Shown here: piece by piece, positions 1 through 64,000 of the stretch
Layout: every line of letters begins with the position of its first letter
Numbering within the stretch: position 1 is the first letter of the stretch
Assembly: GCA_010405405.1 (NCBI GenBank)
Contig: MU004232.1
Location: 1,445,481-1,509,480 of the forward strand
Source of the DNA: Microthyrium microscopicum
Lineage: Eukaryota > Ascomycota > Dothideomycetes > Microthyriales > Microthyriaceae
DNA length: 64,000 nucleotides
Direction: 5' to 3'
The notes under the pieces: model-generated
What the model saw: the letters and a program-made list of their open reading frames with translations, nothing else
Database searches by the model: none
What the model was told of the DNA's origin: nothing
Program-made: the position numbers and the translations under genes

Positions 1-88
1 AGGAAAGCTTCTTCAGTCTTTCTTAGTCCAACAAATATCCTGCGATTTCAGTCCCATCTATCTAAAAAGACCTCCGAATCCGATCAAT

Positions 89-1307
89 ATGTTGCTCAAA
101 AACATCATTGTACTCAGCTCTGCAAGCTACGCGCTCGCAGCACCTCAGTCTGGAAGCGGTGGAGCCATGGCCAGTTTGGCTAAGGCAATGGGGCTTGATC
201 CTTCTAAGGGTATTACCTCAATGGTTTGCCAATCATTCGCCGAAGGATCACTGAATGGTAAAGTCATGTAAGTTGATACTCAAGCATTCCTTGTAGATGC
301 CTTGAATATTTTCTCTTCATATTACCTGAATGGGAATATCAGACCTCAGAACATCTTTACTGGCGCATTGAAGGCTTGGGAGAATCTAAGCTGACTAGTT
401 CTAGTGGAGCCGCTTTTGGCTCGCCAAATGGCAATGGCCCGGATGAGAAGTGTATGGTAGATGAGAGCGGCGGTTCAGGACCATATAAAGCGAACTACAC
501 CGAAGATTCTACCCTTCCCAACCATACGATCTATGCACCGCTTAAGCCTCCCGCAGGCAAGAAAATGCCAGTCATTGTATGGGGAAATGGTTTCTGCATG
601 GTACCAAATTTGAGCCCTCTTGACACTAGCAGTAACTGACTGAGCTTTCCAGGCTGCCGGAACCATGTTCACCAACTTCCTGAATGAGATCGCCAGTCAT
701 GGTTTCTTCATCGTCGCCAATGGTCCATCAAGTGGCAACCAACTTGGAGGCCAGACCACTTACAACGATCTCATCAAATCTATTGACTGGTTGGAGAAGA
801 CTGGTGCTGCTAAGTACAACCTGGATATGAGCAAGATGGCCGTTTCTGGTCAATCTTGTGGTGGCTTAGAAGCATATCAAGCATCTGTCAAGGACTCTCG
901 CATCAAGCTTACTGCTCTTTTCAATAGTGGCAACCTCGGCATTGGTAATGTCGATGTAACCAAATTGAAGAGTCCGGTTGCGTACTTCTTGGGCGGAGCT
1001 AAGGATATCGCTCAGAAGAATGTAAGTGACGATTGTCTTTTTGTTAGGGAAGAACAGTGCTGATAAAGGACAGGGCGATTCAGACTATCTCAAGCTCCAG
1101 GTTCCAGCTCTCAAGACGACTATAGATATTGGACACATCGGAACTTATTATCAAAAATATGGGGGAAAGATGGGAAAAGCTGCTGTTTCATTCTTCAAGT
1201 GGCAGCAAATGGGCGACACTCAGGAGAAGGCCAAATGGTGCGGGACTGGTGCTACTGAATTCTCCAAGCTTGGCTTCACAACAGTTAGCAAGAACGGAAT
1301 GTGTTAA
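89..1307 (+). CDS. Secreted alpha/beta-hydrolase (dienelactone-hydrolase/PETase-like fold)
   Basis: The protein starts with a hydrophobic signal peptide (MLLKNIIVLSSASYALA, cut before APQ) and is probably an extracellular esterase or lipase-type hydrolase of unknown substrate. Visible catalytic elements are a nucleophile elbow GQSCGG, an acid in GGAKD and a histidine in DIGHIGTY. The block VIVWGNGFC before the second intron is the first core strand. Exons: 89 to about 267, about 343-600, 653-1021 and 1074-1307. The last two introns (601-652, 1022-1073) are clean GT-AG. The first junction is uncertain. The strong GTAAGT donor at 268 with the acceptor ending at 342 gives a protein-like stretch (PQNIFTGALKAW) that runs into a stop. 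Resuming in the next frame at about 380 would continue it. A weaker pair, donor 258 and acceptor 349, keeps the frame open. The gene may therefore be intact or carry a frameshift. The substrate cannot be told from sequence. Confidence 0.75.
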
Positions 1308-2678
1308 AATTCTTTGCGCTTCAGTTAGCCGATTTAGCAGTCGTCAGTTTATGTTTACTTTTCTTAATATGTTTTCTGCGAATAGTCATGCATATCTCCA
1401 GTTGAAGAGCGTGTCACGGTATAATTGGAGTTCATAAAGACCACTCGCTAATCTAATACTACTACATCCAGAGAGATCTTCAAAACCTAAGGATGTGTTT
1501 ATCCCTGCTCGTTTAAGACTCTGCCTCCTCTCGGCTTGGAGAGATATCCAAGTGTTTGAGATGTGAAAGCTGACTGGAATCTCGCAGCAGACAATTACCA
1601 TAACGCATATCCAATGCTTCAAGGCGAAAAAGCCCCTTTCAATAATGATGGTCTCCTATACTCACCAGAATATCTAAGGCTGTAAGCATCGAATTTACGC
1701 TAAAAGACTGATCTGGGCCTTTCAAATGGGACTGTATGCCAAGTTTGTGGCTCTTCCTGCCTTCCGTAGACTTCCGGTCCCTGTTGTGTACTTTAAGTTT
1801 GCCTATCGCAGCCCACATAAAGCAGTGTCTGACATACTATTGAGCCGGATTTTTAAGCTGAGACAACTGACAAGCATAATTGGCTATTGAGTCATCTCCA
1901 TTGCCAGGGTACCTTTTACTATTTGAGCTCTCTGTTCCTGAAATGATCTTACAGGTCTGTGATGGTTATGCCGGTGCTTCCCGCCCAACCATGTTTGGTT
2001 TACTCATCGCCAAAAATGGCCAGTTTGGCCGACTTGTTGATAAGCACTAAACTTTAACCAGTCATCCTGAAAAGGGAACAAATTCTTAAAAAGGTCTATC
2101 TGAGAAACCATGGTGACGTATCGATCGAATTATTCTGCCATGTAGCAACTTACTAAAAGGTATGCTTAAAATTTTCAGTAAAAACCAGAGAGTTGCTCAA
2201 TTCGGATGAACTGGAAATGAAAATTCGCATAAATTCGCTTCAGTAATTTGACAAGTTCAAGATATTGTTATGCTAGAATGTCGTTATGCTCAACAGCCAG
2301 CCGCCAAGTTTTTGTCAAGTACAAATGTCCTGTATGCTTGCCAAAACAGGCTGAAGCAAAGACTCATCATCGATCAAGCTTATGTCAGAGATAGGCAAGT
2401 TTCGCAGACCGGCGCGACAATATATCCGCCGACTCGGTGATAGGCCATAGCACTGAGACGTTATGTTCGTGGCAGTTCACGTTTGGTATCCTTTGGTCTG
2501 TACCGGTGGGCCTTTAAAGCTGTCGTATCGCGTATCCCAAACCACATGTAAAAGATTGTTCACTTGTTTTGGACCATTTTAAAAAGCCGACTTCGATCAG
2601 TCCTCAGGCGTTCCATCTCTTTGATTCAAGAAACATCAGTTCTCATTGATTTATATTCTCAGAACATCTCTATTCAAG
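1308..2678. other. Intergenic, no gene seen
   Basis: Only short open frames without family signal occur here. It contains the 3' region of the hydrolase and the promoter side of the MFS transporter. Confidence 0.6.
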
Positions 2679-4785
2679 ATGGCGACCCTATTTCGAGACT
2701 CTTCTGCTGGGCAAATATGTCGATTGTTCTTAGGGATGAAGATCACGCCCTATGAGGACGAAAAAGATGGCTTCCAGCTGTCAAGATCTATCTCCAAGCC
2801 GGAAAAGCCATTAGCAGATAGAGATGTAGATCATGATGTGGAAAAAAGCGAAGAGTCGGATAAGGACCTCGAAAAAGAGGCTCCAGCGGATTCAGGACAC
2901 GCCTCAAAGCTTCCAGCGACTGATGCAAGTGTTGTTGAATTCACTGGCTCAGACGATGAGGATAATCCGCAGAACTGGTCAGGGGCCAAGAAAAGCTTTG
3001 TATTTTCGTTGATATGTCTTTTGACATTCTCAAGTAAGTTATCGACTTCCCAATTATGTCTTTCCAAGCTTCTTTGTTGACCATATCAAGTCTACAGCGC
3101 TTCTGCCATCATAACGCCTGCAGAGCCAGTTTTTGAACAGATATTCGGGGTCTCCGCTGAGGTCTCATCGTTGGTGCTGTCGATGTATGTTCTCGGATAT
3201 GTGAGTATTGCCTTAACCAAGGATCACTGTGTTATAAGCCCATACTAAATTCATACTAGGGGATAGGGCCGCTTATTTTCAGGTGAATTCAACTTTCACA
3301 CTGGAAGAATACACAAAATGACAGAGGCTGATTGAAATCCTAGTCCTATGTCAGAAATGCCTGCTGTTGGACGAAACTTGGCATATCTTTCTTCCTTCTT
3401 CATCTTTATAGTCATCACCGCTATCGCGTCCAGAGTTTCGAACTACCCAGGCTTAGTTGTGCTGAGATTCATCCAAGGTATGCCAATATGCTGAAGTCCC
3501 CGACGAGTAAGTGTCGTAGTTGGTTCGCAACGCTAATGTCTCTCGCGAACAGGATTTTTCGGTGGTCCTGTCCTGGCAGTAAGTAGTTCCCGTGCCAGCT
3601 TGTGTCTTGAGTTTCTCTAAGTGCGTCTTAGACCGGTGCAGCCTCGGCTCAAGATCTCTTTCCCTTCAACAAAGTGCCATACGCGCTTTCATGTTGGGCA
3701 GTATTTGCCTATGCAGGTCTGTCTTTTCAGTGATTCATGTGCAAGCATTTTACTTACGGTGCTCATAGGCCCCGCCCTCGGGCCAGTGTTGACAGGCTTC
3801 TCTGTTCCCTTGAGCACTTGGCGATGGACTTTCTATGAGACCTTGATACTTTGCGGATTTACCTTCGTGCTCCTGTTTTTCTTCCTGCCTGAGACAAATG
3901 CAGAGTACATCTTGGGCAAGAGAGCGCAACGGCTGAGACTCAAGACAGGAGACAGTAGTATTAAAACGAGATCAGAGATCCATGCTGGCAATAAGGACTG
4001 GCTCAAACTTACAGCTTATCATTTGACTATGCCCTTCAAGATCACGATCTTGGATCCGTCTGTTCTGTTTATCAACCTATACACTGCATTAGTATATGGC
4101 ATTTATGTAAGTCTCTAGTAGTCGATCCAGGATTTGCACTAACTTATTGTAGTACTCATTCTTCGAAAGCTTCCCTTTGGTTTATATAGGAATCTACGGG
4201 TTCTCCATTGGTATTATGGGAACTGTATTCTTGTCAGTCATCATAGGCGCTGCCATAGGTCTAGCCATTTATACTGCGCTTGTATGGTTCATCTATGAGC
4301 CATACACTCTGAAAAATGGTGTTGGACATCCCGAGTCTCGTCTGGTCCCTGGTATCTACGCTGCAGCCTTCGCGCCAGCTGGCATGTTTATCTTTGGTTA
4401 CGCCTCTCGGAGTGATATTACATGGGTTGCGCCCACTGTTGGCATTGCAATGTATGCCGCGTCATCATTCATCCTGGTGAACGTTATCTTTGTATACCTG
4501 CCTATCAGCTACCCGCGTTATGCCGCCAGCGTTTTTGCTGCAAATGGTGAATACACTGGTTTCTCCTTGTTTCAAAACTTCGCTAAGACTTCCATAGGAT
4601 TCTTGAGAAGCGCCATGGCTTGCGGTGCCATACACTTCTCCCAACCATTATTTGGTAATTTGGGAGTCGGCGATGGTTGTGCCATTCTCGGATCACTGGC
4701 CGCTGCCTGTGCTTTTGGATTTTTGGCACTATACTCTTACGGACCGAAGCTCAGAGCCAGAAGTAAATTTGCTGAATCCTACTGA
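2679..4785 (+). CDS. MFS transporter, DHA1-type multidrug/polyamine:H+ antiporter
   Basis: This is a plasma-membrane proton antiporter of the fungal TPO1/FLR1-like group, likely exporting drugs or polyamines. The N-terminus is acidic and cytosolic with a DNPQNWS motif before the first membrane segment. SMYVLGYGIGPLIFSP covers segment 2 and the following loop, GPALGPVLTGF is the antiporter motif of segment 5, and TWRWTFYE follows it. Nine exons: 2679-3033, 3091-3200, 3260-3282, 3344-3477, 3553-3578, 3632-3716, 3769-4106, 4153-4546, 4598-4785. They sum to 1,653 nt, or 550 residues, normal for the family. The last intron (4547-4597) is 51 nt and stop-free, so it reads through as 17 extra codons. 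The family motif FAAN-x-FLRSA is restored only when it is removed. I chose ATG 2679 because the open frame upstream begins only with a non-ATG codon. Confidence 0.9.
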
Positions 4786-5094
4786 AACGAATGAGTCCAG
4801 TCCGTTTGCCAGCTTATCTGCCAAAACTGAGTAATGACGCTGGGGAAGCTTCAAAGTCATTGAACAGGATGAATTATGCGCAGGTGAAAACGATCAGAAA
4901 CTGACAGGTAGACCCGGGATGGACTGGGTTGCTTCTCATGTACCGTGTGCGAAGCTCGAAAAGCTTTACGATTCATCTAATGACGACGGATCATCAACCT
5001 CAACTCACTGAAAGAAGCACTACATTACCTTCGGCCCATCATTAGATATCGTTAATACATACTTCTGCTCCATTGACCTCCATTGTTCAGTACT
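4786..5094. other. Intergenic, 3' flank of the MFS gene
   Basis: No coding frame or repeat is recognised in this short stretch between the transporter and the AT-rich repeat. Confidence 0.5.
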
Positions 5095-5732
5095 ATAGCG
5101 CGCAACGGGGGGTAGAGCAAATAATGTCTACTATTATGTCTCTACTGTTTTTTGGAAGGGTTCTCTCTACTGTATCCCCTAAGGAATTTATACCAGATTA
5201 TGATATTATGACTAAGAGTTAATAGAATTTCAATAAAAAATCATGTCTAGATAATGTTATAGCTTTATGAAATATCTAAAAAAATTGCCTATTTAGGCAA
5301 TTTTTAGTGTAATAAACTATATTCTAGTAAATAGGAATAGGTATAATATAGTAACTCTACGACATAGAGTTATGATTTTTTTAATTACGTTATTTTACTT
5401 TATGAATTAGGCTAGACTCGTATTTTACTTATGAGCAAGATTTAGCAAGGCAACTTCTACTAGTTTTATGAATACTAAATATGCAAACAAGCAGTTTTTG
5501 TATATATAGACTTATCTTAGCTTTCCTTATTTATAACTACTTTTGCTCCTTCCTTGTTTCCTATCGTGATCCTTCCTAGCTATTAAGATACTTTCTTACT
5601 AGACATAATTAAGAAATGATCTTATTTCAAGACATATTGGCTCCGTAAACCAGTATTTTGGACTTCATATCGCCAAAATGTCTATTGTGAAACTCCTCAA
5701 CATCATTCCCTCTACCCCCCCTCCCACGCTAT
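5095..5732. mobile_element. Small AT-rich repeat with terminal inverted repeats (MITE-like relic)
   Basis: The two ends are imperfect inverted copies over about 31 nt. The left end reads ATAGCG...GGGGGGTAGAG, and the right end gives the same pattern on the other strand, with one 1-nt gap and a few transitions. The interior of about 580 nt is much richer in A/T than the flanks and has no long open frame. A perfect palindrome with 12-nt arms and a 2-nt loop lies inside at 5280-5305. A clear target duplication was not found. I infer a non-autonomous DNA element, probably RIP-mutated. Confidence 0.5.
5280..5305. repeat. Perfect 12-bp palindrome with 2-nt loop
   Basis: The arms AAAAATTGCCTA and TAGGCAATTTTT are exact reverse complements separated by TT. 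It lies inside the AT-rich repeat, so it is more likely part of that element than a transcription terminator. Confidence 0.7.
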
Positions 5733-6357
5733 GGTAGTTGTCGGTATTGATCCTAAAGACAAGACACGAAAATGAAGCGAAGTTTGGTCTGTCAATATTA
5801 GATCAGACGACCAGAATAAATTACAACTACGAAGCTTAAATGTCCCAAATGTGATAGTCAGATGCTAGAAGGAATGATAAAGCATCACGAGCTAGGTACG
5901 GGTAGGTTCTCGAATAAATCATAGCGGTTGAATTGAGGTAAGACCTTTTAATTATCACTTCAGGACATGTTAGGTAGGTGCATTTTAATAAGCCAACAGA
6001 CGATGAAAGGAACAGCAAAAATAAAGGCCATGAGGGTTGGAACGTTCACTATTCACATATCTCCATCGCTGAAAGCCAAATGAGCGCATACCAGAAAAGC
6101 AGCATCGAGACACGAACGATATTGCATAAGGGAGCGGACGACAAACAAGTGAGCCGACGACAGACAGAAGGTAGTGATTACAGAGGACAATGCGCTTAGA
6201 ACAAGTGATTGAGTTGTCAACTACGATACATTCCTATTCTAATGATATCGAATCATCCAGCGAGCACGCCGGATAGTTCATGAACATACACAAAAGGAAT
6301 TGACGAAGGCCCACAACTTCCAAAACCGCTCAGCAAGAGACATCATTGACCTGACCT
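5733..6357. other. Intergenic, no gene seen
   Basis: Short open frames of 60-73 codons without family signal occur on both strands. It forms the 3' flank of the first gene of the tandem trio. Confidence 0.5.
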
Positions 6358-7458
6358 TCAGAAGCCAAACTCATTCTCCAATGCCCGAATAGCCTCCAGC
6401 ATAGGCTTGGCCATACCTTCCACTTGCGCTGCTGCATGTCGAATTCTCTCGAAACGACCCCCAATAGGAATGACTGACATAAGACCAGTGGCATCATGGA
6501 ATACACTTGTGCTTGCCTGGAGGATGCGATACATGAAGTGGTCTAGTCGAGCAATATCATAGCCAGGAGTAGCATCAAGTAGTGGCTGTTGCACAATAGG
6601 TATGCCGAACCTCAGCCGCAGTGCTCTAGACTGAGCCATGGTCTCTGTGATGCTGATGTCTAAAGTAGCAGCAGCTTCTCGGACGAGTGCCAACTCTTTT
6701 CTCACAGTGCGAGCACGGGTGACAAGGGTGAATAGGATATATCTAACGTTGTAGACCAAATCAGCTTGAAAGACAGAAGCACCCTCCGTGATATGACGCT
6801 GGCGAGCCATAGCACCTTCATCGAGAAGATCCGCGATCATTTGGAAGGGGAGAGCTTTTTGAAGCGAGCGCATACGCCTGAGAAGACGATGAGTAGTAGC
6901 ATATGTCTCAAGTTGGCGGAAGTAACGGCTGACGACCAGCCATTGGGACAAGGAGAATCTACCAGTCTGGAAGGCCTGAAGAGATCCTAGGACAAGGTTA
7001 GAGGCGTGATTGACCAAGAGAAGAAACCACCAGAGAAAGGAGTCGCTAGGGCCGAGCTCGACTTACTGATGCGAAGAAAGTGGAAAAACTCTTCATTCAG
7101 GATATGGAGGTAGAAGAACGTGATACCCTCCTGTTGTGGCATTAAAGCATTCACAGCTTCGCTGACTTGATTTGTCATGATGTCAAGCTGAGACTTGATG
7201 CTGGTGACCATGTTAAGAAGGTGGGTATATTCCTCTTGGACTTCGACATCTGTCGTCAGAAGCGTCAACACTTCAAGCGCCTTCCTACAAGCACCGGTCA
7301 GTGATGACAGTATTGCAAGGGGCACGGTCTTACCCTTCTGCCCACTCTCGAGTGGTAGGATCGTGAACTCTTAAGTTAGGCGTATGGTTTTCGATGGGCA
7401 CTTCCTGGTGGGCGATGGCATGCTCAAGCATTTCGATTCGTATCATAGTGGGATCCAT
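6358..7458 (-). CDS. Tandem helical family, member 1 (323 aa, unknown function)
   Basis: I do not recognise a named domain. The protein is Leu/Ala/Arg/Glu-rich and predicted mostly helical, with no signal peptide or membrane segment. Three exons: 7458-7334, 7284-7067 and 6986-6358, which sum exactly to 324 codons. The start is the ATG at 7458, giving MDPTMIRIEML. The first intron falls in phase 2 just after the motif EWAE. The second is phase 1. Both positions match members 2 and 3 downstream on the same strand, so the three are paralogues although this one is the most diverged. It has a longer first exon (125 nt against 44) and a longer third exon (629 nt against 539-548). It resembles the helical N-terminal regions of fungal STAND-type proteins only in general character, so no function is assigned. 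Confidence 0.75.
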
Positions 7459-8831
7459 GGCTGCAGTAGAAGGGAAGAGAGAAGAGTGGGCCGGCTGGAG
7501 TGCAATCTCTCGCCTTCCAAATCGTTGATGATAGCGTCAGCAGTAGTGGTGAAGGTGGTTGCGAGGAGGAGAAACAGGCGAGGACCAAAGTGGGAGGAAG
7601 AAACCCAAGATGGGGGCTAACGACCGAGAGGAGGGCGACCAATTCCAGTTTCCATAAAGGGTAATTCGACTGAGGGAACCGAGACTATTTGACAGTCTTT
7701 GAGGTGCTAGTAATCTCCGCGGCGTTGAAACTTCTCACATCTATAACTTCATCAAGTTGTTAACTTTAGGCACATTTTGGTAGTAAGACTTCACATGTAT
7801 GTGCGCACCAGTGCGGAAATATAGTAATAAGACTTTCGATACTTAGCGAGCAGAGATAGGACTTTATATAGATGATAACCCCCATGGTGCGCCGCAGAGC
7901 GGACTGTCAGGCTCGTTGACAGCGATGCTGCTTGTCATATATTCTAGTAGCTCATGACGAAGAAGTGTTCATTAACATACGGAAGTCTAACACAGGCTTT
8001 GTTCCTGTTAGTGTGTGAAAATGAACAAAGAAATGTTGAGTATCATACTGATGATAGCCTATGGACGATGAAGGCACGTAGCTTAGATGCGCAAAATGAC
8101 TGTTCGGGACAATGAAATGAATGCAATGAGACGTTGATTACAACGACTGTGATTCTCATGTCTGGATGACTCTGGCTCATGATTGGGGCCCGAGGTCAGT
8201 CACGCAAGAAACATTACAATTTCTTAGCGGATGACGGACTCTACGCTGACCAAATCAACTGCATGTCATCTCGACCAAAGCAGAGTATCCGCTGAGGTTC
8301 TCAAGACCTCGGTGAAATTCGCCTTATGCTCGCCTACTGGAAAACTGGGACGAGTTTAGGGAATGACGAATAGGCAAAGTATAGGAACGCAGCATTCTGA
8401 GATTCCACAACTTTTCCTTTGTTGAAGCATATGGTCATGATGTGATATATCTGCTGACAGGCTGGAGGTAGCTGCAGTGATGGATATCAGCCGGGTTGAT
8501 CAGATGCTGGATGAATGCCGCTTTATATATGAGAAGGACGCTCATCTCAGCAAGACAAACTGTTTGGCGCAGGCTATGTTTGTTATCCCAGAGTAACGTC
8601 ATTTGTTGACCTGTTGAACCAAGCGCAGCATTTCCACACATTGAACCTCCCAAACACAATGGCAAGGAGAGAAAAGTCCCTATGCAACTTCATAATGTTT
8701 GCAAGTTATGGACAATTAGAGGTAGTTATGTGTTCTAATTCTTTCCCGCTAGAAAATCATGAACCGTGGGCTACAACAAAATCTACAATTTCAAAAGACA
8801 CAGTGGTTGACATCCTGTGTAGCCTGGCTTC
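7459..8831. other. Intergenic between trio members 1 and 2
   Basis: No supported gene. Open frames of 70-80 codons appear on both strands but lack splice partners or family motifs. It holds the presumed promoter of member 1. Confidence 0.5.
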
Positions 8832-9799
8832 TCATGCTTGAAATCGTAACTCGCTCACCTTCCCAAGCGCATCCTTGACTCTACCATCCAGCCGCAACAC
8901 CCCGTCCATCGCCTCTAGCAAATCCTCCCCGTGAAGTTTCAACCTACCATCCATGGCAATGAATCGAGCTTGGAATGCAAGAAGAGATTCGTGCGCGTGG
9001 ATACTAGGCAGCTCAGAACGCACAGCGGTAGGGATGGACTTTCCCATCTCTCGACAGAGACACCAGTACATTGTCTGAAGCTCTTCCAATGCCGCAGCCC
9101 ATGTCGTCTCAAACTCCTCGGTTTGCTCGGATACAGCCACAAAGGTAAGGATCATCTCATCGTATGCATCTTGATGTTGTCCGGAGTAGGCCTCCCGTTT
9201 TGATGTGATTTCTTTGGCAAGGCAGTGCAATTCATGAGCCAGGTTGAGGGGCAGAAGAGAACTTCTAGGGAAATCGAGAGTCCCGAGGATACGATGTACG
9301 CTCGCGGACAGTTGTAGTTCGTATAACTCTTTGGATCTGCGCAGGTACTCGGATCCTGTAATTTCGCTGGCTTGAAATGATCTCAGATCAGCTGGGAGCA
9401 GTTAATAGTGACCTCATGTGGATGGGAGTTTTTTTGAATCAGAAAGTTGGAGCAAGAAAAACTTACTACTAGCTGTGGTGCGAAAGAAGTCGGCTGTGAG
9501 TTGTGACATTCGTTGGAAAGCAACATCGACACTAGGTAGGCCACTGTGAACACGAAAGAGTCCATCAAGAGCAGCAGTAATATCGCGGTCAATCGAATTG
9601 AAAGTGGCGCAGTGGCTTTCCAACTTCGCGACGGCACGTCGGTTCTCAGGAGTGGAGGATATCAATGTGTTAAGTAGATCTTTTGACTGTCTAGTCGTTA
9701 TTAGCAGTTGATGCGATGCTTCTACAAAGGACTAAAGGCTCCGGAAATGACATACCTTTCCGCCCATGCCTGCATTTCTTGCCGCTGATCTTGGCCCAT
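8832..9799 (-). CDS. Tandem helical family, member 2 (268 aa, unknown function)
   Basis: No named domain is recognised. Exons: 9799-9756 (44 nt), 9690-9467 (224 nt) and 9370-8832 (539 nt), together 269 codons. The first exon encodes MGQDQRQEMQAWAE and stops in phase 2. Exon 2 opens with RQSKDLL, aligning with RKSKQLT of member 3. The C-terminal half shares with member 3 the spaced blocks SGQH/PGQH, FETTW/FETAW, HESLLAFQARFIAMDG/HEGLLMFQACFLAMEG, a following GxDLLEAM/GxDILKAM and a C-terminal LDGRVKDAL-type block. No signal peptide or membrane segment is seen, so a soluble helical protein is likely. Donor sites are GTATGT and GTAAGT. Confidence 0.8.
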
Positions 9800-10563
9800 C
9801 TTTGTTTGAGTATTTATGTACCTGAAAATTCTTGAGGTTCTATATAGAACGATGATTATGCACAGCTATAGAGTAGATTTGTGTGTGGGGAAAAGCGGTT
9901 ACGCAAATGAATCGGGGTTGATGAAGGTGGTGGGCAAGAGTGCGTAGAAAATTCTATGAGGCTAGAGAGCAGGACCCAAACAACTACCCCGAGAACACTG
10001 GGCGCCACTAGTTCAAGTTGAGGGCAACGATATATCATGTCCTTCGACACAGAGAGCTCTGGGGCTGCTAAAACTGCACTATATGGACAGACTACTCAGA
10101 AAATGCAAACCAGTTTCTGCTCCAGCCACCAAAAGGATGTACTATAGATCTGCTTGAAGTTTCGTGAACTCTTTCCCTTGCTGAAAGACACTCTAGTGCT
10201 AGGTCGCGTCTGGGCGCTTACAAGGAAAGTCAATGGCCGAGTCAATAGGCTTGCGCTCACATCCTGCTTATATACCAGTAGGATGGCCTTTTTGTCATGC
10301 GAAACTATTTGAAGGACGCTATAATTGCTATTCTGAATCGTGAGCTATGTCATGTTGTAATGCTAAACAACAAGTTTTGTGCGTTCGAAATACCGTTGCT
10401 TTAAACGTCACGAGAAGGAGAGGACACTAATTCTTCGACAATATAGTTTGATTTGGCCAGTCGGCTGGTAAAATTATTCCTCTTCGAAGCATCACGTCTC
10501 TCTAGCCGAGGAGACCTTTCACGCTCTAAGAGGCAGGCCTTGTTCAAACCTTCTAGTAGACTT
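9800..10563. other. Intergenic between trio members 2 and 3
   Basis: No supported gene or repeat. It holds the promoter region of member 2 and the 3' flank of member 3. Confidence 0.5.
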
Positions 10564-11531
10564 CTATCCTCTTAGATCAACGAGCGTTACAAGGGCGTCC
10601 TCAATCACGCCTCCCAAAGCAAGCACCTCTTCCATCGCCTTCAGAATATCTCCACCGGGTCCCTTCAGATCGCCCTCCATAGCAAGGAAGCACGCTTGGA
10701 ACATAAGCAGCCCTTCATGAGTTGTTATGCCCCCAGCGCTCGACTCTGCAACAGGGAGACGATCACCCATTAGACGGCGAAGGTGTGAATACCAAAAGTG
10801 ATGCCGATTTCGTGATGTTGTCCATGCCGTCTCAAAACGATCCATGTGCTTGGATATGACAAGTAAAGACGACTCTATATCCTGCAATATTTCCTTATGC
10901 TGGCCGGGATGTGTCTCCCCTTCGAGCGGCAGCTCTATTGCAGAGTAAACCAAGTCTTCTGCGTAACCTAGTGGAAGTAATTCTTCGCTCTCGTTCATGT
11001 CTCCGGCGATGTCATTGATGCTTGCATAGAGTTCCAGTCTCAGCAGCTTCTCCGATCGACGATAGTATTCAGGAGCGGAGATGTCTCCAGATCGATACTT
11101 GTCTACATCGCCTGAAAACAGTTAGCGTTGAAGTGAAATGGACCAAATATGGCTTTCTGAGTAGACGGGTTGAAGGGGTTAGAAACTGGGACCAAGGTAA
11201 ACTTACTACATTTGGTGGAGGAAAAGAACTCCGGAGTGAGCTCTGAAATCCGCGGGTAGATCCCTTCAATGTTATATAATCGGTCGAGAACCATCCAAAG
11301 CTTTTGGGCGGCATTGGTAACATAGATAGTTAAATCCTCGATGACCTCGGAATATCTTCCCAAGGTCGAGATTATGCGCTCTCTCTCTTCAGGGCCTGCA
11401 GTCAAAGACTTCGTGAGCTGCTTGGACTTTCTGATTGTTGGTCAGTAGCTGCGCATCTCATGGTTAGAAAAGAAAGAAGTCGCATACCGTTCTGCCCAAC
11501 GAAACAACTTTTCTTCCGGATCAATCTCCAT
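10564..11531 (-). CDS. Tandem helical family, member 3 (271 aa, unknown function)
   Basis: No named domain is recognised. Exons: 11531-11488 (44 nt), 11430-11207 (224 nt) and 11111-10564 (548 nt), 272 codons in all. The first two exons are exactly as long as those of member 2, with the same phases (2, then 1). Exon 1 encodes MEIDPEEKLFRWAE; the WAE motif lies at the splice junction in all three paralogues. The C-terminal half keeps the same spaced blocks as member 2 (PGQH, FETAW, THEGLLMFQACFLAMEG). The protein is acidic, helical and without signal peptide. Equal orientation and spacing indicate tandem duplication. The function is unknown. Confidence 0.8.
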
Positions 11532-13090
11532 TTCGCTCGATTTGGTGGATCTTCGACAGCTGTTGTGAGTTATATATTACAACAAAGGGCAGATATAGGA
11601 CAGGCCGGAGAATTGAGAAACAGAATGCGCAAGCGATAACGCGGGCGGCAGGAAATGTCCGAGGAGTGTGCGGGAAAGATTGCAGTGGAAGATGAGGCAG
11701 AAGAGCAGGGCAAAAACAACTACGCCCAAAAGCTACGGGTATCAAGTGGCGCTAGGCAAGCCGGAGGCATGGGGCAAACGTGTCTCCATGGCAGGCATGA
11801 AGGGTGGACCTGCGGCAGCATATGGTTGGCTGCGCAAAGGATCCTCGTAGAGATACCGCGAGAGTGTCGCGAAAGTCGCATGTTGAAGTACGAACCCGAA
11901 CACGGTCGTGAAGCGCAGCACCATATTAACTAGCAGCAATGAACATACTTGTGCGGGACAGTGACGGGATGTTATAGAGCATCCATACATGTTCAGAATA
12001 CATACAATATCTTACGTGGTGATGACAAGCTGGACTAAGGGTTGATATGATCTGTGCAGATAATCTATGCTGATGTAGCGCTGCGTGTATCGTAGTCTGG
12101 AAATGACACTGACCATACCTTTGAGCAGAACAAAGAAAAATGGACATGGACACTGGAAGTTGAGTCCCTCAAGACATCATAAACTTTGAAGTGATGCAAA
12201 CCTCCGCACTGGTGCTTAGCATAGCCGTCGAGGTATTCGTAGCCACAGCAGACATTCCAAGCCAGAAGTTGTTGAGATATATCCTCAATCTGTCCTTGAG
12301 GACTTCAGTGTCTGCAATGTATGTACAGGGCAAATTTAGAGCTGCTGTCTTTGTTGGAAACGACAATGAACCCCAAATAGACGTAGTGACTTAAGTAGTG
12401 GCATTGTATCTTTCTAGACATGCTCCAGTGATATCAGCTTCCGAAGCAAAGAATACTCTGGTGATATAAGATAGACTCGTGATACATTTGGAATGTTGAA
12501 AGTATATTGGTATGATGGATCTGAGGATAAGCTCGTAAGAAAAGAAACGGCCAGATGTTTGGCATGACAATCGGCGGCTGATCATGTCTTTGCCTTCATT
12601 GACTATGTCAAGCGACTTTATTTTGTCAAGATATACTGTACTATGACTCCTGAGTATGAGGGGACAATCTTAGACCAGTCATTTATGAGCTCCCTTCAAG
12701 GTCAAGGTGGTCTTAGGCACTCAAAATGTAATGTGCAGAGCAATATTGCAGGTTGCTCATATCATGCGTCCTAATATTTGTAAATCCTGAAAAACGAGAG
12801 ATGCTTGTTCCAATTCGATGGGCAATCTGACAGACCAGTTTGGACGAGGTGAAGTTGGAGGTCGGTACCAATCAATGAATCAACAACCCCTGAAACCCTG
12901 CAAAACATGACAACAAACATGACTCGCGTGGACTGCACAAATAGAGATGAGATGAGATGAGATGAATAAGCATACTATTTCACTGCTACAACACAAGCGC
13001 TAACAACGTATCCAGCCACACAATACATCGCGCTTTCAAGCTAGGGGAATACTAAGATTAAGACATACATCCAGACTAGTCAGACCCTTT
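11532..13090. other. Intergenic, no supported gene
   Basis: Several open frames of 60-92 codons overlap one another here without splice or family support. A short GAGAT microsatellite lies near the tubulin end. Confidence 0.5.
12944..12965. repeat. GAGAT pentanucleotide microsatellite
   Basis: About 4.4 perfect copies of GAGAT stand in tandem, downstream of the tubulin gene. Confidence 0.8.
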
Positions 13091-14837
13091 TTAGTACTCC
13101 GCCTCAGCACCCTCATCACCGTCAAGAGTGTCTGCCGCAACCTCTTCATAATCGCGCTCAAGAGCAGCAAGATCCTCACGAGCTTCGGAGAATTCACCTT
13201 CCTCCATACCCTCGCCAACATACCAGTGGACAAAGGCACGCTTGGAGTACATGAGGTCGAATTTGTGCGAGAGAGCGGACCAGGCCTCGGCGATGGCGGT
13301 GGTGTTGGACAACATGCAGCTGCAAAAATTAGTTGAAGATTATTAAAATTGAATGGAGCAAACTTACACAGCGCGGTTAACCTTGGCAAGATCTCCACCT
13401 GGAACCTGCTGGGGTGGCTGGAAGCAGATACCAATCTTGAAGCCAGTTGGGCACCAATCAACGAATTGAATGGTGCGCTTGGTCTTGAGAGTGGCCACGG
13501 CAGCGTGGACATCCTTTGGCACGACATCACCACGGTACAACAAGCAAGTGGCCATGTATTTGCCATTTTGAGGGTCGCACTTGACCATCTGGTTGTGCTT
13601 CTCGAAGCAAGACATTGAGATCTCTTGCACGGTGTGAGCCTCGTGGCCAGACTTGGTAGGCGAGACAACTGGAGCGTATGCAACGAGAGGGAAATGGATA
13701 CGAGGATATGGCACGAGGTTGGTTTGGAATTCGTTAAGATCAACGTTTAGGGATCCATCGAAACGGAGGGAGGCGGTAATGGAAGAGACGACTAAGAAAC
13801 GGTTAGACAAGCTCTCAGTAATAATTAATATCGTATTGCTTACCCTGAGCAATGAGTCGATTCAGGTTTTCGTAATTAGGACGCTCCATGTCAAGGTTTC
13901 GGCGGCAAATGTCATATATAGCTTCGTTGTCGACCATAAAGCTACAGTCGGAGTGCTCAAGAGTAGTGTGAGTGGTGAGAATCGAGTTATATGGCTCAAC
14001 GACAGAGGTGGCGGTCTGTGGAGCTGGATAGACACAGAATTCCAGCTTGCACTTCTTGCCATAGTCAACAGAGAGGCGCTCCATGAGAAGAGCACCAAAA
14101 CCAGATCCAGTACCGCCACCGAAGGAGTGGAAGACCAAGAAACCTTGGAGACCAGAGCAGTTATCGGCAACGCGGCGAACCTTGTCTAGGACTTGATCGA
14201 TCAATTCCTTTCCGACGGTGTAATGACCACGAGCATAGTTGTTGGACGCATCCTCCTTTCCAGTGATCATCTGCTCAGGGTGGAAGAGACTTCGATAGGT
14301 GCCGGTTCGGACTTCGTCGACAACGTTGGGTTCCAAATCGCAGTAAATGGTTCGTGGGACATATTTGCCCTGACCTTGAGAGAAGTTAGCGCGTCGTACA
14401 ATGGAGTAGTGAATTTAATGGTACTGACCAGTCTCGGAAAAGAAGGTGCTGAAACCCTCATCGTTCTCGGCAGCCTTGCGCTCTTCGGTCAGATAACCAT
14501 CGGGCTATTTTATTAGTCAATAAGATGGATTGTTCACGTCATGCTTTGGGATGAAAGTTACCTGAATGCCGTGTTCGAGGCAGTAGAGCTAGCGGCAAAA
14601 TCAGTCCAATGTTCTAGTGCAAAGCGCGGAACCAGCAACAAGTCGTAAGACACCGCGAAATGGTCGGACAGGATGGTATAACTTACCTCCCAGCAGGAGT
14701 TTGCGATTTGGCAACCAGCTTGGCCAACTATCAAAGAAGAAATATCAGCATCAAATTTGGGCGTAACATGGATTCTCGAGGCGGTCAAGACGCGTAGCGG
14801 GGCAGTACATACCGTTGAGAGAGATGACTTCACGCAT
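13091..14837 (-). CDS. tubA: Alpha-tubulin
   Basis: Alpha subunit of the microtubule heterodimer; it binds the non-exchangeable GTP. The start [31 protein letters not shown], the tubulin signature GGGTGSG (within [25 protein letters not shown]), the block [21 protein letters not shown] and the acidic tail [10 protein letters not shown] with C-terminal tyrosine are diagnostic. Seven exons: 14837-14813, 14727-14687, 14588-14562, 14504-14429, 14374-13844, 13791-13368 and 13319-13091. They sum to 451 codons, giving exactly the canonical 450 residues. The 5' half is split into very small exons, as is common in fungal tubulins. The GEGMEEGEF loop and the tail are intact, so this looks like a functional gene. 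The symbol follows filamentous-fungus naming. Confidence 0.97.
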
Positions 14838-15491
14838 GATGGGTGATTATTGTTTGTCAGAGAGGGTGATATGGGGATATTAGAGTAATTTGCAGCTCAG
14901 AAACTACGGATTGACGGGGTGGAGGAGGAGAGAATAGGTTTGTTGATGGTCGTCGAGGGGATTTGGCGGTGGGAGAGGATTGCGGGTTGAGGCAGAAGGA
15001 ATCTACGACCAATGATTGGATTAAGCCTGCATTGCGCTCAGACCAAGATATGATCCGATTTGATCAGGGGTCTGTCTGCCTTGGCGCCCGATTACTGCCT
15101 GAGGGTGGAGACTTGATGCCTTATTGCCCTATCATCACTTCCATCTTCAACTGCAGTTGAGATCTCTTTCAACTTCGTTCATTGACATAACAATCAAAAA
15201 GTCCCATACTATGTGCAAATATCCTGGGATCTGAAAAGTGGTAGATTTCGACATGACAGCTTTGGCATCTCAGCATTACTTGATCCGAGAGTGCTCTCTG
15301 GAATAAAAGCACATATCAGCTTTTATACGACTTTCTCACCACGGAAGCATCGCCAGATATCTCCGACAGCGAGCGACGTGTTTACTTTTTGACAGCTTCT
15401 GTCAGTGGAAGATTTACTCTGTGCAACAGTGAATACATCGCTTTCTTCATATTGCCATATATTGTCAGCGCTTCTACCCAGTTCTACAACC
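14838..15491. other. Divergent promoter region
   Basis: It lies between the minus-strand tubulin start and the plus-strand Pga1-like start. No gene seen. Confidence 0.5.
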
Positions 15492-16321
15492 ATGAACCTC
15501 CAATGGCTATTCTCTCTTGCCTTTTACACATTTGTGCAAGCGAATGTTGAGAAGACTATCTTTTTAGCGCCCCCAAAAACCACTCTTCCAGATGCTGGAC
15601 CAACCCTTGAGACCTTGTGTCTGGATCAACTCACCCCATCGCGTGCTCAAGTTCAAACACTGTTGCCTGTGCAGTTCGGCCGGCACACTGAATCCTGGTA
15701 TCTTCTCAGAAGCTTGAATACTGGACAAAGATACGAGGTGCGGCTGTGCTGGTCTGCTACCGTAAGTCGATGTTTCCGTTCTTCTGGTTGCGACTACCTT
15801 CGTGGCGGTACCAAGTATATCTCTTAAGGCAATCACGCTGACCACAACAACATGCAGCAACCCAGCGACTTTCACCTCTCAACGTTTACTCTTCCAGAAG
15901 TCTTTGACAATCCTTCTCTCATTGCTAGTCTTGCCAATTATTCAGATAATCAACAATTAAAACACAAATCCGGTGCCTGTCCTACCACAAGCCCTTCATC
16001 TCCTACCACAACCAAAGATTCGCTTCTATTTCTGAAGATCAAAGCTACTCCGGAATTCTTGTCCTCGAACATCACTTTGATGAAGAATCCCCCGGAAGTC
16101 CTTGTCGATATTAGTATGATACATCACTCGCATTTCTAGTCACAGCTAATCAGCCTCTAGTCCTAGATCCGTTTCTATTAAACATTATCCCACAAAGCTT
16201 GGTGCCCATAGGCCTCTACATCATTGCTATTGGTATTGCTGGCTACGTGCTCTCAGGATCAATTTCTCGCTGGCTTTCCCGCCGAGCTCAACTGCCGAAG
16301 ACCAAGGACAAGGCAATTTAA
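15492..16321 (+). CDS. PGA1: Pga1-like GPI mannosyltransferase II subunit
   Basis: Pga1 is the ER-membrane partner of the GPI mannosyltransferase Gpi18, which adds the second mannose to GPI-anchor precursors. The 228-residue product has a signal peptide (MNLQWLFSLAFYTFVQA), the fungal block NVEKTIFLAPP, a luminal domain with GQRYEVRLCW and TQPSDFHLSTFTLPE, the block ILDPFLLNIIPQSLVPIG and one C-terminal membrane segment (LYIIAIGIAGYVL) before a basic tail. Exons: 15492-15761, 15858-16113 and 16161-16321, summing to 229 codons. I used the ATG at 15492 because it opens directly on the signal peptide; an in-frame upstream ATG at 15405 would hide it. Its stop lies 9 nt before the next open frame. 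Confidence 0.75.
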
Positions 16322-16330
16322 ATTTTCGCA

Positions 16331-16981
16331 ATGCTTTCACGGCACGCACCGATGGCTCCTCGCGCAAGCCAATATACACAGATTTTGGGTCCGATTCTGC
16401 TACGGCAGCGCCGTCAGACTCCAATTCTAGCGCTGCCAGTGGAGCTTCTCATTCAGATATTGCGGCAATTGGACCTCTCGTCGTTTCTAAATCTCGCCAT
16501 GTCTTGCTATTGTCAACTCCAATTCCTTGTCCCTGACCTGGTACCGTACATGACCACGGACCGCTTGCGTTACCTAATCGAAGGCAATACTCCCTGGCTT
16601 ATATCAGGGTTCTTAACGCGTAACTGGCCTCCTGGACCGGTAAGACCCCTATAAATTTGGTTCACCCTATGAGCCCCATTGTCCCCTTTGTGCCCACGAG
16701 ATGTCCTCCTGCCCATGAGATGTCCTCGTGGTTCGCGGAGTGGCTGGATAGCTCATCTTTTTTGAGAGCGGCAATTCATAAGCAATCGTTCAATTTCTTT
16801 CAGACTAACATTGCTTCAGGAACCAATATTCCCTTCGTTTGAACATCGGGTTCGGTTCTTATCAAACTTCCTTGCGCGATATCCACCTGAACAACCAAAT
16901 CGGTTACTGGCAGTTCCAACCGAAATTAATGATATGATACTGGTATTTGCCCAAACAGCCAAGATCATTGCTGCAAGCTGA
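16331..16981 (+). CDS. F-box protein (model tentative)
   Basis: The first exon contains an F-box-like motif, PILALPVELLIQILRQLDLSSFLNLAMSC, which would dock on Skp1 in an SCF ubiquitin ligase. The rest of the exon (YLIEGNTPWLISGFL) is typical of fungal F-box proteins. A GT donor at 16640 and an acceptor ending at 16819 join it in phase to EPIFPSFEHRVRFLSNFL and a stop at 16981, giving 156 residues. Another open piece (FAEWLDSSSFLRAAIHKQ) lies inside that 180-nt intron in a different frame, so the true gene may have more exons. An internal ATG at 16352 is an equally good start. The gene begins only 9-30 nt after the Pga1-like stop, which is very tight for a fungal gene pair. Confidence 0.45.
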
Positions 16982-17617
16982 CGAATTGACAGGAACAGCT
17001 TCCACAACAAGACCAGTTCAGCGTGGCTGTCGCAGATTGGGCTTCGCTGGTCTCGTCGAACACTGTATACCCTTCAGACGTACACTCCCTCTACGGGCTA
17101 TACTGTGCGTGGGAGTTCAGTTTGAGAACGCGTGGCACTACAGACTAGTGGCTAAAGACTTTGCGGCAGCCGCTGAGGGAAAACCTCCCATTAAAGGGTA
17201 TCTTCGCTAGATACTATGCCCCGGTAGACCTTGAGGAGTGAGCTGCTGCGCGTCTATCTTCGACTTACATACCAATCCATACTAATCTAACGGTTTCATT
17301 CGCCGGGATACTTGGAGATGCTAATCCTTCCTGAGAGGCCACCGGAACAAGCGAATTTCTCGCCCGGAGGACTGTCTAGCAAAGTGAAGTGCTCCCTTGA
17401 AATACGTTATCACCCACCGGCCTTAATTTCGAATTGGCTGTTCGCTATGCCATGGCGGGCGTTCAGAAATGTTTCTTTATCGAATGTGATGGGAAATATC
17501 ACGTCCTATTTTCAAAAGCGGCGGTGGTAGCCATTGTCGTTGAAGAGAGTATACTATTAATTTGTCATTCAGTGGAATGCCACTCTATCCTCTCTCTGTC
17601 TTCATCAGGACGTTATT
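16982..17617. other. Open fragments after the F-box frame
   Basis: Short stretches that look protein-like (for example ADWASLVSSNTVYPSDVHSLYGLY and, near 17434, AVRYAMAGVQKCFFIECDGKYH) appear in different frames with no convincing splice sites. They could be further exons of the F-box gene or a decaying gene. Confidence 0.3.
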
Positions 17618-18723
17618 TTAATCCGGCTTTAACCTCTCCTGCGCAATCATTCTTTCTTCTGTTGGTGTTGGCGGCGAATACAGCCCTGAAGACACTGTCC
17701 CCACCGGCGTATGCTGTATTGAATCCCCACCTGTCTGTACATCCATTATCGGAAACGCATATTCTTCCCAGCGCATATGATCTGGTCCACGCTCCGGCGG
17801 CGTCAAGACCGCTTCATTCCCAGGTAATTCTATCGCGGATAGCACGGGTGGTTGCTCCAGTGCTGCACTTTCCATGTATCGCTTCGTGTCGAGCTCCGAC
17901 ATGGCCTCCGTCGACAGCTCTTGTGGTACGTAGCCGATCGGCGTCGTGCTCATACTACCATCTACCTCTCTCAGTACTTGCATCCCGCCCATCTTCCTTC
18001 TTCGCCGCCTCCGTACGAGTAGACACGCTATTACACCGCACACCAGCGCCAACACTCCGACCGCCACACCTGCACCTATACCTGCTGCCGCTCCGCCAGA
18101 GAGCCCCGTTGAGTTTGTGCTCGCGCTCGCATTCGCACTGGCATTCGCATTCGCGGTCGCGCCACCCGGTGCCGCGCCCACGCTCGAGGAGGGAGCATCC
18201 GTACCATTGGGCGCACCCACGCCCGCCACGTAGTAAGCTTTTAATGAGGCGGGCTGTGGGTCTGCGAAAGTTTGTTTTGTCGCATTGTTGCATTTTGGAT
18301 GGCCGGTGATACCGTCTTGCCCGCAGCAGGCCCAATGGCGCGGTTTGGCGAGCCAGGTGACATCGCGGAGGACGAGGTTTGCTATTGCGTACGTCAGCGA
18401 TACCTTTCTTTTTTTTTTTTTTGTTAGATGATAGGGATGGTACTGCAAAGGTCAGGACAGGTGCTGTCGCTATAGGTGCTATCGGTGCAGCCCGCGGCGT
18501 AGTATCCGCTTCCGCCGTTGATGGAGTAAGTGTAGTGGCAGAGACCGCCGGACATGCATTGGTCACCGGATGCGCAGCAGGGGACGTGACTGAGAGAGTT
18601 TTAGTGATGAGTTGAGAGAACTGAAGGGTTAGAGGCATACGGAGATGTCGAGTTTGTGGAACCGCATGGTTGGTGGTTGTTGGTGTGTATTATGTTCTTG
18701 TTCTTGGAGTAGCATTGTGACAT
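17618..18723 (-). CDS. Mid2-like single-pass surface protein
   Basis: A 330-residue protein of the Pezizomycotina type with a Cys-rich outer domain, a Ser/Thr/Ala/Asn-rich stalk, one membrane segment and a cytoplasmic tail. The outer domain shows HVPCCASGDQCMSGGLCHY, GCTDSTYSDSTCPDLC and HWACCGQDG. The stalk is NAS-repeat-like with several N-glycosylation sequons. The membrane segment (about AAAGIGAGVAVGVLALVCGVIACLLV) is followed by RRRRRRK, fixing the C-terminus inside. Exons: 18723-18641, 18589-18444 and 18381-17618, 331 codons. It begins MSQCYSKNKN with no classical signal peptide, as is usual in this family. The second intron holds a run of about 14 T on the plus strand (18408-18422). 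It is likely a wall sensor or adhesion-type protein; no ligand can be named. A 291-codon open frame on the opposite strand is its antisense shadow. Confidence 0.75.
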
Positions 18724-20075
18724 GGTGGGCAGCTGAATTGGACTTATAGGGATGCAAATGTGACATAAGGAACAATTGCTAGTCTCTCGTATCAATGTTT
18801 CGATATAGGCGGTATTCAAAGATGTGGATTGACTATCCAAGAGGAGCTAGAGATGTGCAAACAGCAGTTTGTTGAAGTGAAGTGAAGTAAAAAGCATCCG
18901 GCTACTTTTGTATAAACTAATTATAGGTATTCTTCTACTACTTGTGAACCTCGCCCGCGAGAACCTTGTTTGGATGCCGGAACGTGCATGAGGCTGTACT
19001 AGTCCTTGAGCTAGACTAAGATATTACTTGGTGATCCCAAGTCTGGGCGGAATGAACCAACTTGATTGGAATCGTTGGCATATTCCGTAGTCGCTGACTG
19101 GCTGAATTGTCTTGCAACACAGCAAATCCCCGATGTATAATATGTGGCGTTGGTTGACCGAGTTTCCTGGACGGGGCGAATCAACCACTGCGGTTCTTGT
19201 ATGAAAGAGTATTGATGGTTGCATTATGGCAAGTCATTCTTGGAATTATCCATGTTCTGTGCGACATGCGTATTGGCTTATAATAAGCTACAGGCTTTAC
19301 AATAATGGAAGATAAGAGAGCGATCGGGGTTCACTGGTTGCTCTTCGTAGGGGATGAAGTTGGACCTTTTGGAGATGAGCCACCATACCCAAATGTCTCA
19401 GCCTCGATGATCGACACCAATCGACATGGGAGTTTAAAGGTACAGTGCACAGTACAACAATCCATCAGTTGGTGTCAGTCGTTGTGAGAAGAATTGGAAT
19501 GTAATTGGAGCATTTTACGACCTGCAATACAAGACCTGTCTAGTTTCATTAGAACCAGTTTCAACAATAACTTAAGGAATCTAGCTCTGATATGTTTCTG
19601 TGCTTCGATTAACATTCAACCCATACTTTAGCCCGGTGATACTCGGTAGCACAATTTAAAGGTTTTTGACAGAACGCTGAACAACGTGTTACTGACTCAA
19701 CTTGGCTTGACCAAATTCCAATCGATAGCCAATTAGCATATCAAAAGTTACGATTACAACTCAACATCTGAAGATTATTCACAAAGCTGGGAACAAGAAC
19801 TCAGCAAAAACTGCGGCGGAAGTCCTTTGAAGTCTAGTCCATCCACGCAAGTTTGTCTCAGGATTGGAAGTATGCATATTCATTTCGTATTGCAATCCAG
19901 AAGGCTATTTATACACAAACAAGTTGACTGATATGCTTACATGCTGTCTACATTCAACATAAGGTCTCTCTGAACAACAAAATCCAGACGATAACTTCCC
20001 GAGGAGGCTCTGAGGCAACTTCTGCCAAATGAATCGCTATATCGCTACACATCACAAGCAAAACCCACTCCGCAC
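18724..20075. other. Intergenic, no gene seen
   Basis: No coding frame with family signal or splice support. It includes the promoter of the Mid2-like gene and the 3' flank of the Sel1 gene. Confidence 0.55.
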
Positions 20076-23000
20076 TCACTGCTTCGAAAAGCCCAACTGC
20101 CTCCCCGACCTTCTCAGCGCATCCAACCTATTCGCCGCCATCCGATCTCCCGCACTCGCACCCTTCAGATAAAACGCCTTCGCCTCCGCCAAATTAATCT
20201 GCGTCCCAATTCCCCTCTCCAAAAAGAAGCCCAGCTGGCAAAACGCGCTCACTAGCCCATCGTTCGCCGCCATCTTCGCAAACGCAAAGGCCAACTGCTC
20301 ATTCGCGGCCCACAAGCCTTGCTGACCCCACCAGAAACAGTTGCTAAGTTCAAGCGCGCTTTCCGCCTCGCCTTGGACACAGGCGACGAAGTGGTAGTGC
20401 AGCGCGAGCGAGTGGTCGACGGAGAAGGCCATGTCGTTGTCGGATTTGGAGTAGGCGAGCGCGAGGTGTAGTTGAGCGGCGGCAAGGCCGAGGGAGGCGG
20501 CTTGTTGGATGTAGGAGCGGGCGGACATTTCATTAGGCGGTAGAAGCTTTTTGTTGAGGGAGATGGACTTTTGGTAGGATTTGGTGTAGAGCATGCCGAG
20601 CAGCTGGAAATCTGGTTAGCTGTGTTGGCTGGTATCAATGAGAGGACTTACATAGGGCGCTAAGGGGCCGTCTTTGTCGGCGCGGGTGACAGCTTGTTGG
20701 AGGAGCGGGATGGCGGCTTTGTGGTCCTTTTTCTTGTCAAGTTCGCCTTTAAGAAACGCTTTGGCTAGACGCTGCGACAAAGTTAGGTGCTGGCGCTCTT
20801 GTAACGGGGATTTACTTACGTAGCCGCAGGGACTATCTTGGCCGTAGCCACCTTTGCGGTAGTATTCGAATGCTGTGGCATTCTCTCGCCGGACTTCGTA
20901 TTTCCTTCCCAAGTGATATGCTGCGCGGAGGTATCCTTTAGAAAGTGCTGATAGGTAGAGCTCCTGGGTGGCATCTTCATCCAGTTCAAACCACCGAGCT
21001 TTTAGAAAAAGTGCCCGAGCATGACCAACCTGTACATGTCTTTCAATTATGTTGCGAGCATCGAGTATGGTCTCAGTGTTGATCATAGGCTTGGCAGACT
21101 TGTAGCCAACTTTTCTTAGCCGTTTGTTGAATTTGGAGACATTAGATGCCAGACGAAGAATATCTTCTGCCCAATCAAGATGTTGACTGACATCTTGGGT
21201 AGACATGACTGCTGGTTTCTCGCGTACAAGTCTAGACTCGAGCTCGTCTGGACGCACAGGCACGGTAGCATGACCAGATGATATCTTTGGTATGAGAATC
21301 TCGAAGTCAATCAAAGTGAGATCAGAGCTTGCGATAGTGGCGGTCCCATTGAGGGACGAAACTATGGATGCAGTATCGTTGAAGGTGCTGTCCGCACGGA
21401 CAGATGCAGGCAGTGCTTGAGACGACGCGGTGACCAGTGATGCAGATCTTTGGTGTCCATTCCCGTGAGAGTTTGTTACATCTGATATGGGAGTATAATG
21501 TGGCATAGCTGTTTGCGACACTGGGCTAGCCGGAAGGGACGGTTGACTGGCCGGGGAAACTTGATAGGAGTGGAACTGTTGCGGTATGCCAGGAATAGCT
21601 GGCAATTGAGGAGGTGAATTCGGAATAGGAGGAACTGGTGGAGCCACGACAACTTCAGGAGCGAATTCTGCTTGTCGCTCCCGTTCCAACGTGTTCGTAC
21701 GTCGGATAGGATGCAGGGGAAGTGGCATAGATGGTGCTGGCGATGACGGCGCTGGAAACAAAGACACTCCCTTGAAAGAATTGGTATTGGGTCGTGATCG
21801 CATGGAAGTTGATGTTGTGTGCGAATACTCAGTGGCTGACGAGGCATGCGATGCCGGCCTGGACGAAGCGGCGAGCGTGGTTGCACTAGAGTCTCGGTTC
21901 GAGATTGATCTTTGGCTGAGTATGGGTTGTTGCTGCTGATGTTGTGGCTGTAAACGCTGTAATGATCCTGAGCGAGGAGGAAACCTCGGGGCCGGATGCT
22001 CCCCGTTATGGGTTCGAGGGCTTTGAGAAGGCAGTGTATAAGGAGCAGCCACTCCTATGGGATATGGCCGGGGACTCTCCGTTGTCTTTCTAAAATTCAA
22101 AGGTAGTACCGGTTCCTCCGGAAGACAGTCTTCACCACTACGGCCAGGCCATGGGGCAGTGAGAAGACCTTCAATGGCCTTCTCGTTCTCCGATACAACT
22201 GAAGCTGTTGAACCAGGCCTCATATCAGGAATGGCGGGAACCTGTAGTCCTTGTGTTTGGAGTGGCGTCCTTGTGCTGAACGGATTTACTCTGGGCTGAC
22301 TTGGCAATTGTGTCTGCGATACTGGAGATGTAGGTCCTGAGGATGGATTTCTATTGCTGGGCACTGAAGCATATTGTGTCACTCTTTCATAGGGGTCCAA
22401 GTCGGACGTTCGAAGCGGAGATTTCGCGGGTAGAGGTGGCGAGTCCAATGCTGGAGGAGGAAGAGGTTTGAAATCCCCATCTGGCGATGTTGGCATATTC
22501 CTTGACTGCAAACTCTGCAACTCTCCTGAGCTTGGTGATAGTGGAGTCTGAGGTAGATTTTGCGGCATCCGAGGACTAGTCTGATGATATGCGTGAAGCT
22601 TTGGAGCCATCGATTCTTTAGACATGGCAACGGAAGGCTGAGATCCTCCCATTGAAAAATTTTCTGTTTTAGAATCGACCGGGCTCATTGCGCCTGCTAG
22701 AGCATTGCAGCGCTCTCCAAGGTCCTCCAACATAGGTTCTATCATCAGCAATAGGCCCATATTCTGGCCTGCCCCAGGTCTAGAAGCTTGCGTTAGCCGA
22801 CTGCCAATTCACTTCGCTATGTTTATAGTGACATACATTTGAAGTGCTGAGACCAGCATTTGCATTGCTGAGCGCAAAGTCCTGCCCAACGACAGATAGT
22901 TTTTGAATACATTCTCTGTAAAGAGGTACTTGGCCCGTCCTTTCACATCATCATCTTCTGCCTCCTTAACATACGACGGCAAAAAGAGTTTGCGCAACTC

Positions 23001-23294
23001 CTGACCCAGCGATGTGAAGATTATACGACATGGGTTCATGCAATTGTCAAAGACACTTCGCAGCTCGGTATTCGTCTCCAACGTTGTAGCTAGATTCTTC
23101 TCGGGATCGTAGAACAGGCCATTGAGCATGGACAGAGACCTGGCGACATGTTTGGCCTCGGTATGAAGGGATTCGAGGGTAGCAGGAGGACTTTGGTATT
23201 CTCGTTCGAGATGCTGAATTTGTTGAAGTGACTGTGAGCATAGCGTGAGAGCTTGAAGTACCTGCCCGCTAGTGCCGGGCATGTACATGTCCAT
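20076..23294 (-). CDS. Sel1-repeat protein, SKT5/Chs4-like
   Basis: A 1,021-residue protein with an N-terminal helical region (about residues 1-190), a long disordered Pro/Ser/Gln-rich middle (about 190-640) and a C-terminal solenoid of Sel1 repeats. Repeat blocks include ARALFLKARWFELDEDATQELYLSALSKGYLRAAYHLGRKYE, AFEYYRKGGYGQDSPCGYRLAKAFLKGEL and FCQLGFFLERGIGTQINLAEAKAFYLKGASAGDRMAANRLDAL. Sel1 solenoids of this layout occur in SKT5/Chs4, which recruit and activate chitin synthase, so a role in wall assembly is possible but not shown. Exons: 23294-22837, 22779-20820, 20771-20652 and 20603-20076, 1,022 codons. No CAAX box is present at the C-terminus (SGRQLGFSKQ), unlike the prenylated SKT5 proteins. 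Confidence 0.8.
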
Positions 23295-24943
23295 GATAGG
23301 GCCTGTCGCGTCTCGAATTGGCGATGAACTCGAGTTTCTGAGGAGCTTTTAGGAAGGAAGTAGAGTTACAGAATCCGAACAGGCTGGAGAAGAAGTCCGG
23401 CCGGCTTTTCTCATTACGCAGTCGCATGCAAAGGTGCAGAATCGGCCTCACTGCGCACGCTTTCCAGCAACCTGGCAACTTAGCCCACTCTGGAGACTAA
23501 CCCACCACGGCATCAGTGCCATTGTATGGGGTGGCGCTATCGACCTGCCCCTCGTGGAGGACAAGTTCATTTAGCAGCCAATAACGTGAAAAAGCAGCCA
23601 TATAATTGTGCTCCTGTTGGGTGACATGGCGAATGCTGGAGGATTCCTAGGCGTGGCTTACACAGCGAGCTTGATAGGCCGGGGTCGTCTGCCAAAGACT
23701 GACCAGAAGCCGAATGTGACAGCGTTGCTTTGAAACATCTCTGAAATGCACATTGTAAACTCATCTCATTGTTTTTTCGATCCTGTCGCATCTCGCCTGA
23801 TGCTCGCTTGCAGTGCCTTTTACAACTGCGAAGGCTCGACGGATGCCTTTGCTTGTTGGTTTGGTGCCACCAACCCGCAGAACCGTTTTTCTGACATATT
23901 CCTGGCCCCTGGGAAGTGTTCACCTTGCATAATGCATTACCTGCAAAGCAACAAGAAAATATGCGACAAAAGCTGCTGCTGGTTCGCACGCGAGGATGAT
24001 ATCACAATGCTAGAAGACAGAAGCGCGACGTAAATTAGTGCTGCTCCAACTTTCACAGAGCCTCCAACTCCACCAGGCCAAGATCTACTTGATCGCGCTG
24101 CCAATACCATTTTTGACGGGTCGCGTCAATATATGAGCTATAGTAGCCATAATGAAGTTACCACTACTTTCTCAAATAGTCAAAATTCAGGTAATCGTCC
24201 CTGGATGATGCGCAAGTAGCGTTGACCTTACCAACCCCAACGTGCGCAACTCCTCCAGTTCTTACGCTATAATGTGGCTTGCGTGGGGGTCAAGTTCACG
24301 ATATTTACTCTATCAAGTCAACGCACTTGTTCAGAGAATGCATACTATTGGAAATTAGAATGCTTTTGAAAGGTAGGATGTCTGCTCAATGTAGGCCATT
24401 CAAATAGATAATCCTACATGGTCTTTTTCGGGCTATTTGGGCAGTCGTTTTTGTTTCTGTCTATGATTCAACCGTTCACAGCATCATGCACCCTCTTTTT
24501 TGACCCACATACTCAATTTACGCGATGCTTTTGTTGTCCGAAAGGTGGGAGTATTGGAACGTGGTTTACGCAGTGGGTTACATTTCAGCAAAGAGGCAAT
24601 ATCGACCGTAAAAAGACCGAGAACATTATATTTGGTTACATGTGAAAGATACTTCCTTTTTCTTGAGGAGTGTAATCTAAGATATGGCTAGAAGAGCAAC
24701 ATATCGGATTTCTTCGACGTCGTAGTGTAAAGCTTGGAAGAAATGATATACACATGCTCTCAAGGACTCAGAGGGAACTTGATTGGAGAGGAAACGATTC
24801 CTTTTGAATGGGGTATTATATCTTGAAGAGAACATCGGAACAGAGTCTAAGTGTGTCAAGTGTCAAAAAGTTCGATTACGCTTCTTCGATATCATAGATA
24901 TCAGACTCGACTATTCACAAAGCATATCTAAGGAATCTTTCAT
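23295..24943. other. Intergenic, no supported gene
   Basis: Open frames of 60-140 codons on both strands lack family motifs. The stretch holds the promoter of the Sel1 gene and the 3' flank of the DUF4139 gene. Confidence 0.5.
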
Positions 24944-27202
24944 CTAGCTATTGATCATATTTTCCGTGCCCGGCATCTTCGCCTCATACTCAAACTTCAA
25001 CACCGCCGCCTGGCTCTTCTCAATCTCCACCGTCCACGCAACCTCTCCATCCTTTTTCAACGTCGCCCTGGCTTTGCCCCATGCCTTGCGCGCCTCATGT
25101 GCCGGCGCACCAGTCTTCACCACATCGCCCTCCTTGATCAAGCCTCTTGGACTCACGATATCGATGCGGAGCCGCTCGTCCTGTGAAAGTGGCACTTGAT
25201 CTAGCACCAACAGCTCCACGGGCGCAGGTCGTGTGTTTGTCACAAAGATGCTGCGGCTGAATACGTGTGCGCGCTCCTTGTTGAATATGCCTTGTGTGCT
25301 GCGATGTAGCGTTGGTTTTGGGTAGCTTATGTGAATCGCTGGGTCGACGCCGAGCGGGATGGTGAATGCCTGATTTGGCGAGACACGCGCCAGTGCGTGG
25401 GTGCCAAGGAACGAACCATCGAGAGTAATGCCGGCTGTTCCTTTGAGCAAAGTTACTGAACTGGATGGGTTCTTGAGTTTGGCGCGCAGGAAGGCGGCAG
25501 CGCGGAGTTTGGGGATTGCGATATGGGAGAGCGCGATGGAGGTGGCGTTCAGTGTCGCGATCTTGTACCGGCGGGCCAGGGTTGAAGGCGCGAGAGTGCG
25601 AGTACCAGGTAGGTCGTATGTTGCGGTCAGGCCGTAGTCTTCCCAGGCGGACTCTTCAAAGTCAAGGGCGGTAGGAGCCAGAGCGTCCAAAGATTCGCCG
25701 CAATCTTCGATAGTGGGATCATAACCGGCATAGGCATATTCTTGGACGTTGCTGGCAGCTGGTGCTGCTCCTGGAGGCGCGGATCTGGCGGCGCCGAAGC
25801 TTGGGAGTATGCTCGCTTTCTTAGATTTCCTCGCGCTGCTAATGCCTCTGTGAAGTTCCACATTGGGAGCGGAGGCAATCATTTGCATTCTGTTGCCGCC
25901 GAGCTGGTGAGAAGCGACTGAAGAACGAACATGTCTATTTTGCTGTGGAGCAGCGTGAGCATATGCCTTTGCTTGGGAGCTGATCTCCTTTTGTATCTTT
26001 GCTTGAGTAGCAGATATCTCTGCCTTGCTGAAGATCCCATCGTTGTCTGGATTGTAACGGGACAAGGCAACTTGCCATGGATGCATAGTTGGTGCCTTGT
26101 CATCGAGGCCAGAGTACGAAGTCTGGGAAGTGGAGAGAATAACTTTCGCATCAGTCCAGGTTTCAGACGTAGCATTGCGGACTTCTGCTCGATAGACGAT
26201 GGAAGCAGTCTTCTTGACAGAATTTATGCTTAGATCGTACCATGGTAACCAAAAGGCTCCGGTGGTCACATATGAGAGCGATAGGGAAATTTCGTTTGGT
26301 GAAGTTGTCACTTTGCCTTCGCTTTTCTCTGGAGTCTCGGACGACTCTGGAACCTCCTTGGATAGAGTGATTGATCCAATGGAACTTCTTCGAGATGGAC
26401 CTGGAGTAAACATCGCAGTTTCTAATCGAACCACAACTCGGTATACGTAAGCGGGCCAGAACGTGGCTCTCTCGGATCGAACTTTTTCGATCTCTTTATG
26501 ACGCTGTTCTCTTTCGCGAAGCTTCTTGCGACGAGCGAGATCTTTGGCTTGGACCGCTTCCTTGTTTTTCTCCTTCTCAGCCTTTTCAGCACGCTTCAGT
26601 CGCCATTCAACCTTTGACTTTTGCTTGGTAAGTTTCTCGATCTCAATTCCAGCGTTGGTCTTTCCAAGATGCAGTCTTGACCGTTCAGACTCGTAGACAT
26701 GCAGTGCTTCTTCGAGCTTCTTTGCATCCGAAAACTCATTTGTAATGGTCTTGGTGAATTGTTCAAGCTGGTACAGTTGAACAGAGCACGAAGTCTCCAA
26801 GTCTGCTTGAGTTTCAATGGCCTTGTTTAGTCGATTTCGCTCCTGGCGGGAGATTTTGACATCGTCAGCATCATCGTCGCTATCAGAGTAGTCGCTCTCA
26901 AGGTCATCATCGTCCAGCTCTTCTGGTGGTCCACAGACGTCATCAAAAGCAATCTTGTTGATCACTTTTTCGACGGTGATGTCGGTAATTGTTGCTTCTC
27001 CGTTGCCCGTGCCTTCGATTTGCAAGCTTTGCTCGTCTATAGTTTCTGCGAGACCATATATTTCGATCTCGTTTTGGCCTGGTTGGAGCGCAATAGATGG
27101 GATCTCACGGACCACATGTGCTCTAGCTGGGTATAGCGTTACCGTCTTTGTAGAAAGTTCTCGGATATTGAACGATTGACTTGGGATGTTCTCTTCCGCC
27201 AT
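24944..27202 (-). CDS. DUF4139/DUF4140 (mucoidy-inhibitor-A-like) protein
   Basis: A single-exon gene for a 752-residue protein. The N-terminal DUF4140 region begins with VTLYPARAHVVREIPSIALQPGQNEIEIYGL. A very acidic stretch (DDDDLESDYSDSDDDADD), a long coiled coil (about residues 130-275, with KLTKQKSKVEWRLKRAEKAEKEKNKE) and the DUF4139 beta-rich domain follow. That domain includes LSLSYVTTGAFWLPWYDL and ends VEIEKSQAAVLKFEYEAKMPG. I placed the start at 27202 (MAEENIPSQSF), where homology begins. An in-frame ATG at 27289 would add a 29-residue leader that does not look like part of the family. The family is widespread in fungi and bacteria; its molecular function is not established. Confidence 0.85.
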   Translation of the reverse strand: MAEENIPSQSFNIRELSTKTVTLYPARAHVVREIPSIALQPGQNEIEIYGLAETIDEQSLQIEGTGNGEATITDITVEKVINKIAFDDVCGPPEELDDDDLESDYSDSDDDADDVKISRQERNRLNKAIETQADLETSCSVQLYQLEQFTKTITNEFSDAKKLEEALHVYESERSRLHLGKTNAGIEIEKLTKQKSKVEWRLKRAEKAEKEKNKEAVQAKDLARRKKLREREQRHKEIEKVRSERATFWPAYVYRVVVRLETAMFTPGPSRRSSIGSITLSKEVPESSETPEKSEGKVTTSPNEISLSLSYVTTGAFWLPWYDLSINSVKKTASIVYRAEVRNATSETWTDAKVILSTSQTSYSGLDDKAPTMHPWQVALSRYNPDNDGIFSKAEISATQAKIQKEISSQAKAYAHAAPQQNRHVRSSVASHQLGGNRMQMIASAPNVELHRGISSARKSKKASILPSFGAARSAPPGAAPAASNVQEYAYAGYDPTIEDCGESLDALAPTALDFEESAWEDYGLTATYDLPGTRTLAPSTLARRYKIATLNATSIALSHIAIPKLRAAAFLRAKLKNPSSSVTLLKGTAGITLDGSFLGTHALARVSPNQAFTIPLGVDPAIHISYPKPTLHRSTQGIFNKERAHVFSRSIFVTNTRPAPVELLVLDQVPLSQDERLRIDIVSPRGLIKEGDVVKTGAPAHEARKAWGKARATLKKDGEVAWTVEIEKSQAAVLKFEYEAKMPGTENMINS

Positions 27203-27795
27203 TTTGGAGTTTATTTGAAAAGGCTTGAGTATTGGCAAATAAATGGGTGAATGTGGTTGAAAGTCGAGTGCCAAGAGGTGTCGTAGCAATGCTAGTCTCA
27301 GTGTATGATGTTGAAGGAAAAGGGTTTAGAAAGTTGCTCTATTCTTTCTCAGCATGGGGAAAGGACCCTTTTTATGGCTCATGAGGAGCTGGAGGCATCC
27401 ATGATAATGAGGAGATGATGGTTGCCTTCAAGCCGCTTGGGAGAGGCTCGGCCAGTCAAGACTGAACTCAGCCACCACCCCCAAAAGTCTATCGACGCCC
27501 CTGAAGCGGTGTTGACTTTCCAGCTTTCTTTGAGTTAGTACATCACACCTCCATTGCACAATATGACTGCGGTGCTCAGGTTTGCATCTTCAAGGATTTA
27601 CCGAATAATTTTCTCGAAATAAAGATCAAAAAGTTTGTTCTTGCTTCCCATGTTGATGATTGAAGTGGCAACTCAGCAAGGCAACAGTCCACACTCCACA
27701 GCATCAAGCCTCACAGGAACCTCATTAACCGAAGTAGAGAACTGGTTTGTATCGTTTATTCTAGAGAGGAGAAGCCTACTCACAGACCTGGCGTC
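27203..27795. other. Intergenic, DUF4139 promoter side
   Basis: No gene seen between the DUF4139 start and the degraded transposon. Confidence 0.5.
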
Positions 27796-27797
27796 TA

Positions 27798-27870
27798 CAG
27801 TGTTATCAGGGTTGTCTTACCCTCCCCCTTGAAAACGTAAAAGGGGGCTTTAGGCCGTAATTGGGTGGAT
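27798..27870 (+). repeat. Left terminal inverted repeat of the Tc1/mariner-like element
   Basis: It matches the reverse complement of the right end over the stretch CAGTGTTATCAGGGTTGTCT and onward, with scattered C/T and G/A differences. Confidence 0.8.
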
Positions 27871-30800
27871 CCGCGGGAGGAACTGGGCGTTACAATGCAA
27901 ATTTGTAGGGCGCCTCTTAGTCGCAGCTTATTAGCAGCCCCTAAAAACTATTCTTCCTAAATATTATATCTTAAGTTGCTTTTAAAGCTATATTAGCGAC
28001 GCGAATAGCGGAATAGTAGTGTTTAATTACTACTTATTCCTTACTTTAAGATATCTTAAATAGGTAGTATTCCTACTAGTTAATAGCATTTAAAACTCTT
28101 TAATAGTAATTATATCTTAACGAAGCTAATTAGGCTATAATCTTAAGTTAAGTTCCTAAAGATATTAAAGTTAAAGTAGGTAAAAAAGTAATATTCCTAC
28201 TAGTAGAGTTAAAAATCTAGAGTTAAAGATATTAAATAGTATAGGATTATTAATGTTAAGGACTAATTATTAATAATTATATCTTAAGATTAAATAGAAT
28301 AGTAAGCTTATAGAATTATTAGAGAGCTATTCTAAAATTAATAAAGTAATAATAGTAATAACTATAAAATATCTTATTAATATAGTCTAAAATTATTAAA
28401 ATATACCTATTTAACGTTATCTTACCTTTAATAATTCCTTAATATCTTCTATATAACTTCTTACTAGTTTTTTAGCACTAAAATACTTTTTAATACTATA
28501 GCTTATACTTATTAGGTTCTTAGTCCTATCTAATTCCTAAATTGCTATATCTTTATACGTATTATAAGTAAATACTACTCTCTAGTATCTAAAAAGGCTA
28601 TTAAGTAGTTATTTAAGATCTATATAGATATAGATAGAAGTCCTCTATTAAAAACGTTTATACTTACTTTAAAGGCTCTAATAGCGTCTTATCTTAGATA
28701 TCCTATTCCTATATCTTATATAACGTTTATACTATTACCTATTATTTTTTTAAATAGTATTAATATAAATACTATTATTTCTAATTATTTACTAATATTA
28801 TTAGCTTCTTAGGTTTAACTAGCTAAGTATTCTTTATAATAAAATACTAAGACTTAGAATATCTTAGAATATGCTACTAATAGATTATAACTTTAAGATA
28901 TTAATATTACTTAGCCTCTTTTAGTTAAAGAGACTTAAAATATACCTAACGCTACTTAAGATATTATTTATAAATATTAATATAGCCTAGACTACGTCTA
29001 AGAAACGTATTTACTTAGAATTACTACCTAAAACGCTATAATAGATAGCGCTTAGTATTCTAAAATATTTTTACTTAATTCTAGCGCTCTAGTTCCTTAG
29101 ATTAACTCTACGCTATTACTATTACTAGTACCTAAATTTCTTCCTAAAATTACTATTATTATTAAGATCTAAAAGTAAGAAATACCTATAATTAAGAATA
29201 AATTTAATTATCTTTGCTAGAGCCTAATTAAAAGCTTTAAAAAGACTTAGGACTAGCTAGATTTATATCTTAAAGAATAAGGAACGATATATAGTTCTTT
29301 AATCTTGATTTAGACGTTTTTAAAACAAAAGATAAAGAGAGGAACTAAAAATCTTTAATATAGCTTTAGTATTAATTTAGGCTTAAGCAATAAGGAGCTT
29401 AATAGTATTCTTACTTTAATTTAGCGCTAAATTACTTATTAGTATTAGACTAATTTCTATAATAACTCTTAACGTATTAGTAATCCTAAATAAGAGATTA
29501 TATTTAGTATTACTAAGCCTAAACGCTTTTCTCTAGCGTTAGTAATAGTAGTAAAGATATTAAAATAGGTAAATCTATACTATAAAGAATATTAATAGCA
29601 TATTAATTTTACTTTAAAATTTATAAAGTTAGTAAAGAAACATCTCTATATAAAGGATAAATATTTAAATTACCTTAATAAAGGATACTACTAAAAAGAT
29701 TCTTATAATAAATATATCTTCCTTAACGTTATAGATTTAAACGAATAGGCCTAAAAGATAGTAAAGGATAAATATAATATTAAAACACTACCTAACGTTA
29801 TAATAATAAGACTCTTAGAATTTATAGCTATTTAATAAGCTTATTATTAATATAAAATAATAATAGTATTAAATTTAACTCTATAACCTATTAATATTAA
29901 TATTTATCGTAATTAAAAGAGCTTAAACTCACCTAGTAGGTTATCTAATAGGCTTTTTAGTAGCTAGAGCTAACGTACGCGTTTAGCATCTCTACTACCC
30001 TATAGCGATATTCTTATAGCTTTATTTCTACCTTTAGGGCCTTCGTTAATAATAAAATACTACCTAGAGTAGGAATTTACTAAGTTTAAGAGGTAGTTCT
30101 ATAATAATTTAGGCTTTAGGTAGTATTTAGTATTTAATTATATTATAAAAGCCCTTAAAGTAAAAGAATATTATTTAAGATAAGCTATAGGGTATAATTA
30201 TACCTAATTTAAGCAACTTCTTAGTAAAAAGCTAATATTTAGAATTAACAATATACTTAAAATTAATAAAAAAATTATTGCTAATTTTTATTAGTATTAT
30301 GCTTATTAAAGTAGGCTTCCTAATAATACTAATTCTAAACTATTTAGATAGGAATTATAATAGTAGTAGTTTAATATTAAATTCTTATTATAGTATAAAG
30401 AAGTTAGAATTAGAAGTAATAATTAAAGCTATTTCCTAGATATTCTTATATAACCTTAGGCCTTAAGGAATTTTATTATTCTTTATAATATAATTACTAT
30501 ATTAAATATACTCTTTAGCTTACTTCTTATTAAGTACTCCTTTATTTAAAACTTTAATTCTAATACTTAAAAACTACTTAAAAGATATAGAATTCTTATA
30601 GGTATACTACTAGTAGTTATTTATCTTTAACTAAGCCTTTAAATTACTAAAAAACTCTTTAATAGAATTAAAATCTAGGTAGTAAGGTAGTAAGAATTCT
30701 AATTGTACTTCTATAGCCCTAAATATCTTACGAACCTCTTTGCTATAATAAAAGGATATATTATCTATAATAATAATACTTTAAGGAAGAGAATAAGGCT

Positions 30801-31709
30801 AATAGATATCTAGAAGCTTATTCTTACATTACTAGGCAAAACTATTATTATTACTATTAGCTTTATAAATATCTACTAATAGGATACTATTAACGCTATA
30901 TGCTAGTAGGATATTATATTATTTAGTAGTATTACTAATATTCTTTAATTTTTACTTATCTAACGCTAAGAAGCTCTTAATATTTAGTTTAATACTTAAT
31001 TTATTCTATCTTATTATTCTTAAAATGCTAGCAATCCTATACCCTACTTTATTAACGAAGATAAGCTATTTAAAGATATATTTTAATATATAAATATAGT
31101 ATTTATAATAAGCTTTAGCAAAGCGCTAAGTAGTAATAACCTTTAATTATAAAATATAAAAATATATTACTTAGTATTACTTTATTACTAACCTTCTTTT
31201 TAATATATTTATACCTATTTAGGACTTTAGAAATAAGAGCCTAGCTTATAACGATACTAAAGGTACTCTAAATAAACTTATATATCTTAAATTATATTAA
31301 ATTAAGTTAGTAAAGAAGGTATTTAAACAGCACGACCTATACGTTATAATCTAACACTAGTAGAGGGCCTAAATATATCTTTATAGCTTTAAACGATCCT
31401 CTAATCTTTAATATTTAACGCTAGTATTTAATAATATAAAAATTATATCTAATAGCCTTAGCAATAGAATTCTTATTATAGCTAAGCTTAATTATATCTT
31501 ATACCTATTTTTAGTAGTAAGGTTTAAAATAGCGCGGCATATAGAAGAGTTATTTAATATAATATTAAAATACTAAAAATTAAGATATTTAATAAAGATT
31601 TAGCTTTAAGATTAATAATAATATAATTTAGAAAGAGAATAGAGTTAGTAAGTTTAATCTAAGGGGCTACGCCGCTAAATTTATATACTAACGCACTCTT
31701 TAGATCCTT

Positions 31710-31782
31710 CCGCCCTCCAATTAAGCCCTAAAGCGCCATTTTATAAGTTCAGGGGGAGGGTAAGACAACCCTAATAACACTA
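31710..31782 (-). repeat. Right terminal inverted repeat of the Tc1/mariner-like element
   Basis: The reverse complement begins TAGTGTTATTAGGGTTGTCT, differing from the left end there only by C-to-T changes, as expected from RIP. Confidence 0.8.
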
Positions 31783-31784
31783 TA

Positions 31785-32174
31785 GCAGCATCGCCAAATG
31801 TGTTGGATCACGATTGGGATCATCATCCGAAATCATTGATCTGATTGGCTGAAAGCCATGTGCCAGCCTTGCTTCCAGCCTCATGGTAAAGATTCGCCAA
31901 CTGCAACAATCAGGAGTGCTACCTTTTGAGCGTAGCTGACATGCTGCCACCCGATTCTCTGGCTACCATGTTTTACACATCAGTGTTTAACTTTGAGTAC
32001 CATCTCGTATGTAAACCGAAGACGCGTATATTAATTCTCCAAGACTATAAGTCAGAAGTCAACAAAGTTGCAGGAAAACATCATGTGAACGAGCCAATTA
32101 CTATATTTGTCAAAAACTAGAAACATATCGAAGGTTTAAATTGACAACATCAACACCTAAGTACGACTTGCAGA
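31785..32174. other. Intergenic flank of the transposon
   Basis: Base composition returns to normal right after the element. No gene seen. Confidence 0.5.
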
Positions 32175-34121
32175 TTAATATCTCACTACCTGAACCAGCG
32201 TCTGAGGCACAGGCTGCGTAGGCTTTGGTGCACCTGCAGGCGGCGGCACCACAATCACTGGCGTCGAAGTTGAAGGTTTCTCCGGTGGTGGTGGCAGGTA
32301 AGTCGCTCTCGCTACTAGTCCCTGCGTTGACCAGTGCACTGCTGGTGCAAGATGGAGCAGCGATGAAGTTGAAGATGTCGGCTTGCTTGCTGGTGGTGCT
32401 GGTGGTGGTACCTGGATTGATGGAAGTGCTACTGGTGCAGGTGCCCGAGAGGATGACGGCGAGATCGGCGCTGGCGCGGTGCTGGCCTGGCTCCATCCGG
32501 TTGATAGAGGTCTAGGAGCATCTGCATTTCCGGGGCCTGCAGGTGCAGGTGCGGGAGCGGCGGTTTCCTTGAGGGGCGCCCAACTGGGTGTTTCGATTGT
32601 TGGAATTGGTCCATTTGCTGGCCCGTTTGTGGTCGCGGGTTTTGGTGCTGGTGCTGGCGCAGATGGAGCTGGTGCTGGTGCAGATGGAGCTGGAGCTGGT
32701 GCTGGTGCGGAGGGAGCTGGCGCTGGAGTAGATGGAGCAGGAGCAGGAGCTGGGGCTGGGTCAGACGAGAACGGTCCTGGATCAGATGATGGTGGAGGGT
32801 TCCACGGAGCGGGTGGAATTGTCGCTGAAGATTGCTGGACTGGCGCTGGAGATGGTGTTACGATGACGATAGTGGTACTAGTAACGGTTGTGGTTGACTC
32901 CTGTCGTGGAGGTGCTACTGCCGAGGACTGTGGAATTGGAACCTGTGTCATCAATGGCGCTGGAGCTGTAGCCGGAACGGAACTCTGGGCCATTGGTGGT
33001 GGACCATCATCGTCTCGTCCTCCACGTGGAGCTGGTGGAGGGCCATCATTGTTATCCTTTCCGCCTCGTGGCGCGGGCGGTGGCCCTTCGTTATCATCAG
33101 GGGCTAGAGCTGGAGATGGACGGGCGGGAGCTTGGGAGATTGCGGAAGGGACCGAAGGTGCCTTGGGTGACACTGTTGTTCTACTTCCTGGATTTGGGCG
33201 GCCGCCTACAGTTCCAGTGGGTGCGAATGGCGGCGCATCATCGTCATCTGGATATGCTGGACGTGGAGATGGCGAAGGAACACTCGGCTGCGTAGGTCGG
33301 TATGTAGGCCGGTATGTAGTTCGACTTGAAATTGGTGAGATTGGCGACCACAGAGGCTGTGTTGGCTGAACAGATGATGATGGTCGCTGTGTAGTTCGAC
33401 TCCATTGTGGTGTGTTTGCCGGCGGTGCCTGCCTTGGGGTTGTCTGAGTCTGCCAAACTGGTTGACCTTGTGGGGGAGCTGGCGACGATCGGGGAGGAGA
33501 GCTTGCCCACGGAGGAGTCCAGGTTGCGTATGGTTGCTGTGTCTGTCGCGGCGCGCTGGTCTGTCGTGGCGGATTCGAGGACCAAGATGGTGTATAAGCA
33601 GATGACCATGCTGGCGGTGCTTGCGCCCAAGGTGGAGCTGTTGTTGTTGCGCGAGCTGGAGCTGGTGCTTGCCGTTGCGAGTTGAGATATGGCACAACTT
33701 CTTCGTACCAAAGACCGCCAATAGTAATACAAGGTCCGCCATAGAAGGTAGTTTCATGCTGATCTCTGTCGTAGCCACGGCCCGCTCGAGCGTTTGACAC
33801 ACTTTGAACGAAAGAGCTGAGACTGCTCTCAAGAGATGCACTCTGCTGTCTGCACATTGCCTGATCATGAGATGGTGGACCCGGCTCTAGGTTGATGATT
33901 GGACGAACTCCATTGCCCCATGGGTCGGCGGCGATTTCCTCAATGCTGTCTGGAAGTCGAGCTGCTTCGGATGGCAGAGGCGCGGCATCGTCTAGTGGAG
34001 GTAGAGCAGCTTCAATTTTAGATTAGTATACTGTTACCAATAATGTGCGTAGGATTTGAAGCATACCAACTTCCCGCCATATCGCCGTAAAGACAACCAC
34101 AAGTTCGATTAGTCTCGTCAT
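32175..34121 (-). CDS. Secreted Pro/Ala-rich repeat protein
   Basis: A 629-residue protein of two exons, 34121-34067 and 34009-32175 (630 codons). Exon 1 supplies a short hydrophobic leader (MTRLIELVVVFTAIWREVAA), probably a signal peptide. The N-terminal 120 residues form a small conserved-looking domain with GNGVRPIINLEPGPPSHDQAMCRQQSASLESSLSSFV and ETTFYGGPCITIGGLWYEEVVPYL. The rest is low complexity: Pro/Ser/Thr/Gln-rich, then APAPAPSAPAPAP repeats near residues 400-440. No GPI signal or membrane segment is seen at the C-terminus. It is likely a secreted or wall-associated, O-glycosylated protein. The mirror strand shows a 328-codon Gly/Ala open frame that is only the antisense of these repeats. 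Confidence 0.7.
32640..32765. repeat. Coding minisatellite (Ala-Pro repeats)
   Basis: Units based on GCTGGTGCTGGTGCAGATGG recur about five times with variation. On the minus strand they encode the APAPSAPAP repeats of the secreted protein. Confidence 0.75.
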
Positions 34122-35677
34122 ACTGGATTGAGATACTTGTCGAGGTCACCTATCACAAACTAACATCAAAGAAAGGAAGAAACCGATCAGACTCTCAGCT
34201 ATTTCGCCAAGGGCTACTCTATTGTGTTATATACTAACGAATTTCTGGATACCATGGCTTACAACCACCGTCACTTAAAGATTATGGCCATAGCTGAGGA
34301 ACAATATACCTAGAAACGGCAATACATGGGTTCTTAAGATCACTGAGGCACTACTAAAGGTTGTGTGAGCGCGCCTCGGAGTAAATAGAAGTATTTAATA
34401 TGGGCTGTAGTTAAGACAGTATAAGACTCAATCAAGTGTCCAGGAATAAACGGGTTAAGCCAAATCTCGAATCGTTCGTTCGTTTATTTCTGCGCAATGA
34501 CCGAGTCCACAAGGATAATTGAATTGGCCGTCAACCGGTCGCGCAAGTTTCTGGTTAGACTGTTGTTCGAAACCCTGACATAGCAAGTCTTAATATAAGA
34601 TCAAGTGGTATGCTGCCCTGCCCGATGTGTTAGATACTAGGATCGTCTTCTTTGCCAGGTACCAATTACCGAAGTCTGGGTGACTGGAATCATAATTTTT
34701 CCTAGATTATCGAGGCTTTGACAATTAGAGTGAATAATGTTTCGCCGATCGTTCGAAAGACATCTGATTGAAACCTTATCATTGGAGACACAAATGGTGA
34801 AGGGAGGAAGCTGCTCTATAGTCCCGTGGAAATGATATATGCTATTTTAGAAGCGATGGTGTAGATTCTTCGCACCTCTTATATGTCTCTACAACTGAAC
34901 ACTACCAGAGTACTTCATGAAACACGACGAGAGGTACGTATCGTAAAGTATACTCAAGCGCGAAATTACAGAAAAGTATAATTGCAAAGAAGATGGCGTA
35001 AACCATTGTGGTTCCCAAGATCACGAAGCTTTTACATGACTGTAGTGTATAGTATTAGATATTGGTCCGTTAGTACACGTCCAGAGTGATGTTGGTTGAC
35101 AACATCTATTTTTGTGGTCATAGTGTATTTCAACAACAGTCCCAGCACAAATTACTCTACCCTAGTGCGTGAGTGTATTATCAATCACAGCTCCTCATCA
35201 TAGTACGGGAGGCTTGTTGAAAGATACTCATCATAACCTCAACTCTATTGACTTCTAGACGAATATCCTATAAAGTCCTTAGGTAGATCCGAACACGCTC
35301 TTTTAGGGACATAGTCGGGAGCAACCTTCGATCATATTACCCAAGCTATAGGAGATGAACGACTTTTACATGTCATTCAGGTACAGAAGATACTTCCCCT
35401 TTTCCAAGATGACAGTCGTGACCATCGTCGGAGACACTATCAATTACACCCATGCCTATGGGAGATCTAATGGGAGCTGATACCTTAAAAGTTCAAGCGT
35501 TGTAAGCTCAAGCACATGGTATGTATCAACGTATGGTAACCATGTAAAGTGGCATATCTATCATTATATCATCCCATAATCCAACCTTGGAACCTATATC
35601 CTTACCCACTATGATATGCCAGATTATATGTTACATGTCGCATTAAAATCGTATCACACATTTACCACCCGCACATT
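34122..35677. other. Intergenic, gene-free 1.55 kb
   Basis: No open frame with family or splice support, and no inverted or direct repeat was noticed. It carries the promoter of the secreted protein. Confidence 0.55.
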
Positions 35678-37188
35678 CTAGTTGCCCAGCGCAGTCGACC
35701 CTCCTTTCTTCGACGATGCTCCTGCTACAACCAATGCCTTGCCAACTTTGTTGACTCCGCGCTGCAAATCTGTGCCGACGCGCTGTACTTGGGCCACTGC
35801 GTCGCCCAATAGCACACGCATCGCACCTTCCAGCCGCCCGTCTTTCTTGCGCCGCATCCATAATAGTAGGAGCAGCAATATTATAGCGTCGAAAGCAACG
35901 TGCTTTAGCACACTGCTTATCAGCGTCCATGTCAGGTTGAGGAAGGTCCCACGCCGCGTGCGTGTCCATAAGCGGCGCGCTTCGAGTTGTTCGCGCAAAG
36001 CGGCGACTTCCGCAGTCAGCCGGATGAGCGCGGTGGACACTCGCCGTCGCCATTTAGTGTCGTCGGCGCGGGTGCGTTTCTTGGGCGCATCTGGGTCCGC
36101 TGCGGCGGAGGTTTGTTCGTCGGCTGCGCGTGGGGCGGCGCGTTTGCCATGTGGGTCGAGAGTAGCTGGATTAGGTGGTGGTTCGGCTATTTGTGAGTCG
36201 GGCGCGTCAACGAACTCATCGCCGCCGGCGGAGTCGTCGTCGCTTGAGTCGTCGATTACACTGTGAGAGAGGGGGCTACCGGTGAGATGGCGCATGTCAG
36301 TGGAGGTGCGAGTGCCAGCGACGTTGGATGTGCTATTTACACCCAAACCGCTAAGGCGTTTCTTGCTGCGGTCGGCGAATTTGAAGATTGGTTGAGCTGG
36401 AGGGAGGCTATGAGAATGTGAAGGATCTGAGCGTGGAAGAGATTGTTGGGCAGGGTCCATAGACTGTGATCTGGATAGTCCAAGTCCAGAGCCAGAGCCT
36501 ACGCCGACACCTATCCCTAGGCCAGCTCCATGATGTGTTGGCGAAGAGGAAGAGGATGAAGAGGCATTTGCTTTCACTTGATCCCAGACAAATTCTAGTT
36601 CGTCGACGAGAGCGCGGGAGTCTGGAGAGGAGTTTGCGTATTGGCGCATAGTCGATATAAGTGTGGTTATGTAGCGTCGTTTAGCTTCGGTTCGGGAGAG
36701 TCCGGCACATGATTTCCATGCGTCCCTGATAAGAATCAGTCAATCGTTCTGGCAATGTCAAATACACCAAAGTAAGAGTATGGCGCTAGTGCGAGCCCAT
36801 ATCTGGCATAAAAGTGTATTGGAGGCGGACGAACCATTTCTCTCTTGCTTGATGGGCAGAAGCATCTCTGCCACTGGGTCTCTGCATTATCCCATCCACA
36901 TCTCCCTCTGTCACTTATTTATCAGTATATGGCTCGTGCAGGATTTGACGCGTTCGAAAGTGGTATCGTACCCATGCTCTGCTTGTACAAGCCATAGAGC
37001 TTCAGTCTCAGCTTCGCTGGTGGTTTCTCGGCCCCGATGGGTATCTTGTTGACTGTATTGAGCGCATGGCTAAAGACCCGATCTGTTGAATAATCACATG
37101 CGATTAGCATAATGTAATTTGCGCATCAAAACAGCCGGGATTGAGGGAGTGGCGGATCAGTGATGTACATACCGACAGAGTCAGACAT
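35678..37188 (-). CDS. Tail-anchored acyl-CoA-binding protein (ACBD5/Atg37-like)
   Basis: A 415-residue protein with an N-terminal acyl-CoA-binding domain (about residues 5-105). Diagnostic blocks are VFSHALNTVNKIP, LKLYGLYKQSMEGDVDG and KWDAWKSCAGLSRTEAKRRYI, which carry the Tyr, Lys and Trp residues that hold the CoA ester. A disordered Ser/Gly/Pro region, a coiled coil (TALIRLTAEVAALREQLEARR) and a hydrophobic segment (VAFDAIILLLLLLWMRRKK) follow. This layout matches peroxisomal ACBD5 and its fungal counterpart Atg37, which acts in pexophagy; the location is inferred. Exons: 37188-37173, 37082-36972, 36907-36835 and 36725-35678, 416 codons. The third intron uses an atypical GTTCGT donor, but the reconstructed ACB motif across it supports the junction. 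Confidence 0.85.
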
Positions 37189-38715
37189 TCCTACTCATTT
37201 GGAGCACGCGATAAGAGGCTGATGAGGAGCGCATATGGGCTAACGGAAGCAGAGGAGCAGGTCGACAAGGTAGCAGTATTATTTGAGTGACAGGATTGAG
37301 TGGCGGGCATAGAGACATCTGATTGATATTGATTTGGGGCTCTGGGTGGTATAGGTATGGGTTGGGTTGTCGTCGTGTCAATTCAAACGTCAGGGTGTCA
37401 TCAGATGCCGCGGCTGTCGGCAATGGTCCGAGTAAAGTGCACTTGATCCTGCTACTCCAGCTATCAGCAATTCAAGCTGCATTATAACGAGTAAGCTGGG
37501 TAGCCGATTCGCTTTTGATACTCCGTACATGTGCAACAACATAAAAGCCTCACTGCTATTTGTGATGGCTGGTCAACATAAAACCTTCCTATCTGTGTCC
37601 ACCAAACAACTCCTCTGATATACTTTCGCCATGACTTTTGATCAGTGGATCCGTGAAATTCAACCATTAAGGTACGGGCAAAGAATCATTCCGCAAGCTT
37701 TAAATTCTCTCTACGTCAGACCCGCAATCCATGTGGAGGGCGCTCAACGACTACAAGTCTACCCTTCATCATTGAAGAAGCGCGTGCATTTGATTGCCCT
37801 CCGTGATGGACAATTTGCCTATACTTCTGCGCACTTGACACGATATCAGAGTCCATTTGAAAGAGCGTGGCAGGTGGGAGCCAGCACAACTGATGGGTGC
37901 ACACCTTTCATACTGTCCATTGGTTGGCGTCGACGAGACAGCAAAAAGAAACAATTCTGATCAGACAAATGCATGAGCAGGAACATGCCCATGAGATACC
38001 AGCCCCTGTCTGTTCTGCTGCCAAAATCATGCAGTTGCTTATTGCTTCAGAGTTGGTTTGTTCACTTGGGAATTGGCTCCAACCTCTTTTAAACAGAAAA
38101 GGCGCTGCCAGGAAGCTATCTTCCCGTTCCGTAAATCGGGAACAGGACTGTCTTGAGATCTAGAATTGATTCAGGCCATCCATGAACTGTTCTATTTCTG
38201 TATCCTCGTGCCGGCCTCTATCACTTTTTCCATTTGACTACTGCAGGCCAAGCAACTTCCGAACTTCGATCCAATCATCGTCATGTTTCTTCAGCCTCGT
38301 ATGCATCTTACTTCCTGCCACCCATCATTCTGTCTTCTAGACCATAGCATTTTGGGCGCAGTGTGCTATGAATTCATACCCCACTTGCCAGAAAGAGTAT
38401 CAATCCATCTTCATGTTTTCCAGGTGTGTGCAAGCGGTCCGTCTGCCGCAGCTTGCATCATGTATGTCTTTGGTTCACAGCCCAGGTTTCTCGCTTCTCA
38501 GCCTTGGCGACAGTGTCTCGTTCCAATGAACGCGATGTGACTTTGGTGAACCAGACCCAGCTTGCAGATAGATGTGCATAAACCATTGATCAAGCACGGG
38601 GAAGATGGAAAACTCTAGTCTGGACACGCAGGACTGCCTGATTTTGATTCACTGAAAAGTTCGCCATGTCCAGTCTCGCGACTTTCGTGTTTCTATCCTT
38701 TTCAGCCTTGTCAAA
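37189..38715. other. Intergenic, no supported gene
   Basis: A 109-codon plus-strand open frame (37631-37960) begins with ATG but shows no family motif, and no introns or homology features support it. Nothing else stands out. Confidence 0.45.
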
Positions 38716-40298
38716 ATGTTGAGCGCCGTAAGAAATTGTCTGGTTTCGCTATTGCCTTTGATGCAATCAAGCTCCTCTCCAAATGCTCTCCCAAAACCAG
38801 GTACGAAGGCGATTGACAGTAGCATACAACCAACAATAGTATATCCTGGAGATGCAATCGGACAGGCCGTCATAACACAGGCGCCTCCAATTCCACGTTA
38901 TGAAAAGCGTGGTCTCAACTCTTTCGAGGGATGGATTACCACAACATCTTCTCAATGTTAGTCTATATACTTCGCGAAACATTAGAGTATCGCTGCTAAC
39001 AAAGTACAAGATGCCGCCATATACTGTCTCACGAACCAAGAATTCGTCACCAACTCCCAATACGCACGATGTTGTGATCCAACAGTAAACTGTCCATTCA
39101 TAACAGCCTGTCAAGGATCAGTCCTAACCTTCAACGGCGGTTCAACCTCCGCCTGGTATGCCATCCCATCCCCCTCAAAAGAACCACGAACTAATAAGCC
39201 AAAAGTGCCAACGCCTGCGTAACCCATCGCTTCTACCTCTCCTACGGCGCCGCAACATACTGGACAGACTTTGGCTGCAACACCGCCTTCGGTGATCTCT
39301 ACTGGAACTCACCCCCCGCCCCATCAACAGCAACAACCACGAAAGCGACCACATCCACCATCATCCAAACAGCAGCCGGCAGCGTCCAAACCATCGTCTC
39401 CGTCCAGACCCAAACGCCCATCGTAACCCAAACCATAACAACCGCCAACAACGCCGCTCCACCCCCAAACACACCCACCGCAACCGCATCAATACAACCA
39501 TCTACCATAACCGTCGTCGCAACAAGCCAACAAATCGTCACAGCCGGCAGTAAAGTCTCCACCATCCCAATAGTATACACCACCCTCTCCGCCATCAACG
39601 CCCAAAACGGCGATGGATCCGCGACAACCTCTTCTGGATCAAGTACACCCACACTCACGGTGAAAGCAAGTAACACACCAACCATAATCGGCGCATCCGT
39701 AGGCGGAGCAGTTGGCGCCCTAGCAATTTCCCTCTTAGCTCTCCTCTTCTGCTGCCGAAAACGCCGTGCGTCTAAACGGTTGAGTTCGGCTACGAATAGT
39801 ACCGCCGTGCCTACACCAATACTCGCGGATACACCGTATGCCAATACACACTATACGGCGAATAACGTGGCATACAAACAGCCCAACATGTCTACCTACC
39901 CAGTCCAGCAACCAGGCGGACCAAACGTTTATGCGGCAGGTCAGTATCCGGTGATCAGTCCAGCGGCCAGTCCACCACCAGGCGGATATGCAGCACATGG
40001 ACGTACGCCTAGTGAGTTGAGCGCTGGATCGCCGGGGGCTGGATATGCGCAGCCGGTGGGTATGTATGCTGGGCAGCAGACTCAGTATGCTGGTGGATAT
40101 GCTCCACCGGCTGGGCCAGGATGGCAGCAGGGACAGCAAGGACAGCAGGAGATGTACGGAGGGCCAACGGGATATGCACAGACGGGGCCGGTGGAGATGG
40201 GAGTGCAGAGTCCGGCGCCGGTGGCGAGACAGCTGGGTATGCAGGCTGTGAACGAGTATCCGGAGCCGCCGGCGCCTGGTGGGCAGACGAGGTGGTGA
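38716..40298 (+). CDS. Single-pass surface protein with Cys-rich ectodomain and Gln/Gly/Pro tail
   Basis: A 494-residue protein in three exons: 38716-38956, 39005-39155 and 39206-40298 (495 codons). The outer part is Cys-rich (DAAIYCLTNQEFVTNSQYARCCDPTVNCPF, ACANACVTHRFYLSYGAATYWTDFGCNTAF). A long Thr/Ser-rich, probably O-mannosylated stalk (about residues 160-285) follows. One membrane segment, IIGASVGGAVGALAISLLALLFCC, precedes RKRR. The cytoplasmic tail is rich in Gly, Pro, Gln and Tyr. The N-terminal hydrophobic stretch (LSAVRNCLVSLLPLM) could be a weak signal sequence. The architecture recalls WSC/Mid2 wall-stress sensors, but no WSC consensus was confirmed. Confidence 0.75.
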
Positions 40299-41015
40299 AT
40301 GCTATGACGAGAGGGCATGGGAATAGGGGAATGTGTATATAAGAGCGATGACTTGGGTACACACGAATCACTGTGGATTTGAGTAATTTATAATGCATCA
40401 ATGTTGAACAAAGGAGTATGAAGGGTGAATTGGTTATTCAATGCTAGTTCTTACTAGCTGTTGTATTCCAACTTGATGGCCATGATAGTATAATTTTGAT
40501 GACCCCATCCAAGTAATGCAAATCCAAACCCAAACCAGATGCATTCTAGGGTCGTGAAGTGTGCCCGAGAGGGACAAGAGTCGTAATAAAACCAAACGCT
40601 GAGTTCATGATAAAAATAAATAGGAACCGCCTAGATGCAAGGAAGGAAACAGGTCGAGACAATTGCTGGTGACAAGAAAAAAGAGAGGTTGGAAGGAAAT
40701 GAACAGGCTGAGTGCTGAAAGATGATTAGGTACGTGTTTGGATGTATCCATGGCTAAGAAAGCCGGATCAGAAGGCTGTGGGTACTGTACAGGTGACGGA
40801 ATGAAAAGTTGAAGAAGGGACAGAGGTATTGGAGATAGCTGGGTAGAGGAAAGTAAGACCAGCTAGATATAGTCGACAGAGAAGTAGTAGGTAGTACGGA
40901 AAGAAGAATGTGTCGTTCAGGAATTGACACAGTATTGGCGAAATAGAAGTGCGATGTTGGATATGTTGAAGATAATCTTGTACAGGGGTTGATCGAGAGG
41001 AAATTAGGTTTTGGC
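40299..41015. other. Intergenic between convergent genes
   Basis: It separates the plus-strand surface-protein gene from the 3' end of the minus-strand gene. No coding signal seen. Confidence 0.5.
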
Positions 41016-42497
41016 TCAAAATTCGGTACTCCATCGCTTTTCCATATTGCCTCTTTCGGATCGAAGCGGAGCTGGGCCTAGCCACATCTGTTCGCGAGCA
41101 GTCTTTTCGGATAGACCTTTGATGAGAGCACTGATGTCGATTGACCCCATATCCACTGACCCATTAGAGTCATGGTATAAAGCTCCGTCCGTGGCGTCTT
41201 CCTCGGCATTCAACATTATGGCCGAGTCATTGTTGAAATTTGAAATGCGTTCGCGACCAGAATGAGAGTGGCTGTGCTTGAGCCCATCCAAAGGCCGAGA
41301 TGTTGGAATCTGCAGTTTCTCTAGATGTGCATTTCGAGAAGGAGCAGAGGTGAGAGGATTAAGACCAGAGGTAGTGTTGGCTTTACTGCGCAGAGGGCGT
41401 AGACGAGGCGAAGGCAGGGCTTCTTCATCAGAAGAGTTTGGGGAAGGAACTGAGGAGACGGACCGTGGTGACACACGAGGACTTAGGTTTTCGCTGTTGC
41501 GATTCATAGTCTGAGTAGAAGGTAATTGTGGAGAAAGTTTGGGTGACGGTCGCCCAGACGCGGTGTCCTGGCTTGCAATTGTGCTGAGATGCGGACGATG
41601 TACAGACTTGCGATTTGATGCTCTTGAAGTGGATCGATATGTGGCACGAGGACGCGCTATCCTAGACGGTGACGGGCCATCATATTCATAATCCGTATCA
41701 TCCTCTGATTCAGAAGTCAATTGTAGATGGAGAGCATTCGCGCGCTGCTTTGCTCGTTTGCCAGCAGAAACCGGCCGTGATGAAGGAGTAGGAACCCGAA
41801 GACCATGATCTAGAGTGCCAGGTATTGATGTTCTGCTGCCTTGCTTCTCCACGGATGGCCCTCTACTTTTACTCGTATTGTCAATGACAGTAACTCCCTT
41901 TTGTCCATTCATGAAAGCGACGGATGGAGGCGGCGCTTTCATCCATCTTCGATCTTCCGGCCTAGCAGGTATCATTGACACGATTGCTGGATGCATGTCG
42001 TTCACCGGAGGTATCTTATAAGATCTTTGTTTCCAACCGCTTCCAAATTCCCCATCATCCTCGACCTTTTCATCTATCCATTCAAACTCTTCTGCTGCTC
42101 GCCGATATCGTCGCTTTCCAGTTCCACTATGCGCTTCTCCGGGTTCTCTGACGCCATCGACTTGACTTATGCTTCCGCCGCTGCCTACACTTGCAACGCT
42201 GGTGCGGTTCGTACCTGGTCGACATTGTGAATCTTTTGTATTTTTGCGCGGTCGTTTCGCAGTTGATGAAGGACCCATTAACATCTCTTCGCGCCAATAC
42301 GCGTTCATTTCCGATGGACCGGGGTGTAGATATAAATTAGGATCCTTCTCGGCGGCCACTTCCATTGCTTTGCGATCGCGCTCGGCGGCCTTTTTGCGTT
42401 TGCGCATGTATTTAGCATTACTACATGGACCGCAAGAGACATAATAGAACAGGGCGGACTGGACGCCTCGGACGAACCAATGGTCGGGTATTATCAT
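41016..42497 (-). CDS. Conserved-looking basic low-complexity protein (493 aa)
   Basis: A single-exon gene. The first 35 residues (MIIPDHWFVRGVQSALFYYVSCGPCSNAKYMRKRKKAAERDRK) contain one short hydrophobic segment followed by a strongly basic helix, reminiscent of a Pezizomycotina family of unknown function anchored by its N-terminus. The middle is Ser/Pro/Arg-rich and disordered, with RRYRRAAEEFEWIDE and GWKQRSYKIPPVNDMHPAIVSMIPARPEDRRWMKAPPPSVAFM as the more ordered islands. The C-terminus holds a short conserved-looking helix (DISALIKGLSEKTAREQMWLGPAPLR). I assign no function. Confidence 0.7.
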   Translation of the reverse strand: MIIPDHWFVRGVQSALFYYVSCGPCSNAKYMRKRKKAAERDRKAMEVAAEKDPNLYLHPGPSEMNAYWREEMLMGPSSTAKRPRKNTKDSQCRPGTNRTSVASVGSGGSISQVDGVREPGEAHSGTGKRRYRRAAEEFEWIDEKVEDDGEFGSGWKQRSYKIPPVNDMHPAIVSMIPARPEDRRWMKAPPPSVAFMNGQKGVTVIDNTSKSRGPSVEKQGSRTSIPGTLDHGLRVPTPSSRPVSAGKRAKQRANALHLQLTSESEDDTDYEYDGPSPSRIARPRATYRSTSRASNRKSVHRPHLSTIASQDTASGRPSPKLSPQLPSTQTMNRNSENLSPRVSPRSVSSVPSPNSSDEEALPSPRLRPLRSKANTTSGLNPLTSAPSRNAHLEKLQIPTSRPLDGLKHSHSHSGRERISNFNNDSAIMLNAEEDATDGALYHDSNGSVDMGSIDISALIKGLSEKTAREQMWLGPAPLRSERGNMEKRWSTEF

Positions 42498-42980
42498 CGC
42501 GATAGGTAGGGGAGCGAATGTTTTGCGGGAGAGGTGGTGGTGTTGAGGGGGGACGTAGTAAAGTGTTTCTGACGTCCCCCTTGTTTGAAGGTGTGGTAGG
42601 ATGTGCAGTCACAGAAGGCACGATGCGCCAGGATTGGCAACTGCGTTGGAGGTGAGATTCCGCGATAGGAAGCTGTAGGAATTATGGCGGGAAGGCGCGG
42701 TGACGATGATGCTAGGTTACCGCTCTTGAAAACAACGTCAGTCGGCGATTTGATGATGAGAGGAATGAAAGCCGTGTATTTTGTATTATTTGGTGCATGA
42801 GATCAGCTGCCTGCCTTTACCAACAGTCAATTGCTCTTTCTCCTTCTTCAAGTGCCTCCAGATTCCAGACAGTCGAATAGCTGGGAGGTGTAGGAGGGTA
42901 GTGGTGATGTATTAGGGTGGGCAATAATACTGGAAGATGAGACTGCGGAGACCCTTTTTCGTTGGCGGCGCAGGGTATGA
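42498..42980. other. Intergenic, left flank of the MULE
   Basis: No supported gene. Open frames here run across the transposon end and are chance. Confidence 0.45.
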
Positions 42981-42990
42981 TGGGTACCTG
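42981..42990 (+). repeat. Left target-site duplication of the MULE
   Basis: TGGGTACCTG stands directly before the left inverted repeat and recurs directly after the right one. Confidence 0.8.
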
Positions 42991-43047
42991 GAGGATAAGT
43001 TTTCGGACCCCCCTTCTTCGGACCCCCCGTCCTGTAGGGGACCCCAA
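42991..43047 (+). repeat. Left inverted repeat of the MULE
   Basis: It starts GAGGATAAG and contains two near copies of CGGACCCCCC; it mirrors the right end with a handful of mismatches. Confidence 0.85.
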
Positions 43048-46000
43048 AGGCGTCTAGCCTCAAATATTCCTTGTCAAAAGTTAGTACTAGCGCGCCATAC
43101 AAATGCATGACCCTGTAGCATCCTATAGTGGGATTGAAGGGCTCCGCTGGGAGGAACTTATTGCTAGAGGATTCTAGACGCGTTGAATCCTGAGTCTAGA
43201 TTGTGCTTAATGGCTCTACTAAAATATACTAATGCACGCGTAGCTGTAGCTTTACGAATTCCCTATTAAAATATAGCTTTTGTTAGTATATTATACCGCT
43301 AAAGCATCTGTAGGATGGGATGTTGAGAGATCTTGACTCTGGCATTGATGTCGCCGTTGCTTAGGATTGTGAAGGTAGAGGGTTGAGATATCTTAATATC
43401 GAGTTCAAAATATGTAAGAAGATAATGCAGATATAGGAATCTGTAGGGAAACATACCTGAATCATATCTGTATGCAATATAGGTTCGATTTTATGCCAAA
43501 TGTTGTGAAATCTCTGTCGATGTAGCTTTACCGCCGTTGATGTCTGTTGATGTTGTGAAATTGATTGGAATATCGTAAGGGGATAGGATTTGGTAAGGGA
43601 ATATAGCTAAATGGTATTCGATGGTGATTCTGGCATAAATATGTGAATATCTGCATCTAATGTTAGTAATAAATACCAAAATCTTGCTCTTCAACTTTAC
43701 TTGTTTAACTTTACTTGTTCTTATCTAATCTTTACTGTTTTAATATGGAATTTAGCCTGCCATTCTACGGCATTCGTGCCCCTTGAAAGCTGTTTGAAGG
43801 TGCAGTTTTTGAGACTTCTGCGGACTTTGACGATTAGGTGTAATTATATGCGTTGAAGGGGGGGTATAATTTGAAGAAGAATACTGGTTTAGGGTATGTA
43901 GCTAAATGATAGATTTATGACTACGCTGTCGTGAGATGCAAATGGCGCGCGCGTGCGACCTTAAAGAAGCGCTTGAAAGATACTAACGATATGGTATGGG
44001 TCTGCACGAAGCTGAATCCTGTAGAGAACTACATCTGCGTTACTATATCTACCCTGTTAAGGGCGTAGATATCTTAAACGCTAGTGTTGAAGCAGATTAT
44101 CATATAGAACGCGTATATTACTACTAGGACTGTACCCAAAGATGTTGTCGCGATGTTGAAGCACACTGTAGGTGTGGATGTGAGTAACTAGTAGGTTGCT
44201 AGAGTGAAGCGTAAGCTTTTTGGCAAATCTGTGGACGACTTTAGGGAGAACTTTAAGTTATTTCCTTCTTATCTCGCGTAGTTGATGTACCACAATCCTA
44301 CAACTATTGTGAAGTATCTGAGGGTTGAAGAGGGGTACTATAAACGTATCTTTATCTGTCCTTTTGTTAGTTGAATGACTTGGAAGCACTCGCCTAAATA
44401 CTTGACCCTTGATGCTGCGCATTGTTGAACTGGGTATAGTCTGAAGCTCGTTACGGCTTGTGGATTCGATTCTGAGGGTGAATTGGTTATTTACGCGTGG
44501 GGAATTATTGAGAGTGAGAATAATGACGCGTGGTTGTGGTGGTGTAAGAACTGTAAGATGGCAATGCTAGAGGTTGATATGATATTTGAAGGTAAGATTT
44601 TGATATCACATGACGCTAAGACCCCTTTGGAGCTGGTTATTCCGTTTCGTTTACCCTATTAAATTAATATTACATCTTCAAGACCCCTCTATAGCTCTAC
44701 TATAATATAACTTTATACTACTTCTACTACTTTAACTAACCTGTTTATAGGTCGCTAAATAGTAATTATTTCTGATCGCGATAAAGGCTTACAGAATGCT
44801 ATTCCCTTCGCTTTCCCTTAATCTGCGCTAGGCTATTGTGTCTTCTATTTGGCATAGAATATGAAGAAGCACTCTCGTAGCGAGCTCTGCGAATGACTTA
44901 CATACTAACTTGCTCGTACTAATAGTGACGTTTACTATAATTGAGTAATTTGAGAGGGGTTATAGGTTAATCTAATCTTTAAGACCTATGTTAAGACCTG
45001 GGGGGATAAAGCTCTTTGGAACTTCTAATACTTCCCTACGTCAAGATATGGTTATACTATATCTAATTTTAGTGAGATTGCTAACTTAGCGATGAAGGAA
45101 GCGCGCTACGAGTATCCTATCGAACTGCTAATTTACGTCTGGGATTGGGTGATGAAGAAGCGCGCGGAATGGTTATGAGCTGTAAACCTGAAGATTTTAA
45201 GGTTATCTTGAAGACGAGAGATCTTAATATAATATCTTACGGCTTGAGGGAAGGTTTACCTTAAAGATTCCCGTAAGTACGCCTCTAAATGTACTGTTGA
45301 CTTTAACACCTTTGAAGATGCCCTGGAAGTTACTGCTATTGTTATATATTTTGGCGATAATGAAGGTCGCTGTTATGAAGCTAAATACCGTGTTGACGTC
45401 GCTACTTATAGCTGTAGCTGTCGTCGCTGGTAGGATAATCTCTTTCCCTGTGCATACGCGTTTGCTGTTCTTTAAGATCCTAGGATTAGTGTTAATCTAA
45501 TCGACTTCGTCTACTACTTCTGGTTTATTGATAATCTGTAGTAGGCCTATCTTAACAGCACTAATAACGACGAAGTCTTTAACACCTCTACTCGGTATAC
45601 TATGACGCTAATCTTTATTAATGATTTACAGGTTATGGACGACGATACTCTGATTCCGCTAGAGTCTATGGTTATGTAGGGCCTAGATGCTAAAAAGCGG
45701 AAAGAGGCGGGCATAGGCTATTATGAGCTAACTCCTGTTGATTAGCGTTGTTCAAGATGTGGTGGAAAAGGGCATAATATTGTGTTGTGTCCTTCTTGCG
45801 ACGACCTAGAAGAATGGTAGAGGATTGTGGGTGCTTTAAAATCTGTCCTTTCTTTTGTCTTTATCGTCGCTTCTTTCCTTTGTCTCTGCTTGTATGGTAG
45901 CATTAAACTTTAATACCAAAATTTAACATTTTGACTAAAATCTTAGCTTCAAATCGATCCTTGCTAGCTAAGAATTGGTTAAGATCTTGCCCTCTAATCT

Positions 46001-46103
46001 CGCTAGTTCTGCTGTTGAATACGTCCCTGTTAGGCCCAAAATGGCGCCCGCTAACAAATTTGGTGGCTGCGCTATTACCCCTGTTGAACGCCTAAAATGG
46101 GCG

Positions 46104-46160
46104 TTGGGGTCCCCTGCAGGACGGGGGGTCCGAAGAAGGGGGGTCTGAAGACTTCTCTTC
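46104..46160 (-). repeat. Right inverted repeat of the MULE
   Basis: The reverse complement starts GAAGAGAAG and then follows the left end through GACCCCCCTTCTTCGG and GTCCTGCAGGGGACCCCA. Confidence 0.85.
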
Positions 46161-46170
46161 TGGGTACCTG
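46161..46170 (+). repeat. Right target-site duplication of the MULE
   Basis: An exact second copy of TGGGTACCTG. Confidence 0.8.
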
Positions 46171-47262
46171 TTCCTTGTGCTTGGCTCTGGCTCTGGTTCT
46201 GCGCCAACTTCAAGTTGTATCGCTGGTTCTGGGGGACATTGTGACGTGTTTCAGACCAATGAAAGCGGTTGAACACCAGCTGCTCTGTTGCTACCCAGGG
46301 CCACCGTCTAACTTCCTCTCTCTGTCACGATCTCTCCGAATTCAGTTGCAGGTATATATTGAAAGTCTGGGCAAATTGCAATGAAAGAAAGCCTGAGCGG
46401 GTGCGATCAGTCGTGTTCTTGAACTCGTTACAATCCCGAAGTCCCCGAACCCATGCCGCTCTTGTCAGCAAAACGCTGCTGTTGTTGACGCCACAATACT
46501 TGGCATTTCTCAGCTACTTCTCCTCTCGTTGGTCTGATTCCAACTCAAGGATTTGTTCCTTGCAATCCATTTTCTTGTCCGACTGCTGTTGTCTTTGTTT
46601 GACAGCAGACAAGGATGTGTGACAATCTGATTGATGGATCATGGCACTGTTGTCTCTGCGTCTGATGCCCCGAGGCACGCAACCCCAAAACTGGTCCTCG
46701 GATACACTTGTACATCAATCTGCTAATAATATTTCCAGAGAGTTCACAAGCTGCGCCAAGCATGTTATCAAACTTCCAACATGACAGTAACAGACCCCTC
46801 TTGCCCAGGTATCTCGAGTTTAGACCGAGCGACAACAAGCGTATCATCTGCACAAGGAGTGGTTGATAGACTAATCCCAGTTCCTCCACGTGCATTATCC
46901 TCATATCGTCATACGAAACAAATAACTTCATATGTTCCGCCCTGCCAGAAGTTGCAACAACCTGCGGGTTTACAGTTGTTTGTATCATTCGACCAATCCT
47001 ACAGGGCGAGAGGAAGCATGAATCAACTCCATAACTGCCGATTGGTCAATATGCTTCGCTAAATCCAACACCGCACCCATCTTCACGTCTTTAAATCGAA
47101 TTCCTAGGGAATGTTTACAGGAGATCCAGAATATGGAAGGTCAAGTCTTCAATCCAAAAACTTTGTGTTCTCAAGTAAGTATTCTAAACATTTCAGCCCA
47201 TTTCATGGTTGAATCTCCCGACTTTCACATGTCCATGATACCATCATTTAATCCAGTACCCA
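46171..47262. other. Intergenic, right flank of the MULE
   Basis: A 147-codon minus-strand open frame (46545-46988) and shorter ones lack any family motif; I do not call them genes. Confidence 0.45.
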
Positions 47263-49974
47263 TCACGAATCCTTGACATGTATCGTCAACTTCACCACCT
47301 TGCCAATGTTCTTAATGGCCCCTTTGGCTCCGTTTCCATCAATCATATCCCCATTTTGCCCTTCATTTTCTTTTCCTTCCCCCTTGTTGGCCTCCCAAAA
47401 CATCCCCTTCCGCTCTTCATCACCCCGACACCCAGCACATTCTATAAAATGTGCCATACCTTTCTCACCAATGCCCATCGCGGCGTATTCCGGCACCATC
47501 TTCCCCAGGTACTCTATATCCTCCCATATCGGCTCCAAGGAATCATCGCAGAAGGCCTGGTGGCAGAAGCGGCAATGGCTCAAGTGACCCAACATCGAGG
47601 CAGTCTGCTCGTAACAGACGCACTTGTGCTGGGCGCAAGTCCATTGCTTACGCGTCGGTAAGGGGAGATTGGCGGCAAGAAGGCACGACGTATGGTATGT
47701 GGTCGGGCAGATGTAGCAGCTGTTGGTTTCTGGTGAGGTAGCTGAGGTGGGGAGGAGGCAGATACGGCAGAAAGACTGGTGGACGGTGCATTGGGTGCGG
47801 TTGTTAGCGGGTGCGGGCTGTGCTGGGTGAACGGGAAGGACCGCTTTCAGAGATTTTGTGGAAAGAAAGGAGGCATTGAGAGGAGTATTACTGGTGATAT
47901 TTGCAACGGGCGGCTCGGTGTCGTTGCTTTTGGCTTCGTCGCTGTCCTGAGATTCGTAGCCTCGGGTTTTGCGAACTCGTTTGCTTGACACGATGAGAGA
48001 TTCATCCACCTCCCCGATCTTCCGCTTCTGCTTTTGAGCCACCTGGGTATTGTGGAAGAGCTGGGAATTAACAAGATGTTTCTTGCGTAGAAAGTCCTCC
48101 TCAGAGCCCATTGGAATGCCTTCGCTGATCTCCCCGGGCTGGCGAACCCACTTCTCGATCATCTCGCCTAGGCTCATGGCCATCATATCTTTGACGTCCA
48201 TGGGCTCATCCTCTGCCACACCCAGAGTGCCCATCTGAATCATATCCTGAAGCTCAGTAATTCCTAGCTTCTCGGTGCCATTGACGGTTGCATCAACTTC
48301 ATCAGCCGCGACAAGGCCAGACGTCATTTCGTTCTCGATTTTCTTGGACGTTGCAAGCTTTTGGTAGTATCGAGCCAATCCTTGTTCTTCAATGGTCCCC
48401 CGGGTGGTCAAGCGGTATACGCGCACTTCGCCAAGCTGTCCTTTGCGATGAGCTCGTGCTTCGGCTTGAAGATCAGCTTGCGGATTGAAAGAGTCGTCGA
48501 GCATAACGACATCTTGTGCTGATACCAAGTTGATCCCTTCACCGCCGGCTTTCGTGGTGCAAAGAAGTACTTTGAACGCTGTGTTGGGATCGCTGAACAG
48601 ACGGATGTACAGATTGCGAGTGCATCGCTTCAAGTCTCCATCAAGTCGAAGCCAATCGTGCGTTTTGCGGTCTTGGAAAACGCACGCCAAAAGATCTTCA
48701 ACACAGCTCAGGTTGTCTTTGAAGCATGAGAAAATTATTAGCTTCCGATTTCCTTTGATGACAACCTCATCGATGATCTTTTCGAGGCAGATCAGTTTGG
48801 CAGATGTCGTGAGGTAATCGCCCAAAGTGCGGTAGACTGTTTCGCAAAAGGGATCCAAGGTTACAGTGGTGCAAATCTTGATCAGCGATCGGAAGATATG
48901 CGTCAGTGTGCTAACAGCACGCCCCGATGTGGACTTTGCGCCATTCGAGTCGCCAAATAGTTGCTTGACATATGTCGAGTCCGCGTGGCGACGAATGGCG
49001 TTCAAATAAGCGTCGCGCTGGACTGTAGTAAGAGGGATGGAAATTCTATATTCCTTCTTGGGCGGTATGCTGAGAAATTCGGGGACATCGTTCTTTGTTC
49101 GCCGAATGACAAAGAGTCGAAGTAGCTTCCCGATATGCGAGGACATATCTGCCTTAGATCGCTCGTTCTTTTCCTTGTCGGCGTCCGAAAACTCGGATAT
49201 CGTATCTGGAGTGAATATATTTGGATATAGGAACGACAGAATTGACCAGATCTCTTGCAGGTTGTTATTAAAAGGAGTACCCGTCAGACAAAGTCGATGC
49301 TGACAGAAGATTTTCCCAACGACAGCGCGCTGAATGGACTTCGGGTTCTTGATTCGATGCGCCTCATCGATCACGAAGCACTGCCATCGCTTGGATCGGA
49401 AGAAGGTTTCTTCATTCAGAAGTACTTCGTAAGTGGTTAGAACAACGTCCGCGTCGGTAACGATGTCCTTTAGTTCATTCAACCGCGCTTTGTTGCCATG
49501 CATGAGAGCAACTTTCAATGTCGACCAGCGAGAAAACTCTTTGCGCCAGCCCTCCATCACTGAAAGTGGCACTACAACAAGATGTGCCTTTGGTCCAGCT
49601 GACGGAGTTGGCCAGGTCCCAGACTTGATCGCATCTGTAATCCATTGCATTATGCAGATAGCCTGGAGAGTTTTTCCCAAGCCCATTTCATCGGCGATGA
49701 CGACATTCAACTGATTTACGAAGCAATTGATGACAAACGATATACCGACCAACTGGTGGGGAGCCAGTTGATCTTGGCTGCGAACACCCTCAGATGGTGG
49801 GAGTTCTCTATAAACTGCGGCGGAGGCATGTTGCGCGAAATGCCGGATTGCGTTTGGTAAAGCTGAGTCTTTCGGGAGTAGAGCTTCTAGTTGCTCTATA
49901 TGGGGTAAAAAGGATGCCGCAAGGCGGCCCAGGTTTGCGTTGCCAGATGGTGCGTAAGTAATTTTCTGCGACAT
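47263..49974 (-). CDS. SNF2-family ATPase with C-terminal Cys/His-rich (PHD/RING-like) region
   Basis: A single-exon gene for a 903-residue chromatin-remodelling-type DNA translocase. Helicase motifs appear in order: Q region LAPHQLVGISFVINCF, motif I DEMGLGKT, motif II DEAHRIKNP, motif III LTGTPFNNN, then KLIIFSCFKDNL, TTKAGGEGINLVSAQDVVMLDDSFNPQADLQAEARAHRKGQ (motifs V-VI). A basic linker (KRKIGEVDESLIVSSKRVRKTRG) leads to a Cys/His-rich C-terminus with CRICLLP, CYICPTTYHTSC and CHQAFC, consistent with PHD-type zinc binding. The ATPase core is closest in style to ISWI/CHD-type enzymes, and no HAND-SANT-SLIDE, chromo or bromo domain is visible. All catalytic motifs are intact. Confidence 0.9.
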   Translation of the reverse strand: MSQKITYAPSGNANLGRLAASFLPHIEQLEALLPKDSALPNAIRHFAQHASAAVYRELPPSEGVRSQDQLAPHQLVGISFVINCFVNQLNVVIADEMGLGKTLQAICIMQWITDAIKSGTWPTPSAGPKAHLVVVPLSVMEGWRKEFSRWSTLKVALMHGNKARLNELKDIVTDADVVLTTYEVLLNEETFFRSKRWQCFVIDEAHRIKNPKSIQRAVVGKIFCQHRLCLTGTPFNNNLQEIWSILSFLYPNIFTPDTISEFSDADKEKNERSKADMSSHIGKLLRLFVIRRTKNDVPEFLSIPPKKEYRISIPLTTVQRDAYLNAIRRHADSTYVKQLFGDSNGAKSTSGRAVSTLTHIFRSLIKICTTVTLDPFCETVYRTLGDYLTTSAKLICLEKIIDEVVIKGNRKLIIFSCFKDNLSCVEDLLACVFQDRKTHDWLRLDGDLKRCTRNLYIRLFSDPNTAFKVLLCTTKAGGEGINLVSAQDVVMLDDSFNPQADLQAEARAHRKGQLGEVRVYRLTTRGTIEEQGLARYYQKLATSKKIENEMTSGLVAADEVDATVNGTEKLGITELQDMIQMGTLGVAEDEPMDVKDMMAMSLGEMIEKWVRQPGEISEGIPMGSEEDFLRKKHLVNSQLFHNTQVAQKQKRKIGEVDESLIVSSKRVRKTRGYESQDSDEAKSNDTEPPVANITSNTPLNASFLSTKSLKAVLPVHPAQPAPANNRTQCTVHQSFCRICLLPTSATSPETNSCYICPTTYHTSCLLAANLPLPTRKQWTCAQHKCVCYEQTASMLGHLSHCRFCHQAFCDDSLEPIWEDIEYLGKMVPEYAAMGIGEKGMAHFIECAGCRGDEERKGMFWEANKGEGKENEGQNGDMIDGNGAKGAIKNIGKVVKLTIHVKDS

Positions 49975-50818
49975 GATTGAGGGAGTGATGTTGTGGAGAA
50001 AAGAAAGTAGTCGAGGGTGTCCGCTGGGGAATTGCTCGTAGCGCTGCTGGTAATTTATTGAGGAGTAAGATTATTCAGAAGTGAATTTATGATGAAGAAA
50101 AGGCAAGAAAAAGTTCAGACAGTTCAATGTTGCGTGTGTTTTGGAAGAAGAATTTTGGGGTGATGGTGGTGAGAGATGTTGCGGCAGCAGTTGGTAGGAA
50201 AATGATGAAGAACTTGGAACAACAACAAGATCACGGCAACAAAGTCGAAATCCGGGGCCACGCTAGCAGGGATATTTCCACGCTCAGTAACAGTGAAAGA
50301 GGAAGGAGCGCCTACTGGAGTCACTGCCTCATTCGGAATAAGCACCTCAGCACAAAAGATGTCATCCTCCAGTGAGTGGCGGGTTGAGGTGACCGACCAG
50401 GACACAGTGGAAAGGCGGCGATTTTTCACGAGATTCAAAGACAAGCAGTTTATGCTCTAATTATGGATGCGATGATCCGAACATATTTGCTAGATCAAGC
50501 TATTTGGTAGGTTGTATAAGATGTAACTTGTGCGTATATATTGTTGAAAGCATGACCAGTGAGCGCTCGGGATGCAACAGTACTGCTGGAACTATTCAGC
50601 CAAGAATCTAATGTTTTGAACTCGAGTCTCTATATATCTTTCAAGTCATGATACGAATCAATATCTCTCAAATACGTCCAACTCGCCCAGTAGGTACTAT
50701 ACGTCAAATACAAACATCATACCTCGCTTGTCTCCAAACTATAGCAAATAGCATCCAAAAGTCCACTAACTAGGATCCATTCAATGTGAATGCCACCTGA
50801 TACCACGACAGTGACTAA
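49975..50818. other. Intergenic, SNF2 promoter side
   Basis: No supported gene. A 106-codon minus-strand open frame (50124-50444) has no recognisable features. Confidence 0.45.
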
Positions 50819-51466
50819 TCAACCCCAGAAAGGCTTTTGCCAATCTTCCTTTCTGATCTTCTCCAGTCTCTGCGCTCGCTCCTTGTCCGTTTTGACCCTC
50901 GCCAAAGCCTTCTGGAGCGCCTCCTTCTGCTTCATATGCACCCACGTCGGATTCCGATCCGAGTAACGATGGAAGCGACCAACCTTGAACCCTACCTGGC
51001 CTTGCCGTGCTGCGAACCGATTATGAGCTCTTCTTGCACGTTGTACTCCGCCTCGGGTTTCGGAGTAGCTTACATCGTGACGAGATCTGCTTCCAACCCT
51101 GTTGCTATGGCCAGGCCAAGTATTATGAAAGTGCGTTTGAGTGTTTGAACCGGGAGTATATCGTCGATGGCGCCTTGCTTTGCGCCGTCGCGCTTGGAGG
51201 CAGTGGAGGATGCAGAAGGCTGTCAGAGGCAGGACGAAGGACCATAGGATGGCGATTAGGATGATGATGTTGAAGTCTGCGTTGGACATGTGTTGTGCTG
51301 TTGCAGTTACAGGCGCTGTGGCTGCTGTGAAGGTGATGTTTGTGGTTGTATTTGTGGTGTTGAGCCAGGGGTAGAGGATTGCTTGTGGTTGCGGCATGAT
51401 TGGAACGATGCGATTAGGAACTAAAAACTTCTGAACAAGCTGATGATAAGAATGTGAAGAGAGCAT
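50819..51466 (-). CDS. Small single-pass membrane protein (unknown)
   Basis: A single-exon frame of 215 residues. An Asn/Thr-rich outer part (ILYPWLNTTNTTTNITFTAATAP, several N-glycosylation sequons) precedes a membrane segment, FNIIILIAILWSFVLPLTAFCILHCL. A strongly basic cytoplasmic tail (RRRKARRHRRY) ends in a charged helix (MKQKEALQKALARVKTDKERAQRLEKIRKEDWQKPFWG). The second ATG, at 51397, is a possible start. No family is recognised. Confidence 0.55.
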   Translation of the reverse strand: MLSSHSYHQLVQKFLVPNRIVPIMPQPQAILYPWLNTTNTTTNITFTAATAPVTATAQHMSNADFNIIILIAILWSFVLPLTAFCILHCLQARRRKARRHRRYTPGSNTQTHFHNTWPGHSNRVGSRSRHDVSYSETRGGVQRARRAHNRFAARQGQVGFKVGRFHRYSDRNPTWVHMKQKEALQKALARVKTDKERAQRLEKIRKEDWQKPFWG

Positions 51467-51884
51467 TGCTCTGACTTGATTATATACTGCAGAAACTATT
51501 GATATTCAGAGTGTCAAATCTGGTTCACATGGTATCCCCGAGACATAGCCTGCAGGTGGACAAAGCTATTGCATGATCAACAAAGAGGTTTTTATTGCTA
51601 GCTTCTGAGACAAGATCTCCCAGAAGGGAACTTCAACACTGTTATAATAAGAATGGATCAAAGTAATCAAAAAAGAAGCCAGATGTGCTGTGGCTAATGC
51701 AATGGTTTCATGTGTTTCGACATGCTCTGAGCATGGATATCAACCTGCACTTGAATAGCTAACAGGCTGTAGAAGATAACATAATCGAATATCATCTGCG
51801 AGTTCCATGAATCTGAAGCAAAGCAACAGCATCGTAAAGCCGATCAACTCGCGGAGTATCGTGCAATTCTGAAGGAAAGAGATA
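51467..51884. other. Intergenic, no gene seen
   Basis: About 420 nt with no coding signal, between the small membrane-protein gene and the 3' end of the Clr2-type gene. Confidence 0.5.
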
Positions 51885-54037
51885 TCAACTCTTGTCTTCG
51901 TCATTAGATGATGGAGGTCTCCATGACTGGGGACTGTCGAGATCTGCAGCTTCGTTGAGCTGTCTTAGCCAGTACTCAGGGTCATTTCCGGCCTGAGCCC
52001 AGTCATCATCGTCCAGAGCAGGAAGATCCGAGTTAGTATCCAACGGCCTAGAAGTGGCGTCATGAGTAGCAGCAGCTTCGAGATTTCCAACTTCATTCGC
52101 GACGGATCCACCTGATAAACCCATATCTTGCTCCAGCACGTCAAGGAAGGATAGTATCTCATTGTCAATTGAATCCATAGTACCCAGCGGTTCATTCGTA
52201 TCCTCCTCAGCTTGATCAATACTATTCTCTGACGTCTTCAAGGGCCCATTCTACTGGCCTTGATTGTCAAAGAATTGAATATACGCTTCAGCCGCCTTGG
52301 CAATATCCTCAGCATCGTCGGTGTTCTGCGGCTCCGGAACATAGCCTAGATCCTGCTGAGGAAGACCGTGCTGGTAAGATTGTGGCATGTTGTACGTGCT
52401 GTATTGCTGCGCGGAGTTGACTAGGCCGAACTGCTGGTGTGGTTGACCAAATTGGAGCATGTCGTTGGAGTAGTAGTTCATTAGATTTGGATCAATCTGC
52501 TGGTGCTGTGCCATATTGTGTTGCACAGATTGTTGGTCGTATTGTTGTGGCATTTGATGTTGCTGAGGCGGCGACATCTGGGGATGGGACTGGGGACGAG
52601 GTTGAGGATGGGATTGAGGCTGAGGAGTGTGAGCTTGTGGATGTTGGATATGCTGAGGATGCATTTGGTGATGAAGTTGAGGATGGTCTTGTTGTCGTTG
52701 TTGCTGTTGTGGCAGTTGATGCTGTTGCTGTGGGATTTGATGCTGTTGTTGTGGTTGAGGAGCATCGTGAATCATGATGGGATGCTGGGCTGTTGAACCA
52801 AATGACATTGGCTGCTGATGATGCATCGCCGTTGTACTGGCAGGTCGAGATGCTATGGCTGTCTGCACCGGATGTCCTTGTGAATGGATTGGTGTAGAGG
52901 CTGGTCTTTCGATAGCAAATATAGGGGTACTAGCAGCCAACATCGGTGGAGTCTGGGCTGACGACTTGGCGGGCTTTTGGTGTATCACGACCTGGGGAAT
53001 CTGAACCAGTTTAGGCGAGGGTTTAGGAACGTCCTTTGCTGCTTTTGGCTTGGGTTTCACCGGCTTTGGTGTGTCTTTAGCCAAAGTAGTTTTCTTCCTT
53101 GGTCTGCTAACGACTGGAGACTCTGGTTGAAGTATATCAGGCGAACATAACCTACAACTACAGTTGTCTGTGTCTTGCGTTGTGTCGGTGGACAGCCATA
53201 GCAAGTGAGGAAAGAACTCAGCCGGGCTTCGGAATCGTCTTTTCCCAGCATGCCCATAGAGATAAGCGTCTGCTCGATCATGACCTCCAGCGTCATGACG
53301 AATCTTTGAAGCGCTGCCTTCACCCTGGCCTACTTTCTTGACATGATCCCATAGCGTGTAATGTTGTGGAAAATCTTCTAGCAAGTAGCTGAGTGTCGAG
53401 TCTTTGCTGACTTTGTCTACACATCGTAGTCATGTCAGTTCTGGAATCGGTGGAGGTAAGCGTTCTCATGATAAGAAGCCGAAAGCATGAAAGCCAGAAC
53501 TCACGTTACGGGCACTGTTCGTGTAGTCTGGGGCGGGCAATATGCAGGTAGAAAGGGGAAGGATAAACAGGAGATACAGCAGAAGGATGCGTTAGAGTTC
53601 AGGAATCGAAGTGGTAAGATACATAAAACGAAATGAAGGTAATTGTAAGAGGATTGCATGGACTACATGAAATAAGAATTATCAAAAGAGAAGTGGGTAT
53701 CAAGCACTCCCCATACAAGACGTAATGATGCACGCGATAGGCACTTCGCGCATCGGAAACTCCGCAAAACTTGCAAAGAGGAAAGGAAACACATACCCCA
53801 TTGTTGTGGCATCAAATGGCTCACCAGCATACAACCCAGCTTTTGCAGCCAATCCATATACTTGGCATCATCGCGCGTCAACTGTCGGTAGTACTCAGTG
53901 ACGACTTTGCCATATTTGTCCTTCTTCTCGACGATCTGCTGCTGAGAGTCCGATGGTTTATTGGGCTGTCCCTTAACAACGGCCTTTCCGTCACTCCGCA
54001 ACACGTTGAGAATCTGGAATTTGATCATGCCTCCCAT
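51885..54037 (-). CDS. CLR2: Clr2-type transcription-silencing protein
   Basis: Clr2 is the scaffold of the SHREC heterochromatin-silencing complex in fission yeast. The first exon (54037-53797) encodes MGGMIKFQILNVLRSDGKAVVKGQPNKPSDSQQ and DDAKYMDWLQKLGCMLVSHL. The second opens at about 53416 and carries LLEDFPQHYTLWDHVKKVGQG, then DRADAYLYGHAGKRRFRSPAEFFPHLLWLSTDTTQDTDNCSCRLCSP, the Clr2 silencing domain. A Pro/Gln/His-rich tail follows. The intron between them (53796-53417, 380 nt) is long for this locus, and a small extra exon may be missed. A TAG at 52253-52251 would end the protein after FDNQGQ. A 63-nt GT-AG intron (52284-52222) removes that stop in frame and adds a 112-residue acidic tail ending SSNDEDKS. 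I annotate the spliced form; the short form ending at 52251 is the alternative. Confidence 0.8.
52500..52765. repeat. Gln/His/Pro codon repeat tract
   Basis: Irregular CAA/CAG/CAT/CCA codon runs on the minus strand encode the glutamine-rich tail of the Clr2-type protein; such tracts are prone to length change. Confidence 0.7.
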
Positions 54038-54574
54038 CACATGCTGGATGAATTGTTGAAGACGCGTATGAGGGATGAACAATAAAGAGGCTGATGACTG
54101 GGCTTAAACTTGTGTCCTTGGGAGTTGCCCAAGATGACTGCCTTATATACCACCAGGAAGACAATAGAATGGCACGATTAATGGGACTGTTAAGAAAAGA
54201 TGATGCAGAAGAGATATATGGATGATGTTGAGAACTTGACCGTCGTTGAACTTTGAGGTAGGGATATTGCGCTAGTATGTTTTAGGCTTAGCGGAGGCTC
54301 TTTCCACTGCGCAAAGCTGCGTTTGCATCCTCCAACACCATTATTGATGCGGCTCATACCTCTAAAGCTCCAATTCCATCCTCTGGCGAGGCGCTTTTGT
54401 GATCGAGTTCTTAGAATACGACACATTTGATACAAGAAGGGAAGGAAAGTGGAGTCTAGGAAGCTTTAGAACTACCACACCAAATGGGCTCAAGCGACAT
54501 GCAAGATGAGGATTCCCTGCGGTATCTTATGTAATTACATCGCCCACCTAGTCACAAAGAACAGCTAGAGAGTC
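54038..54574. other. Intergenic, divergent promoter region
   Basis: It lies between the Clr2 start and the broken gene on the plus strand. No gene seen. Confidence 0.45.
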
Positions 54575-55246
54575 ATGAGCTTCCAAAAGCCCAAGGTATG
54601 GCTGCGATAGTTACTTGCCTTCCGCAGCGTCAAGCCGAAAAGAGGATCGTCTGCAATAAAGCACACGGAATTCTCTGAGAAGATTGGCACACATCTTCCT
54701 CCATCTCCACGAGAGATACTCAACAACCGCTTCAAACACGAAGATCTCATCTTCAATCGTCGCGTGGACCGCCAGAACGACACCCCGCTCGCTGCCTGAT
54801 ACCGCATTTATGAGCACATTGTACTTGATCAAAACAATGAAATGAGGAACGAGCTCGAATATTTCTGGTACAAGAACACCTGGGCTGTCTGTGATATTCC
54901 AGACCCTCAAGACCCGGACGAGGGCCGGTATGCCTGCCTGGCCTGCATTCCAGCATTACTCTGTTTAGCCTTCAACCAGAGAATACGACTGGGACTCCCG
55001 CATGATGCGCCAGCTATCTTCACTGGTGATATGTTGGATAAGTGGCGGGAGCAGCAAAGGAAATACGAGAAAGAACCGCACTGGACCGTAAACGTAACAA
55101 GGTTGACGAGAACGCTGGCAATTCCTCACTGGGACAATCAACAACGCGACTTCATCCCCTTGGACACTTTCTCCTTGGACAAGGCGTCCGAGGAGTTTGC
55201 TAGGATGAATATACTCATTTGGCAACCGCACATTTATTTTGCTTAA
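54575..55246 (+). pseudogene. Hypothetical fungal protein, apparently broken
   Basis: One reading frame runs from ATG 54575 to the TAA at 55246 but is crossed by TAG at 54608 and TGA at 54797. Between the stops the protein is coherent: KHTEFSEKIGTHLPPSPREILNNRFKHEDLIFNRRVDRQND, then YRIYEHIVLDQNNEMRNELEYFWYKNTWAVCDIPDPQDPDEGRYACLACIPALLCLAF, ending ARMNILIWQPHIYFA. I recall this C-terminus from uncharacterised Pezizomycotina proteins of similar length. The first stop could lie in a very short intron (gtatgg...ccgcag, 33 nt). The second has no obvious intron around it. Decay is likely, but an unusual exon structure is possible. Confidence 0.5.
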
Positions 55247-55777
55247 ACCAACAGGAATCAGGTTGAGCAGAACTGCAGCTGTTGTCCAGCCGCGTACCAA
55301 CTAGGTACATACTACCAATATTTGAAGCCATTCATATCAATTCATATTAACAACAACACCACCATCTTGGTTGATGGCCAGCCACAACAACACTTGAAAT
55401 ATACAAGCTTGTTGGTGATGGTCGTCGACTTCGCACAACACTGCGTCGGTAGCCTCTCTTCTGTAATGATGCGCCCATTCTCTGATCTGACGGACGCTCA
55501 CCGGTCGATTCCCATGGCCCTGAATGTAGCGATGCAAACACAAAACACGGTCAGAAATGTTCATACGGACGGCGACTTGTTTTATGTATTCGGTCAACTT
55601 TGGTACAAAAAGTATACTGCCAAGGCGCAGCCCGGCCATTTGGAAGACAATCTCGTTCTGCTTTACTGCTTCCTTGGCGAGTTTCTTACTAAAGACTTCG
55701 GGATACGAAAAGGGTGGTTCGGGTTGTTCAACCAGTTTGCTCCAAGGATGATCTGGCTTTGCCGGCTGGCGTATTGA
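55247..55777 (+). other. Open frame continuing after the broken gene (151 codons from a TTG, unknown)
   Basis: The same frame stays open after the TAA at 55246 through to 55777. It encodes FISIHINNNTTILVDGQPQQHLKYTSLLV and DLFYVFGQLWYKKYTAKAQPGHLEDNLVLLYCFLGEFLTKDFGI. The first in-frame ATG after the TAA is at about 55418. No family is recognised; it may be a separate small gene or chance. Confidence 0.3.
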
Positions 55778-58008
55778 GATCCTTCGTTGAGAATGTTAAG
55801 GTTAGTGCAGCATTTGCAAGGTATTAGGTATCTTTACTAGTCCGTCTGTTGTGTTCGAAGACGCCAAGTTGCTGTACGCATTGCGAACCTTGCCTCTGGA
55901 ATCTGTAGCAAGTCGTGCTATCGCCTTCGTTACATTGTCTAGATGCTTTGCGAGAGCTACCAGCAATCTTATCAAGAATACGAAGAGTTGACCGGGTTTG
56001 TTGGCAGTTGCCAAGTAGGGCCTTTCGTAAGACTCTAGTACAGCAATTATCCTTCTCGTGACAATCACTGATGCCACGACTTAACTTGTATATAGAATGA
56101 CCTTACCGCCCAACGAAAAGTGTGAAGGGAATTTCTGGAAACACTGAAAAACTATCGCTCACAGTTTGTTACAAATCCAGGAGCTCACTGAATCGAGTTT
56201 TCTATTAGTATAACCGGCTATCATTCCCGGTGCTTCCTGACGCGCGGAATCGTCATCTTGCTGTGCCGAGTTCAATGCATCGCAGCAAGCTTGATCAAAC
56301 CTAGAAAGTGCTTAAGACGTTGTGTTTTGGCGCCTAGAAGGTATGAACAGAGTTCGCATATTTTCTTCAGGAAAAACCAGTCACAATGCAAGGTTTGGCA
56401 TAAGATAAATCGCGCCATTGGTTTGCTTCGAGGCTAGTCGTGGAGCTGCTGATCAACTATTTCCTGCCTTTTATGTTGGGAGTGTGTAAAAATGGCAGGT
56501 CATTTTTTCTTAAGATGGCTGATATGCAATGTAGTTGAGAAGCGCGTTGATAGTTCCTCGGCATTTACCTGAGGCGTTATATTCCCACTTGTTGTATCAG
56601 CTAAGATGAGTAGTACTTGCAGCTTTTCAGGTATCGTCATCTGAATAAAGACAATATTGTGGATATTTCGATGTTTTCTTAGAGATATATGCATGATAAA
56701 GACTTGGTGTAACACTTGTACATGCACCCAAGTCCGAAACTCTTAGCTGTAGTATCTCTAGAAAAAGTGGTGGGAATTTGGCTAACTGGGGTCTCCTAGA
56801 CGATATAAATGACAAAGGGCCCAGACTTTTGCTCCACTTCTTCAGTCTGATTTGGAGAGGCTGTGCTTAGCACGGGGCTAACTCCAACGCGCCCAGACTT
56901 GGCATTGGGGACAGACAACTTGTACTGACTTTGGTGAACCCAATCAGTTTCAAGGGTGACAGTGTCACTTGGCCCGAAGCAAATTAGATCCTCTGCCGCG
57001 ATCCTGAAAAGAGTTCAACGTGTGCGCCACGGCAGCAGATGGTTCGTACGGATTTGCTTGGTTGCTTTTTTAGGTATGGAAAAGATGTCCCAAAGAAGAT
57101 TTGTGGCGTTTTCTGGGCGTGAGGTTCAAGAAACGCTTGGTGTTTTTGTTAAACTCTTGGTCCGTTAAGAAGCAAGACAGCCGCCCAGTGCGGAAAGCCT
57201 CAACTCCAACTCCATTCTCTTTCTTAGGTGTATTTTGTTCAGCTTTGGTGTTCATTAATTCCGTACCTTCTCCGGATCAACAGAGGCATAATCGCTAATC
57301 GAGAGTGGCTGGAGTCCTCAGACAATAACCCCAGTGTCAAATTGTGGTTCATTTTATGATTTGCACAGGGGCTAATAAATTTAATTTGAATCACCAATCG
57401 ACCCGCCGTTCTCTTCGACGAGCCCTGCCACATCTCCAGAGGAAGGAAAAAGAGGCTTGACTGCCACCTGTGCTTCTTCGAACATCATCATCGTGTAGAA
57501 GCCGGGCTTCTAGCACATGTTGGGATAGGACTAAAGGAGAAAGATCAGAATTATAGAAGAGGTCGGTCGGGACTGCTGTTTCTTGTACATAAGAGCAGTG
57601 CGCCTGCACATAGTCTGGTCCAACCCGACTTGGAAGTCACGAAGGAGTAATTTGCAAGCGCAGTAAGAGCACTGGAACTACTCTACGAGGAAAGGACCAA
57701 CCAACACGGCGCACCTTCTGCTTCTTGCTTCTCGTCTCTTGCCTTCAAGTACCCCTCTGGACCTGGACATCAAAGCTTCAACCGCCTATTACACTTCTCA
57801 AGTCTGCCAGGCGCATCCGAATCCAACCTTCTCCATCAACAGCTTCAACTCCATCTTGGTGTTGACCTGTAGCTTCGTCTTTTCTTTACACCATCAACAA
57901 TACCACTCTCGGCATTCTCACCATCCTGTCTCTCACTGGCCCTCTATCTCCTACCTACAGCTTTCTCATTGAACCCCTCCCTAAGCCAAAATCACTTTCA
58001 CCCTAATA
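55778..58008. other. Intergenic, 2.2 kb
   Basis: No supported gene. The last 250 nt before the protease start are pyrimidine-rich (TC-rich), typical of a fungal promoter and 5' leader. Confidence 0.55.
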
Positions 58009-59611
58009 ATGCAGACTTTCATTGCATACCTACTCTTCGCCTTCCAGTGGTTGGCCATCCTCCCCGGCATTCTTGCATCTCCCAAGGTTATCAGTTTGGA
58101 CTTTGATCGATATGAAGTTTTTGGAGACACCAAGCCAGGCTTGCGTCGTCGCGACACCAGCGGTGCTGATATCACCAACTCACAAGGGTCACTCTTGTAT
58201 CTACTAAACGTCACCATTGGAACCCCTCCTCAAAAACTGTCCCTTCAACTGGATACTGGCAGCTCAGACATTTGGCTACCATGGGCCAAGTCCAGCCAAT
58301 GTTCTAACCGAAATACTCGTTGCTCTGGCAGTGGTTCTTTCGATGAGACTCTATCATCATCCTATCAGCTTCTACAAGCCAGCACTTTTCTCATTTCTTA
58401 CGTCGATGGGACTAAGATCCGCGGCGATTATATTAGGGATAACCTCGCTGTCGGATCTTCTTCCGTCATCAACATGACTATGGGATTGGCCAAAACCGCT
58501 AGTGAACAGGATAACGTTAGTCCCTTTCAAGGTATCATAGGTGTAGGCTTTGAAACAGGCGAGGCCGTCTATGCTCAAACCGGCCAAGTTTACCCCAATA
58601 TCATCTCACAATTCAAAGCAAGTGGCGCAATCAATACTCGGGCCTACAGCCTATGGTTGAATTCAAAAGGTATGTTCTCTGATTGTTAGCCTAGCGAGTT
58701 TGCTAATTGTGATAGAAAATGGAAAAGGCACAATACTCTTCGGTGGAGTCGACACAGCAAAATACTCTGGAGATCTTGTATCACTACCCATTCAGCCTGA
58801 TGCTCGTACTGGAACGGTCATGTCTTTTACTGTTGCTCTAGACAACTTCAACGTCATGGGCGCAAACAGCCAAAATCAATATTCCAAATCCAACCTTTCT
58901 CTTCCCGTCATTCTTGACTCTGGAACCACCCTTACCTATCTCCCAGACAGCATGGCAAATGATCTCTATACAGGAGTCGGAGCCACCGTCTCGACTACCT
59001 ACGGTGTTGTAGTTCCATGCGACCTCCAAAACTCGGCAGCAACCTTCAATTTTGGATTCGGCAACCCCAACGGTCCTGTGATCACTGCTCCTATCGCACA
59101 ATTTGTTCTCCCGTTTCCTGCAGATATTCCTGCACCAACATTTCGCTCCACTGGTAAAGTCGCCTGCCGCTGGGGCATACAGGCTGCGGCTAATCGGCCA
59201 ATCCTTTTTGGCGACACTTTTCTCCGTGGTGCCTACGTTGTTTACAACCTTGACAACAACGAAATAGGTCTGGCCAATGCCATTGTGAATGCAACCACGT
59301 CAAACGTCAAAGAAATTACTGCTAAGCAAATCCCCGGCATCACTAGTACTGCAGCCGGCGTCGCTAAGCAAACCGCGTCCGGCTTGCAGGGACCAAATAG
59401 TGCTGCATTCTCAACAGGCAGTGGCGTTATTGCTACTGCTACAGGTCCAGCATTCAATCTTGGCTCCTCAACCGCTGGGGCTTCTAGCTCCAACGCCGGC
59501 GGAAAGAAGAGTGCAGCTGGAGTAAACTCGCCTAGCATGGGTGTAGTGACAATGCTCGCCGGAGTGGTCTCGATAATGGCCATACTCGGTGGTGCTCTGT
59601 TACTTGGTTGA
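58009..59611 (+). CDS. GPI-type aspartic protease (yapsin/candidapepsin-like)
   Basis: A pepsin-fold endopeptidase of 518 residues. A signal peptide (MQTFIAYLLFAFQWLAILPGILA) and a short propeptide ending KPGLRRRDTS, with a basic processing site, come first. The two catalytic aspartates lie in LQLDTGSSDIW and VILDSGTTLTYL. The flap YVDGTKIRGDYIRDNL and the C-terminal RPILFGDTFLRGAYVVYNLDNNEIGLA complete the fold. A Ser/Ala/Gly-rich stalk and a hydrophobic C-terminus (VVTMLAGVVSIMAILGGALLLG) indicate GPI attachment to membrane or wall. Exons: 58009-58669 and 58716-59611, one 46-nt intron, 519 codons. Both active sites are intact. Confidence 0.93.
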
Positions 59612-59810
59612 TCATGCTTATGAACTGAGTTGTTTTCTTGTTAGAAAGGTGTATATACCATTATTGTGTTTAGAAGCATAGCCTGGAGTTGAGGTGAATA
59701 ATACCTACGGAAAAATCAATTTATGGTTGCATCTAGCATCCATGTTTTCCTCTTATCAACCTTCTACTTTACACTGAATCCTGTATATCTTGTCATCTTT
59801 ATGCCCAGTT

Positions 59811-61354
59811 TCAACAGCCTAGGTATTTATTCTCGAGCCACCGCTCTTCATCATCCTCAACCAATCTCGCCACAACTACCTTGACCCGCGGGAAGCCACT
59901 AACCAATCTTCCAATCCCAATGCGACCCGCCGTCAACGCAACAAACACTATCCGCTCTTCTTTTACACCATGGTCTACCAAGACCTGTACAGCCATCACG
60001 GCTGCTCCTCCACTACTCGCCTGCGCATCTAGCAACAACACCGCGCCATCTTCACCCACTGATTCCGCCAGACGGCAATAGTGCAGCTCCGGCTCGGCTG
60101 TCCGATAGTTTGTCTGGATCAGCAACCGCCCAATCTGACAATCTGGAATCACACGCTTTAATCCCGTCTCCAACACACTCCCACCACGCAGAATCGTCAC
60201 CGCACTCACACGCGGCATGCCATACCCAGCATACTCCGTCCCCTGCGGCGTAACAACATCCACCTTACTCCCCGGCACACCCGCCACCGCCTTCTCCACC
60301 AACAACGCCGCCAACCGATCCACATAAAAGATAAAATCTTCCCTACTCACCCGCCCACTCAATAACAGCGTATTAATACCCACAACCTGCGGTGTCTGGG
60401 CTAACACCTCAACATTCACCAGAGGCATGTCGGCTTGTGCCTGATTTCCTAGGCGCGCGAGCTGTTGTTGGTGGGCGGCGGATTTTATTGCGAGGGTCTT
60501 TTTGATGCGGTCGCTTAGCATGGATATTGCGACGAGGTTTTCGATTCCCCGCGGCACGATTATGTCGGCGACGTCGCGTTGGGGGAGGACGTAGCGGGTG
60601 AAGTTTGGCTTGACGAAGGCGAACCATTGGGCTATGCAGCCTTGGATGTCGCGGCCGCGGGATTGGACGTCGCGGAGAACTGGGTTTGTTAGTATGAGAT
60701 GATGCAATTTGGCAGAAGGAGAAGATGGTACTTCGGCGAGAGAGACAGACGTCTGCATCGGCTTCGGCGAAGACTTTAAGATCGAGCATGTCGAGAACTC
60801 GTTGGTCATAGAGGGCAAAGATGCCTTCGAGGACTAGGACGTGAGGAGAGTAGATCTTTTGTGTTTCTTTTTCGCGGGCATGTTTTTGAAATGAGTAGAT
60901 TGGTATTTCTGCTCGCTTCCTATTCATGCGTGAGAGTCTGGGCTAGACATATGTTCGAGATGTATTTACCCTGCTTTTATATCTTGAAGTTTTTCTACCA
61001 ACGCATCAAAATCGATCGCGTCAGGTGCATCAAAGTCATATTTATTCTGAAATGCCAAAGCTGACTGCTCCGGAGTAAGAGGCTTATAGAAGGCATCCTA
61101 GCTCCAACCATCAGCCTCCAATTCCCTGCTCTTCGTGGTCATAAAGCATTTACCATGGAAAGAATTATTACCCATGGCAAGTTAAGCTCTCGGATAACTG
61201 CCAGGGCCAGTGATGTCTTACCCGAGCCGGAGCTGCCAGCAACACCTATTATGCTGGTATCCGCCCATGGTGGACGATAATGTGCTTTTAGCATGACGGA
61301 TTCCTGGCGATCTCCCGTTTGAGGGCGGGCCAAATGGGGGTCGCTTTCAACCAT
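59811..61354 (-). CDS. URK1: Uridine/cytidine kinase with C-terminal UPRT-like domain
   Basis: Pyrimidine salvage enzyme that phosphorylates uridine and cytidine. Residues about 35-60 hold the P-loop GVAGSSGSGKTS, followed by LPWVIILSM-DAFYKPLTPEQ across the first intron and NKYDFDAPDAIDFDALV. The lid region RDVQSRGRDIQGCIAQW and KPNFTRYVLPQRDVADIIVPRG finishes the kinase. From about residue 235 a uracil-phosphoribosyltransferase-like domain follows (YAGYGMPRVSAVTILRGGSVLETGL, IGRLLIQTN, LLLDAQASSGGAAVMAVQVL). Exons: 61354-61154, 61097-60970, 60919-60732 and 60679-59811, 462 codons (461 residues), normal for fungal Urk1. The PRPP-loop reads DAQASSGGAA rather than the D-P-M-x-A-T-G-G pattern of active UPRT, so the second domain may not be catalytic. 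Confidence 0.92.
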
Positions 61355-61775
61355 GATGCGTGAGGCAGGAGAGAAGGAGCTCTATTCCGACATACTTCCT
61401 GTGGGAGAAATTGTCATTTTGGAGTAGCAGCTTTTTGCAAACGCTGGGACTGGTGTAAACAGATCACCTTTTTAAGGACAGGAGGATATGAGGCTAGAAG
61501 TGACTAGCTCAAAAGGCACTAGCTCGTGATTTGTGGCCCAAGCTTCTAGTCAACTCCAACCATTTTTTCACTTGACCTCCCACATCTCTGCAACCTCACA
61601 CTACCCACCCATTTATATTCTCCCCCATCACCATTATCTACCACAAACGACAAGAACATCATCGTCGTAGGCGGTATCTCGTCCTTCACAGAACGATCCG
61701 ATGGGCCTAGCATAGCACATCAATGAGCTCAGGGACAGTCTGTCTCCTCGACTGAGAGACCTCTACGTCAACAAT
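61355..61775. other. Divergent promoter between URK1 and GID8
   Basis: About 420 nt; pyrimidine-rich toward GID8, no gene seen. Confidence 0.55.
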
Positions 61776-62938
61776 ATGGTATGATCGATGCTATCACCGT
61801 TGGTGTTGGTCGGTTGCTGAAAATGCCAGAGCACATCATCTGCCTCGGTCGCGACGCCAACGCGTTCGCACTTCAGCCGTCGGGTTGAAGAGGTCCGTCC
61901 AAGTAAAGGGTACGTTTTCACACTCGGCCCCACTTCTGTTCTACTGTCACAAAAATATGATGAATTGATGCAAGTGGGAATCTCACTGAAAATTTCTTGT
62001 GGAAAACTTATATTTCTTGCTTCTGATCCACTTCTCACCCTCGACAATGTTCTATATCATTGCAGCAACTGTCGCTAACGTAATGGACAGCGATATCAAT
62101 GCCGTTATAATGGATTACCTCCTCAGCGAGGGTTATCCAGACGCTGCCCAGAAGTTCGCTTCCGAGGCCAACTTGCTTCCAGAGCTGAGTATCGAAACCA
62201 TCGAGCACAGAGTTGAGATTCGCAACTGCATATTGGCTGGAGATATCGAGACAGCGATTGAAAGAATTAATGATCTCAACCCGCAAGTAAGTCTTACCCA
62301 AGTCTCATCTTTCTCAACTTCCATGATTATTTTGTTCATGCACCACTCATAGCTTCGGCTAGGATGATAATCAATACAACTTCAGTCCTCAGTATGATCG
62401 GATTACCCACTAATTCAAGCATTCGTTTTGTTGAACCGAATTCATTGCTAACGCGCCATGACACTAGATTCTCGACAAGAATTCCAAGCTCCACTTTGCC
62501 CTCCTTAGACTTCAACTCGTTGAAATTGTAAAACGTGGCGATCCGAACAATAAGGAGGATCTGATGAAGGCTATTAGTTTCGCCAACAAGCAGCTTGCCC
62601 CTCGAGCCAAGGAGTCAAAAGAATTCATTGAAGATCTGGAAAAGGGAATGGCTTTGATTATTTTTCCCCGCGACAACCTTCCAGTCACTCTGAAGCCCTT
62701 GCTCGACCCGGCCTTGCGATTCGATATCGCCGCTCAGGTCAATGAAGCCATTCTCTTGAGCTCTGGTTCTCGCCGAGAGGCTAGAATCAAGGATCTCATC
62801 AAGCTCCGGCAATGGTCCGAGCAGAAGGCCAGAGATATGAAGAAGGCAATTCCGGCGCGACTTTCGCTGGGATTGAACCTTGATGATGAAACGGATGATG
62901 ATAACATGAACGGTGATGGCGATGCAATGGTCACGTAG
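61776..62938 (+). CDS. GID8: GID/CTLH E3 ligase subunit Gid8 (LisH-CTLH protein)
   Basis: Core scaffold of the GID/CTLH ubiquitin ligase, which in yeast removes gluconeogenic enzymes. The 249-residue protein starts MSTSSASVATPTRSHFSRRVEEVRPSK. It continues with a LisH motif (DINAVIMDYLLSEGYPDAAQKFASEA), a CTLH segment (IEHRVEIRNCILAGDIETAIERINDLNP) and the CRA region (KLHFALLRLQLVEIVKRG onward). Four exons: 61776-61778, 61830-61909, 62091-62286 and 62468-62938, 250 codons. The first coding exon is only the ATG: the GTATGA donor begins at the next base, and the acceptor at 61829 opens on AGC ACA TCA. Frame closure through all four exons and the recovered N-terminus support this. Confidence 0.88.
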
Positions 62939-63334
62939 CACGATAAATTGCGCAAGTGTGCTGAGGATATCAGAGCCGAAGAGCTGCTCTTGAGACAGCG
63001 TGGATGAATATGCCTTGACGCAAGCCAGATCCTTGTGCTCGTCCGGCTGCTGGACCTCGTTGCCAGTATTATTGGATTTGAGTGGGATCGTGACAGGCTT
63101 CCAGAATTTCAGAACTTGGTCAACCATTAATGCTGCGTTCACTAGCTATTTGCTTGAAACCTTGAGATACCACAATTGAATTCTTGTATTACTACTGCAA
63201 CATAACCATTCTTTTATGCTCTATTACGTCAGTCTCTCAACTAATCGGCACTCATGGTCGATTGGGCCTGGGATTTGCAACTACACATGATTAAATTGAC
63301 ATCACAAGGGACAGCTCAGCAAAGTTTGGATCAA
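62939..63334. other. Intergenic between convergent genes
   Basis: It lies between the GID8 stop and the stop of the last, partial gene. No coding signal seen. Confidence 0.5.
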
Positions 63335-63967
63335 TTACGGTGATCGCTCGCGCTTCAACTCCTCCTCCAATTGCTGTTCCAAACGCGAGTCCATATCTGA
63401 AAGCTCTTGCAACCGGGACAGTCTTGCTCTCTCTTCTCGAATGCGGTTCTGCTGCTCCCGCAGAGCGTTGATATTGCTGTTTGTACTCGGCGAGATAGCA
63501 TCAGTAGCTGACGACGACACACTCGTTCTGTCAACAGGCGTACTTGGAAAAGCAACTGGCTGAGACCCCGACAGCAGCGAGTGCGCAGCCTGAGGGGATC
63601 CTTCATAATGCGTTACAGCGGAATGGCTGGGACTTTCAGTTGCTCGCGCGGCGGATTGCTCAGACAAATTATCCGAGATTCGTGACATTGGACGGTTCTC
63701 ACCAGACAGTTCTGGCAAGCGATTGTCCCTTTGTGAAACCGGACGAGCTTCTGCTGGCATTTCTGACATGATCGGGTAGTATGTGTTGTTGGGATAGTTT
63801 TGATATGCTTCACTGTGTTGAGGTGGGCTGCCAACGATATTGGACGAGACGCCTCTGGTGGAGACAGCTGCTATGGGTGGTTTCGCGCTTTCAGGACGGT
63901 ATGTGTTCTCAGGAGGATAGGCGGTTGCGAGAGTGTTGATTTGGTGGCCTCCGCCATAGCCAGTCCC
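63335..63967 (-). CDS. C-terminal exon of a partial gene (disordered tail with coiled coil)
   Basis: The last exon of a minus-strand gene whose 5' part lies beyond the window. The acceptor TTTCTAG is followed at about 63967 by GTGYGGGHQINTLATAYPPENTYRPESAKPP. About 210 residues of Ser/Pro/Asn-rich sequence follow. They end in a charged coiled coil, NALREQQNRIREERARLSRLQELSDMDSRLEQQLEEELKRERSP. The layout resembles the cytoplasmic tail of a fungal single-pass surface protein, but the decisive part is missing. Confidence 0.6.
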   Translation of the reverse strand, partial: GTGYGGGHQINTLATAYPPENTYRPESAKPPIAAVSTRGVSSNIVGSPPQHSEAYQNYPNNTYYPIMSEMPAEARPVSQRDNRLPELSGENRPMSRISDNLSEQSAARATESPSHSAVTHYEGSPQAAHSLLSGSQPVAFPSTPVDRTSVSSSATDAISPSTNSNINALREQQNRIREERARLSRLQELSDMDSRLEQQLEEELKRERSP

Positions 63968-64000
63968 TAGAAAGATCATTATTAGCGATTTGTTCCCTTT

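What the first reader, a model, noticed from the sequence alone, without database searches (positions are those of the whole stretch)
6358..11531. Tandem trio of a possibly undescribed helical gene family with conserved intron phases
Three minus-strand genes stand head to tail. In all three, intron 1 is phase 2 directly after a W-A-E motif and intron 2 is phase 1. Exon 1 and 2 lengths are identical in members 2 and 3 (44 and 224 nt), and exon 2 is nearly so in member 1 (218 nt). Members 2 and 3 share spaced C-terminal blocks (GQH, FET-x-W, H-E-x-LL-x-FQA-x-F-x-AM). I recognise no domain, catalytic motif, signal peptide or membrane segment. Seen directly: the gene structures. Inferred: tandem duplication and lineage-specific expansion.
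Basis: partly seen in the sequence, partly recalled or inferred. Interest (0 to 1): 0.7.

Follow-up and report, generated by a model that had tools for sequence, protein, structure and literature searches.

The report
Three old tandem fungal orphan genes
Three neighbouring genes in what looks like a fungal genome descend from one ancestor and encode probably soluble, helical proteins without a convincing match in the family libraries searched; they look like an ordinary uncharacterised gene family rather than a new kind of system.

Summary
Three minus-strand genes (m3 11531-10564, m2 9799-8832, m1 7458-6358) splice into open frames of 271, 275 and 323 aa, with the exon lengths, phases and motifs reported. 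All 6 introns have GT-AG ends and a branch-point-like site. Homology is real but uneven: m2 and m3 are 34% identical throughout; m1 is detectably related only over about 115 N-terminal residues. Saturated synonymous sites in m2/m3 suggest an old duplication. New: m2 and m3 share a 40-nt element 157-200 nt before the ATG; a pattern from both copies matches no third place in the assembly. No convincing match in Pfam, NCBIfam, PADLOC or solved-structure sequences. Genome searches found no further copy, but m2 and m3 queries also missed m1. Structure models of third exons are helical but unusable (mean pLDDT 44.5, 39.2). No test supports an NLR role. Lineage-specific expansion was untestable without eukaryote collections. 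Function stays open.

The parts
11488..11531 (-). m3 exon 1 (44 nt), ends after W-A-E plus two bases of the next codon
11431..11487 (-). m3 intron 1, phase 2, branch-point-like CTGAC at -15 (a second, CTAAC, at -37)
11207..11430 (-). m3 exon 2 (224 nt)
11112..11206 (-). m3 intron 2, phase 1, CTAAC at -14
10564..11111 (-). m3 exon 3 (548 nt with stop); protein 271 aa
9756..9799 (-). m2 exon 1 (44 nt)
9691..9755 (-). m2 intron 1, phase 2, CTAAT at -14
9467..9690 (-). m2 exon 2 (224 nt)
9392..9466 (-). m2 intron 2, phase 1, TTAAC at -14
8832..9391 (-). m2 exon 3 (560 nt with stop); protein 275 aa
7334..7458 (-). m1 exon 1 (125 nt), with an N-terminal leader absent from m2 and m3
7285..7333 (-). 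m1 intron 1, phase 2, CTGAC at -17
7067..7284 (-). m1 exon 2 (218 nt)
6987..7066 (-). m1 intron 2, phase 1, CTAAC at -15
6358..6986 (-). m1 exon 3 (629 nt with stop); protein 323 aa; C-terminal part not detectably related to m2/m3
11692..11731 (-). element shared upstream of m3 (161-200 nt before ATG), 78% identical to the m2 copy
9956..9995 (-). element shared upstream of m2 (157-196 nt before ATG)

Best explanation
An old tandem duplication produced three protein-coding paralogues in a filamentous fungus. Shown: introns at homologous positions, a coding pattern of change between m2 and m3, homology of m2 and m3 over their whole length, and homology of m1 over the N-terminal module. Inferred: the proteins are soluble, intracellular and mostly alpha-helical (about 0.75), and act by binding a partner or themselves through helical surfaces rather than by catalysis (about 0.3). 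In this view the shared N-terminal module (exons 1-2 and the start of exon 3) keeps a common contact, and the divergent C-terminal part gives each member its own partner. The element kept upstream of m2 and m3 suggests those two are co-regulated (about 0.5).
For: Gene structure and alignment; shuffle controls with N-terminal against C-terminal split; profile alignment of m2/m3 exon 3 to m1 exon 3 covering only its first 54 aligned columns; codon-position bias and NG86 dN 0.65 against dS 3.5 (saturated, so only indicative) for m2/m3; branch-point-like sites in 6 of 6 introns; upstream element; no catalytic family match; helical periodicity.
Against: No transcript evidence. Structure models are too weak to confirm a fold (mean pLDDT 44.5 and 39.2) and cover the third exon only. 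The binding role rests on the absence of other signals and is not tested. The homology of the m1 C-terminal part could be lost below detection rather than replaced. m1 has no clear copy of the upstream element.
Confidence: 0.5

Rival explanations
1. The genes are part of a fungal non-self-recognition system (HeLo-, Goodbye- or other STAND/NLR-associated helical domains), acting as helical executioner or adaptor proteins.
For: Small helical proteins in tandem would fit. A corpus of thousands of specialised fungal NLR N-termini, some possibly novel families, is reported (PMC9815663, section 15 read). The genome has 19 NACHT matches.
Against: No Pfam match. No member is fused to a nucleotide-binding domain, and no other copy of the module was found in the genome, within the limits of that search. 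None of the 19 NACHT matches lies on contig C3, where the window is. No membrane-type segment.
Confidence: 0.06
2. The family is old and widespread in fungi but absent from the curated libraries, with a housekeeping or developmental role, and is not lineage-specific.
For: Synonymous sites are saturated and m2/m3 differences sit mainly at third positions, so these duplicates have been kept a long time. That the libraries hold few uncharacterised fungal families is my general knowledge.
Against: No relatives could be looked for in other fungi, and none appear in the libraries used.
Confidence: 0.3
3. m1 is not a full paralogue: its C-terminal part was acquired or rebuilt, making it a fusion that shares only the N-terminal module.
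For: N-terminal parts of m1 score 77 (m2) and 79 (m3) against a largest shuffled score of 49 and 42; C-terminal parts score 27 and 24, below the shuffle means. The profile comparison aligns 54 columns at the start of exon 3 only.
Against: Simple divergence gives the same picture when only three sequences are known. Low-confidence models show the first helices in similar positions, but the m1 model was made with the others in its alignment.
Confidence: 0.3
4. One or more members are decaying pseudogenes.
For: Strong divergence and no expression data.
Against: All three are open through three exons with intact splice signals, and the m2/m3 differences are concentrated at third positions. For m1 the codon-position bias is weaker (0.67, 0.56, 0.72 against m2).
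Confidence: 0.05

Closest known systems
Tandemly duplicated orphan or lineage-restricted gene families of filamentous fungi (general kind, from established knowledge, not from a call)
   Same: Head-to-tail paralogues with shared introns and no known domain
   Different: Taxonomic restriction not tested; a shared upstream element is retained in two of three members
GEM-interacting protein (PDB 3qwe; an F-BAR-type helical protein by recall)
   Same: Best profile match to a solved chain, E 0.061, over profile positions 111-203; probably a generic helical resemblance
   Different: Not significant; no Pfam BAR-type match to any member
HeLo/Goodbye-type domains of fungal NLR systems (PMC9815663, abstract and section 15 seen)
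   Same: Fungal and, by recall, small and helical
   Different: No profile match; no NACHT match on this contig

Membership tests
Tandem paralogue family | Head-to-tail genes with significant sequence similarity | tested here: met
   for m1 only the N-terminal ~115 residues
Tandem paralogue family | Shared intron positions and phases | tested here: met
   both introns at the same aligned positions, phases 2 and 1, in 3 of 3 genes
Lineage-specific expansion | Restricted to a lineage, with copy number varying among relatives | not testable with these tools
   No eukaryote genome collection; a prokaryote scan with one peptide pattern gave no relative
Fungal NLR/STAND-associated helical domains (HeLo, Goodbye and others) | Profile match to a known N-terminal effector domain | tested here: not met
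   lowest Pfam E-value among the three proteins is 0.082 (Rab11-FIP3), well under its cut-off score
Fungal NLR/STAND-associated helical domains (HeLo, Goodbye and others) | Fusion with, or neighbourhood of, a nucleotide-binding NLR gene | tested here: not met
   19 NACHT matches at E <= 0.001 in the genome, none on contig C3; only the NACHT model PF05729 was tried, not NB-ARC
Shared helical fold | Confident predicted structures with the same fold | tested here: inconclusive
   all-helical, mean pLDDT 44.5 and 39.2, third exons only; m2 was not predicted as the lead sequence
BAR/F-BAR domain proteins | Significant profile match | tested here: not met
   E 0.061 to one chain; no BAR-type model listed

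The most novel reading that the evidence does not exclude
An undescribed family of helical fungal adaptor proteins in which a conserved N-terminal module is combined with C-terminal parts that diverge or are replaced between tandem copies, with two members under one shared control element found nowhere else in the genome.
Probability: 0.15. Interest if true: 0.5.

Novelty: new member of a known kind. Interest (0 to 1): 0.22.

Why it matters
Uncharacterised tandem families are common in fungal genomes (general knowledge), so this is a small addition. Its use is as a clean case: introns at homologous positions argue for common descent where a large part of one protein has no detectable similarity left, which lets one ask whether that part diverged or was replaced.

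Tried and rejected
Rejected: an NLR/STAND link. Rejected as not significant: Rab11-FIP3 and DUF7000 for m1, PAH_ZNF598 and Propeptide_C1 for m3, Beta-prop_HVO_0234 for m2 (E 0.082-0.25); hydr1_PEP for m2 (E 0.018, 14.3 bits against a cut-off of 168.45); GEM-interacting protein and three other chains; six chains for m1, the best two being the enterotoxin component and Motility Associated Killing Factor E at E 0.19-0.2.

Rejected: a further copy in the window. In tblastn of the three proteins, outside the three genes the best matches were E 0.30 for m1 (3356-3499, plus strand), E 0.20 for m2 (7741-7601, minus strand, between m2 and m1; 47 positions, 32% identity) and E 1.3 for m3; m2 also matched the antisense strand of its own exon 3 at E 0.04. 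I take these as chance and did not follow them up. With intact introns in the way, the same search gave m1 against m2 and m3 only E 0.38 and 0.46, and m3 against m1 E 0.12, so a copy as distant as m1 would not stand out.

No fold search was run, because the models were below the confidence at which a match means anything. The viral, phage, plasmid and E. coli collections were not searched. A 5.8S rRNA search of the assembly gave no match, but only 39 of 1125 first-look candidates were scored; the species was not identified. A paper search by assembly size gave no usable identification (listing only). Paper searches for the family or for helical NLR domains (listings seen, plus outline with abstract and section 15 of PMC9815663) turned up no description of it; this does not show that none exists.

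The m2 model used a wrong acceptor site and gave a broken frame; it was corrected, which is the one used. YN00 failed for all three pairs and NG86 gave no dS for m1/m3.
Full report
What is there. The window lies on contig C3 of a 36.9-Mb assembly in 20 contigs. An alpha-tubulin exon, short GT-AG introns with CTRAY-like branch sites and the genome size point to a filamentous fungus, probably an ascomycete; that is my inference, and the species was not identified. Three minus-strand genes stand head to tail: m3 (11531-10564), m2 (9799-8832) and m1 (7458-6358). Spliced, they give open frames of 271, 275 and 323 aa.

Exons 1 and 2 are 44 and 224 nt in m2 and m3; in m1 they are 125 and 218 nt. Intron 1 is phase 2 and follows W-A-E in all three; intron 2 is phase 1 at the same aligned position in all three. 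The C-terminal motifs are present in m2 and m3. All 6 of 6 introns have GT-AG ends and a YTRAY site beginning 14-17 nt before the intron end. For comparison, the slightly stricter CTRAY occurs in about 10% of random 37-nt stretches of the window; 5 of the 6 sites fit CTRAY and one is TTAAC.

Homology. m2 and m3 are 34% identical over 272 positions. m1 aligns to m3 over 141 positions and to m2 over 118, at about 23% identity. Local scores are 389 (m2/m3), 97 (m1/m3) and 77 (m1/m2), against the largest of 500 shuffles of 60, 60 and 58. Splitting the proteins shows where the relation lies. N-terminal parts (m1 residues 36-150, m2 and m3 residues 9-125) score 77 (m1/m2), 79 (m1/m3) and 170 (m2/m3). 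C-terminal parts (m1 from 151, m2 and m3 from 126) score 27, 24 and 219, with shuffle means of 28.2-29.7. A profile of m2/m3 exon 3 aligns to m1 exon 3 over 54 columns at its start only (probability 30.9, E 0.0005 for one comparison).

Age and constraint. m2/m3 differences by codon position are 0.51, 0.35 and 0.66; NG86 gives dN 0.65 and dS 3.5, so synonymous sites are saturated and the ratio is only indicative. Against m1 the bias is weaker: 0.67, 0.56, 0.72 (m2) and 0.65, 0.54, 0.72 (m3), with dS 4.5 for m1/m2 and none computable for m1/m3. I infer an old duplication with constraint on the m2/m3 proteins.

A shared upstream element. m2 and m3 share 40 nt at 78% identity, 157-196 and 161-200 nt before their ATGs; BLAST of about 700 nt upstream of each gives 28 of 35 identical, E 1e-4. 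A 32-place pattern from these two copies, with up to 3 mismatches, matches only these two places in the genome, and 0 in the reversed-pattern control. A shorter pattern in the window gives the same two, against 0.01 expected. The patterns were built from both copies, so their own matches are by construction; the information is that no third place was found. The upstream stretch of m1 gave no match to either below E 0.21; one of its weak matches (25 nt, 76%, E 0.72), lying just before the m1 ATG, overlaps the end of the element in m3, and a 22-nt repeat at 77% lies upstream of m1 and m2. I read these as chance. A non-coding stretch kept between old duplicates suggests a control element; this is inference.

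Copies in the genome. Searches with m3, m1, m2 and m3 exon 2 at E up to 10 found only these genes. Sensitivity was limited: queries with m2 or m3 did not report m1, and m1 reported neither of them. A paralogue as distant as m1 could be missed.

Families and folds. The lowest Pfam E-value for any member is 0.082. NCBIfam gave one match among 3 members, E 0.018, far under its cut-off. PADLOC gave none among 3. Solved-structure sequence searches gave none for m2, 4 distinct sequences at E 0.061-0.93 for the three-protein profile and 6 at E 0.19-2.3 for m1; m3 was not searched alone. A prokaryote genome scan, which used a single peptide pattern around W-A-E, gave 8 pattern matches and no confirmed relative. 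AlphaFold2 on third exons gave all-helical models with mean pLDDT 44.5 (m3 aligned with m2) and 39.2 (m1 aligned with both); these are unusable for a fold claim. Hydrophobicity periodicity at the helical angle exceeds shuffles (7, 6 and 1 of 1000 shuffles reach it for m1, m2, m3), and not at the strand angle (589, 180 and 916 of 1000). 'Helical' is thus plausible, not shown.

NLR question. The genome has 19 NACHT matches at E <= 0.001, none on C3. I read section 15, on unannotated N-termini, of PMC9815663. It describes a long (over 500 aa) helical domain and thousands of specialised N-termini; nothing in it ties these to the present proteins.

Mechanism. The most likely reading is a family of soluble helical proteins acting by protein contacts, with a common N-terminal module and diverging C-terminal parts. 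The gene anatomy and homology are shown; solubility rests on the absence of membrane-type segments; the binding role is inference with low confidence. The finding is real and correctly described, but ordinary in kind.

Noticed in passing
9956-9995 and 11692-11731: A 40-nt non-coding element shared upstream of m2 and m3; a pattern from both copies found no third place in the genome.
   Followed up: partly
7741-7601 (minus): Weak match of m2 residues 91-130 in the stretch between m2 and m1 (tblastn E 0.20, 47 positions, 32% identity); probably chance, possibly a relic.
   Followed up: no
13818-14414 (minus): Alpha-tubulin exon next to the trio.
   Followed up: no
24947-27325 (minus): Long frame with DUF4140 and DUF4139 domains of unknown function.
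   Followed up: no
52254-53429 (minus): Frame with a Clr2-type transcription-silencing domain, about 2 kb from an SNF2-type helicase frame at 47266-50070.
   Followed up: no
whole assembly: No 5.8S rRNA match (39 of 1125 candidates scored), so rDNA may be missing, withheld or missed; 19 NACHT matches, 4 of them on contig C8, none on C3.
   Followed up: no
20619-22808, 32178-34022, 41019-42608 (minus): Long stop-to-stop frames (730, 615 and 530 codons) without a Pfam match at E 0.001.
   Followed up: no
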